DNA from: Ciborinia camelliae
Lineage: Eukaryota; Ascomycota; Leotiomycetes; Helotiales; Sclerotiniaceae
Direction of reading: 5' to 3'
DNA length: 64,000 nt
Assembly: GCA_025890175.1 (NCBI GenBank)
Contig: JANPYM010000017.1
Span: forward strand, 1-64,000
In this document: positions 1-64,000 of the stretch, in pieces
Numbering within the stretch: the first letter of the stretch is position 1
Layout of the letters: each line of letters begins with the position of its first letter
Program-made: the position numbers and the translations under genes
Notes under the pieces: generated by a model
Database searches by the model: none
Seen by the model: the letters and a program-made list of their open reading frames with translations, nothing else
What the model was told of the DNA's origin: nothing

Positions 1-885
1 AATTCTTTGTATTTTTTATCCTAACATTAATCATCTTTTAATTTTATTTTTTATTTCTTTTAAATTTTGCTTTTATTCTTTTTTCAATTTTCTTTATTAA
101 TTTGTTTTATTAATTCTTTTATTATAATATTTTATTAATTTTTTTTATTAATTTTTTTTATTAATTCTATTTATTAATTCTTTTTATTAATTCTTTTTAT
201 TAATTCTTTTTTATTAATTCTTTTTTATTAATTCTTTTTATTAATTCTTTTTATTAATTCTTTTTTATTAATTCTTTTTTATTAATTCTTTTTATTAATT
301 CTTTTTATTAATTCTTTTTATTAATTCTTTTTATTAATTCTTTTTATTAATTCTTTTTATTAATTCTTTTTATTAATTCTTTTTATTAATTCTTTTTATT
401 AATTCTTTTTATTAATTCTTTTTATTAATTTCTTTTATTAAATTAATTTCTTTTATTAATTCTTTTCTTAATTCTTTTATTTTATTTTTCAATAAAATTT
501 TTTTTTTTTTTATTAATTATTATTATTTTTTTTAATCTTTTTTTATTATAAACATATTTCCTTTTTAATTTATTATTTATTTTATAACTTTTTTAATTCT
601 TTTTTTTTTTCTTTAAATTTTTATTTTTTTTAATGTTTTATTATTTTATTTTTTATTCTTTATTAATTCTTTTAATTCTTTTAATTCTTTTAATTCTTTT
701 AATTCTTTTAATTCTTTTAATTCTTTTAATTCTTTTAATTCTTTTAATTCTTTTAATTCTTTTAATTCTTTTAATTCTTTTAATTCTTTTAATTCTTTTA
801 ATTCTTTTAATTCTTTTAATTCTTTTAATTCTTTTAATTCTTTTAATTCTTTTAATTCTTTTAATTCTTTTAATTTTTTAATTAC
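1..885. repeat. AT-rich minisatellite tract
   Basis: Bases 130-440 are copies of a roughly 13-base unit of the TTAATTCTTTTTA type with length drift. Bases 657-880 are about 24 near-perfect copies of the 9-base unit TTTTAATTC. Because 9 is divisible by 3, the second array gives a long open frame of Leu-Ile repeats (633-881), which is an artefact of the repeat and not a gene. I see no genes or telomere repeat. Confidence 0.9.
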
Positions 886-1008
886 CTTCCTCCTCTACCC
901 TCCTCTACCCTCCTCTACCCTCCTCTACCCTCCTCTACCCTCCTCTACCCTCCTCTACCCTCCTCTACCCTCCTCTACCCTCCTCTACCCTTCTCTACCT
1001 TTCTCTAC
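886..1008. repeat. CCTCTACCCT minisatellite
   Basis: About ten tandem copies of the 10-base unit TCCTCTACCC, nearly perfect, with the last two units drifting to TTCTCTACC. It directly abuts the AT array but has quite different base composition. No coding potential is visible. Confidence 0.9.
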
Positions 1009-1009
1009 T

Positions 1010-2236
1010 TACTTCCTCTTTTTGCTTTTTGCTTTATACCTCTAATTTAAACCAATCAGCATCGATTCTACCTTACAATTCGATTCTTCAAATTTTAATA
1101 CTATTACTAAATACTTTAATAATATATATTTAAATAATTACAAATCATATCAATATAAAAATTATATTATTAAAAAACTTACAATCGAATTAATAAGTTT
1201 ACTAATTTTAATTATAGTTTATATATTGTTTTATAAATATTATATGCCTTTTAAAGTTTTTTTCAATTAATATTCCTGTATAAACCTTACATACTTTTGA
1301 ACTACCCAATTAACATCGAGTTTGCATAATTAATGAAGTGTTTTAAAATATATATGTTAGAGATAGAGATAGAGATAAAGATATGAACCAGGATAATATT
1401 TATTGAGACTGGGTCATATACCTATTGCAATGCGCATTTTGCTAAGCGAGTTTTATAAGGAGGACAATCGTTACCGCAGCGCATTAGGTCAGGGGCACGT
1501 ATTAAATTAAGCATGCAGTTGGATGTATGTATGTGACAAGGTTTCTACTTGTGTTTGTGCTTGTGTTTGCGTGGGATAATATCACAATGAATGCGCATAG
1601 AATCTTCCTTTCGTAAATGAGTCATTTCTAACGGAGTAAGTTATATCTATAGTGGTATAGATAAGTTGTTAGGAGGTTAGAGAGCTCGCAGGCTTGTGAT
1701 AAATATCAAACGAGACAAAGTATGAGTTACTATTTGGGATGGAAATTAAGTTGGCAGTATAATTCTTTGTACTTACATTTGATGGGGTTTTCAAACATGG
1801 TTTAAGGAGTATTGGGTTTACCTCGCGGTACGGAATAAGTCTGTTATTACTCGCTGTCTGGAGATCTGCATGTTTATTGTATTGATAATCGTGATATAAA
1901 GGAAAGGGTGTGAAATCGACATTTCTGTGGCGAGGGAAGGTGTCGAATCGCTCCCACGTAATTTGGTCGCTTCAAAAAAGGGGATGGCATGGCAGAATTT
2001 TGAGTCGAAGGTTACACAAGGCTCTTGATAGCTGTGAGAGTTTTCTCACGAATAAACCATATAGGGCTGGCTCGGGCTATGGATCTATTTCTCGCCATAA
2101 GTCTATCGAGAAGCTATGTAGGTAATGTGGATCATTCCTAACTTCTACTCACATCCAAAATCCAATGTTCTTCGCCAAATCCTGTAATTCTTAATTATAT
2201 ACCACCCCTTTTCGTTTATGATCGTTTGTCATCCCT
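1010..2236. other. Intergenic, no supported gene
   Basis: AT-rich to about 1340, with a short GAGATA tract near 1355-1380, then mixed composition. An open frame at 1910-2125 has no recognisable domain, splice context or codon signal and I do not count it. It contains the 3' flank of the ETF-beta gene. Confidence 0.5.
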
Positions 2237-3186
2237 TTATAGTCCGCCCAATTCCTTCAACTTGGAGATCATTCCGTCTACATCATCAACTTTACCGCCT
2301 CCTTGTCTTGGCGGTGGTTCTGTGTCCATTTTGTAAGCAAATATTCGGCATATCATCTCCAGGAATAGGTCATAAAGCCCCAGTGAAAAGGATCAACATA
2401 CCAATAACCTTCAAAGTCTTTAATCTCTTGGTACCATCCACACCCCAATCAGCCAATGTAGACTTCTCCAACTTCTTCTTCTTTGCCTTCATGATACTCT
2501 GCAAGCTCGCATATCTCGGTTCATTCAGTCTCAAATCCGTCGTAATAACCATTGGCAATTTACCCCTCACCACATCAGTTCCTCCATCCACCTCCTTCGT
2601 AACCTCCACTATATCCCCATCCTTAAATTCTACCTTACTCGCCTGCGTCGCCTGACTCCATCCCAGTAGACCCGCCAGCATCTGTCCCGTCTGCCCCGCA
2701 TCATCATCAATACTCTGCTTCCCCAAAAACACCAAATTGCTCTTCTCCTTCTCTACAACCTTCTGTAACAGTTTCGCTACTCCCAATGGTTCTAATTCCT
2801 CTCCATCTTTCATCTCAACTAGTAAACTGCGATCGGCACCCATAGCCATGGCTGTACGCAGAATATCTTGGGATTTTGTAGGTCCGGCGGAGAAGGCGAG
2901 GATTTCTTCGACGCCGCCCGGGGCGGATTTCTTCTCGCGGATACGCACAGATTCTTCGATTGAGAGCTCGTCGAAGGGGTTCATGCTGTGTTTAACTCCA
3001 TTGGTCTCGATGGCGGTTTGGGTTTTGTTGACGCGGGGTTTGATCTGCGATTTTGTGTTAGTTTGGGTTCTTTTCATTTATGGGGAGGGAACCAAGGGAT
3101 TGGAATTGGTGTTTGAAATTGAGAGAGTTACGAACGGCATAGTCAATAACCCTCTTTACGGGCACGAGAATTCTTAAGGCGGACAT
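2237..3186 (-). CDS. ETFB: Electron transfer flavoprotein subunit beta
   Basis: Beta subunit of the mitochondrial matrix flavoprotein that takes electrons from acyl-CoA and other dehydrogenases and passes them to ETF-ubiquinone oxidoreductase. Three exons fit in phase: 3186-3136, 3044-2402 and 2319-2237, giving 258 residues, the usual family length. Exon 1 encodes the start MSALRILVPVKRVIDYA. Exon 2 carries the conserved NGVKHSMNPFDE segment and the AMP/FAD-binding core. Exon 3 restores the typical C-terminus (GGGKVDDVDGMISKLKELGGL-like). Intron 1 uses donor GTTCGT and intron 2 GTATGT with a CTTAC branch site. Without splicing the reading frame would lose both ends. The gene looks intact and is not obviously linked to the biosynthetic genes downstream. 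Confidence 0.93.
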
Positions 3187-6100
3187 GTTGATGGTAGAGG
3201 TATTACGAAATTCGTCGTGGTGTTGGGAGGAATTTCAGAATGAAGCTCTTGATAACCCGGTTTCGCTCGGCCTAAGCTTGGTTTCCCCACACATTAAATT
3301 CCACCTTCCCACCTACCGATTCCCGCCCGGTTCCTCGGCTGGTGAGCATCACGTGGACGCTTATGTAATTATCCTTGCCGATAGTAGACTTAAGAAGCCC
3401 TTATTGACCATCACCACTTGTCGAATAATCTCGTAATGCATGTTATTACCACTATGTTTACATGTATAGAAACTTAATTTTGGTTTAAAAAAGGGGTGAT
3501 GCAGCATATTGTTTGCTACTCGGTTCCGCGGTACACCTTCAAGTTTGATCACCAGGTATATCGACCACAAATTACACGAGTTTCATATAGCGACAATCGA
3601 AATATCTAAAGTACTACCCTATCGAGCTTTTTTGCACAACCAAGAATTGAGGAACATCCAACTTGGTGTGCAACCTAATCTGTTAATTTGAGGATAACAT
3701 GCACTCCGACCGAGTATGTATGTAGTGTAGCCCTGTGTCTCAAAGCTGTGCACCGATGTTTCTGAGACACAACTTCTCACAGGCCGCTATTGACAGACCT
3801 AATGAGTAACCACTATTCCCAGACGATTTACCGTCAGACTGGGAAAGCTTTGCATACGACGAAGAGTGGTTGGCATTGGGAGGAATGGGATATCCCTCAC
3901 CTCCTATGAATCTATGAAACCCTTCTGATTGAATATTCAATATCTTTTCGTTGGCATGAGCTTATCCCATTATCGCATTATCTTCAAGCCGACCAATAAC
4001 TTGAGGCACTGGTCCCAATGCTGGTGCGCATTTTATTTGGCATCAAAGCAAGTGATTTCATGTTTTAAGCAGCACATATTCGGTATAGTACGGCTATGTC
4101 AATACCGCATATCCGTTACTTTTTGGGGAAATTGTCATTCTTAACGGTAACTTTGTTATTCAACGAAGCTCATTGCAAGTTGCTTGAGTATCATTGGATT
4201 CGATGATTTAATTTCTCAACAATATCAACTATTTACTTGTATAGTCATGACGTTCAATTGAAGAGTCCCAACATATTCTCCGGCCAAGCGTATGCAATAT
4301 ATTTTCATTGATGTATTTCTGGTGCCCAGTTTCTCAATTTCATTCTTGGGATCTTACCTTCTCCGCCGTCGTGTTCAGCATCATCTCACTGATGCACATA
4401 TATGCTCATGAGAAGGATTCCTGGAGGAAGATATGGAGTCTTGACGTTTGGCACTGCAGTCTTTAGTTTGGATCAAGTTGGTTTTCATCTTAGTTGACAA
4501 TTGGCGATGTTCAATTAGCCAAGCGCTAAAGACCACTTGACTGTGAAATACACGAGGAACATCTCATTTGGTCATGTCAAGAGGCGGGGCAATCTGCACC
4601 CGGAATTGAGATTTTTGGAAATCTTCGTATTTTAGACTTCGTAGAGTGGTTGAGAACTTTCATTTTTCACCCAGTAAAGAACAGGGGATAAGTGCTCCTT
4701 TACTACCGGTATCTTAAACTCGACGGGTAGAATTAAGCCCTCTTAATTATACAATTCGAAAGTCTAGCTCGACGGAACAAATTATCTTGCAAGTGAGAGA
4801 ATAATTGATCCGGAGTGCAAGATCTTTCTGTTTGGAAATATTCATTGGATTTCCAAGAATACACCACGATTGCCTTCTAAACTCTGTGCACACTCCCTTC
4901 TTCACCGACATGCACCGTGCAAGCCACCTTTCCCTTTGCGTGTACCACTTCCACAGTGGAATGTATATTCGGATCTCCGGCGCTGCTATGTGGCATACAT
5001 CTGTACACATCTCATTAGTCCTCCTTCATTATTCGCTGATCATCATGACTTCCAAATCACTTACACAATCCTCAAGCCCTTCACATTCTTTCCCAAAATA
5101 TTCGACGGTAATGTTTTCTTTTGAAAAGCTAGTATATGAGACGCCTTCACTTTTTCCAAAATAGCTGGGGATATAACTCCAATTAGTCGCTTGAATCCTT
5201 TTCGTCTAATTTCCGAGGCGAGGAATAGGGGGATATTATGGGAGCCGATCGTTAGGGTACGCAGAATTTGTTGCTTCATTGTTACATTACCGATTATGAT
5301 ATTGCTTGGAATATCATTATATGGACTCTGGTGGAATATCAATATAAATCTTTCTGTCGGGAGTTAGGAGTCGTGAATCAGAGAGTCGCAATCATTTATC
5401 TTGAGAATAAGCCCTCCTGAATCATCGAAAACCGCGAAAAATACATTTATGATTCACAAGGAAGCATTTTATTATATATAGCAAAAAGGTTACTCTGATG
5501 CGTTCATTCGCTATTGTTAGACAAATGTTTGCATCTCGATGTATTTTCTTTGTTTGATACTTGTCGAGAACAATGTCAACAAATGAAAACAATCACTGGC
5601 AAAATCTCACAATTTCATTTGACAAAGCACAAAATTCTGTAACATAGAGTGAAAATTTAATTCTGCGAATACTAGTAAGGTTGAATGAAAGTTCATTGTT
5701 AGTATTATAGGACTCGGTAGGGGGTCGGGATACATTTGCAGAATATGTAATCGCGCTTCACTTGTAAGTCTTATACGAAAAGAAAAATCGAAAACAAGAC
5801 ATGTAACTTCTTCTCGAATTGTAAAATATGTTATGTCTTTTTTAGATATCTAATCACTTTCTCCAGCCGTGTTAAAATATTGGCTAAAATCAGAAATCAT
5901 TCTTAATAATTCTTCGTTTAAATACAGTATTAAATAACAACATTATAAAAATTAATTTCAATCTAATTTAGTACGAATCAGAGCTTGAAGCTAATTCACC
6001 TTGAAATACGTATTGTACATGGAAAATCTGAAAAGACTAAAATGAAACTAGAATACGATTCTAATACAGATTCTTCAAAGGTTCAAGTTTTAGAATTAAC

Positions 6101-6190
6101 GCATTAAGAAGTGATCTAGATACTGGATAGATTCCTTTCAAAGCTTCATTGCCTTAGATAATGAAACTCATGCTTTAGGAAGTAATAGAC
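3187..6190. other. Gene-poor intergenic DNA
   Basis: About 3 kb with no gene I can support. Several short open frames occur on both strands; one on the minus strand (3740-3940) reads as low-complexity Ser/Gly/Asn-rich peptide, but I found neither a start context nor partner exons. AT content rises towards 5400-6100, as in decayed fungal intergenic DNA. Confidence 0.45.
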
Positions 6191-6197
6191 AGAGCAT

Positions 6198-6376
6198 AGT
6201 TGGGGTATCAAAGTTGAAAAACATGCTATTTCAGGTATTTGCCGTTTTTTTTTGGACTAGAATAGCATGATTTTATTTTTTCAATCAATCTCAAATAGTA
6301 TGTTAGACCTCGAATAGCACATTGTGCTAGTTGGGGTATCAAAGTTGAAAAACATGCTATTTCAGGTATTTGCCGT
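6198..6376. repeat. Direct repeat pair, 47-base units
   Basis: A segment starting AGTTGGGGTATCAAAGTTGA and ending ATTTCAGGTATTTGCCG occurs at about 6198-6245 and again at about 6328-6376, identical over its length and separated by about 82 bases. Both copies are in the same orientation. It may be a local duplication or the ends of a small unknown element. Confidence 0.75.
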
Positions 6377-6584
6377 AGATTATAGCATGCTGGCAGTCAA
6401 TTATTGTGAGCCAGTGTCCATTCCATCAAGAGAATCTTGCTTGAAAAAGCTATCGTATCCCAATTTCCTTTCAATCATAATACCTTATTTAAATATCTCC
6501 ACCAAAAAGAGGCCGCAGCTACAAATAAATCAATTAATTATTAACAATCTTGTTAACACAGCGAGTCTCGACATTTCAGGTTCA

Positions 6585-7565
6585 GGAAGACTCTTGGTTT
6601 CTAACTGTCTTACTCGAGTATTCCGCTGGAAGCGGTAAATGCCCCTTGGCACTGGTACTCGAGTCTCTTCAATAAGATGCTTTAGCAGGGTTGGGCACCC
6701 GTACCCTACCCGGGATTTTTGACCCCATAGGGTATTTACCCTACCTTATAGGATTTAGCAAAATGATTACCCTATAAATCCGGCGGGTACGAGTATACCC
6801 GCGGATATATATCATATAATCGTTCTATATAATCGTTCAAAGTTAAGGTTATTTCTAATTATATAAGTAAATCAAAATCATCAAATAATATCAAAAAATC
6901 TATCTTTTCGAGTTATTACAACAATAATCAATAATAATAGATACAGCTTATATTAGTACCTAAAATATTAAATATCTCTTCTCCTCGCGATACCTTCCAG
7001 ATTTACTTTTCTAATAAGTTAACCTTCCCTTCAAATATTGACCTTTCAAAATACTAGCCCCACGTAACCATACCCGTCGGGTATACCCGTACCCTTCAAG
7101 ATTTTATAAGGTTTTCACTCTACTTTGTAGAATATAGTAGAATAGTTACCCGTCGATTTCTACCCGGGTATACCCCGGGTTACCCTACCTTTTGCCCAAC
7201 CCTGTGCTTTAGAGCTTGCTACTACTGGTTCTTCATAATAAATGTACGATTAAGCTTTTGCGCCCCAACGCCCGCCAAGGCCTACCAACGTCGCGCCAGC
7301 CAAGGTCTACTCCGACTCCCTCGTACACGAGCCGGGCTCGTATTGTGCAAGCACTTTCTTTAACAAATGCACCCGTCTCGCACCGGAAATGACCCTGATA
7401 AGGGTCTGCCGAACCGCGTATGAAACACCCTCTTTAGGGTAATGTTATAATTGTATTAGGCATTCCATATATATATAAGCTCCTCGTAGCACTCGATCTT
7501 TCAATACAACAATCATATCATACTTCTTTATTATACTCATATCGGTTGATCAACCACGTATCACC
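6585..7565. repeat. Dispersed repeat, LTR-like, interrupted
   Basis: Bases 6585-6677 and 7205-7330 match, in order, bases 16092-16315 (shared landmarks: CCGCTGGAAG, CCTTGGCAC, GATTAAGCTTTTG, CGCCCGCCAAGGCCTACCAA). In this copy the match is split by the MITE at 6686-7204. Downstream, a TATATATATAAGCTCC promoter-like box and the stretch to about 7530 recur in inverted orientation at about 8700-8765. A TATA box followed by a conserved leader suggests an LTR, but I could not fix both ends or a target duplication. Confidence 0.6.
6686..7204. mobile_element. hAT-type MITE with perfect 8-bp TSD
   Basis: A 519-base non-coding element starting CAGGGTTGGGCA and ending TGCCCAACCCTG, a perfect 12-base terminal inverted repeat. 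It is flanked by identical 8-base duplications TGCTTTAG at 6678-6685 and 7205-7212. An 8-base duplication with CAGGG-type ends is typical of hAT transposons; with no transposase frame it is a non-autonomous MITE. The interior is rich in TACCC/GGGTA motifs. It sits inside an older dispersed repeat, so it inserted later. A shorter, diverged copy lies at 60405-60573. Confidence 0.9.
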
Positions 7566-7647
7566 ACCGGGGTGGTAGCAACAATTATCATGAGGCAACA
7601 ATGATTGAATATTATATAATTTTTTTTATTTGTTCATCACTATATAA

Positions 7648-8046
7648 CTAGCTTTGCTTATTATAACATGTGACATGATTATCGATATGCCAAAGATTTG
7701 AACACTTGTAACTTCCAGAAGCATTACAAGCAGTGCCAAGTACAACATGGCCATTAGGGAGAGTAGAGGTTGTATCATCGTGACGACGGGCTTGGGCGCA
7801 AAAGGCTTGACAATCGATGTTGCTGAAAGCTCTGTCCTGTTATATTGATTATATGAAATTAGCTTTGCCGTCCTTTGTTTTCAAGTTGATTACTTCATTA
7901 AGGGGTTTTAAAATGCGGGAAGTATTTACCTCCCATAGACAACAATTCTGGCCATTTGGGAACAGGCATTGGCAATATTTACAACTGCGTGCGCTGCTGA
8001 CGGCGGCAAAGAGGAACAGGGCGATGGAGGAGCTGAATTTAACCAT
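7648..8046 (-). CDS. Small cysteine-rich secreted protein, effector-like
   Basis: Two exons, 8046-7930 and 7836-7648, joined in phase 0 over a 93-base intron (donor GTAAAT, acceptor ACAG), give a 101-residue protein. Residues 1-19 form a clear signal peptide (MVKFSSSIALFLFAAVSSA). The mature part has ten cysteines (C22, C25, C27, C35, C36 in exon 1, five more in exon 2), an even number suited to disulfide bonds. No transmembrane segment or GPI signal is seen. I do not recognise the family. Small size, secretion and cysteine content resemble fungal effectors or antimicrobial peptides, but that role is inference. Imperfect 14-15 base GATTCGTTTAAAAA repeats lie just upstream of the start (8051-8125). 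Confidence 0.65.
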
Positions 8047-8050
8047 TTTG

Positions 8051-8125
8051 AGGATTCGTTTAAAAAGATTCGTTTAAAAAGATTCGTTTAAGAAGATTCG
8101 ATTTAGACGATTCGTTCGATTTAAA
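8051..8125. repeat. GATTCGTTTAAAAA tandem repeats
   Basis: About five imperfect copies of a 14-15 base unit, directly in the 5' leader or promoter of the minus-strand secreted-protein gene. Copy-number change here could alter its expression; this is inference. Confidence 0.7.
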
Positions 8126-8639
8126 AGGAGTATGGGCGTCGGTAGCTGGTTGATAGTTGGTTTTTGACGAGGATAGGGTATCGAATGAGGAAACGGAGGA
8201 GGAGGATGAGAGTAAATGACTTTAATTGAATGACTTTTATATCGAGGTTAACGATAAGGGATGTCTTGTTTTATACCTTTTACCTTATATCCTTCGTAAG
8301 TAGTTTTTTATACTTATCAAGGTTCTCTTATGCAAGAGGAAACTTTATCAACGCTTGGCAATCTCAATTTTTTTTATACATCTAGTTGTTGTTCCTACCT
8401 TGATAGTCAACACTAGTATGTAGAATTGGATTATGTAACAGGGATGATTTTATCAGGTCACATGAGCACCAGCTTGGCGTAGAATTAGCTTAGGAAGTGG
8501 CTTATTAAGCAACCACATTAGATCTTCAATCCATATTGTGGAGACAGATATGATTTGTCATCGGTTACATAATCATTCTCCTCTTCAATTAGTATAAATT
8601 ATTTAGTTTAGCTAGTTATGAATGAAACCATCCCTTTCC

Positions 8640-8765
8640 CACTTAATATAAAACTCCCGACTTCACAATATCCTTCATCCTTCAAACCAATCCATTTTCT
8701 GAATAATGTATGATATGATTACTATATTGAGGATTTTGATGCTACGAGGAGCTTACATACGCGTG
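8640..8765 (-). repeat. Inverted copy of the LTR-like leader
   Basis: On the minus strand, bases 8765-8706 read TAAGCTCCTCGTAGCA and end in AATCATATCATAC, matching 7480-7530 in the opposite orientation. It abuts the end of the recognisable sedolisin fragment, suggesting that a retroelement insertion truncated that gene. Confidence 0.5.
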
Positions 8766-9579
8766 GAATGCTTACTGCAATTACGTCCCATATTCACTGG
8801 ATCGCAACAATCTTCTTGGGACAATGCCTCATCATTCTTATATAATACCATGACATTCTCGGGTTGGCTGAGGTTCGCATCTGGAATCTTCAAGAACGCT
8901 TTAATGCAAGCCAGAGTAATATTGAATCAATAGTTCCGGAGATTGGGGGTAGACCACGAGCTGAAGGTAGAGCTATCCAGCCTGGGCAAGGGGGTGGGGA
9001 AATCTGGCGCTGACGGGAATGCGCTGCTTGTGATATATTGTTGCTGCATTTCCCAAATGACCCTTTCTTTCTCAGTGGTGCCGACAGCTATATACCCGGT
9101 TTAACATAATCCACATGGCCGGAGGCGTGTGCGGGATGATAATATGCGTCATGTCCAATTCTTATATATCCATCAGGGCTCTCAAATTCATAAAACAGAG
9201 TTTCTAGTAGTGTCTCAGCATGCTTGGCAGGAATCTTAACACCAAGCCATCCTATGTTTTCATAACGAATTATTTCGTTAGGATGTATCGGGTCGGAGTC
9301 GAGCAGCCAACTCTTGACAATACCGACCGTCTCTTCAGCAGGGGCAAAGATCGAGCGAACTTCCTCTTTGATTAGATGTTTTCCGTAGTCTTCAGATGCA
9401 GGGTGGGAAATATCCATCAGTCTGTTATAGCCTGCATGCTGTCGTTGACCGATCCGGACAGGAATAATGCACTCGCCATCAACTCGCCGTCGAGTGCTCG
9501 GCCAAGGCACATCTCTCTTCCGTGAAGCACCGGGCTCAAATGCTGAGCTTACATTTCGTTGATCAACCCTTTCATCCAT
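8766..9579 (-). pseudogene. Sedolisin (peptidase S53) remnant
   Basis: Minus-strand bases 9579-9088 encode a pro-kumamolisin activation domain: the RVDGECIIPVRIG, HPASEDYGKH, FAPAEETV and HVDYVKPGI stretches are characteristic of secreted fungal tripeptidyl-peptidases of family S53. The frame then stops. About 150 bases on, another frame resumes with CIKAFLKIPDANLSQPENV, matching the start of the S53 catalytic domain (normally TPxCIRALYxIP). No signal peptide precedes the prodomain, and the catalytic Glu-Asp-Ser regions are absent. It is therefore a broken gene missing both ends, cut near an LTR-like repeat. Its place beside a peptide-precursor locus is notable, but a role in processing is only a guess. 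Confidence 0.72.
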
Positions 9580-9944
9580 TCAGTAGAATAATAGAATTGC
9601 TGTATTTCCAATCATAATTTAATGTTTCAGCATTCAAACATACACTATTATACCATGGCCCATTTATTGGCAGAACCAATCATACTAGCTTCTCCGTCTC
9701 ACCACATGGACCTTTGAGATGCCAACCACCACAACTAGCTCCCAAACTTGCAGCTATTACAGGATATTTTACAAATCCCGTTTAAGAGCTTTCAATTTAG
9801 ACCCGATAATTATTTCGTTCATGGATCTGACCGATATTCTACAGCGGGAAGAATGGCAGGCACTTTCCCCGCTTCGACCATTTTGTGTCCTTTAGGATAA
9901 GATTGACCTATGGTTAATTGTGTCAGTAAGTCCTAAAACATGAT

Positions 9945-10923
9945 TTACCCGAACTGGTCTGTACCGTATGTTGGATGATTGAGCTCCCCTGGTACAGAAA
10001 TATCAACTCTGTGCCTATCAGCCCAAGCTTCAACTTTTTCCCAATTCATGCATTCGGCTTCGGCGTGGTAGTTTGTCTGGGGAACTCTACTTTCCTCAGT
10101 CCATCTATAAGTGACAATGGCGGTATTCGCACGGCATTGAATACTTTGACGCACAACATCAATGCAGTGTTCTTGATATGAGTTAGTATGTAATCCCCGA
10201 TTTTTTGTTCAAGAATAGAATTATACCAATGTGATGTGGAAGCTCGAGCTTATCCTGAGTAGAAAACTCCTTAAAATATCTGTCTTGGTGAAGAGCCCAA
10301 CGGATCCATTTCTGTTACCTCAGTTAGAAGTTGAGGGCATCTAATGAAGTGGAGCAACACTTACTACACAGTGTAATTCGTGGTAGACGGCGAGCATGCC
10401 CAGGTATCCCCCGCTTCCAAGCGCGGCAGATGTCTCGTTGATGGCATGCAAGTCCTCATCGCTAAGTCTCACGTGGCTCCCTAAGTAAAGAAATTAGAAC
10501 TGATAATGTAATTCGACAGTATGATCATACTGGATGTCAGGTTTGTCCATGCCTCATCGGCCTCGTCGCCCAAGGTCATATACTCGCTCCGATGGGTGCC
10601 CGCTTCGTCCATCCGCATAGAAACATATTCGAGGCTATTTCTTGCCGGAGCTATAAAAGGGACAGAATATTAGAATTGTTCCCAGGCAGTGAAGTCATTT
10701 ACTTACTATATATCAATCTCTGAGGAGCACAATGCGACTTAATCAGATACCGGTCATACATAACACACAGTATACATATTGCGATCACAATTAGGTTAGG
10801 AAAAATGTACTTCTTGTTTTCTTGGAACCATCCGGCGGCATGAACAGGTTGAGCTCCACGACTGTCGTTCAACTCTTTCTCAAAGAGAAAGGGAGTTTCT
10901 GAAGTAGCTTGTTCCGAGTCCAT
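9945..10923 (-). CDS. UstYa-family (DUF3328) peptide-cyclising oxidase A
   Basis: Five exons (10923-10707, 10650-10531, 10480-10365, 10311-10227, 10171-9945), all GT-AG and in phase, give 254 residues. A short cytosolic N-terminus is followed by one membrane segment (about 43-60) and a lumenal domain. Both family motifs HxxHC are intact: HELHC (146-150) and HIEHC (178-182). The usual YxP-type stretch after the membrane anchor and the DEAW motif are also present. In ustiloxin, phomopsin and asperipin pathways such proteins carry out oxidative macrocyclisation of RiPP cores, probably with copper bound at the His/Cys motifs. Here it lies 4 kb from a matching repeat precursor and close to a second UstYa gene. 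The substrate is inferred from that context. The promoter contains an 89-base tandem duplication. Confidence 0.88.
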
Positions 10924-11044
10924 TTTCTTTTTGAAACGATGCAGTAACTGCCAGTGGAGGTGATGAACAGTAAGTTCTTTTGATTCTGATATCGACTGAA
11001 TGATAGAGGAGATTGAAAGACCCTGAACCCGTCAGAGGGCGCAG

Positions 11045-11228
11045 CACACATACTCGGTCAAACTTATGCTGTACAGAGTCCCCTCTGCAAAAGCGGGGTT
11101 GTTTGTGCTAGGTTGCATCCTGATGAACGGCAGCATGCATACTCGATCAAAGTTATGCTGTACAGAGTCCCCTCTGCAAAAGTAGGGTTGTTTGTGCTAG
11201 GTTGCATCCTGGTGAAGATCTCTTGGTA
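11045..11228. repeat. 89-base tandem duplication in promoter
   Basis: The block from about 11050 (TACTCGGTCAAACTTATGCT) is repeated from about 11140 with few changes; both copies contain GTACAGAGTCCCCTCTGCAA and end in GGTTGCATCCTG. It lies 120-300 bases upstream of UstYa gene A, so it may double a set of regulator sites. Confidence 0.85.
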
Positions 11229-12901
11229 AAAGCTTGATCAATTGCTTGACATATGATGGATGATGTGCAAGGCGTAAAGCTTGTTCAAACGGACGCATTT
11301 CCAGCAAGAGCTAGTATCTGTTATCTACTTGCTTACCCCCGCCGGTTTCAAGCAAGATTGCGCTGTATCCGAGATGGAGACATTTCGCCACAATTAATTG
11401 AGGATTAATTAGGAGATTCGACAGCAGATCTGTCAACTATTGGCGCTGCTTCGTAATCGGGCATTGCGAAATTAGAAATGTGACTCTGAATTCAGGACAT
11501 TATCTCTAAGCTGCACGTTGCCGCCCATGCCACCAGTATCATTTCTTTGTCCACACTTCTGCAGATCACATTCTCTAGAATCTTGACCGTATGGTACTAT
11601 CTGATAGGTGGTGTAAATCTCTTGAGTTTCTCATATCATCAACATCCACGATCAATCCGAGTATATCCGAACAATGCATGTCAAATCAGAAACACCGTTT
11701 CTCCGTCCACGTGTAACTGCAGATAGCACCTTCTAAAGTCTTGATCGTATAGCATTCCAATAGATAGAGTCATTTTCTTCCTCACCCCTTAATAGTTGTT
11801 CAGGGGGCTAGGCTCATAAAAAGTAAAATGGTATCGTGTGAGTGGCCAATTTACCTGGCTTTGCTCCAGTTTCTTCAATACATAATGTATGTAATCTCCG
11901 AAAGCGAGGCTTACTGCATAGCACATCATCAAGTTTCGTTTGTGGATAATCTTCTCTAAATAACTCATTCAAGGGGGAGAGTAGGTACAAGAAATCGTCA
12001 CGACGTCACGACTTCACGAACGTCTACAGCAAGACTGACATGGGACAATACAATATTTAACGTCAGGAAATACTAAAATCTTATGTCATCTCACTCAGGG
12101 TAGCAAAACTATCTATTTTGGTCATTCTTCCAATCGTAAGGTCCGTTTCGCCAGTTGATAGTGCAGGGCCGGTATCACGCCCTTCAGTTAGAAGAGATAA
12201 GATGGGAGTATTCCGTGAAGATAAAGCTAGTAGTGTCCCATGGGCCTTTTGAATCTTGCTGAAGACACTAAATTCTTCTGGGCAATATACACTGGACTAA
12301 AGTCGAGCACGATACTAGGCCTACAGCCCAGTATGATGTCACGGTAGATTATTTCCGCCAACCATAACTATATTTAGGCTTTGAACACTGTATTATACAA
12401 TAAATCTAATTAGCTAATATACCGAAAATTAATTAATTATTGCAGTTGATATTTCGACCCAGGCTCTGAAAGCTCCTATAATTTAATGGCCCAAGGCCTG
12501 AAGGAAAATAGCCGGACTAGTACTATGAGTTGGTGATGGGGGCGTGTTGCCATTCAGACCCTACCGCCATGTACGATTATGCACAACTAGGTACCTAGGT
12601 AATCTAAGAGCTGTAGTCGGTACACATTTATCAGCATTGTGAAGAAATGAATCAAAAGTAGCCCGAAATTATTTAAATTAATGAGTTTTCTGACATAAGT
12701 TTTACTGGAAAGAAATATGGCTGATTTACTTCTATGCCAATTACCCTCAGTGACAAAGGTCGAAACCATAGTGTCCACGGCCGTAGATTATGACCAGAAT
12801 CTATACAAAACATTCTACACATAAGAAACCATACCCTCGTCATTCTATGCAATTCCTCCCTAGCAAGAAAACAATCATTGTTACTGAGACTGTGTTGTAT
12901 A
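11229..12901. other. Intergenic between the two UstYa genes
   Basis: 1.7 kb without a supported gene. Two diverged segments near 11555-11615 and 11705-11770 resemble each other (both with CTGCAGAT followed by TCTTGA(C/T)CGTAT), a possible old duplication. A perfect palindrome CTAGGTACCTAG lies at 12587-12598. The open frame at 12587-12778 has no family signature. Confidence 0.5.
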
Positions 12902-14173
12902 TCAGTGATCTTCTGGCCAGACCATATGCATATTTGGCCCAGGTGGCGTCATTTCGATTGAACCATTGACTAGAGGAAAAGCAATTCCTGGACATTGGTA
13001 CATTGCCATTAGCCAGGAGTTATGAATCGCGATTCCTTAATAGTGTTCGAGAACTCACCGTATTTGGGGTTGACAAGTGATTTCTGGTCAAACATGGAGA
13101 ATGACCGTTGCGCTGCCCAGTCATCAAGTTTGTTCCAATTAACACAGGTATGGTAACTATATTTTATTAGCCTGATCTGTCCTCGGCAATGGAAATGCCA
13201 AAGTAGTGCAGATCTAAAGGGGATTTATAGACAACTCACACTTTGAAGTCTGGCATAGGGCGCCGAACGCCCTCTTCCCAATTGAAAACTGATATTGAAG
13301 TATCCGGGTGACACACCAGGGCCTGACGAATATCATCTATACAATGATCTTTCCGCACAAGTAAGCAACAGTTCATTTAACAACGCGATTTGGCAGATCA
13401 TACCAACGTGACTTTTTGAAACCGGCTCGTAGTCATCCGAGTAGGCAGCCATTCTTAGATATTTCTGATTGGGGTTAAAAATAATATTCTCGTACTCATA
13501 TGAAACTTGGGAGAATGTTTAAAAACTTACCAGGCAGTGTAGATGATGGATTACGTTCAATTGCCCATGGTATCCAGAACCATCCGCCAATTCAAGAGCA
13601 GTCTTGTTCAATTTCCGAAGGTCATCTCTGGAGAGCCTGAGATTTATATTTCTAGTGAGTTCGTGCCACGCCTCTTCGACTTCCTGTCAAACTTATCAGT
13701 CTCGACCGACACTTTATCAGGGCCAATGAAAGAGAAATAATGAATACGTACGGGACGAGGATTCCCTACGTAAACACTCTCCTTATCAATACTTCCATCA
13801 TAAAAATACTTTACGTATTCCACAGCCTCATGCGCAGGAGCTATTCGATTGCAGTTAGGTGATATCCAGAGTATTGAGAGAATTCTTGATCGAATTTCTT
13901 ACTATATGTAAGTTGTGGTGGGCCTGATCGATATCCAAACCAATTGATTGCACCAAGTACTGCGAGGGAGTACGTTGCAAATATCAGCAAATGGGCTGCA
14001 ATTGCACGGATACATCTTCGGCGCCTTTGACGACGTCGATTATCATCAAAGTCGAGATTTGTATTCTCTTCCGAGTCGGTGAGGAGTGAATGAGAGGATG
14101 GATTAGATATCTCATCTTCGTAAGAAGTTTTATGATCGGAACCAGAGTGAATTCGTTTATACTTTGATTCCAT
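12902..14173 (-). CDS. UstYa-family (DUF3328) peptide-cyclising oxidase B
   Basis: Seven exons (14173-13903, 13840-13752, 13683-13531, 13464-13404, 13348-13240, 13156-13059, 12987-12902) keep phase throughout and give 288 residues. A 48-residue basic N-terminus ends in RRRQRRRR, followed by one membrane segment (about 55-78). The lumenal domain has both HxxHC motifs, HHLHC (166-170) and HVDH-C (190-194), as in active relatives. It shares intron positions with gene A around the motifs, so the two are paralogues. Dikaritin loci often carry two such proteins that act in sequence or as a pair. It is transcribed divergently from the precursor across an 865-base shared promoter region, which would favour joint control. 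Product specificity is inferred. Confidence 0.87.
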
Positions 14174-15038
14174 GATTGCAAGTGTAGCCCAAAGACAGGA
14201 GTTGTGGATGCAAAAATAATTGAAAAGAAAAGTCCGATCGAACGTGAGTTGGAGAACTTTGTGAGACTCGGGAGTCTAAGGAGAAGAGAGACAAAATCCA
14301 CCCTTCGTTGAGAACAGCGCTAATTACTTCGCAAATCTTGATTTGACTCCTTGTCTATTTTGAGAGACGGGTGACCAGCTGCTGATACCAGATAACCATA
14401 GTAGTATATTCTAGCGTTACATGCAGTTGAGGGAAGTTATCGAAGGGTTTACAATGGTAAGCGACTTATAAGTCTTGTTCTCAATGTACTTGGTCAATTT
14501 CCGTATTTCTTATCTTATGTGGAACCTAGGAAACATGCATACGCTGCGCAGGCAATTGTACGTAAAGTCTATTCCTGGAAAGTATCTCCTGTATGTTGTC
14601 AGTTGACCTGAGTGCAACTCCGTACTGTTGACCACACAAATACATCCTGCGAGTTTATCTTGCATAATCAGGGTTTTTGCAAGAACAACTCAATCTATGT
14701 ATGATCCATCGCACGATTTCAGCACGATTCCCTTGACTAGGAAGGTAAAATAATGTGTCGTGTCGGATTATTCTTGGTAACTATGCAGAATTGCTTGTGA
14801 CAGCTGCAGTCAGACTGAAGATTTCTCCGCTTCATGAAGATTTGATAGCTTCTATTCTACATTCTTTATTCAGTTAGAGTCTCGATGGTCGTGGAACATA
14901 AATACATCAACTTTTCTTCCATCTGGTCCATCAGTCACTTACTATTCCCTAACAACATAAACCTCAGAATTCACTTCAACTTCTCCCTCAGTCGCCTATT
15001 TTTTAAACGTAATACGTTTTCTTTTTTGAATTTCCAAA
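14174..15038. promoter_or_regulatory. Divergent promoter, UstYa B / RiPP precursor
   Basis: This 865-base region separates the starts of UstYa gene B (minus) and the precursor (plus). A pyrimidine-rich stretch runs up to the precursor start (14900-15035). I cannot name a specific operator. Confidence 0.5.
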
Positions 15039-15480
15039 ATGGTCGCTATCACAAAACTTATTGCACTTTTGCCTTTCGTAGTAGGCGCTCTTGGAGCACC
15101 CACTGCATTAAACGCTGGTAAGCAGAAATAACCCAAACTTTTCAAAATTTCAATGTATAACACGTCTCAAGTACAACATGATATCTTGCCTGGTAGCTAC
15201 AAAGACTTGAGCAAGCGTGTCCCAGTCAAGGATGAAGACCTCATCGAGCAGTACAAGCGCAGCGCTGATGAAGATCTCATCGAGCAGTACAAGCGCAGCG
15301 CTGATGAAGACCTTATCGAGCAGTATAAACGCAGCGCTGATGAAGATCTCATCGAGCAGTATAAGCGCAGCGCTGATGAGGATCTTATCTAAAGAGTACA
15401 AGCGCGGCGCTGATGAAGACCTTATTGAGGAATACAAGCGCAGCGCAGCAAAGGATGAAGATCTTATCGAAGATTACTGA
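15039..15480 (+). CDS. Dikaritin-type RiPP precursor, frameshifted in repeat 5
   Basis: Exon 1 (15039-15117) encodes a signal peptide, MVAITKLIALLPFVVGALG. A 54-base intron (15118-15171, GTAAGC to CAAG) leads in phase to exon 2. After a short leader ending in Lys-Arg, exon 2 contains 36-base tandem units starting at 15231, 15267, 15303, 15339, 15375, 15412 and 15454. The unit reads DEDLIEQYKRSA: a core ending in Tyr followed by the Lys-Arg site for Kex2. This is the architecture of UstA, PhomA and AprA precursors of ustiloxin-type cyclic peptides, a group that includes toxins. Units 1-4 are identical in protein; units 6 and 7 have Glu and Asp for Gln, and the last ends directly after Tyr. One extra base between 15387 and 15399 shifts the frame, so translation stops at 15390-15392 after 99 residues. 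Four intact units remain translatable. Units 6-7 are read only in another frame. Confidence 0.82.
15231..15480 (+). repeat. 36-base coding tandem repeat, 7 units
   Basis: Units begin with GATGA(A/G)GA and contain TACAAGCGC or TATAAGCG (Tyr-Lys-Arg). Spacing is 36 bases, except 37 between units 5 and 6 (the frameshift) and 42 between 6 and 7 (two extra codons). Synonymous changes between units are few, as expected of recent unequal exchange or gene conversion. Confidence 0.93.
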
Positions 15481-16091
15481 TCGGTCAATCCGGATTGCAG
15501 AACTACAGGAATTTTGGTGGTTTGTGCAAATCTTTTCTGAGGATCGCACGGCTCTGTGAGGAATACGTGGGAGAGGGAGTAACATTTGATGGGAAGTCGG
15601 TGGTGGTTTGGTGGTGTTCGACGGGGGGGTGATGCGGCTGGATTCTCCGAGCTGTCTTTATAGGATTGCCGGCTGCGCCATTCTTTCGTCTCCTAGACAA
15701 GCATATAGTCAATTCAAATGCGCGTCTTATTCTGGTATTACCGAGACTATGACCATACACCACAAGAATTTGACATCTCATCCGCGAGCCTGGAAGGCAT
15801 TTCTTTAGCGTAGTCACCGTAGCAAAAACATATAGGATCTGATATTGTGAAATTTCATTTGAGCAGTCGACCATACTGCCTACCCCCTTCTGTAGCTCAT
15901 CTCAGGTCTTTCCATGATCTAGAGCTCGATAGTAGTCTTTAGATTAACTTTTTCTTTTGTCCTTTCTTGTTGTCCTTTGCTGGACGTTGCTAGCCTCCGG
16001 AAAAAATGGTCCTTGAATGTATCCAAACAATAATCATGAGATAAAGTCTGTATGATACCAGTGCGTCTTAATCATAATGTCTTCAGACCGA
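15481..16091. other. Intergenic, no supported gene
   Basis: Downstream of the precursor. Open frames at 15503-15874 (minus) and 15608-15808 (plus) overlap each other in opposite senses and match nothing I recognise. Confidence 0.45.
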
Positions 16092-16315
16092 CTCTTGGTT
16101 TATACATGTTGCGCGTGTGAACTCAAGACTTGAGCATCCCGCTGGAAGTGGAAATGCCACTTGGCACCGGCTCTCTACATTAAGATCATGTACATCCTGC
16201 TCGTACCGTTCTTTACAGTAAATGTCAACGTAAGATTAAGCTTTTGAGCCCCAGCGCCCGCCAAGGCCTACCAACGCCCGCCAAGGTCTACTCCAACTCT
16301 CTTGTGCACGACTCT
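16092..16315. repeat. Second copy of dispersed LTR-like repeat
   Basis: Uninterrupted relative of 6585-6677 plus 7205-7330: CCCGCTGGAAGTGG, CCACTTGGCACCGG, GATTAAGCTTTTGAGCCCC and the CGCCCGCCAAGGCCTACCAA block in the same order. It shows the sequence of the repeat without the MITE. Its outer limits are not fixed. Confidence 0.7.
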
Positions 16316-16611
16316 TCAGCCCAAGAATGAAGGTTAATGGGTGGACTGGAACCATAAATAGATCACGGCGTTTTTTCCGAATGGCCGTACTGTCTTGGGT
16401 TCCAGTTTATCCAATTCTAGGTATGTAGAATATCGTGGCAAGACTTTTGCGACATAGAAAATAATGGGATTCTATTTGTTTGATAGCCATACAATGCTAC
16501 AGCTAATATCCACTGTTTAATATTCATCCATCAAAAAAGGAAGAAGCGTTCCGACCTTTTCAAGCTTTCCAGGTTGCTTATCTTTCTCCTTCCTCTTTTG
16601 GATCTCCTCGC

Positions 16612-16632
16612 GGGGGTGAAGGCTTCACCCCC
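16612..16632. other. Perfect 10-bp-arm hairpin
   Basis: GGGGGTGAAG, one base, then CTTCACCCCC. It lies about 340 bases upstream of the MFS 1 start. It could be a palindromic protein-binding site or chance; no partner copy was found. Confidence 0.6.
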
Positions 16633-16972
16633 ATTCAATACATGTTACCTAATTAGTGGGCTGGACCCATATTACGTGAGATGGTATGTTATGAATGGCT
16701 AAAATCCCATTACTTTATCTACCTAAGAAAGGGTATCTGTAGTTTCTCGAGGAACCTTTGCCACACAGAAGATCATTAAAATTTCCTTGTTGAATTTCCT
16801 TGTTATACTACCCACTAAATAGCATATACTCACAGGGGAGGAGAGTAGGAAAAAGCCTCAGGTTGCACAAAGTTGTCAACTTAGTTGTTGGTGGCCGCGT
16901 GGTGGCGTGCTGTGACTGTTAAAAGGATCTTGACAATTCAGTTGACTCTGCCAAGAACCACTGACTTCCTTA

Positions 16973-19118
16973 ATGCCACCCAAGCACGCTACCGACTCGC
17001 CAACGCATGCAAGTATGGAGAAATCATTGAATGAAACTGCAGATGGCGCCCCCGACAATCGGCCTGCTTCGTTGAGCAAAAGTGTTGTTGCACAAGAGCC
17101 GGAAAACATTCAAACCGACGGCCACCATCCAGTCGAGTCCAATCCGAATGATGAAAGCTGTGTGCAATATGTAACCGGGTTCCGATTGGCTGCAATTACA
17201 TCCGCAGTAACCTTGACTGCTTTTCTCATAACGCTTGACACATCCATCATATCCACGGTAAATGGAATCCGATAGCCAAAGTTTCTGAAAATACTGACTT
17301 TTTCAAAAGGCAACTCCTAAGATAACAAGCCAGTTTCATTCTCTCCAAGATGTTGGATGGTATGGGAGTGCTTATTTATTGACAAGGTGATTCAGTCTCG
17401 CAAAATTTCAACTGTCCATATGCTAACATTTGACTGGCTCTGCTCTACAACCCGTCACGGGCAAGTTATATGCTCATTTCAGTTTGAAAGTCAGTTGCTG
17501 CTGCCAGTCCTGAACTTTTCTCAACTAGGGGATTGACAATGCTGCAGTACACCTACATAGCCTTTCTTGCTCTCTTTGAATTCGGATCCTTAATATGCGG
17601 CCTTGCCACTTCCTCCAGCATGTTGATAGTAGGAAGAGCCATTGCAGGCATGGGCAGTGCGGGAGTTGGAAATGGTGCGCTCACAATAGTATCCGCCTCT
17701 GTGCCTCTTGAGAAAAGAGCTTGTATGTTTCAGTGCGCCTTCAGAACCATTCGATCCCTACTAATCGTTCAAACCGCAGTGTACTTTAGTATTACAGGAT
17801 CAAGTCTGTTTAATTACTCCCTCCTTAAATATGAATCTAATCCTTGTAGTTGGTCAATTAGGAGTTGTACTGGGTCCATTAATTGGCGGCGTGTTCACAG
17901 AATATACAACCTGGAGATGGTGTAAGATTTGAATAACTGGAAAGACCGTTGACAATGACTAATATTAGAACTAGGTTTCTACGTCAACCTTCCAATCGGC
18001 GGGATAGCAATAGCAGCTTTACTTTGGGTAGCGGTGCCCAATATTCCAGTTGAGAAGCCTAAGCGCACGACTTTCAACTCTCTCTTCCATGAACTGGATC
18101 TCGCGGGCTGTCTGCTTTTCGCTCCAACCATGACAATGTTCCTTCTGGCACTCGAATGGGGTGGTTCAACGTATCCTTGGGGCAGTGCCACAATTATCGG
18201 TCTCTTCTGCGGATCCGTTGCCAATCTGGCCCTTTTTTTGATATGGGAACACAAAAAAGGGGATTCTGCAATGATTCCTTTTAAAATGGTCAAAAAACGT
18301 GTGGTTTCTTCGGCCGGCTTTAATATTTTCTTCCTCTTTGCGAATAATGTGATAACGCCTTACTACCTTGCAATATACTTCCAAGGTGTGCGAGGTACGA
18401 CACCTACATTAAGTGGCGTGTATATGCTGCCAGGAATTTTGGGCCAGATGGTCTGTGGTATTCTAGGTGGGCTAGCAGGTATGTCCACTTCCTATTATTT
18501 AAGACGGTGCTAATTCTACAATAGTCACTCGGATGGGTTACTATTTGCCGTGGGCAGTCTTCGGTTCAGGCTTGACAGCCATTGGATCCGGACTGATCAG
18601 CAGATTCACACAGCAGACAAATACCGGTATATGGATCGGCTATCAAATAATCGGCGGGGTAGGACGAGGTCTGGCATTACAAATGGTGGGTACCTGTCGT
18701 GATCCGAATGGCTAGCGCCTGCACTGACTCTCTAAATCAGCCATTTGTAGCAGTCCAAAATAATCTACCTGCCTCAGAAATCGCCGTCAGCATGGCTTTT
18801 CTCAGCTTTTGTCGTAATTTCGGCGGGGCACTGCTGCTGTCCTTCGCTGAGATAGTTTTTAACAGAGGTCTTGGACACGCGCTACCCAGGTACGCACCAG
18901 GACTTTCACTAGATCAAGTTACCGCACTTGGTGTCTCCGGGATTCGATCGATAATACCACAGACAAGTGCGGAAGGTGTGATATCGGCGTATGTCATTGC
19001 TATCCAAAACGTCTTCTACCTTGTAGCCGGGACTGCGGCTGCGGCTTTCATCTTCAGTGCGGGATTGGGATGGAAGAGCGTCAAGAAAGCAAATCAATCT
19101 CGTGATTCCAAAGCTTGA
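16973..19118 (+). CDS. MFS transporter 1 (DHA2, 14-TM) with lost splice acceptor
   Basis: Nine exons in phase (16973-17257, 17310-17386, 17438-17489, 17548-17722, 17780-17803, 17850-17921, 17975-18478, 18525-18685, 18741-19118) encode 575 residues. Family signatures are [47 protein letters not shown] and a 14-helix pattern; such proton antiporters export secondary metabolites. The exon at 17780-17803 is only 24 bases long but restores the conserved stretch between helices 4 and 5. One junction is abnormal: intron 2 (17387-17437) has a good donor and a GCTAAC branch site but ends in TGG instead of TAG, the only place where the frame fits. Normal splicing there is doubtful, so the gene may be crippled. 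Its position next to the RiPP precursor suggests peptide export, by analogy with UstT/AprT. Confidence 0.8.
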
Positions 19119-19973
19119 AATTCCGAGTAGGGACGCTCATATCCACGACTTACACTTCTGAGTGCATCCAAAGAATGGAATAGAGCTTAGAGCCTGGATG
19201 CAGCGTTGGGGTTTAGATGTTCGACTCTGGTACATACAATAGGGATACAAGACTACTAGAATCCAGGCGCATCACTCCCACTGATATCTTATGAAAAGGG
19301 GGAACTTTTTAGAAATGGATTGGATACTTGAGCAGCAACTTTGTTGATTTTAGAGTAACCTAATTTATAGCGGCTGGATAAAAACCATCCGCTGTTTACT
19401 TGACTTTCCACATATGAATTTAGAAACTTTTATATAAAAGAAATGACAAAAGAAGCTTTAAATTGTTTTATACATAAAAGATTACGCAGAAGGCGCCAGC
19501 TTAGTATCTTACTTATGTTGCGCATCCGTTGATTGGTTCAGCCAATCTGACCAGTTTTATCCTTGAGACATCCGGATCTCGGGTTGTGGTTAGGGTTAGG
19601 TTGTGGAGATAGCTAGGTTGATTCGGCCTCTTTGCATCATCACTTCACATCCATGTTGTTGTATTTGGTTACCTTAGGCAACCATCCCTACGATAAAATA
19701 CTGTAATACCTTGAAAATCACGGAAACAAGCCAAATCACCACCGCAGCGATTATATATAGCTAGGTACCTAGCTAGTATCCGCTAATTTTCAAACCCAGT
19801 TACGCGTACGCTCAGAATCACAATTCACCGTTGCCTAGATCTCTGGCAATAAATGTAAAACACTTTGCACTCACACACAGCAAGTTGAGACAAATAAAAC
19901 TGTCCTTTATCTTTCTGGAGTATCATTTCAGCCCTGGAGCTAGGAGTGGATCATAAGCCATAGCCTCATCAGC
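19119..19973. other. Intergenic between MFS 1 and MFS 2
   Basis: 855 bases with no gene. It contains an 18-base perfect palindrome built on AGGTACCT at 19758-19775, about 200 bases before the MFS 2 start. Confidence 0.5.
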
Positions 19974-21698
19974 ATGGACTCTCCAACCGATCAAAACGAA
20001 GAAACCCCTCTTCTTGAGAGTTATCGATATAGACAAAGGAGAATATCCAGATTCATGCCGCAATGGCCAGGGTTGCAATGGCGGGTGCTACTCATCGCGG
20101 CTTTCCTGATGTTCTCCGTCAATTTCGGGCATTTCTTGGGGACAGCTCCGCAATTGAAGATTTTCGAGGATATCATTTGTCAAAACTACAAACGAACTCT
20201 CAACCGGGATGGGAGAATGGAATTTGATGATAATATCTGTAAATCAGAGCCTGTACAGAGTGAACTTGCTTTGGTCAGTGGATGGAAGAATACTCTGGAT
20301 ACTTTACCGGGTAGGTTCTACATTCTGTGACTGTCCTTGATATTTGTTTCAATTAATCCTGATATTTGGAGTAGCTCTTGCTCTCGTCTTGCCATATGGC
20401 GTGCTCGCAGATAAAATTGGACGAAGGCCTTTCGTCATCATGTCTACAGCGGCGACAGCATTAAGTGAATGCTGGCCGAGAGTTATTTGTAAGACCAATT
20501 TGTCTCGTTGGTAAACTCCTATATACTAACGGTTGTAGGCTGGTTCAACTTGCCGCTCCGTCTTGTTTGGTTGACCGGAATGTTTCGAGCACCAGGAGGC
20601 GGCGACCAATTCGCTTCGTTCATGTTAATGACCATCATATCGGACGTATTCGATGAGGGACAAAGGTACTTGAACTCCAGTTGCAACACTTGTTCTGGGA
20701 ATTAACGTGTAACAGAGCTACCGCGCTGTATCGTTTGGTCTCACTGCCAATCATCGCCGAGATCATGGCAACACCTATAAGTGCAGCGATCATGAATATC
20801 GATCCGTGGATACCGTTTATGCTAGCTCCTATTGTCGTCATTATCGGCGCTATGTTCAGCATCTTTGTCCCTGAAACTCTCAGGGAACGGCCGAAAGCAA
20901 GCCCGATGTTAAGAAACGCCGATGACGAAGAGGTTGAAGGATCACTTCAAGCACCATCAAAAAATCCCGTCTTTCATGGTGTTTTTATTGACATTATCGA
21001 CAAAGCGTCTAGCTTTGCGACTGCAACCAACTTCATATGGCAGAATCCGAAACTGATTGTTTCTCTGGCTGTCGTCTTTGCCGGTATTCTAGATAAGAGT
21101 TCTTTGTTTTTGCTCCTTCAATACGCATCTACGAGGTATCATTGGACTATCTCCAAAGTAAGTTCTTTCCTATTCACTACCCGAGTATCATTTGATTAAC
21201 CTACCGAAACAGGCAAGCTATCTAATTACCATCCGAGGTTTGATGACTCTGATAACCTACTTGGTGCTTGTGCCACTACTGTCATCCTTTCTCCTCGAGC
21301 GGCTGCAGTACAGCGCTCTAAAAAAGGATCTCACCGTCGCAAGACTCGCAGCTGTATCCGGCATCATAGGGTACTTCCTAATCTTCACCGCTCCCACCGC
21401 AGTGCCATTAACTATTGGATGTCTTGTTGTATCACTCTCCATGCCATTCGTAGTAGCCATCATCAGTGTTGCAAACTCATTCACCCCACCCGACAACACC
21501 GCAACTCTATACACAGCCATTTCTGTGTCCCAGTCAATTGGTATTATCATCGCCGGCCCGATCTTCGCCAAGTTGTATGGAGCAGGTATGCACATAGGCC
21601 TGGAGTGGTCGGGCCTTCCGTTTGCTGTTGCCGGGTCGCTTTTTGCTGTGGTTCTGGTCCCACTTCTGTTCTTGGGGTCGCCAAGTCCGGAATCATAA
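19974..21698 (+). CDS. MFS transporter 2
   Basis: Five exons (19974-20310, 20375-20488, 20539-20665, 20716-21157, 21213-21698) in phase give 501 residues. The first acceptor could be 3 bases earlier (20372). The N-terminus carries a TPLLESYR-type cytosolic tail, then helix 1. GVLADKIGRRP is the canonical loop 2-3 motif of 12-helix MFS carriers, and VPETLRERP ends helix 6. A long central loop (about 300-345) separates the halves. This type of fungal MFS protein (general substrate transporter) is common in metabolite clusters but its cargo cannot be read from sequence. It is on the same strand as MFS 1. No lesions are visible. Confidence 0.88.
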
Positions 21699-22092
21699 GG
21701 GCGGGAATGGCTAGTCCTAACCCTCAGAGGTGAAAATGAAGAAATTAGAAGATGCAGACGGTCACTCACCTAATTAATTCTCGGTCTAACCCTGTACAAT
21801 ACTTGTTAGAAGCTGCCCTTCATAAACTGTACACTTTATGAAATAGTTCAATATTAGAGTAGGTAATATTAATTATGAGAACGTTTTAGTTTTGAACTCC
21901 AAATACAAAAGTATGCACAAATTATAGAAGATATGGTATCATTGATCTTATATATCGGAATTTTCGCTCCAGGCCACGTTGTGAACGGGTTCCTTTCAAA
22001 TCTCGCATACGTGATGTCTTCATGATCTGGCTCGAAATCTGGGGCTGGGGGCGTTCTTAAGCTCCGCCACTTTGTCTCCAACTACTTCGTAA

Positions 22093-22374
22093 TCATTTCT
22101 GCTGTTCAATGAGGGCAAAATTTCGATTGAGCCGGAGGATATCGCCCGAAAGAGTGCCAGGAATGTTGGCCAGACGAATGGATTGGAGTTTATTATCATC
22201 GAGCTCGAACCAGTAAGTGTATATAACAGTGCCATCCACGACATCAATACTGATATCCCAATTGGGCTGACCAGCCGGAGGGACGAGATTTGTTGAGTTG
22301 CGTTTCTGATCGTAGACTGCTCGTAAACGCTGAATATCCTCATCGAATGAATTCTCCAATCCAGCATCTGCCAT
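22093..22374 (-). CDS. Hypothetical 93-residue protein
   Basis: Single open frame starting MADAGLENSFDEDIQRLRAV. It contains an acidic, mainly beta-type middle (WDISIDVVDGTVIYTYWFEL). Codon use is gene-like, but no family is recognised. Downstream on the same strand two other frames also look protein-like (22081-21869 and 22150-22020), so the 3' end may be spliced or decayed; I found no intron that joins them in phase. Confidence 0.4.
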   Translation of the reverse strand: MADAGLENSFDEDIQRLRAVYDQKRNSTNLVPPAGQPNWDISIDVVDGTVIYTYWFELDDNKLQSIRLANIPGTLSGDILRLNRNFALIEQQK

Positions 22375-22720
22375 TGTTCTAGACGTCCGTTCACCTAAAT
22401 GGCCCGATCAAAATCTGAATACCCATTTTCATAGGTTCATTGTTGACCTGTACTCAATGATTTACTCTGTTTATTTAAAAGATATTCTTGCCGCAACAGC
22501 ATGTGTCTTGCATATAGCTGTTGCTTGCTCCGGCCAAACCATCCAGGAATTACAAGCTGAGATTATTGAGCGGGATATTTTCTTGCAAGATATAAACACA
22601 CCTCATTTCTCTAAAGACAATTCTTAGGACAAAACACCATTGTTGGATGACGAACCTAGTTTCACAGGGTTGAAAAAAAAATTGAAGTCAAGACATTGAG
22701 CATCTCGACACATGAATTAT

Positions 22721-23272
22721 TCAATTAAGAGCGTTAAGAAGATAGATACGTTGTGTTGAGTGCTCATTCATTTGAGGTTTAGTTACTCTAACCAAAGTTT
22801 GGTCATTTCTGATTCCGTTAAGGATCGGGGCGGAAATCAAGATGAAATCAGATTCCCGGATGGCCTGGACCATACGGTTTATCCTATTGGCAATCTCTGT
22901 AAATAGGTCTTCTGGAGAGGAATTTTGGCGGTTCTTAGCATTTGAACTGGTGGAATAAGAGGGAATACCGATTACTCCCATTATGCTATTAATTGTGTCC
23001 ATATTCATCTTCTCTCCGTCTTCAACCATCTCGCTTATTTATCCTCAAATTTGATACATCCAACATATGGTTTCAATATCGTTTCTAGAAAATTTAGGAA
23101 TCAATGACCCATACTTCTCGATGCCTATAGCATATTCCACATCCATGAAACTTCCGATTATATAGTTTCTCATAAACCAGAACCAACTATGCAGTAGCAA
23201 AGCCAGTTTGAAGAAAGCTGCCGAAGGAACCACCGGATCTTCAAATTCGAAACATTGGGAGCTGTAAAACAA
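22721..23272 (-). pseudogene. Hypothetical gene remnant, two frames
   Basis: Two adjacent minus-strand frames look coding: 23272-23045 (aromatic-rich, FFKLALLLHSWFWFMRNYI) and 23029-22721 (starting MVEDGEKMNMDTINSIMGVI, 102 residues). A TTTTACAG acceptor-like site sits just before the first, suggesting a missing upstream exon. I cannot join the frames through a normal intron and recognise no domain. It may be two small genes or one decayed gene. Confidence 0.3.
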
Positions 23273-24302
23273 TCTAACTCTTTACCTGTTCACATAATGG
23301 GAGAGCAACAGGCTACTGCCATCAATAGAAAGATTATTTAGGCATTAAAGTATGTAAGCGAAAAAAAACCAGCATGTTGTATTTGTCCCGCAAAGAACAT
23401 TTTGCACCTTTTTTGGAATTTATGATTAGATGGGCCATTGAAGGAGAGACTCGAGAATTTCGATGATATTTAGGGATCAAGGAATTTATCTCGTTGGATC
23501 GAGGAATACTATGGACTTTTTCTATTTACATCGCGATTTGAAGAATTAATATTGAATATCATTAAAATGATTCTCTCCCAGAAAATGCAAAATAAAATCA
23601 CAGGCATGTAAAACGTGGAATGATTCAAGTTCGCTGGAAGATTGATAGCAAGGAGGCTTGGACTTCCCACCTACCTTTTAATACCTAGGTATTGTAGTGA
23701 TGCATTTGAATAGTGGAACTTCTGTTAAAAAAGAAATTGTTATAAAACAGTGCTATGCATCCATGAAGCATCATGAGGGATTGATTGAGGTCTGGAAAGA
23801 GGATATATACTACCTAGTATCTATAGGATCCGCTTGGGGTCGGGAAATGGTAGTATTTTATCTGCAAGTCACTAGGTATATAGTCAGTCACGGTACGAAA
23901 CCCATCCCCATGGGCCTCTTCGACTTAAAGCAGTGCCTACATAATCAAGACTAGAAGCGATAGAAAAGCGACCGACCTTTCCACTACCAATGACATCTCA
24001 TTCAAAAGATCTAAAGATAGAAACACTACACTTATATGAATGATTTCATATCAAGATCTTGATACGAGAAAGGATTGTGGCTATGCCTCTTACTAATACC
24101 CACCCCGCACATAAATGCAACGTTAATCACCCAATCCACAGCCACGAAACTGCGCCCACCTCCTCATCTATATGCTCCAACTCATCAACATTGCAGATGA
24201 TAGATAAAAAAATCCTTCGAATCTATATATCGATCGATGATGGATTTTTCCAGAAATCTCACATCTTGCAGGTTCAAGATAGCTTACTGAGGTGAAAAGA
24301 AA
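23273..24302. other. Intergenic, no supported gene
   Basis: 1 kb, AT-rich. A perfect palindrome AATACCTAGGTATT lies at 23680-23693. An open frame at 23697-23954 has no recognisable features. Confidence 0.45.
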
Positions 24303-25057
24303 ATGAATCATCCACAACAAAATAGAATGTCTTCCGGGCCGTCGCCTAGACGCAAAGAATATAATATCCTATTCTTGGGAAATGCGGGGTCTGGGAAAGC
24401 TTCTATGAAGAACCGGGTAGGTTCCGGATATTAGGGTATTCAATGGAGATGATATCGTTAACGGGAATCTAGATCATTTATAATGAATTCCATCGGCCCA
24501 ATACTTACGACGCAAGCCTCGAAGACAATTACCGAAAAATCATCACGGTTGATTCCGAACAATGTATCGTGGATATCGCCGAACTAAACTATAATGAACA
24601 ACAAGCTGCTATGCTTGAGCTGCATATTCGAAAAGCCGATGGGATAATACTGATGTATTCCATCTGTTCACCCGAATCTTTCTCGGTGCTAGAGTCCCTC
24701 TGGACGTTGGTGAAACTTGTCAAGGTTCCCGAAAAGAAGGGGTTGTATGTGGATATAGTCGGAACTATGAGTGATATGTGGGAGAAGAGAAGTGTGAAAA
24801 CTGGGGACGGAAAAGCATTGGCGGAGAGATTGAACTGTGGGTTCTCAGAGTGTTCTGCGAAAGAAGGAGAGAATTGTGAGGTGTTGGTAGAGGATCTGGT
24901 TAGGAAGATTATGGTTGGGCAGGAGCAAGAGAGAATATTGAGGGATGCGAGACGAAGGAAGGAAGAGGATGAGATGGGGGAGAGAGACAAGAAGAGAAAT
25001 GGGGTAGTGAAGAGGGTTTTGAAGAGATGTGGAGTATGGATTTCTCGTCGCACGTGA
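24303..25057 (+). CDS. Degenerate Ras-like small GTPase
   Basis: Two exons (24303-24416 and 24473-25057, 56-base intron) in phase 0 give 232 residues. The order of elements follows Ras: P-loop GNAGSGKA (26-33), switch I YDASLEDNYRK, strand QCIVDI, and the G5 motif ECSAKEG. Key residues are lost, however. The P-loop Ser/Thr after Lys is Ala, the switch II DTAGQE is replaced by AELNYNEQ, and the NKxD guanine motif is replaced by GTMSD. The C-terminal third is charged (many Arg/Lys/Glu) and ends RRT rather than in a CaaX box. It probably binds nucleotide poorly or not at all, and acts, if at all, as a pseudo-GTPase. No link to the neighbouring pathways is evident. Confidence 0.72.
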
Positions 25058-25381
25058 GTTACATGGATTTCTCTGGTGGAAAATGTAGGAAATAATTTGA
25101 CCATGGGAGCCCTAATTGAAAACAGTGGGAGACCCATATACCAGATGACTGAACAGATAATGATTAATTCTCCCAATATTTGTATTTCAATGATACATGC
25201 CATATCCAAGACTTACTGCTAGTTCATATTAATGTAGGCTTTATATGACCAGATAATTGTAGCATTGAAGATTTCCACGAATCAAGTACTTGAAAGATCC
25301 AGCTGTTTGTCGTTGCACCCAAGTAACCGTAAGATACCCCCGTGTTTCAGGGCCCAAAAGTAGGTCGCACCGAATTGGAGG

Positions 25382-27291
25382 TTAATTAACACCCTGGATA
25401 AACCGCTTCCCATCTCTTTGTAAAAAGGGTGCCGAAGTGGTCGCATTACCAGTTCGACACATTCTACCATCCTCAGCTATACTCCACGCCTCACTACCCA
25501 CCGCAGTTGTCGCATAAAAGAGATGATCTGGATCCCACTTATTTTTGATCCCTAGCAACGTACCATAATTCTTCCCGTAAAAGTTTTGCTGCCAATCCGG
25601 TTGTCTGAAGTTTCCTTCATTCAAATACGACCCTCCTCCCGGCGTAAGTGCTTCGAATTGCGGAATAATCTCATTCATCATCCAGTATTGATCAGCCACC
25701 ATTTTGGATATCGGCGCGGAATAATTCCAAGCTGTCGTCAAAATTACATGGATCAGAGCGTCTCGCCAAGCTGGGAGTAGCGCATTGTCGACAGTAGATG
25801 TGATGTGAGGGGATGACACGTTGAGAGCTACACCTGTATAAGGTACACCGGAACTTATCATGCTGCGAATGGTAGCTACGTAGGCTTTATTGTTCTCCTG
25901 AACAACACTTCTTGGAATCAATCGACCGCCGCCGGTATTAATTGGAGCGCCACCCCATGCACCAAATGGGAGAGGCGCAATGTAGTGGTTAAAGTGCTCA
26001 AGATATGTGGAGTACTCCGTGTATGCGACTGCATAATTGATGCCAAGAGCAGTGAGTGCATTGGTGAAGTTTGTCAAAAGAGCTTCGACATCAGCTTGTG
26101 TTTTATTGTATGCCGTCACAGCAATTATTTCGAAACCCGCAGACGAAACAGCATAGCCAACCATAGTGCCTGCATCGACCATTGCAGGAAGATAAGAATG
26201 GAAGGCTTCGACTCCGGCCCAAAATGTTTCGTCAGTTATATTGCCGCTGGTTGAAAATCCCAGAGATGCACCACCGACGATCGTATCGGGATATACTCTC
26301 ACGGTAAGAGATACGACGACTCCGTATGTACCCCCGCCACCCCCACTCAAAGCCCAATAAAGATCTGTGTTTTCAGTACGTGAGGCAGTAACTAATTTCC
26401 CACCAGCTGTTACAACTTTCCAAGAGAGAGTTTGATCAGCACCCATACCAAAGTTGCTGGCGAGAGCTGAATGACCGCCCCCTTGAGTGTAGCCTCCCGC
26501 AATCCCAACTGTAGGACATTCTCCACCTACTGTCACAAAGCCAGCCGCATAGGCCGCTTCTAAAGCTTCAAATCCTTGAATGCCAGCACCGATTGTCATG
26601 GCTTTACCAGTGTAATAGTCAGATGACCAGTCAGAGAATGATATATTCTTTAGATGATGTGTCCAAACCGCCAATGCTCCAGCACCAGTCGACTTGCCCA
26701 GAAAGCTTGTCAGGATTTAGCGAAGTCCTGGCACCAACCGATTGATGAATGGTTACTTACTCATGACCGGTATTTCGAATAATAAATCGAATGTTATGGC
26801 TCTTCGCGAAGTGGATTGCGGCAATGACGTCGTCAGGTTTTGACACGTTGACAGCATAGTTAACATAGTTTCCCAAGGGACAGCCGCTCGATTCGGGAGA
26901 AAAAGGGTCACAGCTCTGGTTTCCCAGTGTGACAAAATATGGAGCTATCAAAGAAGAGGATGAATTAAAACTAAATTAACATCAGTCTAGCCAGATTATC
27001 ATCGCGAATGACTTACTGAAGACTTGGGTTGGGCCAATTAGCTTGCAAATACGCGCATTCGGTTGCGTTGTAGTTGGGGTCATGACAAGAACTCGCGATT
27101 GGTACTGTGGCTATTAATCTACCTTCTACCGTGTTATTGAGGTTGTTCCATTCTGATGTAGATGGCCAGGAAGGATCTCCAACTAGCGCTCTGCAACTGG
27201 AATTACTAACAGTACGTGCAGAAGTCGTTAACACCAATTGAAATAGAAGAAGTAAAGTTTTGTGAGACGCCATTCTCTGGTTGATATTCAT
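25382..27291 (-). CDS. Secreted BBE-like FAD-linked oxidase
   Basis: Three exons (27291-27017, 26970-26761, 26705-25382) in phase give 602 residues; a second ATG at 27273 gives 596 with a cleaner signal peptide (MASHKTLLLLFQLVLTTSA). The first intron is only 46 bases; its acceptor is the TTTAG at 26971, not the nearer GATAG, which would break the frame. The FAD-binding domain (PCMH type) shows IRFIIRNTGHD, GKSTGAGALAVWTHH and GGYTQGGGHSALAS; the RNTGHD His is where relatives attach FAD. The C-terminal BBE domain ends with NKWDPDHLFY. Such enzymes oxidise alcohols, sugars or alkaloid-type carbons and are common tailoring enzymes of fungal metabolite clusters. Substrate unknown; grouping with the aminotransferase, MFS 3 and PKS is by position only. 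Confidence 0.9.
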
Positions 27292-28925
27292 CTGATCGAT
27301 ACTCAAAGGTAAAAGGCCAAAAGAGAAAGAAGCCAAGAAGTCATGACGAGAGATAATGTCTCAATTTATGTGTCTCCTCACGGTACAATCCGTATATGCG
27401 TATCTCATGCCACGTCTTTTAAGTGGAAGTATATTCGGCTGACTGCAGGTACTAGTACCAAGAAAGGAGGAGAAAATCGGTGTGGTTGAAAGTTATGCCG
27501 TCTCTTATATTCCCGCACCAATGAAGATATTTGGCTTATTGAGGCTGCTGAAATATGTTATCTTCCATCTATAAGCGGCAATTTCCGGACGAAATGCAAA
27601 ATTTCGATCGAATAAACCCGTGAATAATCATCACTCATATCAGGAACAGCTCCCTATATTTTCAATCCTTCAATATCTCCATCTCAATCCGCTCAAAGAA
27701 AAATATTCTTCAGCTGCAGAGAAGCCCAGCTTATTTATCACGAACGTATCAATAACCCTGCCACCCAGGCTTCGCGAATCGAGTTTATGCATTCTGCATT
27801 GTCGATCCATTTCGTCGATCGTCCCTAGAAAATACCACGTTGATGCCCAAACTCAGAGCGAATACTAAAATTATTCGTTTTCAAACTTTCTGGCGATCCA
27901 ATAATCGGATGATTCAGGCCCGAAACCTATCAAGTATTGATGTGACAAAGGGTGGTGTTGAAGTTTTCAAAAACATTCTAGAATATGGAAAGCTCGATTA
28001 TCATCTCTCATGTGTAAAAGCTGCTTAGATTTTATCCCGTTCCTGGGTTCGTAGAAAATATCGAAAGCTCCATTGGCCATGAAGCTTGCTTGTTAAAATC
28101 GTTTTCGCTCGGGAAGATATCTCGTAAAAAATCCAAAATTTAGCGCTGGAATCCCTGATTTTAATGCCATTTGGAGAATTTCATGGCGAATACTCATTCG
28201 AGTCTTTAATATCGCCAACTTCAATCGCCATTGATCTCAATCATAGAATTAATGGAAAAAAGTGTGCCCTATGAATGGATATTTGCAAATCAAGTGAAGA
28301 TCTTGCCGGGGAATAACCCAATAATATATCTTGAAATTTCTGTTGAAACAAGAACATGCAGAAAGCTTCTTTAAGATGTTCTCTCTCCACAAATATCGAG
28401 TACCAGGCCATACAGGAGTATGAAAAATATGATCTGTACTTGACTACAAATCATGAGACTTAATTAGCCGTTTCCATAACGCGGGGCATCGGGCGATCTA
28501 CTTCCCCAAACAAAAAATCAGACATACTGGACGAGCAAATCTCACTGGAGATCGAGAAGATATTCAGCTTCAGTGTTACCCCGAGATCGCATGATAAATT
28601 GGAGGGTTCCAATCACCAAGTCTATTGGCGAGCTCGTACTGTGGAGGAAGAAACGGCTTAATAAGATATTATATAATCAGGTCCATACTCATCTAGCTAT
28701 AAGATCGTCCCTTTCCCACTTAATACGATATGAAGCTTTTGGTCGACGATTTTGTACCAATGCCATATACCGGTACTCTAATTGTCTACTATCACTAACA
28801 ACACAGTTAAACAAATTGCATTGTGCCTTGAACACTAAAATCATGCTTCAAACACCGCGTCACCAGAACAACTTTCCAACAGTTTCATTTGAGGTACAAG
28901 AAGTTATCTTAACTCTCCCGGAATT
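27292..28925. other. Intergenic, no supported gene
   Basis: 1.6 kb between the oxidase promoter and the 3' end of the aminotransferase. Short frames at 27620-28028 and the plus-strand frame at 28573-29217 (mostly antisense to aminotransferase exon 4) have no gene features. Confidence 0.5.
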
Positions 28926-30391
28926 CTATGCCAAGCCACCTTTGAGAAAGAAATCTTCAATCCTTTTGACGCCCTCACTGAATTGTTCCCAAGGTACGGC
29001 AAGAGTGATTCTTACCCAGCCTTTCTCTTCCTCGGCGCCGCTGAATCCTTTACCTGCGCTGACTAGGACTTTATGCCTCTTCAGCCCTTCCACAAGAGCT
29101 TCTTCATCTTCCCAAGACTTTGCATCCTTAACTAATTTTGCAAAGACTACAAAGCCGGTATTGGCGGGTAGAAATTCGATACCAAGACGAGTCAAAGTTG
29201 ATGACAATAGATCGTAAGATTTGGCGAGAAGTGCGTTGTTCTTGCTCAGCAAGGCAGGAAGTTCGGTCGAGTTCAGGAGGTGTTTGAGTACAAGAGCGGA
29301 GAGAGATGAACTTTGATTATAAGTTGAAATTATAGAGCCAATGCGAACCATGGGGTTGGCTTGGGTAATCAAACAGCCCTGTGCTCTTGTTAGCCTTTAA
29401 TTATAAGGAGGTCCCATTCAGCATACCAGTCTGATTCCAGGTAAACCGAATAGTTTACTCGCACTCCACAGAACATGGAGCTTGCTTCTGTCGAATGTTA
29501 TTCCATCCTTGGAATCTGAAGTGCTATCGAGTAAGGACAGAGCCGATACGAATTTATCGCTCTGCGTGCCTCCAAATTCCATGCCACCATACACTTCATC
29601 AGAAATATAGTGTAAACCCTTCTCCGCAGACCACTTCAGAATCGCCTGCAGTGCAACTTTCGAATAGGTCTGTCCAAATGGATTGTGAGGGTTACAAATA
29701 ATCAATCCCTTGATACGTTTCGGGTCGGCAGCGCCATTATAGGCAGCTTCCAGGGCAGGAATCAAGGTTTGTGGAGTGAGGGCTGTAGAATACGGTGCAG
29801 GATAAACAGGGACAAGCCTGACACCGGCATGACAGTAGATATAAGCGCCGAAAGAATCTATTCAGATCAGCAAATGCAAAACATTGATAAAAAAATAAAA
29901 GCTTGAACGACGAAGGGTGGGGGGTACTAACTCCAGCAAGGACCAGGTACAAGAATTGAGTCTCCTGGCTCGCATATACTTGATGCGAGAGCATCGAGAC
30001 TAAAACCGGCTCCGGCGGCAACAACAAGGTGATCGGGGTTAACGGGAAGTGTCGGCTTGAAGTATGTATTGAAGAATAAGGAAAGGGCTTGCATCAGGGA
30101 CGGGTCTCCTCCAAGTCCCATAGGATAGTTCAAGGTCTATTGGAGGCGTCAGAATTTATCCATGGTTATTAGAAAAATTTTACTTGCCTCCTGAGTTAGA
30201 TCCTTTGTAATAACTTCTTTGCAGATCTCAAGTAGTTCGCCACGAATAAGTTGATTGTCAGCCACAGACAAGTTGACCACTTCGGGGTTCGGCTCAGCGT
30301 GGTCGGCTGCAGCAGCTGCAGCGGCGGGGAGGAGGGTCTGAATGATACCATTCATGCGATTCGATATTGAAGGCACTTGTGTTTCGGTCAT
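28926..30391 (-). CDS. PLP-dependent aminotransferase (class I/II, ACC synthase-like)
   Basis: Four exons (30391-30188, 30136-29932, 29857-29427, 29378-28926) give 430 residues. Signs of fold type I PLP enzymes are NYPMGLGGDPSL, the AGAGFSLDAL cofactor loop, CNPHNPFGQTY, the ISDEVYGGMEF Asp/Tyr pair and SASKLFGLPGIRLG with the Schiff-base Lys at about 271. Fungal cluster enzymes of this group are annotated as 1-aminocyclopropane-1-carboxylate synthase-like, but most are aminotransferases of unknown substrate. Intron 1 (30137-30187) starts with GCAAGT, a GC-AG intron; no GT site nearby keeps the frame. It is on the same strand as the oxidase and MFS 3. A role in adding or removing nitrogen from the polyketide or an amino-acid precursor is inference. 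Confidence 0.9.
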
Positions 30392-31048
30392 TTTGGATGT
30401 TTTCGAATGTCCAAAAGCTTTCTGAAAAGAGACGGGGCCTAGGACAGAGGAATGGTTATTTACATATCATTTTCTAACCCTTGCTACTCCTTCACAGCCC
30501 CACCTCTAATCAGCATGATGGCAAGGTTAGACAGTGCGACTAGTCATAAGAGTGGGGAAATGCGTGACTGACGGGGATCTGAGGGAAACGCCTCTAAATC
30601 GTACAGAGTCGGGATATCTTACCAGAATTATCACTGTGGATTGTACGTCAATTTAATGATAACATCCGGAGCAATGGTTGGGCCCCGGCTAAATAGGAAA
30701 CGGCTAATTCTAACCTTACCTTTCAGTCCACATAACTAGCTAATGCGGGGTATCTCCAAGGGATTTTGCGAGCTTCGGGTTTCCCATCACATCAGCCCGC
30801 TCAAGGCTCGAGGCCTTCATCATCACGAAGCACTGTGCAATCTTTGCATAGACTGTCAATCTAATATTCAGGGGAGTCACCAGCAGCAAAAACTTTATAG
30901 CTACATATACCACCGACCTCTACTAGTAACAGGACGTGACAAATCCAGAATTTCGACAGGTCTCGAGGCCCGATTGAGTTTAAAACCAACGTGCAATTCT
31001 ATTTTCTATCTTCGAACAAGGGTTCAGATGCTTCTTGAATTGAATTAT
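30392..31048. other. Intergenic, promoter of aminotransferase
   Basis: 657 bases between the aminotransferase start and the 3' end of MFS 3. The frame at 30743-31084 has no family match and overlaps the MFS 3 3' end. Confidence 0.5.
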
Positions 31049-33101
31049 TCAATGCAGGGGGAGTTGTGGCTTGCGCCAAAGTAAGCCAACGATGATTAAT
31101 TGTGCTACTGCGAGTCCCAAGATCACCTTCGCAAATACGTTGTAAGCGTCACCAAAAATCTCCCTCACCATATCTTGGACCGTGGGTGGAAGTTTTGAAA
31201 TGAGTGATATGTCTTGCAACAACATGTTCAGTTGCGTTGATGTCAGTATGTGCGAAAGCCGGGAGGTGACGAAGCCGTTGACGATGCTTCCGGCAATTGC
31301 AATACCAATTGCGGAGCCGACCATGCGGAATTGAATGATGGTGCTAGATCCCACAGCTTTTTAAGCGGTTAGCGATCATATTCAGGGTTCGATTCGTTTA
31401 GGAGAACGTACCGATGTCCTGTGCGTCTATGCATTTCGGTGTCGCCAGCATAAGGATACTGAAAACTGACCCCGCCCCAAATCCAGCAAGAACTTCATAA
31501 GCATATAGAGCGTGAGGAATGTCTTTGGAAACGGGGATGGTGGTCATGAGACCAACGCCAATTACCTCCAAGGCAGAGCCCGCAGCCAGAAACAAGATTG
31601 CTGGTTGTTCCTTCAATATAATGGCAAAGACATTTGCGAAGAACGAGCCAACCGGCACGGACAAGCTGAATGCTAGAAGGTGGATTCCCGCTTTTAGGGG
31701 CGAATCAGCATTCACTGCTTGAAATCTCTGAGGCAGAATAATTGTCAAGACTGTCATGGGAATTCCGATGAAGAACCCCATGCTGGAGGGTTGTTAGCGA
31801 ACCTGATTTATTAAATGCTGCTTGTAAGGTTGACGTACGTAAGCATGCCTAGCCATACACGATTTTTGACAAATCTCCAAGGAAACATCGGCTCTTGTCG
31901 ATTGCTACGACTGAGGCGCCATTCCCACAGGAAGAATAGAATCCATAGAATTCCAGACAGCACTATCATCACGATAATCGCAGGTGATGACCATTTAAAA
32001 CTCGTCGAAGCCTCTAACAAACCGGCTATAAGCAAGAAGCATGCGGATAAAAGGAGAAATGCACCGATAAAATCAATTCTTCCAAAACGGCCTCGTTCAT
32101 GATAAACACTAGAAGAAGCTTCGTCATGATATGGAAAATTTGACGGCATCACCAGCTGAAGTATTAGGATAGCAACCGCGCCTATAGGGGCACTATAGTG
32201 CACCAAAAGTCAGTACATAATATATCGACAGATGAGAAAAAGTAAGAAACATGGAAGCTACTGCGACATACTTGATGAGAAATATCCATCTCCAAGTAGA
32301 TTCCGTGTCAATTACCCCGCCGACGAGTGGGCCGATCACAGTTGCCAGAGCCACAACAGCAAAAGTTATACCTCCATACAATGGTAACTTTGAACCGGGA
32401 ACCAGTTGATAAAGACTTGCCGTAGCCAAGGAAAACGTTCCAGCTCCTCCGACACCTTGAAATGCACGGAATATAATACTAGAGACGTTGGTCAGTGTTA
32501 TCCGTCATTAGATTGCTGTTTCAGTGTACTGACAGTTGGTTTATCGTTTGCGAAGCTCCACAAGCGCCGGAAAAGATGACAAAGAGTAAGACAGCGGCAT
32601 TCAACGAGTGTTTTCTGCCGAAAATATCACCAATCTTTGCCCAAATGATGAGAAAACCTGGAGACGACTGGTAAGCTTCATCGCGAAATTGACGCGACAT
32701 GAGGGATGAACTGACAGGTATAGGTGACTAGGTAAGAACTCACGATCCAGCTGGATTTCTCGAAACTATCGAAGGCGTTCGTAATTGTCACCAAAGACGT
32801 GCTCACGATGGAGATCTCGAGGTTGGCGAGGAAGATGCAAATCCAGAGTCTAGACCGATACGAGTGATGTGTTTAGCGATTGAATGGCCATGAAGATATG
32901 GAAAGGTCATTGGAATAGGACTCACGCGAAAGAAAGGAGATGTACTTTTGCGCCATGGATATAGCTTATCCGCCTCAAATTCTCTGTCGGGCTCTGGCTT
33001 TCTGTATTTGTGTGAGAGCTTTCCTGCTTCCTTGGCTGATCTTCTTTCTGTGATTCTCCTTCGCAGCTGGCTTCGAACTCTGCCAATGTTTTAGACTCCA
33101 T
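31049..33101 (-). CDS. MFS transporter 3 (DHA2, 14-TM)
   Basis: Seven exons (33101-32926, 32849-32716, 32657-32534, 32478-32272, 32192-31839, 31782-31412, 31356-31049), all GT-AG and in phase, give 557 residues. A 55-residue hydrophilic N-tail precedes helix 1. Signatures are the helix 1 segment LEISIVSTSLVTI, SSYLVTYT, KIGDIFGRK (loop 2-3), FQGVGGAGTFSLA and VIGPLVGGVIDTESTWRWIFLI (antiporter motif C region). Fourteen hydrophobic segments fit the drug:proton antiporter group seen in mycotoxin and polyketide clusters. It is probably the exporter for the nearby PKS product or a self-protection pump; this is inferred from position. Confidence 0.92.
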
Positions 33102-34884
33102 CCCTGCTATTCGATTGTGGATATATTGAAAGCCAGTGGGAGATTAGATAGAAAGATAATAAGCATAGGAGTTAAGCTTAGACAGAATTAAGGAAAGAAA
33201 CGATATCTGTAGGCACAGAGATGAAAGCAGCCGTCAATCATAAGCAGAATCACAACAGACTGAAATCATGGTGTGCAAGGAATAAATTTCCTGCACCGGT
33301 GAAATATATTCAAATACCTTCCATAAATTGACACATCAAACCAACAGCGCGGATTTCTTATCATTCCCCACACACAACCGTTTCAACTTTTGGAAGCTGA
33401 CATTCGCCTTTCGTTCGAGCTAGCCACTAGCACAGTCATTTTTATATTTTATTTTGGGAGGAGAGAAAGTGTCTCGATCTACATGCCCGTTGATGTAAAC
33501 TAATGCAAAATTCCTATCAAACATCAGATTGCTACAGATTGAACGTGGTGCACTTGCATCCCGAAGTCTCGCCGAAGCCTCCCCCTAACTTGTTACCGGA
33601 TTTGACTCCGTATAGAGATCTCATTGAAGCTCCCGCCGCATCATTTTTCAATAATCACCGTTGAATGATAAGAAAGTCGTATCGCAGCTTTAGCATACTC
33701 CTGTTGCCGTAGTATCTGAAAATAGCGGAGCCAGGCACGCGGCCTCTAGTGGTCTCACACCAAGTTGCTTTTAGCATGGCCATTTCAGACCCACTGGGTA
33801 GGGCATAAGGAAATGATCGAACGGTGATAGTATTAGATTTTAAACAAATTGCATTTGCATTTACGAAGTACATGACGCATTCTAGTGGGGCAAGGACCCT
33901 TGACAGAATGTTCATTCTTATTGGCGCGGGACCAGCCTGGACGCAAATTGCCTGCAATGAGGCATCATTGAAGGATGCAGGAGTGCGGCGAGAACCTGGT
34001 TGCTGGGATCTCAATGATTGTGACTGGCAGCGAAGATGGTTAGTGCTCCCAGTCCAACCATGTTAAAGCCGAACGGAAAGCCGAAGTTGTGATGATGATG
34101 ATGGTGGGGGTTGTGTTAAAGTAAACTGAAGTTACATCGAAGCTATGCTGAAATGGATCTTAATTTGCGAGGAACTTGATAAGATTGATGAAAAGTTGGT
34201 GATTTCGGAACCCTGTCTCGTAAGTTACCGGAGCCGTTTTTTGTGCACTAGCTTCCGCGTTTATTTCAACGCTCGTGCCACGCCAGTATAAGCGCTAATG
34301 CACAAACCAGGGAATGGCTCAACCGGTACCGGGAAGAATCGAGACCGTAGAATCTTTCATGCTGTAAGGTCGGGAGTTTTGTATTAAATGGAAAAGAAAT
34401 GATATTATTCTTTATTAGCTAAGATAGATGTTTTATACTAGCTAAATGAAGAAATCGATTATGTAATGATTTACAAATCATTCCTTCCTCCCCAATGCCG
34501 AACCGGGGCTCGGATTTGTGTTGAATTACCCACTACGCTATCTGGGTGTGAAGGCATGCCCCAAGAAAGAAATACTACGCAGTAATTGCAGTAGTCATGA
34601 GTTTCACGTGCGTATTTCACACTACCGAGAAAGATATACATGGAAAATACATAGTTGGTTAAAATTCAGAGTAGGTAAATATCTTGTACGAACGATTCTC
34701 AATATGTCCGGGAATCGGATAACTACTACCTAAGATTAATTTGATGACTTATTTAGGCAACGAGCCACCACTCCCCAATTCTAAGGCATTATTGAACTGT
34801 ACATCTGCCGCAATTCATCTCGCCTACCAGCGCTTTATCGGCTCATCACGCAGATAGCATTTTCACCGTAACAGTTCCAGGCAC
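33102..34884. other. Intergenic, no supported gene
   Basis: 1.8 kb. Frames at 33655-34014 (minus) and 33824-34066 (plus) are antisense to each other and lack domains. A short minus-strand stretch (about 34485-34552) has a tRNA-like A box but no tRNA fold. TGATGATGATGGTGG microsatellite near 34090. Confidence 0.45.
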
Positions 34885-36143
34885 CTACTGCGCATTTTTC
34901 TCCACATCATCTTCCTGTGAAAAGTCCTTTTGGACGATGATACTTGATTTTTGCGACTCTGCAAGGCGATGGAAGTTGTGCCCATTTCCAGTGATGCTGA
35001 GATGCTGAATAGCGGAAGTATTTTGTGGACGAAGTTGAATACTGGATCCATTTTCCGGTTGCAAATTTCCCAGGTTGCCCACGCTGGATGCTGAGCCATT
35101 TGACTTGTTTGTAATCGTTCGTTTCAGGCTTTGTAAGAGACTTGAATTGGCGGCAACATCTAGCAAAGGTCGACATCTTGGTAGACAAGCAGAAATCAGG
35201 TAGCATCCGGATTCCGCAAGAGTGGTAATAAAGAGTTTGCCCGCCTGCCACGATGGATCAGGATCAAAATCGACTTTGAAAAAAGTAGCGAAACGCAAAA
35301 CAGAAGCAACGAGTCCCCTAAACACATATTTATCAGAACTATTCCTCAAACCAGACAAAATATAACTTACAAACCAGCAACTAAGAAGGTCAAGCTCAAA
35401 CCCACTTTGAGTCTGGTGGGGGCTTGAAGCTTCCAGATGATTGGCAGCGGCAAAATAAGCATTGCTATATCTGTAATTATATTAGGAAGGGCGGAATAGG
35501 TCTGAAATAAATCACGGTTGAGGCATTTGGCATCCTTGATTCTAACATCCCAGTATGCCCTGATAGGGCTACAAAGAAATATGAGGATGGGAGTTGAAAT
35601 AACGCTGTAGAGGATCAGGATTGTGCCGAGAACCCAAATGAAGATTCTTGTTCGTACTCCGATGAAAATACGATAGTACAGATTCAAGATCGCAATCTTC
35701 GGGATGTTGATCGATATCAGGTAAATGATTTCGAGAGCAAATAAATCTTGTTGCCACCTGATAAGCCTGTCAAGGGCGTTGTACTCGAGCCATAGCAGAT
35801 GATGTCCAAGTCCGCCTTTGACAATTGAATCTGTATAACCGGAATTTGAATTAGCCAGAGGATTTTCAATGGTAGGGACACCTTGGACGTATCAAAAGGT
35901 TTAATCAGAACAAAGCAATGTCTCACCAATAGTGCACACAGCCAAACCGATCTGCATTAAAAAAGATACAATGATCAAAGCATCATCCAGTCCCCAAGGA
36001 GCCTTGCTTATACCGCGAGAGACAAAACGTGCGATAACGCAGATTGTTTGAATTGCCAAAAATACAGAAGTAAAAATCAAAGCTTGGTTCCCATCTGATT
36101 CTGAATTCGTCGCCAGCGGCGGAATTTCTGTTGAAGATGACAT
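34885..36143 (-). CDS. Seven-TM Rhod/PTH11-like integral membrane protein
   Basis: Three exons (36143-35927, 35830-35371, 35317-34885) in phase give 369 residues. The N-terminus is outside (MSSSTEIPP), followed by seven hydrophobic helices. Features of the fungal rhodopsin-domain family (DUF3176/Rhod type, PTH11-related without a CFEM domain) are ARFVSRGISKAPWGLDDALI, KGGLGHHLL, IPKIAILNLYYRIF, YWD near helix 5 and LPLPIIWKLQ before helix 6. The last 110 residues form a soluble Ser/Asn/Gln-rich tail ending EDDVEKNAQ. Such proteins are thought to be receptors or membrane partners and often sit in metabolite clusters, but their action is unknown. Confidence 0.85.
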
Positions 36144-37158
36144 AGTGATGCCTAAGTTGGAGATAAAGATGGATTTGCAAGTGATTACTGCAGTTACTCC
36201 ATTGGAATCGGAAGACTTTCAAACCTGATATAAGTCACGAAAAACTGAGGAAATGCGAACTTGAGCCGAAGGATTCAAACCACGAGGGTATAACACTTGC
36301 AAGTAGAACAATACTCATTGTTCGGAAATCCTTCTGCCTCCGAATGCATTTCATTGCGGAAGGTCGCACTGAGAATTCTACGAGATGAGGAAAGGTACCT
36401 AGCTAGACCTTTGACTTGCGGCCCAGCTACTAGGGCCAGGATGAAGAATATTTGTTTGCGTCTCACCATAACAGGGATTCGAAAATATCACCCCTGAAAC
36501 AAGAGGCAAGATGAAGTTTTTTTAGACAGGAAAGTATTTGAAGATGTACCTACCAGGTAGTGTCATCGTGGCGTTACAGTTCATGCATGCGAATGTGGGG
36601 TTACGATGTGTGGGGCGACCGGGAACTGAACCTTTCTGTTACGCTAGTACTAGCGTAACACTAGATAGCACTACATAGCATTCTTCCATAGCATAATGAC
36701 AACGTTGTCCCTCTTACACTCTCAAAAAAGTACCATTAAGTTACTTATCTTTTTATAGTTAGACTAGTAAATAGATATATAAGTTAAGAGATAGTAAATT
36801 CGTAAGCTTTATAAGCTGGGCGTCGAATAGGCCTTTATCTTATTAATTTTTTAAATTATATAGTCCATGCTTAATTTATAGTAGGCCAAAAACAAAAACG
36901 AACTAGGCTACAAAGAGTTAAAAGTAAAATTTCAGTTGGGTGAGATGAGACGGTACTGTTACGAGTTCGTTGGTAATTGTAGTTCAGCAATTAAGAATAA
37001 GGGCTACGTTCAGCGATGAATATTACATCCAACCAAAAGAATGCAACATGGAGCGATTGAAGACATCGGTGCAGTAAATTGATTTCTAAGAAACGAATAA
37101 CTAGTCCTTTCCGAAAAATTGATAGGCCAGCCAATCATCATATCGTGTTTGCCTTATT
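36144..37158. other. Intergenic with 22-bp palindrome and AT-rich tract
   Basis: 1 kb without genes. It holds a perfect 22-base palindrome at 36638-36659 (half-site GTTACGCTAGT). From about 36700 to 36930 it is AT-rich with many TA steps, like repeat DNA eroded by C-to-T mutation. Confidence 0.5.
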
Positions 37159-38037
37159 TCAATGTGCACTAAGCGCGGCATCGATGGTCATTCTAATGGC
37201 GTGAGAGGCCCCAACAAGAGCAGCCTCATCCTTGGCACTCGGGATTGGAGTATCGGCATCGTGAATGAAAGTTGAATTCAATTTTGGATCGCACAGTGCA
37301 GATAGCCGAGCACTGGTCTCAGCTCGGTGAATGGGGCCAAAGCGGTGCTCGTCTTTCTGCCCCCATATATTGGCAGTTGGAATGGTAATCATGAACTCCT
37401 CGGGCATTTTCTCCATGTACTTGAATTGATTTTGCATAAGAGCATCATAGTCCAAAGCGTTTCCCGAGAAAAAGATTGCTCCTTTGAACGGAGAACCCCC
37501 GTCGGGATTATTTTGTGCTTCGCGAATTAGGAGTAGAGAAGCGAGTGCAGCGCCTGCAGACAGAGCCATAACGATATCGAAGGGACCTTCGGCGATGATA
37601 TAATCGTGGAGATCTTGGATAGGCTTGGCAAGGCTTGAAGAATCCTGGAAGTCCACGAAGCCAAAATATTTGCCATCTTCGGGATAGTATCCTTTCAAAA
37701 CTAGAGTTGCTTTTAGCTTCATTTCTTTTCGGAACACAGGAATATTTCTCCTCTTACCGGGGTCCATTGTTGCTGGAATGCTCCCTTCTACAAAACACCA
37801 TTCATATCCTTCCCCAAGCTCATGTCTAACAGCAGCTGCAGAAATTACTTTAGCAACTGTAACTATGTACAAAAGGGAATTCAGATGAGTGTACCTGTTT
37901 GAGCTTCAAAGACCTAGTAGTGACCGATTAGAAGCGTTCCTTGAGTAAGGGAAGGGAGTTGAAAAATTCCGTCATACCTTAGCATTAGTTCCTTGACCAT
38001 GGATGCAGAGCACTCTGACGATGTTTGAAGATGCCAT
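37159..38037 (-). CDS. FSH1-type serine hydrolase, partner of PKS
   Basis: Three exons (38037-37978, 37913-37895, 37856-37159) in phase give 258 residues. Exon 2 has just 19 bases and intron 2 only 38, close to the lower limit for fungi. The alpha/beta-hydrolase start VRVLCIHGQGTNAKVFEAQT is typical of the FSH1 family (like LovG-type enzymes that release polyketides from reducing PKSs). The nucleophile elbow is ALSAG (Ser126), the acid IWGQKD (Asp195). The usual H-x-GGH-xxP block reads HDADTPIP (225-232), so Thr stands where the catalytic His is expected; His225 remains nearby. It is divergent from the PKS across 1.16 kb, the usual arrangement for a trans-acting release enzyme. Confidence 0.87.
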
Positions 38038-39200
38038 TTTATGGTAGATCGTGAGTTCGGTGGTAAATTCTTAAAGATTCAAGAAAAGTTCTGGGGTTTC
38101 AGTTGAGTTTTAATGGATCCTCTAGGGGTATATAACTTAGTAAATGAGATCATGCCTTGAAAACAAGTGCCTTTGAATTTCCGGAGTTATGCAGGTTTTG
38201 GTCGATTTATTGGGGTTCGCCTATTTTTCTCTCTCAAATATCCCTGGAGCTTGATAATCATGTTGAGGTTGACAATAGGAAGGTAGTGCCGCACGTATGA
38301 ACTAATATTTTGCTATGATTAGGCAGAGTTTCCGTGTGGAAACAAAGTTCAATAGACAGACTGCGGAGTTTATGCATACTGCAAGACCCCAGGAACCATG
38401 TAATGTATCCACAAAGACCCTCCTCTATCGACCCTCTTCATTTAGCCACCCACTGATCCAAGCTCGTATCCGTTGCAGGGCTTAGAATCTCAACGTCACC
38501 CCTCCAAGTTTACAATAATCAGTCGAGACAGTCCAGTCAATGCTCTACATACTATCTTTTGCGGATATTGATACCAAAACAGTACAAACCTTTCTTCGCC
38601 GCAAATTGGAGATTATGCAACTGGCCAGATCGAGGAAGAAAGTCTCTTTAGTATGACCAAAGTGAATCTTCATTCTGTGTCCCAAACGGTTGGTGATATG
38701 TGCTCTAGCCGAGGTCATACTTTTACTGGACAGAAAAGGCTCATCATAGGATACCATCAATAAGTTATCTTGCCTTTTAAATCTGGCTCCGCAGCTAAAA
38801 TTATCCATGCAGTTTCACCAGAAATCACGAGTGACCTGCGTGCAGAGTCAAGGCTATTTTAGTCCGGATTTCGGCCCTTCCAAGGCATTTTTTCCTTTGA
38901 TTTAGCAGATCTAGGTATTTTTCTGCTTATCCCCTTGTTTAGGGCATTTTCTTTGTGGCGATTGGCTATTTAGCCATGCCACTTTCCATATGTAGTTTAG
39001 ATCGTAGATGCAATGAATCTTGAAAGTTGAATCCCGAATTCCATATTGGAGAAAAATGTATCCTTGATGAATATCACGAGAGACGTGATTTTGAAACTCT
39101 CTGGCTTCGATATTGACTTACAGAGTGCCTCTTGAAGCTCGTTCATTTTGATACCTGAGGGAAGTTTATTCAGTCCAGGTGAAGTGATCAATCATCTAAG
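38038..39200. promoter_or_regulatory. Divergent promoter, FSH1 hydrolase / PKS
   Basis: This 1163-base region separates the two starts. It has a TCCGGATTTCGG segment (about 38861-38872) resembling paired CGG half-sites of Zn2Cys6 regulators, but such short matches occur by chance. No gene lies inside; frames at 38545-38808 and 38997-39191 are unsupported. Confidence 0.45.
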
Positions 39201-42200
39201 ATGCCATCAAGTGACGAAGGAGACCACGGTTCCCGAGAGCCCATAGCGATCGTGGGTATATCTTTTGAATTCGCTCAGAATTTAACATCTGAAAATGCTT
39301 TATGGAAACTCCTCTTGGAAGGACGCACAACGGATACGAAGATACCTTCAAGCCGCATGAACATTGATGCATTTTATAATCGAAATAGAAAGGGATTGGA
39401 TACCGTATGAGCCCTCCTTTTTATTTCTCGCTGGTTTTGTCTCTAAAATATTATCTAACTGTTTCATAGCTCTCAGTTGACCGTGGTCATTTTCTTGGCA
39501 GAGATATAGGTGTTTTTGATGCTCCATTCTTTTCGATTTCTCCCGCAGAGGCGGCAACAATGGACCCCCAGCAAAGATTACTTCTAGAGACTAGCTACAG
39601 AGCACTGGAGAATGGTAGGTATTTCCAGTTTCTCTGCATCAGCCAAGAATCGCGGTAAAACTAACTTTACAAGCTGGGTTGGGTTTGGAAGATGTGAACA
39701 ACTCCAACACGTCCGTTTTTACAGGCTGTTTCTCTGATGACTACAGACTTATGTACGCCAAAGACCCAGAGCAATTCTCTCAATATGGTGGCACTGGAAT
39801 TGCAAATTCATTGCTTGCAAATCGTCTCAGCTGGTTTTACAACTTTTCAGGTACAAGTATGAACGTCGATACCGCCTGCTCTAGTGGCTTGATTGCCCTG
39901 GATCTTGCATGTCACAATCTTCTGAACGGGGAATCCGATATGGTAAGTCTCCATCTGGACTTCTCATTGGGTGCAACGTGATGAAAAGCTAATCTCGGTG
40001 CTTGTAGGCTATGGTTGCAGGCTGCAATTTACTGTTTTCTCCTGATCTATTCCTGGCCTACGATAATCTAAGTTTGTTATCTCCTGATGGGAGATCATAT
40101 AGCTTCGATCAACGTGCCAATGGATATTCAAGAGGGGAGGGATTTGCCGTTCTAATAATCAAACGACTTGCCGATGCATTGGAGAACGGTGACAATATAC
40201 GTGCGGTTATCAGGTCAACTGGCGCGAATCAAAATGGGTTTTCAGCGACAGGTATCACCCAGACAAACCAGAAAAGACAGGAAGCATTGATAAAAGAAAC
40301 TTATAAGAAGGCGGGTCTGGATATGGGGCTCACAAAGTTTGTTGAGGCTCACGGAACCGGCACAAAACTTGGTGACGCACGCGAGCTCAACGCTCTTGGA
40401 AATGCATTTCGCACGAGTAGAGTGGCAAATGATTTATTTGTGTAAGTTTCAAAATACAATGACATGTAGTAGTGCTAATAGTTCAACCCACAGAGGATCC
40501 ATCAAATCCAATATTGGTCATCTAGAAGGAGCTAGTGGACTTGCTGGTGTTATAAAGGCTATTCTGGTATTAGAGAAAGGAATAATACCGCCTAATGCCA
40601 ATTTCCGTGATATCAATATTAGGGCCAATGAAAACTATCTAAAGCTAACTGTGAGCTTTATATCTTTCTATATCAAATATATTTTTTATCCTGATAAATC
40701 GTAGGTTCCGCGTCAACCAATGGCCTGGCCGATGAACGGTCTTCGGAGGGCGTCAGTCAATTCTTTTGGACTAGGTGGCGCCAATGCGCATGTTATCCTG
40801 GATGACGCTTTTCATTTTCTGAAAGACTTTGTTCCAAGGGGCGTTCAAGCCCCTAAGTATCAATGCGGAAAGTGCAAAAGAGGAACAGACCCGCATCTTT
40901 CCAGCATTATTCCCGTTAGCATTCAACCTCATGGTTCATACACCATAAAATCCAGCGGCAATGGAAATGGTGCATCTAAACCGGCGGCAAGGCTTTTAGT
41001 ATGGTCCGCTCATGACACAGATGCTCTTGCGAGACTCTTGAACCAAAATAAGGATCACTTTGCTACATTGATAAATAATGGGCAGCTGGATTTCGAGGAC
41101 CATTCGGAGTTCATGGAAAGTCTCGCGCATACTCTGTGCAACCGGCGAAGCTTACTGACAACAAGATCATACGCTATTGCCAGAAATATAAGTGAGGTAT
41201 TAATAGAACTGGAATCTAGCATTATGAGGACGGCCATCATGCAACCTTCGCCCCCAAAACTTGCCTTCGTATTCACGGGGCAAGGAGCGCAATGGGCTAG
41301 AATGGGCCACGAACTCCTTAGTTATCCCAAGTTCCACGAAAGTCTAAGAGAAGCAGAGCTGTACTACCTCGAAGAACTTTACGCCCCATGGAGACTATTT
41401 GGTGACATATTCTTTATTCTTTTGACTTTCGTTTTCGATGACTAATAATGTTTACAGATGAGCTTCTTAAGCTGGATGCTGTTTCTAATATAAATCGCCC
41501 TGAGTTTAGCCAGCCTCTATGTACCGCCATTCAAGTTGGTCTGATAGATCTTCTGGAGAGTTTTAAGATCAGTCCAACGGTTGTAGTGGGACACTCGTCT
41601 GGAGAGATAGCTGCTGCGTAAGCTTAAATTCTACACTCTATCCGTAGTTAATTTCATGAATTCAGTTTCTGACAGTCTGCAGATATTGTGCTGGTGCTAT
41701 TACGCGCAGGGCGGCTTGGAAACTTGCCTATCAACGGGGACTTCAAGCAAGTTCTTTGGCCAAGCTAAGCAGCCAAACAGGAGGCATGCTGGCGGTGGCA
41801 CTTTCTGCCACTAAAACACAATCTTTCATCGACCAGTGTGAAAAAAAGCTCGAGATGCCTGGGCTCACAATTGCATGTCACAATAGTGACAGCAATGTAA
41901 CGGTTTCTGGATTGAGCGGCCATGTGGATGCCCTACAATTAATACTATCTGCTGCGGGAATCCGATGGCACCGATTGAAGATAACTATTGCATATCATTC
42001 CCCACAAATGAACATAATTGCGAATAGCTATCGACAAGCTATGGGAGATATTGAGAAGGCCACGAAACATAAATCGCGGAGACCTATTATGATCTCCTCT
42101 GTGACAGGACAAAGAGTCACTAATGACGAGCTTTGCAGAGCAGAGTATTGGGTTCAGAACATGGTATCGCCTGTTAAATTCTCTGATGCAATGTCCGGAC

Positions 42201-45200
42201 TTTGTATTCCTGCACGACTAGATCCTGTTGCAAAGCTGGATCAAAGTCACTTGAGTTCAACTTCCGTCGACGTCATCATTGAGGTCGGTCCCCATTCGGC
42301 ACTTCGAGGCCCCATCCGAGATATCTTGCAATCCTCGTCTAATAAGAAAACGACTTATATGACTATTCTCAACAGAAATTATGACTCCGCTGAAACAATA
42401 CTAGCTGCCGTAGGGCAGTTACATTGTATGGGTTACCCTGTGGATCTTAAGTGTGCCAATCGGCTTGATATTACACAAAAGAAAAAGATACTGATCGACT
42501 TGCCATGTTATCCTTTCAATAATACACGACGCTATTGGTGCGAGAGTCGATTAAGCAAGGGATTCAGATTTGGTGAAGACGCATCCCACGAGATACTTGG
42601 CAAGCCTGTCGCAGATTGGAACCCATTGGACGCAAGATGGCGGAATTTCATAAGTACTTCAAGAATGCCATGGGTGGAGGATCACAAAGTGAGTTTCCTT
42701 TGTTAACTCAAACAATAACCCTCAAGTCGATAGCGAATGAATTATAACAATAAGTGATACAGATTCAAAACCGAATACTATATCCAGCCGGAGCCATGCT
42801 CGCTATGGCAATTGAGGCCGCATATATACTTTCACGCAAAATCTCCAAAGCTCCTATTGAAGGGTTTAATTTACGTGATATATTCTTTCAGGAGGCATTA
42901 GTAATTCCACAATCGACGGAAGAAGTTGAAGTACAGCTTTCTTTGCGCCAGCTGAACTATAAGAGCAGTGGTGAAAGTCCTGGTGTTGATTCATGGTTCG
43001 GCTTTGACCTGTTTTCTTGCACGAATAATCACTGGACCAAAATATGTTATGGCAAGATTGGTGTTGAAAGTCGAGTATCAGATGACAAACAGGATGATGA
43101 GCCTCGAAATCAACCCAGATTGATTACGCAATATCATCGGGATATCTTCAACGAAGCGGTTTCGTTGCCTCATCGTACATATTCATCCGAAAATCTTTAC
43201 TCCACTCTTGAGAGGCTAGGGTACAACTTTGGACCCAACTTTCAAACTTTAAAAAATGTCATCGTTTGCGGAAGTCAAGTTGTCGCTGATATCAAGATCT
43301 TTGATGGAGACGCAAAACTAGCTAGGAACTCCGATCACGTTATTCATCCGACAACTTTGGATGGCTTGATCCATATGATTTTACCTTCCTTGCAAAGCGC
43401 AGGAGCTTCTGGAGCAGGGACTTTGATTCCGACTTATATACAAGACTTTTGGATCTCACGAAGCGGTCTAGGATCACATTGTTTTCCAGCGGACTCTACA
43501 TTTGTGAGAGCTACTGCAAAACAGAGCCCAGGGAGAGAATCGAAAACCAATGTTTCGGTGCTTGATGCCGCCGCCAACTTGGTACTGGCAACGATCAATG
43601 GCCTGGAATTTGCGTCCATTGGCACGTCAATTTCCAGTTCAATTCCACCTCATCTGAATCAACGCTACAAGGAAGTCTGCCGTCATATCGAATGGAAACC
43701 AGATATAACTTTGATGGACAATACGGAAGTACATGCATTTTGCAGCTCTGATGAATCGCATCCATCTGAAAATATTCATACAGTGAATTCAGCCCCATAC
43801 AAAAGTTATCGTTCGCTACGGGCCTTTCTTGATCTTCTTACACACCAAAACCCGAACATGAACATCATGCAAATAGGCGCTAATATCGATCACGGCGAAA
43901 CTTCGCAGTTTGTTTTAGACGTTATTGGTGCCACTATAAAATCAGACTCGAATTATAGTAGGAAATATGCATCTTTTGATGTTACTGATGCTTTTGAAAG
44001 TAGCTCGGACCAGGAGGCCTTTATAGAAAGAATCGAACATGGCCACTCAGGAGTAAGTGTCAAAGTATTTGACACGAAGAAGAAACTTGAGGATCAGGGG
44101 TTTTCAACCGGATTCTACGATCTTCTTATCATCAACGTAAGACAAGAACTGAAAGTAGAAGCGTGGCATATTTTCTGACCCAAATACCTTATAGTTGCAT
44201 CCTTCGGAAGAAAATCCCCAGAACTTGGATAATTTGACATTCATGCGTCGAATTCGCCCACTCCTTAAATTGTAAGTTCAAGCTCCATGAATGAAAGCAT
44301 TGCGCTGAAAGTTTTATTTAGAAACGGAAAGGCGATACTGCTTGGGATGTTTACCTCGCGATTAGTAGATACAGGTGTGTAAAATGAAATTATTTCCATC
44401 TCCCTCTTTGTATACACGTCTATTGACAAAAACCATTAGATGATGGAATTCCAGGGGTGCCGTCTAGCGGGTACACTAAGATTTGGGACGAATCCCTTCA
44501 GCAATGTGGATTTGATGGAGTTGATATGTTATTTCGAGCTTCCAAGAGCGAAGACGGCTCATCCGTTTTGGTTTCTACCGCTGGACCGCCCAAAACATCT
44601 ATTTTAAACAACAATTCTCAGCCACGCATGATAATCCTTCATTCAAGAGAATGGCACAAGGAAGCGTTGGCATTACAGGCTCGGCTATTATGTCTCGGTC
44701 GATCGATTGATTTGGCAGATGTGGACGAGGAAGCATCGATGATCAAAAATCTAGAATCTGCTGTACTAATTTTTACTCTGGAATTGGAGAAGCCGCACCT
44801 TCGAGATATGAACTCTCGAGAATTCGAACTTCTCAAACGACTGATAAGTACTGCTAAAGGTGTCATTTGGCTTTCGAGAGAAGGAAGTAATGTTCCGGAT
44901 CCCTACTTCCGTCTCGCCGAAGGCCTTTTTCGTGTAGTCAGAAGAGAAAAAGATACCATAAAATATGTCGTGATTGGACTGGATTCCGAAGGTTTCTTGT
45001 CAGATTTGCAAAGGGAGAAACTATGCAGAATCATCAGCAGAACGGAGTGGGACTTCGACGCAGTGGGGCTGCAGTACGAATCAGAATTTCACGAAGTCTC
45101 TGGTAACTTTGAGATCGGAAGAACTGTCGCAAGTGCGGAGATAAGTAGAAAAGTTCAAAACAGTTCCCTCTCTCAAGAGCTCAAAATGAGTAGGCTTGGG

Positions 45201-47509
45201 GATTTACCTCCTGTTAGAATGGAAATCGCCGGCACTGATGTCTCAAATTCATTTATATTTGCCCCAGATAGTTCCTATTATTTACCCTTAGCCGAAGACG
45301 AAGTCGAAGTCCGGGTCGATGCCGTGGGCTTGACATATGCTGATTATATCAGAACAACGGGAAAATCCTCCGCGGAAGAGATGCGCTACGGCAATGAATG
45401 TGCTGGGGTTGTGGCCCGCGCAGGTGTAAATTCGGGATTCAAACCCGGACAGTTGGTCTGCGGTCTTACAACCGAAGCTTGCAAGAATTACGTCAGATTG
45501 AAAAGCGACTGCTGCATTACCGTTCCCGACAAGTTATCGCTCTCGGATGCAGCTTCATTTCCGTTAGCATTTGTAACAGCACATTATGCCTTACATGAGG
45601 TAGCACGACTTCGAAACAAGGATAATGTTCTCATTGAGTGTGCCTTTGAGACAACCGGACAAGCCGCGATACAGATTTCGAAGCTTTGTTGTGCAGGTCA
45701 GATCTTCGCCACAGTCAGCAATTCGGATCAAAAGACAACGCTAATGAACATCTACGATATTCCAGAAAAGAATATTTTCATTGGTAAAGAACTAATCACT
45801 TTAAACCGCGTGATTGATGTTGTTATCTCTTCTGTGCATGGAAGCATCTCGGGCTACGGATACATGACTAACTGGAATTATCTCGCCCCTCACGGAAGAA
45901 TTGTGGATATTGGGCAGCATTCGACCAGTGATCATTATATTAAGTTGCCATCGCTCAAAGGTATCTCTTATTCAAAGATAGATATACCAGGATTGATTGC
46001 GGAGAGTCCCAATCTACTAAAACAGTCTTTATGTGAGGTGGCCCGATTGTTCGATACCCAAGATCTTCGACACAAGCACAGTGTCAAAAAATGGCCGATT
46101 TCTGCTGTTGGTGAAGCCATGGAATATATAGAAGTCAGCTCTTTGGGGAAAGACTCAGTAAAAGCTGTTCTCGAGCTAAAGCCGTACTCGGTAGTTCCGG
46201 TGAGTAGGATCTGTCCCAAGACCTCTAATGGTATTCTTTAACACAAGAAATTGCTAATAATTCATGCCCTAGACAACAATACTCGGAGATGATCACTCCA
46301 AAGGACTTTTTAGTGCTAACAGAACTTACATCATATCAGGAGGCCTTGGAGGACTTGGTCGACATATTGCGTCGTGGATGGTAGACAATGGAGCCAAATT
46401 TCTTTTGCTTCTCTCTCGCAGCGGAGTGGTCGATCCAGCAACGATGAAGTTTATCCAGGACCTAGAAGCCAAAGGCGTTACGATCAAAACCCCAGCCTGT
46501 GATGTGTGCAATATGGACTCACTCAAAACAACTCTGGAATCTATTCAGGGATCCTGCCCTCGCATTGGTGGTTGCATTCAAGCGGCGATGGTTTTGCGAG
46601 TATGTTTGACTGCCCTCGTTAACCTGGTTTTTTCATTTGCATTTCGCTCTTAATTAGCCAGATATACTGATAATATTACAGGACTCACTTTTTGAAAGTA
46701 TGTCATACGAGGATTGGAAAGCAGCAATAGAACCAAAAGTTACTGGCTCATGGAACCTGCACAACGCACTACCCCAGGATATGGATTTCTTCATACTGCT
46801 TTCTTCAATTGTAGGTATCGCAGGTCAAATAGGGCAGTCTAACTACTCATCCGGTAACACATTTCAAGATGCTCTTGCCCGATATCGGGTCAGCCAAGGT
46901 CTCAGAGCGGTTTCCATCGACTTGGGTAGAATGACCGCTGCCGGACGTCTCGCTGAAAATGCAGAGCTTGAAAAGAAGTTTATCGCTTCAGATAATTTTC
47001 TACATCTCACGCCAAATGATCTTACTGCTCTCCTGGGTCATTACTGTAGAGCATCTACCGGCCTACTCAGCCCAACTGAAAGCCAAGTGTTATTTGGCCT
47101 CGTTACATCTGATTCCGGAGAGCGTTCCTTGCTTGAAGCACCACTGTTCAAATACATGCACAATGTACCGTCTGGAAATGAACGACCGAACAAGAAAGAT
47201 GATGATTCTCCCCCAATAGCCAACTGGGCAGCTCTTTTCATGGAAGCAAAGAATGTCACAGATTCTGGAGCCGTTGTCACAAAAGCACTCATTCAGAAGT
47301 TTGTGACCGCTCTTAACACCACAATTCACATTGATGAACAGAAACCTATTCTCACGTATGGGCTGGACTCATTACTTGCGGTCGAGTTGCGAAACTGGCT
47401 AGGAAAAGAGTTCAAGGCGACCGTGACGGTCACCGAGATTATGGCCGGTGCAACTTTTGTCAGTGTGGGGGTTATGGTGGCTCAGAGAAGCAGTATGTTG
47501 AATTGTTAG
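39201..47509 (+). CDS. Highly reducing type I polyketide synthase
   Basis: Fourteen exons keep phase from ATG to stop and encode about 2,496 residues: 39201-39404, 39470-39614, 39674-39942, 40008-40441, 40494-40650, 40705-41401, 41458-41617, 41683-42688, 42763-44136, 44195-44271, 44322-44374, 44440-46199, 46273-46599, 46682-47509 (exon 12 may start at 44455). Domain order: KS (13-435; Cys185 in DTACSSG, His321, His360), AT (588-900; GHSSG), DH (990-1270; His in WVEDHK, Asp in HPTTLDG), methyltransferase-like (1385-1570), structural KR part (1580-1750), ER (1780-2090), KR (2128-2300; SGGLGGLGR, Ser-Tyr-Asn triad), ACP (2440-2495; [10 protein letters not shown]). The methyltransferase lacks the glycine-rich SAM motif (reads [10 protein letters not shown]), and the ER dinucleotide motif reads FETTGQ rather than GGVGQ. 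Both are therefore probably inactive. There is no thioesterase or reductase at the end; the FSH1 hydrolase may release the chain. Confidence 0.95.
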
Positions 47510-48530
47510 GGGCATTTGAACGCATGAAAAGATGCAACTGAACTGTATTGTAACTAGTTATTTACATGGATTAACCCGTTTGAACTTTCCTCATAGAACT
47601 TTGGTGCCTTAACATGCTATGCATTGTCGTGAACCCAATCTTGTGACGAGCTATCGATACCTTGAACTGGGGATGCAAGCGTTTGTAGATTACTTTTGAC
47701 ATTCTAGGTAGTGCGGTGTATGATTGAACCCAACCTGAACCTTGAGCGCACCCAGAGACTATGTTCCGAAAATCTTAGAAATTTCCATATCTTAGACTGG
47801 GTTGCGACTCGCAATTCATATTAAGCTCATACTGCACGTTATCTTATACATCCAATCATCATCTATAACACTATTTCTTCCTTTTAGAATCATTTTATCT
47901 CTACATAGAACTTTCTTTTTTATTACCCCTATCACCCTTCCCTATATTCCTTCTCATTTCATCTCATTCCCATGCCTTTTATTTCTCCCTAGTGTCAGCA
48001 ATCGTATTTTTATCAAATTTCGTTATGGATTTTTCCAACTTCCTTATTATCTCTTTCTTTTTCTCGATTTTCCCCCTCTCTCTCTCGCGATTGTTTCTCC
48101 TCCTCCTCTTTCGTCCTCAATATGCCCATCTATCGAGGACCCTCTATCTCCAATCACCTTTCTCTTCTTTCCATGTTAATATTTTGATATCTGAAAAACC
48201 CATCTATATATCATTGGATTGACGCGACCCATCTTCAGAAAAATGGGAGATAAATCTCAAATAACCAAGAGGAAGGGGGCAAGAGAGAGTCTTTCTCTTC
48301 CAATTTGAAGGGAAGGAGGTTGTATGGATTTTTTTTGGTGGGGGACAGGCGGAGAGTGGGAGAGGAGATGCCATATCTTATTCAAATAGTGTGGATTGAG
48401 ATTCACTGGTTTGGAGTTGGGTGGGGGCTCATGGTATGTATGTATAGAGGTACTTGTATGAAAAAAACATCACATCCCCATCTTGAAATCTTTCCCAATA
48501 CAATCAATCAATCAATCAATTAAATCTATA
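47510..48530. other. Intergenic after PKS, pyrimidine-rich
   Basis: No supported gene. Bases 47830-48180 are strongly C/T-rich on the plus strand, as in fungal promoters, and (CAAT)n occurs at 48500-48520. Frames at 47802-48222 are low-complexity products of this bias. Confidence 0.5.
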
Positions 48531-48576
48531 TATCCTTCCCACCACAAGTGCAACAAAGACGGTACTCAAGCCAAAG

Positions 48577-49146
48577 CTACACACCGAAAAGGAGGTCCCC
48601 AGAAGAAAATCCCCAAGACCAATCCGCGTCCTCCATCAAAATCAAGACCAAGTGCCCTCGCTCCCCTCCCACCATTCCCAGTGACAATAATATAATCCCC
48701 CTCCACAATCCACCCAGAGGTCCACAAATCCCAAAGATCAGCGAAGCAGTTCTAGCTGGAGCAGCCAACTTTCTCCTCCTCTTCCGTAGCTTCGGCTCCA
48801 GAAGAGCAAGACTAGCTTCGGCGCCGTCTTGCTCTTCTGGAGGAAAGGGGTATGGCATTCCCTGTTGGACGCGATATGAGGTAGGGTTGGCGGGTTGGCC
48901 GATGTGGAGGAGCTATTTTGACCCGGGACTTATCCATGGGTAGGGTAGACCTTGTAGCTCCGTCAAATACGGATTGTGACTGCAGCTGCTGCTTTGCTGC
49001 ATTTGCTGTTGCATTTGCTGTTGTTGCATCTGCTGCATTTGCTGTTGCATTTGCTGCATTTGTTGCTGCATTTGCTGTTGCATTTGCTGTTGTTGCATCT
49101 GCTGTTGCAGCATTTGCTGCAGCATTTGCTGTTGCAGTTGTTGCAT
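48577..49146 (-). CDS. Gln/Met-repeat hypothetical protein, model incomplete
   Basis: From ATG at 49146 the minus strand encodes about 50 residues of QQM/QQQ repeats (TGCTGTTGCATT-type DNA repeats at 48980-49140), then SSSCSHNPYLTELQGLPYPW, stopping at 48913 (77 residues). A second minus frame (48858-48577, starting MPYPFPPEEQDGAEASLALL) echoes the QG(L/M)PYP stretch and may be a later exon, but I found no intron joining them in phase. Length of the repeat probably varies between strains. Function unknown. Confidence 0.35.
48796..48842. repeat. Hairpin 1, 17-bp perfect arms
   Basis: CTCCAGAAGAGCAAGAC at 48796-48812 pairs with 48826-48842 over a 13-base loop. First of six hairpins in the next 2.4 kb. 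Confidence 0.92.
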
Positions 49147-49437
49147 GATAGATCGGGAAGAGGAAAAGAAAACGTATAGTATAATCTGGTAGTGTATGTG
49201 TTTTATGAATTTGCGTGGAGAGTTGACTGAGGGAACGTCCAAACGGAGTTGGGGGGTGCACGTTGGCACGCAAATGCCCCTCATATCCGGCAGAATTAGC
49301 AACGTGAGTTTGGTTGCCTCCAGGGGTGGTTGGTGGTAAACCACGCCCCTCACTACACCTCAGCTCATGGTACCGGGTTATAATAGCGCGAAGAGTGCTG
49401 GAAATCCCGTCAGTCGGAATTCGTCAGGGGGATCTTC

Positions 49438-49510
49438 AGGAGGTGGTTTGTAACCGAAACCAATGGAGTCGTCCAGCAACTTCATTGATCTCACTTACAA
49501 ACCACCTCCT
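49438..49510. repeat. Hairpin 2, 16-bp perfect arms
   Basis: AGGAGGTGGTTTGTAA at 49438-49453 is the exact reverse complement of 49495-49510, with a 41-base spacer. Both strands read Tyr-Lys-Pro-Pro-Pro through an arm. Confidence 0.92.
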
Positions 49511-49621
49511 CTCCCGAAAGCAAAAGCATTGGAATTCGAAGGTCTGGATTTGCCGTCTGTGGAATTTGGATTTAATCCAAATTCCACAGACGGCAAATCC
49601 CGAACAATAATGTCACCATAG
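49463..49621 (+). CDS. Possible 52-residue ORF across hairpins 2 and 3
   Basis: Starts MESSSNFIDLTYKPPPLPKA and ends after SRTIMSP. Composition is protein-like, and it spans the long palindrome at 49546-49600. The opposite strand reads almost the same peptide through the palindrome (DLPSVEFG..NPNSTDG), so one of the two readings is a mirror effect. No homology recognised. Confidence 0.3.
   Translation: MESSSNFIDLTYKPPPLPKAKALEFEGLDLPSVEFGFNPNSTDGKSRTIMSP
49546..49600. repeat. 55-base palindrome (hairpin 3), 27-bp perfect arms
   Basis: Arm 49546-49572 begins GGATTTGCCGTCTGTGG; arm 49574-49600 is its exact reverse complement, with one base (T) between. Near-perfect palindromes of this length are unstable in replication, so perfect arms imply recent origin or selection. 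Confidence 0.95.
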
Positions 49622-50034
49622 TTTGTTGACAGGCGTAGGACCCACAGGTGGTCCAATTTCGAAGACAGCAGCGACGCGGGGACCCCAACTCGCTCCATGT
49701 TCCTGCGTGCGAGCCGCGAATTGAAAGAAGAAACGGAGGTCTGTGAGTTGTGGCAGGATCGTATCCTTTAAAAAAGGGAAGGCGTACGAGGCTGTGTTGC
49801 CAGTCTGCCAAATATTGGGACAGAAGCATCACCGACGATGAGACATTGTATACCACAGACGCATTGCTGAAAAAGCGAAAGAGATTTCTGTGCCATTCTG
49901 CCAATCGCTTGTAAATGTATGTGTGAAAGGATGGTATATGCTGAGGATGGTCAGAAGTGGCTGAGTATCGTGAGGTTGAGGTTGGTCTGGTATGGTGAGA
50001 AGTGGGATAGATGATTCCTCTCAAGATAGAATGT

Positions 50035-50583
50035 TCAGGAAGAGACTGGTGACATTGGAGGTGGAAGTGGAAATGTATCTTCGACTTCAAGAGGTGGTGA
50101 TAGGAATGACGGATCAAATCCCAAGTCATCATCAAGAAGCGGTCTTGCCTTGAGTAGCTCTGCGAGTTGCAGTCTTCCTCATCGAGACCGACAGGATAAG
50201 TAGGACTTCTGGTATTTCTTCGGAGGCAACTGAACCTAGAACGTTCGATCAAAATCAGTAATGTCTTCCATCAAGTGATCAAGGCTGCTGAAAGGACTCT
50301 CAAAGAACTCACCTCGATATTCGTACTGCCGTCTTTCCTTCAACAACACCGAGAGAACAAGCTTCACAGTTTCAATCAAGAAGGGCACGCCGAAGCGGCT
50401 GAGGGTAACGAAGTATATTACTATAAGATGTAAAGCTATAGTCTGATATCCAGTTGACCCAAACACCACCATACATATTGGAATTCCCTCCCAGCAGCCT
50501 CCACCAGTGTGCTTTTGGAACATCTCCATCACGGCGACATTCCAACCTTTCTCCCCAAGGTTATGGGGATGTTCCAAGAGCAC
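50035..50583 (-). CDS. Hypothetical protein, 3' exons
   Basis: Exons 50583?-50313 and 50177-50035 join in phase across a 135-base intron (donor GTGAGT, acceptor GATGAG). The joined reading ends RLQLAELLKARPLLDDDLGF and a proline-rich tail before the stop. Upstream sequence contains a hydrophobic stretch (ALHLIVIYFVTL), but a start ATG and first exon are not resolved; hairpin 4 lies across the upstream edge. No family recognised. The open frame at 49572-50252 appears to be a shadow. Confidence 0.35.
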
Positions 50584-50590
50584 ACCGGTG
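50502..50590. repeat. Hairpin 4, 26-bp arms, 3 mismatches
   Basis: CACCAGTGTGCTTTTGGAAC at 50502 onwards (to 50527) pairs with 50565-50590. The 37-base spacer itself has a small inner stem. Confidence 0.88.
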
Positions 50591-50593
50591 AAG

Positions 50594-50672
50594 CAAAGAT
50601 ACTTTCAGCATGGGATGTACAATGCTAGCGAAGAAACATGGCATTGTACATCCCATGTTGAAGGTATCTTTG
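50594..50672. repeat. Hairpin 5, 32-bp arms, 2 mismatches
   Basis: CAAAGATACTTTCAGCATGG at 50594 onwards (to 50625) pairs with 50641-50672 across a 15-base loop. It begins only 3 bases after hairpin 4. Confidence 0.92.
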
Positions 50673-50775
50673 TTTTAGTTTTTTCAACTCTCCAGCATGA
50701 AACTTTGTTCCTGGAGAATGGTGTTAGTATGTTTGGTATATTAGGAAGGGAGGGAGGGGAAGGAATTAATTTACT

Positions 50776-51118
50776 TTAGTTCTTCCAAGCTCTATTCGTT
50801 TCCAGTAATTCATATCCCATATCTTCTCTACTCGCGTTTGTTCGTTGCTCTATCGTGAAGATCGTGACATTTTCCACCGTGGCTTCCGCGTCGAACCTGG
50901 AAACTTGAAGTCAGTCAACATATTTCTGGTGGGTGAAAAAAGACAGATGTAAGATCGGGAACGCTCAGGAGGAGATACATACCGAGAGAAGGCAGGCAGA
51001 GCCCATGAGAAACTTGTACCGGCTGGTTGGAAGATGCCTCAACTACCTGAGCAGAAGATGCTGCATCTGTCTGACTGGAAGGTATCTTGTCCGACCGATT
51101 TAAAGCTTCTGGAGCCAT
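50776..51118 (-). CDS. Hypothetical 87-residue protein
   Basis: Two exons (51118-50983, 50903-50776) with a GTATGT...TTCAAG intron, in phase. Starts MAPEALNRSDKIPSSQTDAA; the C-terminal half is FDAEATVENVTIFTIEQRTN and ends RAWKN. The choice of acceptor (50904) is fixed by phase. The start codon lies in the outer edge of hairpin 6. No family recognised, no signal peptide or membrane segment. Confidence 0.42.
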
Positions 51119-51169
51119 TGCTCCAAAGGTCCTGGGGATGGGATCATTACCCCAGGACCTTTGGCAATG
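51116..51169. repeat. Hairpin 6, 15-bp perfect core arms
   Basis: CCAAAGGTCCTGGGG at 51123-51137 pairs exactly with 51150-51164 over a 12-base loop. CATTG/CAATG extends the pairing outside a 2-base bulge. It covers the start codon region of the 87-residue frame. Confidence 0.92.
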
Positions 51170-52623
51170 AAGACCGGAAGTTGAACCCGAGGGTCAACTT
51201 TGAAAAGCCGATAGAACTTTCGTTTCTTGCTCTAACCAAACCATCAAGATCAAGTTCGTGGAGACAGAACAGATAGATGGATATAGTAGAAGATGAAAAG
51301 GCATGCCGTGAAGAAGTTGAGTTGGCAAATGGATGGAAACAAGAAGAGGAAGAAGGTTGAAAGAGTTTAAGATCAAGGTTGTAAGGAAGTTGAAAGAAAA
51401 GGAATGTACAAGTGGGAGATTAAATTAAATACGAAAAAAAATTCAAGATTGTGGGAAGTTCTATCATTCGACCTATTCATGCCAATGCGGCAGATTCGAG
51501 GACTGAAAATTTCAAGATTTGGGGAGACTGAAAATCACACATTTGAGACTCCAGAAACAATTTCTGATTAGATAGAAGTGATAATTGGGATTGTATTACT
51601 ATAGAAATAGCCTTGAAAGAATGTTAATTATCTTTGTTTGGCAGATTTTGAGGTCATAAGTTGTCCATCCTCAGACTTCCTCGAACCCGCCGCATTGGTC
51701 TATAATACCGCACAAAGGTAGCTTGGAAAATTTGCAAGCTAGTGTTATGCCTTGAACCCTGCCAATGAGAGATTTGAAAGCTGTGGAGGGATGGATAATC
51801 TCGTCATCTGATTGCTCTCTCTTTTGGACTTATACTGTTGTTTGCTTCACTGACTGAGCCCCTGAGGTACCCAAGGCAGGCAGGTGCAGTATGGGACTTA
51901 GTCAACATGACTTGAACTTGCAGATGATCAAACACTCTAATAATTCCTTCAATGAGAATGAATTTCAAGCCCCGATCATCCTGTGGAATGGACTTTATAG
52001 GTATACCGATTAGTCCTTTTGGTCTCGTGTTGTAACTGGTTCACTAATTACCACCCATCCGCCCCATGTCCATTAACTCCAAATTTACACCAGGCCATTA
52101 GAATTTGTTGGATAAAGCATGACAATGCATACCATCGTGAAATTGGGATCCAATCTGAGCAGTGAGAACCACTTATCCCTTCAATCAAGCTCATACTCAC
52201 TCAAAGCTCCGATTGGACATACTTATCATCCCATGTGACAGAACAGGTCCATCCATGGCTTTACAAAGTACAATTAACATGTGAAAGACAAACCCTAGAA
52301 AAGAAATGCTTTTTGAATTCGATTGGGCAGATATATTTATATATTTTGGTCGGTACCAAGCTTTCTTGGCCATATCTTGGCCATCTTGGCACTCAACCTC
52401 ACTTGAGTTGAGCCTCGATACATTCTACACACAAAAACATCGAATCAGATTGTTTGGTTGACAAGTTAAAGTGCACGAGAAACAAATACACAGAAAGTTT
52501 TGATTAGAGTTCAAATGACATTAATCCAACAAAAATTGTGAACTAATACATAATCCGAGATGACGCTCCCAGCACCATTAACAAATATCCAATAAATGAT
52601 TCATAAAAACAAGATTCAAGACT
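51170..52623. other. Intergenic, no supported gene
   Basis: About 1.45 kb. Purine-rich on the plus strand to 51430. The short TTGGCCATATCTTGGCCATC direct repeat is near 52370. No coding signal. Confidence 0.5.
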
Positions 52624-52903
52624 CTAAAACTTGTTGATTTCGTCGTTGACGAGGTTGTTGACTTCTGGGTCGAAACCAGAAGACATTCCCTCCTTGCTTG
52701 CGAATTCATCGACGGCTATGTGGAGGGTATCTTAGTATAGGTCTTGATCGTGGGCGTGAAGAGAAATGCTTACCAGAGTCGACCATGGTATCTTCGGTCT
52801 TATCATTGCTACCGTTGGAGTTGTTGGCGTTGTTATCTCCATCGTTTCCACCTTGTCCGGTGGCATCGTTCTCGAACTCTCTGATGTCGTCTCCGAAACC
52901 CAT
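52624..52903 (-). CDS. Small acidic Asn/Gly-rich protein, 73 residues
   Basis: Exons 52903-52774 and 52715-52624 join in phase across a 58-base intron (GTAAGC...CATAG). The protein starts MGFGDDIREFENDATGQGGN, has an Asn/Asp/Gly-rich low-complexity middle (about 20-33), and a tidy C-terminal segment SGFDPEVNNLVNDEINKF with amphipathic character. Strong codon bias towards C-ending codons (GAC, AAC, GTC) suggests high expression. It resembles small conserved, probably disordered, stress or starvation-type fungal proteins, but I cannot name a family. Promoter upstream is C/T-rich. Confidence 0.7.
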
Positions 52904-54484
52904 GATGATTGATTGAAGTGGTTGGTGGTTGGTGGTTTGGGGTAGTCTGCGGTAGATGTTAATACAGGCTGGGGAGTGATCGAGGGGACCCGGATGATTG
53001 CTAGCTTACTTGGTATTGGTTTGAAGTGCTGTATGAAAAAGCTGATGTGTTGATGAAAAAGAATGAGAAAATAAGAGGATGGTGAGACTTCTTATAGATG
53101 CTTCCTCCCGCTAGAACTTCAAATTCCAAGATTCAACAGTTGCTCTACTATTCACCTTGGCAAGGTAGCTGGAATCTAGCTCGAATCTAGCTCGAATGTT
53201 ACATCACAGTTATTAAACCAATGCATCATGATGTACCAGTCGGCGCTCTTATCTCGACATTTAATTTCTTTATCAACATGATACCCATATTTAGACCCCA
53301 CGTTCTGAAATGGTCACCCAATAACATCTCATTATCGAGCTTTGGTGAGCAATTCTTTCTCTCTTTTAGGATCTCTGCATCAAACGAAGATGGGCTGGTC
53401 GATAGGGGATTCGGGGTTTCTCGGAAGTCTGCAGCCAAAATAAACTTGATCTCGACCGATAAACCCCTGTGCAGCTGCGCTCTTGCATGAACAAGCGTCA
53501 TGTTGATATTAATACCTCAGTCCGCAGTCAGCAGAACAGGGTTCAGATGCTGATCTGTCTCAAAGCTTGATTGCGATCGGATGTGCACGCCAATGTATGG
53601 GGAAAAGCTTGATTGAACGAACGAATTCATATCTTTTCCATGTCATTAGGTATTATGGATCGATTTGGCAGGTGCGAATTTCGAAGGTCAAGATCGTACC
53701 TCTAATAACAAATGAACCCTCTCCACATCAAAACCCCTTTATCATTTGTGATGCAAGTCAAGCATTAAAGCTACCTAGGGAGGGAGGTAGTAGGTTGTAA
53801 GTAGGTTTTACTTAATTGGCCCGCCGATAGAAGTTGGAAGATAGAACTACTATCTCCAACAGTTTGCTCTCTTCCACAGTAGAATTACTTCTTGGATGAT
53901 TTTTATTCTAATCGTTCGCTCTATACGCTGAGCTTCGAGAGGAAACTTCCAAATGCTCTTGGACCTATCTAGGGACCTACCTTGTATTAACATCAAAAAG
54001 ACATACAATCGATAGTAATTGCTTATAAGTATTTCTTAACTCGATCATGAATATTGAACTTCTTTTTTTGCAACGCAATGAAGAGAGAGCTTATGGCCCA
54101 AGAAAAATACATATGGTGTCTGGTATAGCACGTGGCCGATTGTGTAGGTTATGCTTTATCCCATTTTTCGTAATGCCAAGCCAAGACCCCTTTGTGATAA
54201 GCATCGATAAGGATCGATAAGCATCAATGTTGTCCAGAGGACCCGTGGACATCACTATTTACCATCATGATGTTTACTTTGTCCTGCTGACAGCTTTTCA
54301 TTTGAATTTGCGGTTTGTATTCATACTATAGATATTATACAATACATCCTCCTTGCAAAAGAAAACTTCTCCCTATAATCTCAACTCTCCTGAGAATATC
54401 GACCTTATTGATCCCTATCAATCTACAGCTTCGACGGATAACCTTAGACTACTAGAATCTTTAGATAACCTCGCATCCAGCAAC
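52904..54484. other. Intergenic, no supported gene
   Basis: 1.6 kb. A short GAATCTAGCTC tandem repeat lies at 53170-53195 and GATCGATAAGCAT repeats near 54200-54225. Frames at 53221-53501 overlap on opposite strands and have no recognised domain. Confidence 0.5.
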
Positions 54485-56002
54485 ATGGAATACAAAATGG
54501 AATATAAACAACCTCCACCAGCATGTGTTGAGAAGAAACGACCTTTAACCATCTCCTCCGAAAAGATAACTCCTCGCATCATTATTCATGGCGGTGCAGG
54601 TAATATCCTACCCGCGAACCTTCCACCCGCAAAGTACAAGCTCTATCACGACTCTCTCCTACGAATCCTCTCCAATACCCATTACTTTCTGACCTCGCCA
54701 TCCTCCTTTCCCCTTCATAAAACCTCTTCTTCTTCCACAACCGCTCTCGATGCCGTCACATTTGCAGTTACACAATTGGAAGACAATCCTTTGTTCAACA
54801 GTGGACATGGCGCGGTTTTCACACGCGATGGAATCAATGAACTCGAGGTATCGATAATGGTTTCGAGTGGCAAGAAGAAGAGAGGGGTGGGACTCATGGG
54901 ATTACAGCATATTAAGAATCCTATAAAGCTCGCGCGGGAGATGTTGATACGCGGAGAACAAGACCTAGAAGGTGGAAATGGAGAACATAGGGGGCCAATG
55001 AGTGTTGAAGAGGAAACATTTGTCAAGGCCCATGGAGCACAAGGACATACACAATTACACAAATACTCAGCTGAGAAGTTGGCAAAAGAATGGGGATTGG
55101 AAATTGTAGACGAGAAATACTTCTTTGTTCAGGCGAGGTGGGATGAACATATATCGGGGTTGAAGAAGGAGAAAGAGGGGAAGGGAGAGGCATCCTGGGA
55201 TGCCCAAGAATTTATACCCCAAGGAACATGCGGTGCCGTTTGCCTTGATGCGGATGGTGTGTTATGCGTTGGTACAAGCACTGGAGGCATGACAAATAAA
55301 TTGACCGGAAGAATTGGAGACACGCCCACAATGGGAGCTGGTTTCTGGGCGGAAGAATGGGAGGATACATCGAAGTCTCGGGCGGCTGGGGACGATTTAC
55401 ATCGTCTCCGCCAAACGATGCGCAATCAAGGACCGATGATCGACTTTGGCAATCAGCTGAAAGGGTTAATGGCAGACTGTTTCCCAGGCCTGAACCTAAG
55501 AACTTACAATCCGATCTACCAAGAACTTCTCGAGGAGAAAGCTTTAGATTCCCAATCCAGTTCCCGGAAATATTTTAGATCGACCGCTATGTCCGGGACT
55601 GGAAACGGGGATTCTTTCCTTCGCATTGCCGCTGTACGAAGTGCATCTGCGATTGCACGATATCGTCCCAATACCTCCCTCCAAACCGCCATCACTGAAA
55701 TTACCGGCCCAGACGGAGAGCTGGTTAAATCAGCAGGCGATCGATGGAAGAAAACAGGAGAAGGCGAAGGTGGTATCATTGGGATCGAACTCACGGTTGT
55801 CGTGGATAAACTTGGCCGCAGAATAGATTCAGTGACTGATGTTGTTGCTGACTACAATTGTGGAGGTATGTTCCGCGCGTCCATTAATGAGGATGGGAAG
55901 GCTGTCATGAGGGTTTGGAGACCCGGTCAGTATTGTGGCTTGGAGATGTATGAGGGTGAGGGGATGGAGTATGATGTTGCTGATTGGGTGGATGCTAAAT
56001 AA
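54485..56002 (+). CDS. Ntn-hydrolase asparaginase (type 2 L-asparaginase/taspase-like)
   Basis: Single exon, 505 residues from the first in-frame ATG (MEYKMEYKQPPP); the frame stays open upstream to about 54353, so a longer or spliced start is possible. N-terminal beta-strand PRIIIHGGAGN, GHGAVFTRDG and the self-cleavage site QGTCGAVCLD with the nucleophile Thr at about 248 identify the isoaspartyl peptidase/L-asparaginase family, followed by GVLCVGTSTGGMTNKLTGRIGDTP. The enzyme is made as a precursor that cuts itself before that Thr, giving two subunits; it hydrolyses asparagine or isoaspartyl peptides in the cytosol. It is longer than the bacterial form (about 310-350) because of fungal insertions around 190-235 and 300-370. 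SGTGNGDSFLR is intact. No link to the clusters. Confidence 0.92.
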   Translation: MEYKMEYKQPPPACVEKKRPLTISSEKITPRIIIHGGAGNILPANLPPAKYKLYHDSLLRILSNTHYFLTSPSSFPLHKTSSSSTTALDAVTFAVTQLEDNPLFNSGHGAVFTRDGINELEVSIMVSSGKKKRGVGLMGLQHIKNPIKLAREMLIRGEQDLEGGNGEHRGPMSVEEETFVKAHGAQGHTQLHKYSAEKLAKEWGLEIVDEKYFFVQARWDEHISGLKKEKEGKGEASWDAQEFIPQGTCGAVCLDADGVLCVGTSTGGMTNKLTGRIGDTPTMGAGFWAEEWEDTSKSRAAGDDLHRLRQTMRNQGPMIDFGNQLKGLMADCFPGLNLRTYNPIYQELLEEKALDSQSSSRKYFRSTAMSGTGNGDSFLRIAAVRSASAIARYRPNTSLQTAITEITGPDGELVKSAGDRWKKTGEGEGGIIGIELTVVVDKLGRRIDSVTDVVADYNCGGMFRASINEDGKAVMRVWRPGQYCGLEMYEGEGMEYDVADWVDAK

Positions 56003-56450
56003 GAGTTTACTGGATTCTTGGTCTGAAAGGATACGTAGATACCTACCTACCTAGTGATAGTTTTGCTATTGGTATTATTAATGAAAGTCCGGTCGTGCAA
56101 TCAATATCTGATCTTTTCTTTTATGTTCCTTTACTAAATTTCTTTCTATGCACTTTCAGATATACATTTTTGTAAAACCGTCATCGAGTTTCCTTTCAAA
56201 ATGTAAATTTCTTTCCTACCTAGAAAGGTAGGTAGGTAATCAAAGATTGATAATCTCACCTCTCCTTTCCTCAAGATAGGTATTCTTTACTTCCCAGCCA
56301 TATAGACATTTCTCTATCTCTACTATGCCTGAAACGAAGTGGAAGGGTTCCGGAGCGGGAGCAAAAACGACCCCTTCACTTTACTGCGTTCGGATCACGT
56401 GATTGTATATCTTAATATTATATTTTAAAAATATAATATATATAAGCTAT
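56003..56450. other. Intergenic, AT-rich edge of transposon relics
   Basis: Short (CTAC)/(GTAG) tracts at 56040-56055 and 56215-56240; no gene. AT content rises from 56400. Confidence 0.5.
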
Positions 56451-57207
56451 ATTAATCGTATAACCTGGGATGACCAGTAATACGATAGAAAGGAAGTACT
56501 AGGGTAGAATATGGTAGATTGAGTTGACTAAGGAGTATGTATTTGGTGGCAGCCCAGCTGCCCTTATATGCTACTCCCCTATACCCTATGCGGCATAGCT
56601 TACCACGTGATCCCTGATCATGTGACCTGAAACCATGTGACCTGATTCCCCAATAAGCTATATTATAAATATAATAAAATATTATAAAATAATATATGTC
56701 ACGGAGTGAAATAGAAAAAGGAATCATAATCTTAGGCATCGGAATAGTATTGTAGTAAACTATGAAGAGGAAAGGATTCTGATCTGAAAGAGGATCTGTT
56801 TAAATACCCTCTAGCTTCTGCCCTAGCTCTCTAGCTCATGCTCTAGCTCTCTAGCTCCTGCCCTAGCTCTCTGGCTCCTGCCCGGTAGCTCTCTAGCTCC
56901 TGCCTTAGGCAGGAACCCTTGGCAGTTCCTGACAATATATATAAAATTTTAAAAAAATATTATTATAAAAACTTTATACAATAGATTTAGTATAATTATT
57001 AAGGAATCAGGTCATATAGTTTCCAATCACATAATCAAAAATTACGTGGTAAGCTATACCGTATAGGGTATGGGGGAGTAGCATATAAGGGCGGCTGGGC
57101 TGTTACCAAATATATATTCCTTAGTCAAATCAATTTACTATAATTTTATTCTAATATTTCCTTCCTACTGTATTACTGGTCATTCCAGGATATACGATTA
57201 ATAATAA
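56451..57207. repeat. Inverted repeat pair with transition-biased divergence
   Basis: Bases 56451-56655 recur in inverted orientation at about 57000-57207 (landmarks GACCAGTAATAC, CAGCCCAG, CCCTTATATGCTACTCCCC, AGCTTACCACGT, GACCTGATTCC). Compared with the first arm, the second has many G-to-A or C-to-T type changes (for example AAGTACTAGGGTAGAATATGG versus AAATATTAGAATAAAATTAT), the pattern left by repeat-induced point mutation. Probably the ends of a larger foldback or DNA transposon. Confidence 0.75.
56697..56934. mobile_element. Probable solo LTR with minisatellite
   Basis: Starts TGTCACGGAG and ends CAGTTCCTGACA, so the tips form TGTCA...TGACA, and both flanks carry ATATA (56692-56696, 56935-56939), a 5-base target duplication, although AT-rich flanks weaken this. 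Inside, 56812-56900 is a tandem array of about 20-base CTCTAGCTCCTGCCCTAGCT units. It lies in the loop of the surrounding inverted repeat. Confidence 0.62.
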
Positions 57208-57224
57208 TTATATATTATATATTA

Positions 57225-57773
57225 CTATAGTGGGCAAACCTATAAAGTTTGAAACGTATTTTTTTATTTTTAAAATATTTATAATAATTATATATTGTTA
57301 AGGTATGATGGAAGCATAGGATTAGATTGAGTAGTAGGAATAGTAGAATCCTCGCAGAGGATTCTATTATTCCTACGAGAGCGTGGCCGCGTTCGTGCTA
57401 CGCACGGACGCTACGCCACGCGCCGCGCTAAGTTCTATAGTCACCCGGTTCAACATATATTAGTATTAAAAAGAAATTATAAATAAAAATTAAAATAAAA
57501 ATTAAAATGTAATATATTGAGAGTAGCCAGGGCCGTATAAGCCGTACGGACCGCGAAGCGGCCCGTAGGCCTAATACGGTCTAGCGCCCTATCTCAAGCT
57601 TAAATAGCATACAAGGTTCAATCTTAGTTCTATAGTAATTTCAAATAACATCACACAACTTGCACCTTCACGTGATCTACCTTTTCAACATAATATATAC
57701 TAATATATAATTATTATAAATATTTTAAAAATAAAAAAATACGTTTCAGGCTCTATGGGTTTGCCCACTATAG
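57225..57773. mobile_element. Tc1/mariner-type MITE, about 70-bp TIRs
   Basis: Starts CTATAGTGGGCAAACC and ends GGTTTGCCCACTATAG, with TA on both sides (57223-57224, 57774-57775). The terminal inverted repeats extend about 70 bases through GAAACGTATTTTTTTATTTT. The 549-base body has no transposase frame. It contains two GC-rich hairpins: 57337-57377 (19-base arms, 3-base loop) and about 57529-57583 around CGAAGCGG. TA duplication and TIR structure indicate mobilisation by a Tc1/mariner/Fot1-class transposase. It inserted 18 bases from one end of the older inverted repeat. Confidence 0.85.
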
Positions 57774-57982
57774 TATCCATTACATGACGCTAAGTCACGT
57801 GATCCTCCCTCTCCAGGGTTCTACTATGATACCAGATGATCATTGAGCCTAAGGTCCCTGCAGCTATCACGTGCTTGTGGTGATTCGTGACAGTCATGTA
57901 ACTTGAAAGTCACATAACGTTATTCCGACAACCCTATATAGATACTAGCCCTTATATAACTATATTATATTACAGTAATAAA

Positions 57983-59355
57983 TCAAGACAAACTAGCTAC
58001 ATCCTTGTATCGTACATATTTAGAGACCATTTTGATTAAGTGCCTTGAAAAAGTCGGTTTAGAAAGGCAGTCATCCATCCCTGTTTTTAAACACTCCTCC
58101 TCTTCTTCTTGTATAGCGAGAGTAAGAGCAATTATTGGGATTCGTCGAAGGCCTTGACTCTGCTCATATTCTCTGATCTTCACTGTGGCTTCAAAGCCGC
58201 CCTACAACCCCGTTACTATATAAAGCTAGAATTAACTGCAGGAAAACTTACCATGACTGGCATTTTTATATCCATTAGCAAAATGTCGTATTTGTTTGCC
58301 CTAACAGCTTCAAAAGCCTCGAGCCCGTTTTCAACCACTGTAACGACATGGGTATATTTTTCTAGAACCTTTCTAAAAACCTTCTGATTAACGGCATTGT
58401 CTTCAGCTAGAAGGATAGCCAATGAGGAGAGATTGTCAGTTGGAACTGGTGGTAATTGTTTCTCTAAAGGCTGAAGTATGTTATATCCAAGATCAATCGC
58501 CAGGCAAGGTGTTGTCATATATGAGGCGATTTGGAGATCTAGTGCCGGTGAGAGGCTGAAGGGATCTGGTAATCCCAGCAATAAGATCGGAACCGTCTTG
58601 AACACATCTATCGAACGAACTTCTCTCGCAGACGCTATTGAGTCGACGAGTATAATATCATACATCCCCTCTCGTGGCTGCCCAATGTGTGAGACTGAGT
58701 CAGCAGTGGCTGGAACAAAACCAAGTTCCTCCAACATCAACGCGATTTGCCTTTCGTGCCCGGTCCGCCCTTGATCAATGAAGAGTACGCTGTGGCCATT
58801 GTACGGTTTGAGCTGCTTCGAGATGGAGCTTTCATCGGAGACAGCGCGCCGCAATACGCTCGTAAAGAAGAACGAGGTCCCCTTGCCATACCGACTCTCC
58901 ACCCGGATGTCTCCTCCCATTTGCTTTGCAAGGTCTTTGTAGAAAGATAGGCCGAGGCCTGAACCGCCATGTTTCCGATATGGTGAACCATTCTCTTGCC
59001 GGGAAGTATCAAAAATTAAGTCAAGGTCGCCCTTCTGAATCCCAATACCGTTATCTGAGACAATAACCTCTAGAGCTTGTTTTTCTACAGTGGCGGGATC
59101 ATGCTTTGCGATTTGAACCGTAATTTTGACTTCCCCCTGCTCTGCAAACTTGATGGCATTTCCAACCAACTTGATAATAACCTGGCATAAACGAATGGGG
59201 TCTCCAATAATACGGTTTGGTATCGAGCTGTTCACAAGATATCGAAGTTCAACGGATTTTTCGTCCGCCCTCTTGGTTAAACGCATGAGTGCTTCCAATA
59301 CTGTTGCTGGTAGTTGGTAAGGGATCTCCTTCAAGGTCACATTAACTGAGTCCAT
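57983..59355 (-). CDS. Truncated hybrid histidine kinase (ATPase + receiver)
   Basis: Exons 59355-58252 and 58201-57983 join in phase 0 over a 50-base intron and give 440 residues. It begins with the segment that in full kinases follows the His-phosphoacceptor helix (VTLKEIPYQLPATVLEAL). The HATPase domain is complete: N box LVGNAIKF, G1 SDNGIGIQ, G2 GGSGLGLSF. Next comes a degenerate linker or pseudo-receiver (about 180-285), then a C-terminal receiver with ILLAEDNAVNQ, phospho-acceptor Asp in LLMDIKMPVM, ALT and the LSKPT lysine. It resembles the C-terminal half of fungal group III (Nik1/Os-1-like) or related kinases, but lacks HAMP/PAS sensors and the H-box. It therefore cannot phosphorylate itself in the usual way. 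It may be a 5' truncated gene copy next to transposons, or a stand-alone partner protein. Confidence 0.82.
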
Positions 59356-60030
59356 TGTATAACGGAAACCTCAAGTTTGGTTTGGTGCTAAAAGATTTGT
59401 TTCAAATGTTGTTGTAAATTGAAAAAACAATATAATAGGGGTTAAAAATGAAATACGGAAATACACAAAAAACTTCGCCTTAGTTAGGGCAATTCTTAAC
59501 TAAGTCACGGTCCGGACCTATGATGACCTATTTGCTACAAACCATTTCGAACATTTTCGCATAAACGTTTGTTGCTGTGCGCTTTGCTAAGATTTTCTGA
59601 ATTTGTAATATTACGATTCTATTCTCCCTAATATAACCGACCGCAATTAAAATGCCAGTACAGGAGAGGAAGAGCAATACCATGCAAGTATTAATGAAAT
59701 AAATCATACAGTAATAAGATGGCCTGGTAGTGCACGATGAAACCGAGCTCACGCGCAAGGCAGTGCTAAGAAACGATTGGAGAGAGGGGATTCATAAATA
59801 TTAAATATTAAATATTAAATATTAAATATCTAGGGAATTATAATCGCTACGTACCATACCGTAGTTAATATGTTCGAGGGATTGGTGGTGTTTTTTATGT
59901 TCTTGGAGGTTTGCTGGGTGTGCTGGGTTGGTGGGTGTGTTTGATTTATTAAGTTTTATAAGATTGGGTTTGTGGGAGATGGATAAAATGAATAATCGAG
60001 ATTGTGGCGTGAGTTTCTACTTTTGAATAT
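59356..60030. other. Upstream of kinase fragment; no lost domain found
   Basis: I looked here for the missing H-box and sensor domains and see none. The minus-strand frame at 59528-59758 has a hydrophobic segment (YFINTCMVLLFLSCTGILIAV) but no kinase features. A TTAAATA tandem repeat lies at 59797-59830. Confidence 0.5.
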
Positions 60031-60041
60031 GGGTATTTTTG

Positions 60042-60180
60042 TGCTGGATTGGATTGGATTGAATTGAATTGGATTGGATTGAATTGAATTGAATTGGATT
60101 GGATTGAATTGAATTGGATTGGATTGGATTGGATTGGATATTGGATTGGATATTGGATTGGATATTGGATAGAATATTGG
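60042..60180. repeat. ATTGGATTGA pentanucleotide-type repeat
   Basis: Tandem GGATT/GAATT units with register shifts, ending in three TGGATATTGGAT blocks. Open frames through it (Ser-Asn-Pro-Ile repeats) are artefacts. Confidence 0.9.
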
Positions 60181-60404
60181 AATTTGGGTCTGGGAATGTG
60201 GGAAGGTGTTTATGTATTTATTTTCTCGGAAAGGGTGTAGATTGCGCTTTTCAATTTTCAATCATGGATTTAATTTTATTATGGAATCAAGTTTATTGTT
60301 TGGTAGGTTGATGTTTGATGCCTTTTCGTATCTAGTGCTGGAGCTTGGAGTATTGATTTGGAGGTTTGGGAGGAGGGGGAGGAAGAGGGGGATTGGGGGA
60401 GAAG

Positions 60405-60573
60405 CAGGGCTGGGCACTCATACCCTACCCAAAGTATTTGCCATCTACAAATAATCACCCTACCCTGTAAAAAATTACAAAATGATTACTCTATAAAACC
60501 CACAAATACAAATATACCTGCAAGTTTTATATCATACTACATCCCAAATTACCCTACCTTTTGCCCAGCCCTA
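60405..60573. mobile_element. Short diverged copy of the hAT-type MITE
   Basis: Starts CAGGGCTGGGCA and ends TGCCCAGCCCTA, with interior stretches matching the element at 6686-7204 (for example AAAATGATTAC(T/C)CTATAAA and AAATATACC, then TATATCATA). Flanks GGGAGAAG and GGAATAAG match at 6 of 8 positions, a worn target duplication. Relative to the first element, several G positions are A, consistent with repeat-induced mutation plus an internal deletion. Confidence 0.75.
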
Positions 60574-60938
60574 GGAATAAGCGAAGAGACGGAAAGTCAA
60601 GAAAAATAATTGAAATAATGTTTGTAAGGTTTGTAATGGATTGGGTGGGATGAATGAGTAGGAAAGTGTAAATTTCAGTTAGAGAGATAATCTAACATAT
60701 TATATTATAAAACACTCTTAAACTGCGGATGCTCTGTGCACGACTGGAACACTATTTTGAAATATCACGTGTAACTCTTCAAAAATCCTTTGAAATTAAT
60801 ACACTTCTTTCAACAATTGATAAAATGAAATTAAAATATAAAATATTGATCGCGATCTTCAAATCTATCCAATGGTCCAATTAAATTAATCATAGGATAT
60901 GTGGTTCAGACGCTATAAGTGATTTTAGGGTTTACGAA
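60574..60938. other. Intergenic, no supported gene
   Basis: AT-rich, no coding signal between the MITE copy and the CTACGAAC array. Confidence 0.5.
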
Positions 60939-61046
60939 CCTACGAACTGAAACCTACGAACCTACGAACCTACGAACCTACGAACCTACGAACCTACGAA
61001 CCTACGAACCTACGAACCTACGAACCTACGAACCTACGAACCCTAC
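60939..61046. repeat. CTACGAAC 8-base minisatellite
   Basis: About eleven tandem copies of CTACGAAC. The same 8-base unit, alternating with CTACGAAT, returns at 62838-62935. Confidence 0.92.
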
Positions 61047-61049
61047 GAA

Positions 61050-61694
61050 TTCCTACAAATAAAACAAATAAAACAAATAAAACAAATAAAACAAATAAAA
61101 CAAATAAAACAAATAAAACAAATAAAACAAATAAAACAAATAAAACAAATAAAACAAATAAAACAAATAAAACAAATAAAACAAATAAAACAAATAAAAC
61201 AAATAAAACAAATAAAACAAATAAAACAAATAAAACAAATAAAACAAATAAAACAAATAAAACAAATAAAACAAATAAAACAAATAAAACAAATAAAACA
61301 AATAAAACAAATAAAACAAATAAAACAAATAAAACAAATAAAACAAATAAAACAAATAAAACAAATAAAACAAATAAAACAAATAAAACAAATAAAACAA
61401 ATAAAATAAATAAAATAAATAAAATAAATAAAATAAATAAAATAAATAAAATAAATAAAATAAATAAAATAAATAAAATAAATAAAATAAATAAAATAAA
61501 TAAAATAAATAAAATAAATAAAATAAATAAAATAAATAAAATAAATAAAATAAATAAAATAAATAAAATAAATAAAATAAATAAAATAAATAAAATAAAT
61601 AAAATAAATAAAATAAATAAAATAAATAAAATAAATAAAATAAATAAAATAAATAAAATAAATAAAATAAATAAAATAAATAAAATAAATAAAT
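61050..61694. repeat. 9-base satellite in two homogeneous blocks
   Basis: About 38 copies of CAAATAAAA (61054-61398) switch abruptly to about 33 copies of TAAATAAAA (61399-61694). The units differ only by one C/T position and each block is internally uniform. The long minus-strand frame (Phe-Tyr-Leu repeats) is an artefact of the 9-base period. Confidence 0.95.
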
Positions 61695-62640
61695 GAATGA
61701 AGAATTAAAAAGAAAAAAGAAATTAAAAAATGAATTATAAAAATTTAAAAAAAGAATTAAAAAAAATAAATTAAAAAATGAACTAAAAAAACAAAGAATT
61801 TCAAAAAATATAAAATTAAAAAAAGAATTAAAAAGGATATATATTTATAATAAAAAAGATTATATAAATTTTAAAAATGATAAAAGAATAAATATAATTA
61901 AAAAACGAAATTAAAGTATTAATAAAATAATTAAGAAAAGAAAAATAAATAAAGAAATTAATAAAAAAGATTAATAAAAACAATTAATAAAAAATGAATA
62001 AAAGAATAAATAAAAAAATTAATAAAAAATTGATAAAAGAATTAATGAAGAAATTAATAAAAAAGTTAATAAAATAAATTAATAAAAGAAATAATTAAAA
62101 GAATTAAAAAACAAAATTAAAAAATAATTAAATAAATTAAAAAGAAAAAAGATTAAATATAGATATAAATTTATAAATTTCGAAAATATTAATTAATAAT
62201 TCAAAGAAATTAAAAAAATTAAAAAATTAAAAAAAAAGTTAAAAAGTTAAAAAGAATAAAAAGATAAAAATAAAAAAGAATTAAAAAATAAAAATTGAAA
62301 AGAAATAAAAACTAAAATTGAAAAATAAATAAATAAATTAATAAAAGAATTTAAAATGAATATAAATATATAAATGTTGAAGATATTAATTAATAATTAA
62401 AAGAATTTAAAAAATTAAAATAGATTAAAAAATTAAAAGAAATTAAATAATTAAAAGAAAATTAAAAGAATTAAAAATAAAAAGTAAAAATATAAAGAAA
62501 TAAAAAAATTTTAATTTTAATTTTTATGGATTCGAAGAATCAAGTTCAATTTCAAAGTACCATGTTTTTTATGATTACGTAATACATATACTATGAGGAA
62601 GGCCATTTTCTGAAGATGTACCATTCTTAAAGGTCGCTTC
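61695..62640. other. A-rich low-complexity DNA
   Basis: Almost 1 kb of A-rich plus strand (AATTAAAAAA-type words) without exact periodicity. No gene. Confidence 0.7.
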
Positions 62641-62707
62641 TGAATGGTTATAATTATGCTCCGTATCTTTTAACTGGCTCGCGCTAAAGATCCCGGTCGC
62701 ATGCATG

Positions 62708-62937
62708 CTTACCTAATCTATCTAGCCTATCTAGCTTACCTAACCTACCTAGCTTACCTAACCTACCTAGCCTACCTAGCCTACCTAGCCTACCTAGCCT
62801 ACCTAGCCTACCCTAGCCGTACCTAGCCGAATCTAGCCGAACCTACGAACCTACGAATCTACGAACCTACGAATCTACGAATCTACGAACCTACGAATCT
62901 ACGAACCTACGAATCTACGAACCTACGAATCTATTTA
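62708..62937. repeat. CTACCTAGC and CTACGAAT arrays
   Basis: 9-base CTACCTAGC units (62708-62825) pass into 8-base CTACGAAC/CTACGAAT units (62838-62935). Confidence 0.9.
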
Positions 62938-62998
62938 GTCTACACATCGAATCTACAAATCGAGCGTAGCGAGAAATGGGGGTTTGGGGGCTTGCCCC

Positions 62999-63373
<375 letters not shown>

Positions 63374-63380
63374 AAATCAT

Positions 63381-63544
63381 TTTAATACTAATAATACTAA
63401 TAATACTAATAATACTAATAATACTAATAATACTAATAATACTAATAATACTAATAATACTAATAATACTAATAATACTAATAATACTAATAATACTAAT
63501 AATACTAATAATACTAATAATACTAATAATACTAATAATAATAC
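63381..63544. repeat. TAATACTAA 9-base satellite
   Basis: About eighteen near-perfect copies, ending at the foldback element. Confidence 0.95.
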
Positions 63545-63545
63545 T

Positions 63546-63676
63546 AGCTATCGCGGAAAATAGATTTTCAGATTGTTAATTCGAAAAACCTTTTATAATA
63601 TAATAATTATATAGAAAAAGAAAATAAAAGGTTCTTCGAATACACAGTCTGAAAATCTATTTTCCGCGACGGCTAG
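63546..63676. mobile_element. Short foldback element with about 53-bp arms
   Basis: CTAGCTATCGCGGAAAATAG at the left pairs with CTATTTTCCGCGACGGCTAG at the right; the arms extend about 53 bases to AACCTTTTAT with few mismatches, around a loop of about 25 AT-rich bases. TA on both tips would fit a TA-targeting MITE. Confidence 0.72.
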
Positions 63677-63879
63677 TAAATAATAAATAGAAAAATAAAA
63701 AAATAAAACAAATTAAAAGAGAATTGAAAAGATTAAAAAAAATAAAAAAAAAGAATTAAAAAAATAGCAAAAAAAGAATTAAAAAAATTAAAGAAAATAG
63801 ATAAATTATATAAATTTTAGAAATAATAATTAATAATTAATAAAATTTTAAATATAATAAAATTAAAAATTATATTTTA

Positions 63880-63975
63880 TTTTTTAAAAAATTAATTATT
63901 AATAATTATTTTATTAATTATTTTATTAATTATTTTATTAATTATTTTATTAATTATTTTATTAATTATTTTATT
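63880..63975. repeat. TTATTTTATTAA tandem repeat
   Basis: About six copies of a 13-base TTAATTATTTTAT-type unit near the window end, similar in kind to the array at the other end (1-440). Confidence 0.85.
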
Positions 63976-64000
63976 TCAAAAAAAAAGCGAATTTCGCGAA

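Follow-up and report, generated by a model that had tools for sequence, protein, structure and literature searches.

A candidate dikaritin-type RiPP locus with an acidic DEDLIEQY core in Ciborinia camelliae

Dikaritins are a group of fungal RiPPs in which, as set out in a 2022 review (PMC10512285), a KEP precursor is cyclised by UstYa homologs; the review speaks of five reported dikaritins. The chemistry of the DUF3328 enzymes is described in PMC12186524 (2025), according to which a dicopper site and oxygen are used to form Tyr-O ether cross-links, as in asperipin-2a. A survey published in 2020 (PMC7329392) counted 7878 KEP genes, out of which 1758 (22%) have DUF3328 neighbours and 6120 do not. 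In this survey, a KEP is a protein with a signal peptide and at least three repeats in tandem, each of 8 aa or more and none above 100 aa, lying between KR, KK, RK or RR sites. PMC6941272 further points to a candidate RiPP cluster in the related species Sclerotinia sclerotiorum. With the 1758 genes and the S. sclerotiorum candidate on record, the kind of cluster discussed below was therefore already known.

The window analysed here, a stretch of 64 kb, opens its contig in the 46.2-Mb, 27-contig genome of Ciborinia camelliae, the agent of camellia flower blight (PMC10512376). A repeat-bearing precursor gene, two UstYa genes (U1 and U2) and an MFS-like gene lie together in it. Quite probably, this locus is a small dikaritin-type (KEP + UstYa) RiPP cluster that releases (SA)DEDLIEQY, the Tyr of which would be cross-linked by U1 and U2, while the MFS protein may export the product.

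Among the described systems, the asperipin-2a cluster (aprA, aprY, aprT and aprR; core FYYTGY) is likewise small and consists of a KEP precursor, a UstYa homolog and a transporter; a tyrosinase is not among the four genes listed for it in PMC6514808. It differs from the present locus in having one UstYa gene where there are two here. Further, no reductase gene was recognised here among the ORFs scanned with Pfam or read by eye, and the acidic core with its one Tyr is unrelated to that of asperipin-2a.

The ustiloxin and phomopsin systems (cores YAIG/YVIG and YVIP) also combine a KEP precursor carrying Kex2 sites with UstYa family proteins. A tyrosinase is stated to be required for both (PMC7329392), and SAM-dependent methyltransferases are given as common to their clusters (PMC6941272). 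In contrast, none of the 12 genome matches to PF00264 falls on this contig, so that no tyrosinase match lies near the precursor, in line with the first-pass annotation. A Pfam scan of 20 proteins gave no methyltransferase, and the core is DEDLIEQY and not of the YxIx type. The polarity differs as well: Tyr comes before Ile in ustiloxin and phomopsin, as described in PMC9233826, whereas Ile and Leu come before Tyr in DEDLIEQY.

Because Ile and Leu precede its C-terminal Tyr, DEDLIEQY has the polarity of the epichloecyclins and victorin. Victorin comes from a multicore precursor whose core has a C-terminal aromatic residue and an upstream aliphatic one (Leu); however, the aromatic residue is Phe and not Tyr, its cluster is described as encoding peptidases, and chlorination is a further difference (PMC9233826). 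The epichloecyclins (gigA cluster) are likewise made from a repeat precursor with one DUF3328 gene and have Ile before Tyr in the core (PMC9233826). Their precursor has imperfect repeats of 27 residues, against the 12-residue units here, and a kexB gene is reported for their cluster; at the present locus, no kexin was recognised among the ORFs scanned with Pfam or read by eye.

The precursor gene (15039-15392, plus strand) has two exons and encodes a 99-aa product with four complete Kex2-flanked units. Exon 1 (15039..15117) opens with the ATG at 15039 and encodes a hydrophobic N-terminus, MVAITKLIALLPFVVGALGAP, which by hydropathy alone is likely to be a signal peptide. The intron (15118..15171; 54 nt, GTAAGC...AG) is followed by exon 2 (15172..15392), which carries the four complete units and then a partial one, SADEDLI, with TAA. 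From end to end, the protein thus reads as the hydrophobic N-terminus, a short pro-region ending in LSKR, VPVKDEDLIEQYKR, three copies of SADEDLIEQYKR, SADEDLI and the stop. It is identical to NHQ30_010833, a hypothetical protein of C. camelliae, and the public 99-aa protein implies an identical splice.

Each unit is 12 residues long and ends in Tyr-Lys-Arg. The cores start at residues 47, 59, 71 and 83, with KR sites on either side, and the 36-nt array gives a TRF score of 304. The four units between dibasic sites were also picked up as a KEP repeat by our own detector, which looks for similar units between such sites, and with them the annotated 99-aa protein fits the repeat part of the KEP definition in PMC7329392. 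The flanks around the cores vary (VPVK, SA, GA, SAAK) while DEDLIE-x-Y stays constant, and the octapeptide is therefore taken as the core. The first-pass annotation had put forward DLIEQY; DEDLIEQY, the part common to the four complete units, is the better choice. Across the ten DEDLIEQYKR codons of the four in-frame units, the variable sites are synonymous in 4/4 cases, which would be expected by chance at about 0.0008, or 0.012 under transitions only. The core Tyr is present in all four complete units and in both out-of-frame units considered below.

At E<=1, a search of 5.8 billion sequences (3368 candidates) gave no match to the core in other proteins apart from the entry of the species itself; short repeats score weakly in such a search. 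Small ORFs often go unannotated, and a negative protein search for the core is thus no proof of absence. Within the species' own genome, the search gave this locus alone, with two matches, the second at 15388-15480. Judged by titles and the openings of abstracts, none of the papers listed reports this locus, and none of the listed papers that contain the core strings deals, by title, with a fungal RiPP, supplementary sequence tables being outside the comparison. DEDLIEQY thus looks to be without counterpart in the collections searched, and what appears novel is the core sequence and not the kind of cluster. The first-pass annotation had proposed a new dikaritin-type locus whose core is unlike YAIG, YVIPID or FYYTGY. 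The gene content fits and the core is unmatched elsewhere at E<=1 save for the species' own entry, but with 1758 of the 7878 KEP genes already having DUF3328 neighbours, newness does not extend to the kind.

The array does not stay open to its end. An in-frame TAA at 15390-15392 closes the precursor within unit 5, and the tail of unit 5 together with two more units continues in another frame (15393..15480, plus strand), outside the annotated protein, up to a TGA at 15478-15480. The secreted precursor with tandem 12-residue units proposed earlier therefore keeps its repeats and its hydrophobic N-terminus, but its frame is cut and only four of the units are complete. In the out-of-frame units, whose cores end in EEY and EDY, the amino-acid changes are Q to E or D at core position 7 and S to G in one flank. 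That the second-frame reading closes on a core, at the far C-terminus, suggests that the ancestral precursor had seven units. The public protein ends identically, although it sits on a differing contig (862,529, versus 840,310 here); the truncation is therefore not peculiar to this assembly file and is most likely real. As four usable cores remain, lower output is to be expected, though not necessarily loss, and the truncated array does lower the odds of high productivity.

U2 (12902-14173, minus strand) is the immediate, divergent neighbour of the precursor, 865 nt separating the two start codons, and U1 (9819-10923, minus strand) comes next. U2 has 7 exons and 288 aa, with HHLHC at 166 and HVDHC at 190; U1 has 6 exons and 277 aa, with HELHC at 146 and HIEHC at 178. 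Both final models are full length and open across all their exons. The locus start had been set earlier at 9945, a position that falls inside the last intron of U1. In the Pfam, homology and PDB searches reported here, which used earlier models with wrong last exons (U1 254 aa, U2 282 aa), the Pfam UstYa family was matched at E 1.4e-49 (169 bits) by U2 and at E 8.8e-41 (141 bits) by U1. With the motifs in place in both, the earlier description of two UstYa-family proteins with both HxxHC motifs intact stands. The H and C residues of these motifs are invariant in 18 aligned sequences (18 of the 31 hits, with the species' own U1 entry included). P0030, an A. niger relative of U1 whose public model is without the first HxxHC motif, is outside the alignment.

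The relatives of U1 (8 hits, the species' own included) come from Aspergillus phoenicis (63%), Icmadophila ericetorum (63%), Hyaloscypha hepaticicola (61%) and Cudoniella (51%), along with shorter entries from Aspergillus niger (56%) and Penicillium expansum (58%) and one more at 32%. With the own entry set aside, no named hit among these is from Sclerotinia, Botrytis or Monilinia, and U1 therefore looks patchily distributed. For U2, the 23 hits (4 without a name) include Aspergillus niger at 54%, the best value, and entries from Sclerotinia, Monilinia, Botryotinia and Botrytis at 52-53%. As none of them is a near-identical C. camelliae entry, the public annotation seems to be without U2 in the form of our model, or to hold it at a different length. 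No solved structure was matched by the U2 sequence at E<=0.001. An AlphaFold model of the U1 homolog P0026 (18-row alignment) is poor (pLDDT 62) and matched nothing in the PDB at E<=0.001; this predicted structure neither supports nor weakens the idea of a metal site.

The C-terminus of U1 was placed by the homologs P0026-P0028. The public annotation (P0025) fuses U1 with an adjacent ORF for a sedolisin pro-domain (Pro-kuma_activ by Pfam; 9088..9579, minus strand). A single protein made of both was rejected, as the ends of the three homologs P0026-P0028 and of the U1 model lie only a few residues apart, and the public fusion is, judging from these homologs, probably a mistake. No catalytic domain was recognised beside the Pro-kuma ORF among the ORFs read by eye, and this ORF is probably not part of the pathway.

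On the other side of the precursor, an MFS-like transporter gene (17015-19118, plus strand; exons 4 onward placed by eye) is a possible exporter. Of four of its ORFs scanned with Pfam, two gave matches, with TRI12 at 33.2 bits, over the cut-off, and MFS_1 at 20.8 and 21.1 bits, under it. The adjacent MFS gene of the first-pass annotation is thus present as an MFS-like gene nearby, but its intron 2 (from 17387) lacks, with the donor tested, a usable AG at the point where one is expected. There are 15 AGs within 260 nt after this donor; the sole one that retains the conserved SALQPVTGK would shorten the intron to 9 nt and bring a stop into frame, and the remaining ones skip SALQPVTGK. Of the MFS paralogs, L033 seemingly has an intron at the place of intron 2, and L032 is without one.

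The intervals 10924-12901, 15481-17014 and 5200-9087 were covered as ORF lists read by eye only. Beyond 19.9 kb, there is a transporter-like membrane gene by eye, the three ORFs of which gave no Pfam family. Further on lie a Ras-like GTPase, a BBE oxidase, an aminotransferase, a fungal rhodopsin-domain protein, an FSH1 hydrolase and a polyketide synthase; the last has an HR-PKS domain match in one exon, and its extent was judged by eye. We see no reason to count the genes beyond 19.9 kb in the cluster.

The locus may be decaying, because a stop in unit 5 interrupts the precursor frame and splicing of the MFS gene may be abnormal. In the extreme, it would be a decaying or dead dikaritin cluster that has lost its last three cores and makes little or no product. 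The TAA and frame change, the identical truncated end of the public 99-aa protein, the lack of a usable AG for MFS intron 2 with the donor tested and a pro-domain ORF alongside, next to which reading of the ORFs by eye revealed no catalytic domain, all point this way. We nevertheless regard it as unlikely that the cluster is dead or dying, since the models of U1 (6 exons) and U2 (7 exons) are open throughout and the four complete units left have undergone synonymous changes only in the ten core-plus-KR codons. Four units are also not unusual, as dikaritin precursors have 5 repeats on average according to PMC10512285. Thus, a dikaritin-type cluster that is still capable of giving a product, though it may be partly decayed, is preferred here.

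The pairing of precursor and enzymes rests on one locus. The UstYa profile gave 58 exon-level matches in the genome, and KEP-like ORFs were found in 3 of the 20 other UstYa neighbourhoods examined, out of 33 selected (L011, L020 and L024), in addition to the window. The repeats at these three loci are, by eye, unrelated to the DEDLIEQY units. When the window and the 20 loci were shuffled in 3-base blocks (20 rounds), the detector gave zero hits. The detector count puts the number of KEP-UstYa loci in the fungus at four or more, and the DEDLIEQY locus is one of them.

These counts bear on the proposal that the units are released as linear secreted peptides, pheromone- or effector-like, with the UstYa genes acting on another substrate. 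It draws on the 6120 of 7878 KEP genes without DUF3328 neighbours in PMC7329392 and on the different KEP-like ORFs owned by other UstYa neighbourhoods. It is, however, distinctly improbable: the precursor lies divergently beside U2, with U1 following, the detector showed no second KEP-like ORF within the 64 kb of the window, Tyr is retained in the four complete units, and the mating-factor and pheromone KEPs of that survey are described as lacking DUF3328 neighbours, with three exceptions. That the repeat arose by chance or in assembly and has no function as a gene might be suspected from the frame change inside the array and from the Nanopore and Illumina reads used for the species' mitogenome (Italian strain; PMC10512376), data that may also lie behind the nuclear assembly, but it is hardly credible when the in-frame units vary synonymously only, the public annotation implies the same start, splice and stop, two UstYa genes adjoin and the shuffles produced nothing.

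For the dikaritin-type cluster, the following route can be envisaged. The precursor would enter the secretory pathway, and Kex2 would cleave it after every KR in the Golgi, by analogy with the characterised dikaritins. Trimming of the C-terminal KR would give SADEDLIEQY, or DEDLIEQY once SA is removed. In yeast, the alpha-factor pathway is a precedent for trimming by a dipeptidyl peptidase, and such an enzyme may remove SA here. U1 and U2, by analogy copper-dependent oxidases, would next form a bond between the C-terminal Tyr and an aliphatic residue upstream of it; export or compartmentalisation of the product may fall to the MFS protein. Ile or Leu upstream of an aromatic residue has precedents in the epichloecyclins and victorin (PMC9233826). 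By this analogy, the product is most likely a short acidic peptide whose C-terminal Tyr is cross-linked to the upstream Ile or Leu; the exact position of the bond is a guess. The predicted [M+H]+ values are 1024.447 for DEDLIEQY (1022.431 after loss of 2 H and 1020.416 after loss of 4 H), 1182.516 for SADEDLIEQY (1180.500 after loss of 2 H) and 780.377 for DLIEQY (778.362 after loss of 2 H).

A bolder and quite tentative proposal, which we hold to be possible though less probable than not, is that of a strongly acidic macrocycle of 6 to 10 residues, in which two UstYa enzymes, without a tyrosinase, join the C-terminal Tyr to an Ile, Leu or Glu upstream of it. The octamer has four acidic side chains.

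For specialists in fungal RiPPs, this is one more predicted cluster and no surprise. Against the five dikaritins counted as reported in PMC10512285 stand the 1758 KEP-DUF3328 genes of PMC7329392, and a small locus of one precursor and two enzymes, for whose products masses can be predicted, therefore lends itself to testing which substrates UstYa enzymes accept. The truncated array is, in addition, a natural case of repeat-number change, which for ustiloxin is described as altering product and transcript levels (PMC10512285). A core that is acidic and ends in its aromatic residue would widen the range of substrates known for UstYa enzymes. If the proposed macrocycle is true, this flower-only pathogen would make a polyanionic dikaritin, possibly able to bind metal, of a chemotype that differs from the published cores discussed above.

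Beside U1, a UstYa/DUF3328 gene of the candidate RiPP locus, lies a sedolisin pro-domain ORF (window 9088-9579, minus strand) with a match to Pro-kuma_activ (E 2.6e-23). No catalytic domain was recognised near this ORF on inspection by eye. In the public annotation, the ORF and U1 are joined as one protein of 416 aa, known as P0025. The second UstYa/DUF3328 gene, U2 (window 12902-14173, minus strand), may be absent from the public annotation or misjoined in it, since no near-identical public C. camelliae protein was found among its 23 matches. The second intron of the MFS-like transporter gene (window 17387-17440, plus strand) begins with GT, and no usable AG was found ahead of the conserved 11-residue protein stretch; either an unusual splice site or decay is suggested.

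Upstream of U1, an 89-nt unit occurs twice in tandem with 91% matches (window 11041-11216). Both window ends (1-1100 and 60000-63975) carry long AT-rich and simple tandem repeats. A candidate polyketide synthase cluster, with an HR-PKS domain match and an FSH1 hydrolase, lies at about 37162-47509 of the window, downstream of the RiPP locus.

Elsewhere in the genome, KEP-like repeats are found near other UstYa matches. The locus L011, with the repeats GDAKEALNAYQMFSDIERR (G000:C9:126500-136400, near 2731, minus strand), is located on contig C9, that of the window itself, and has several UstYa matches close by. L020 carries the repeats EPDRSVVGTGSDRYKR (G000:C1:3013800-3023700, near 7353-8000, plus strand) along with additional units in other frames, and a UstYa match lies nearby. 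A UstYa match is found near the KEP-like precursor of L024, which has six similar units, AKDADTAIVYPAEKR (G000:C3:1723000-1732900, near 1861, minus strand).
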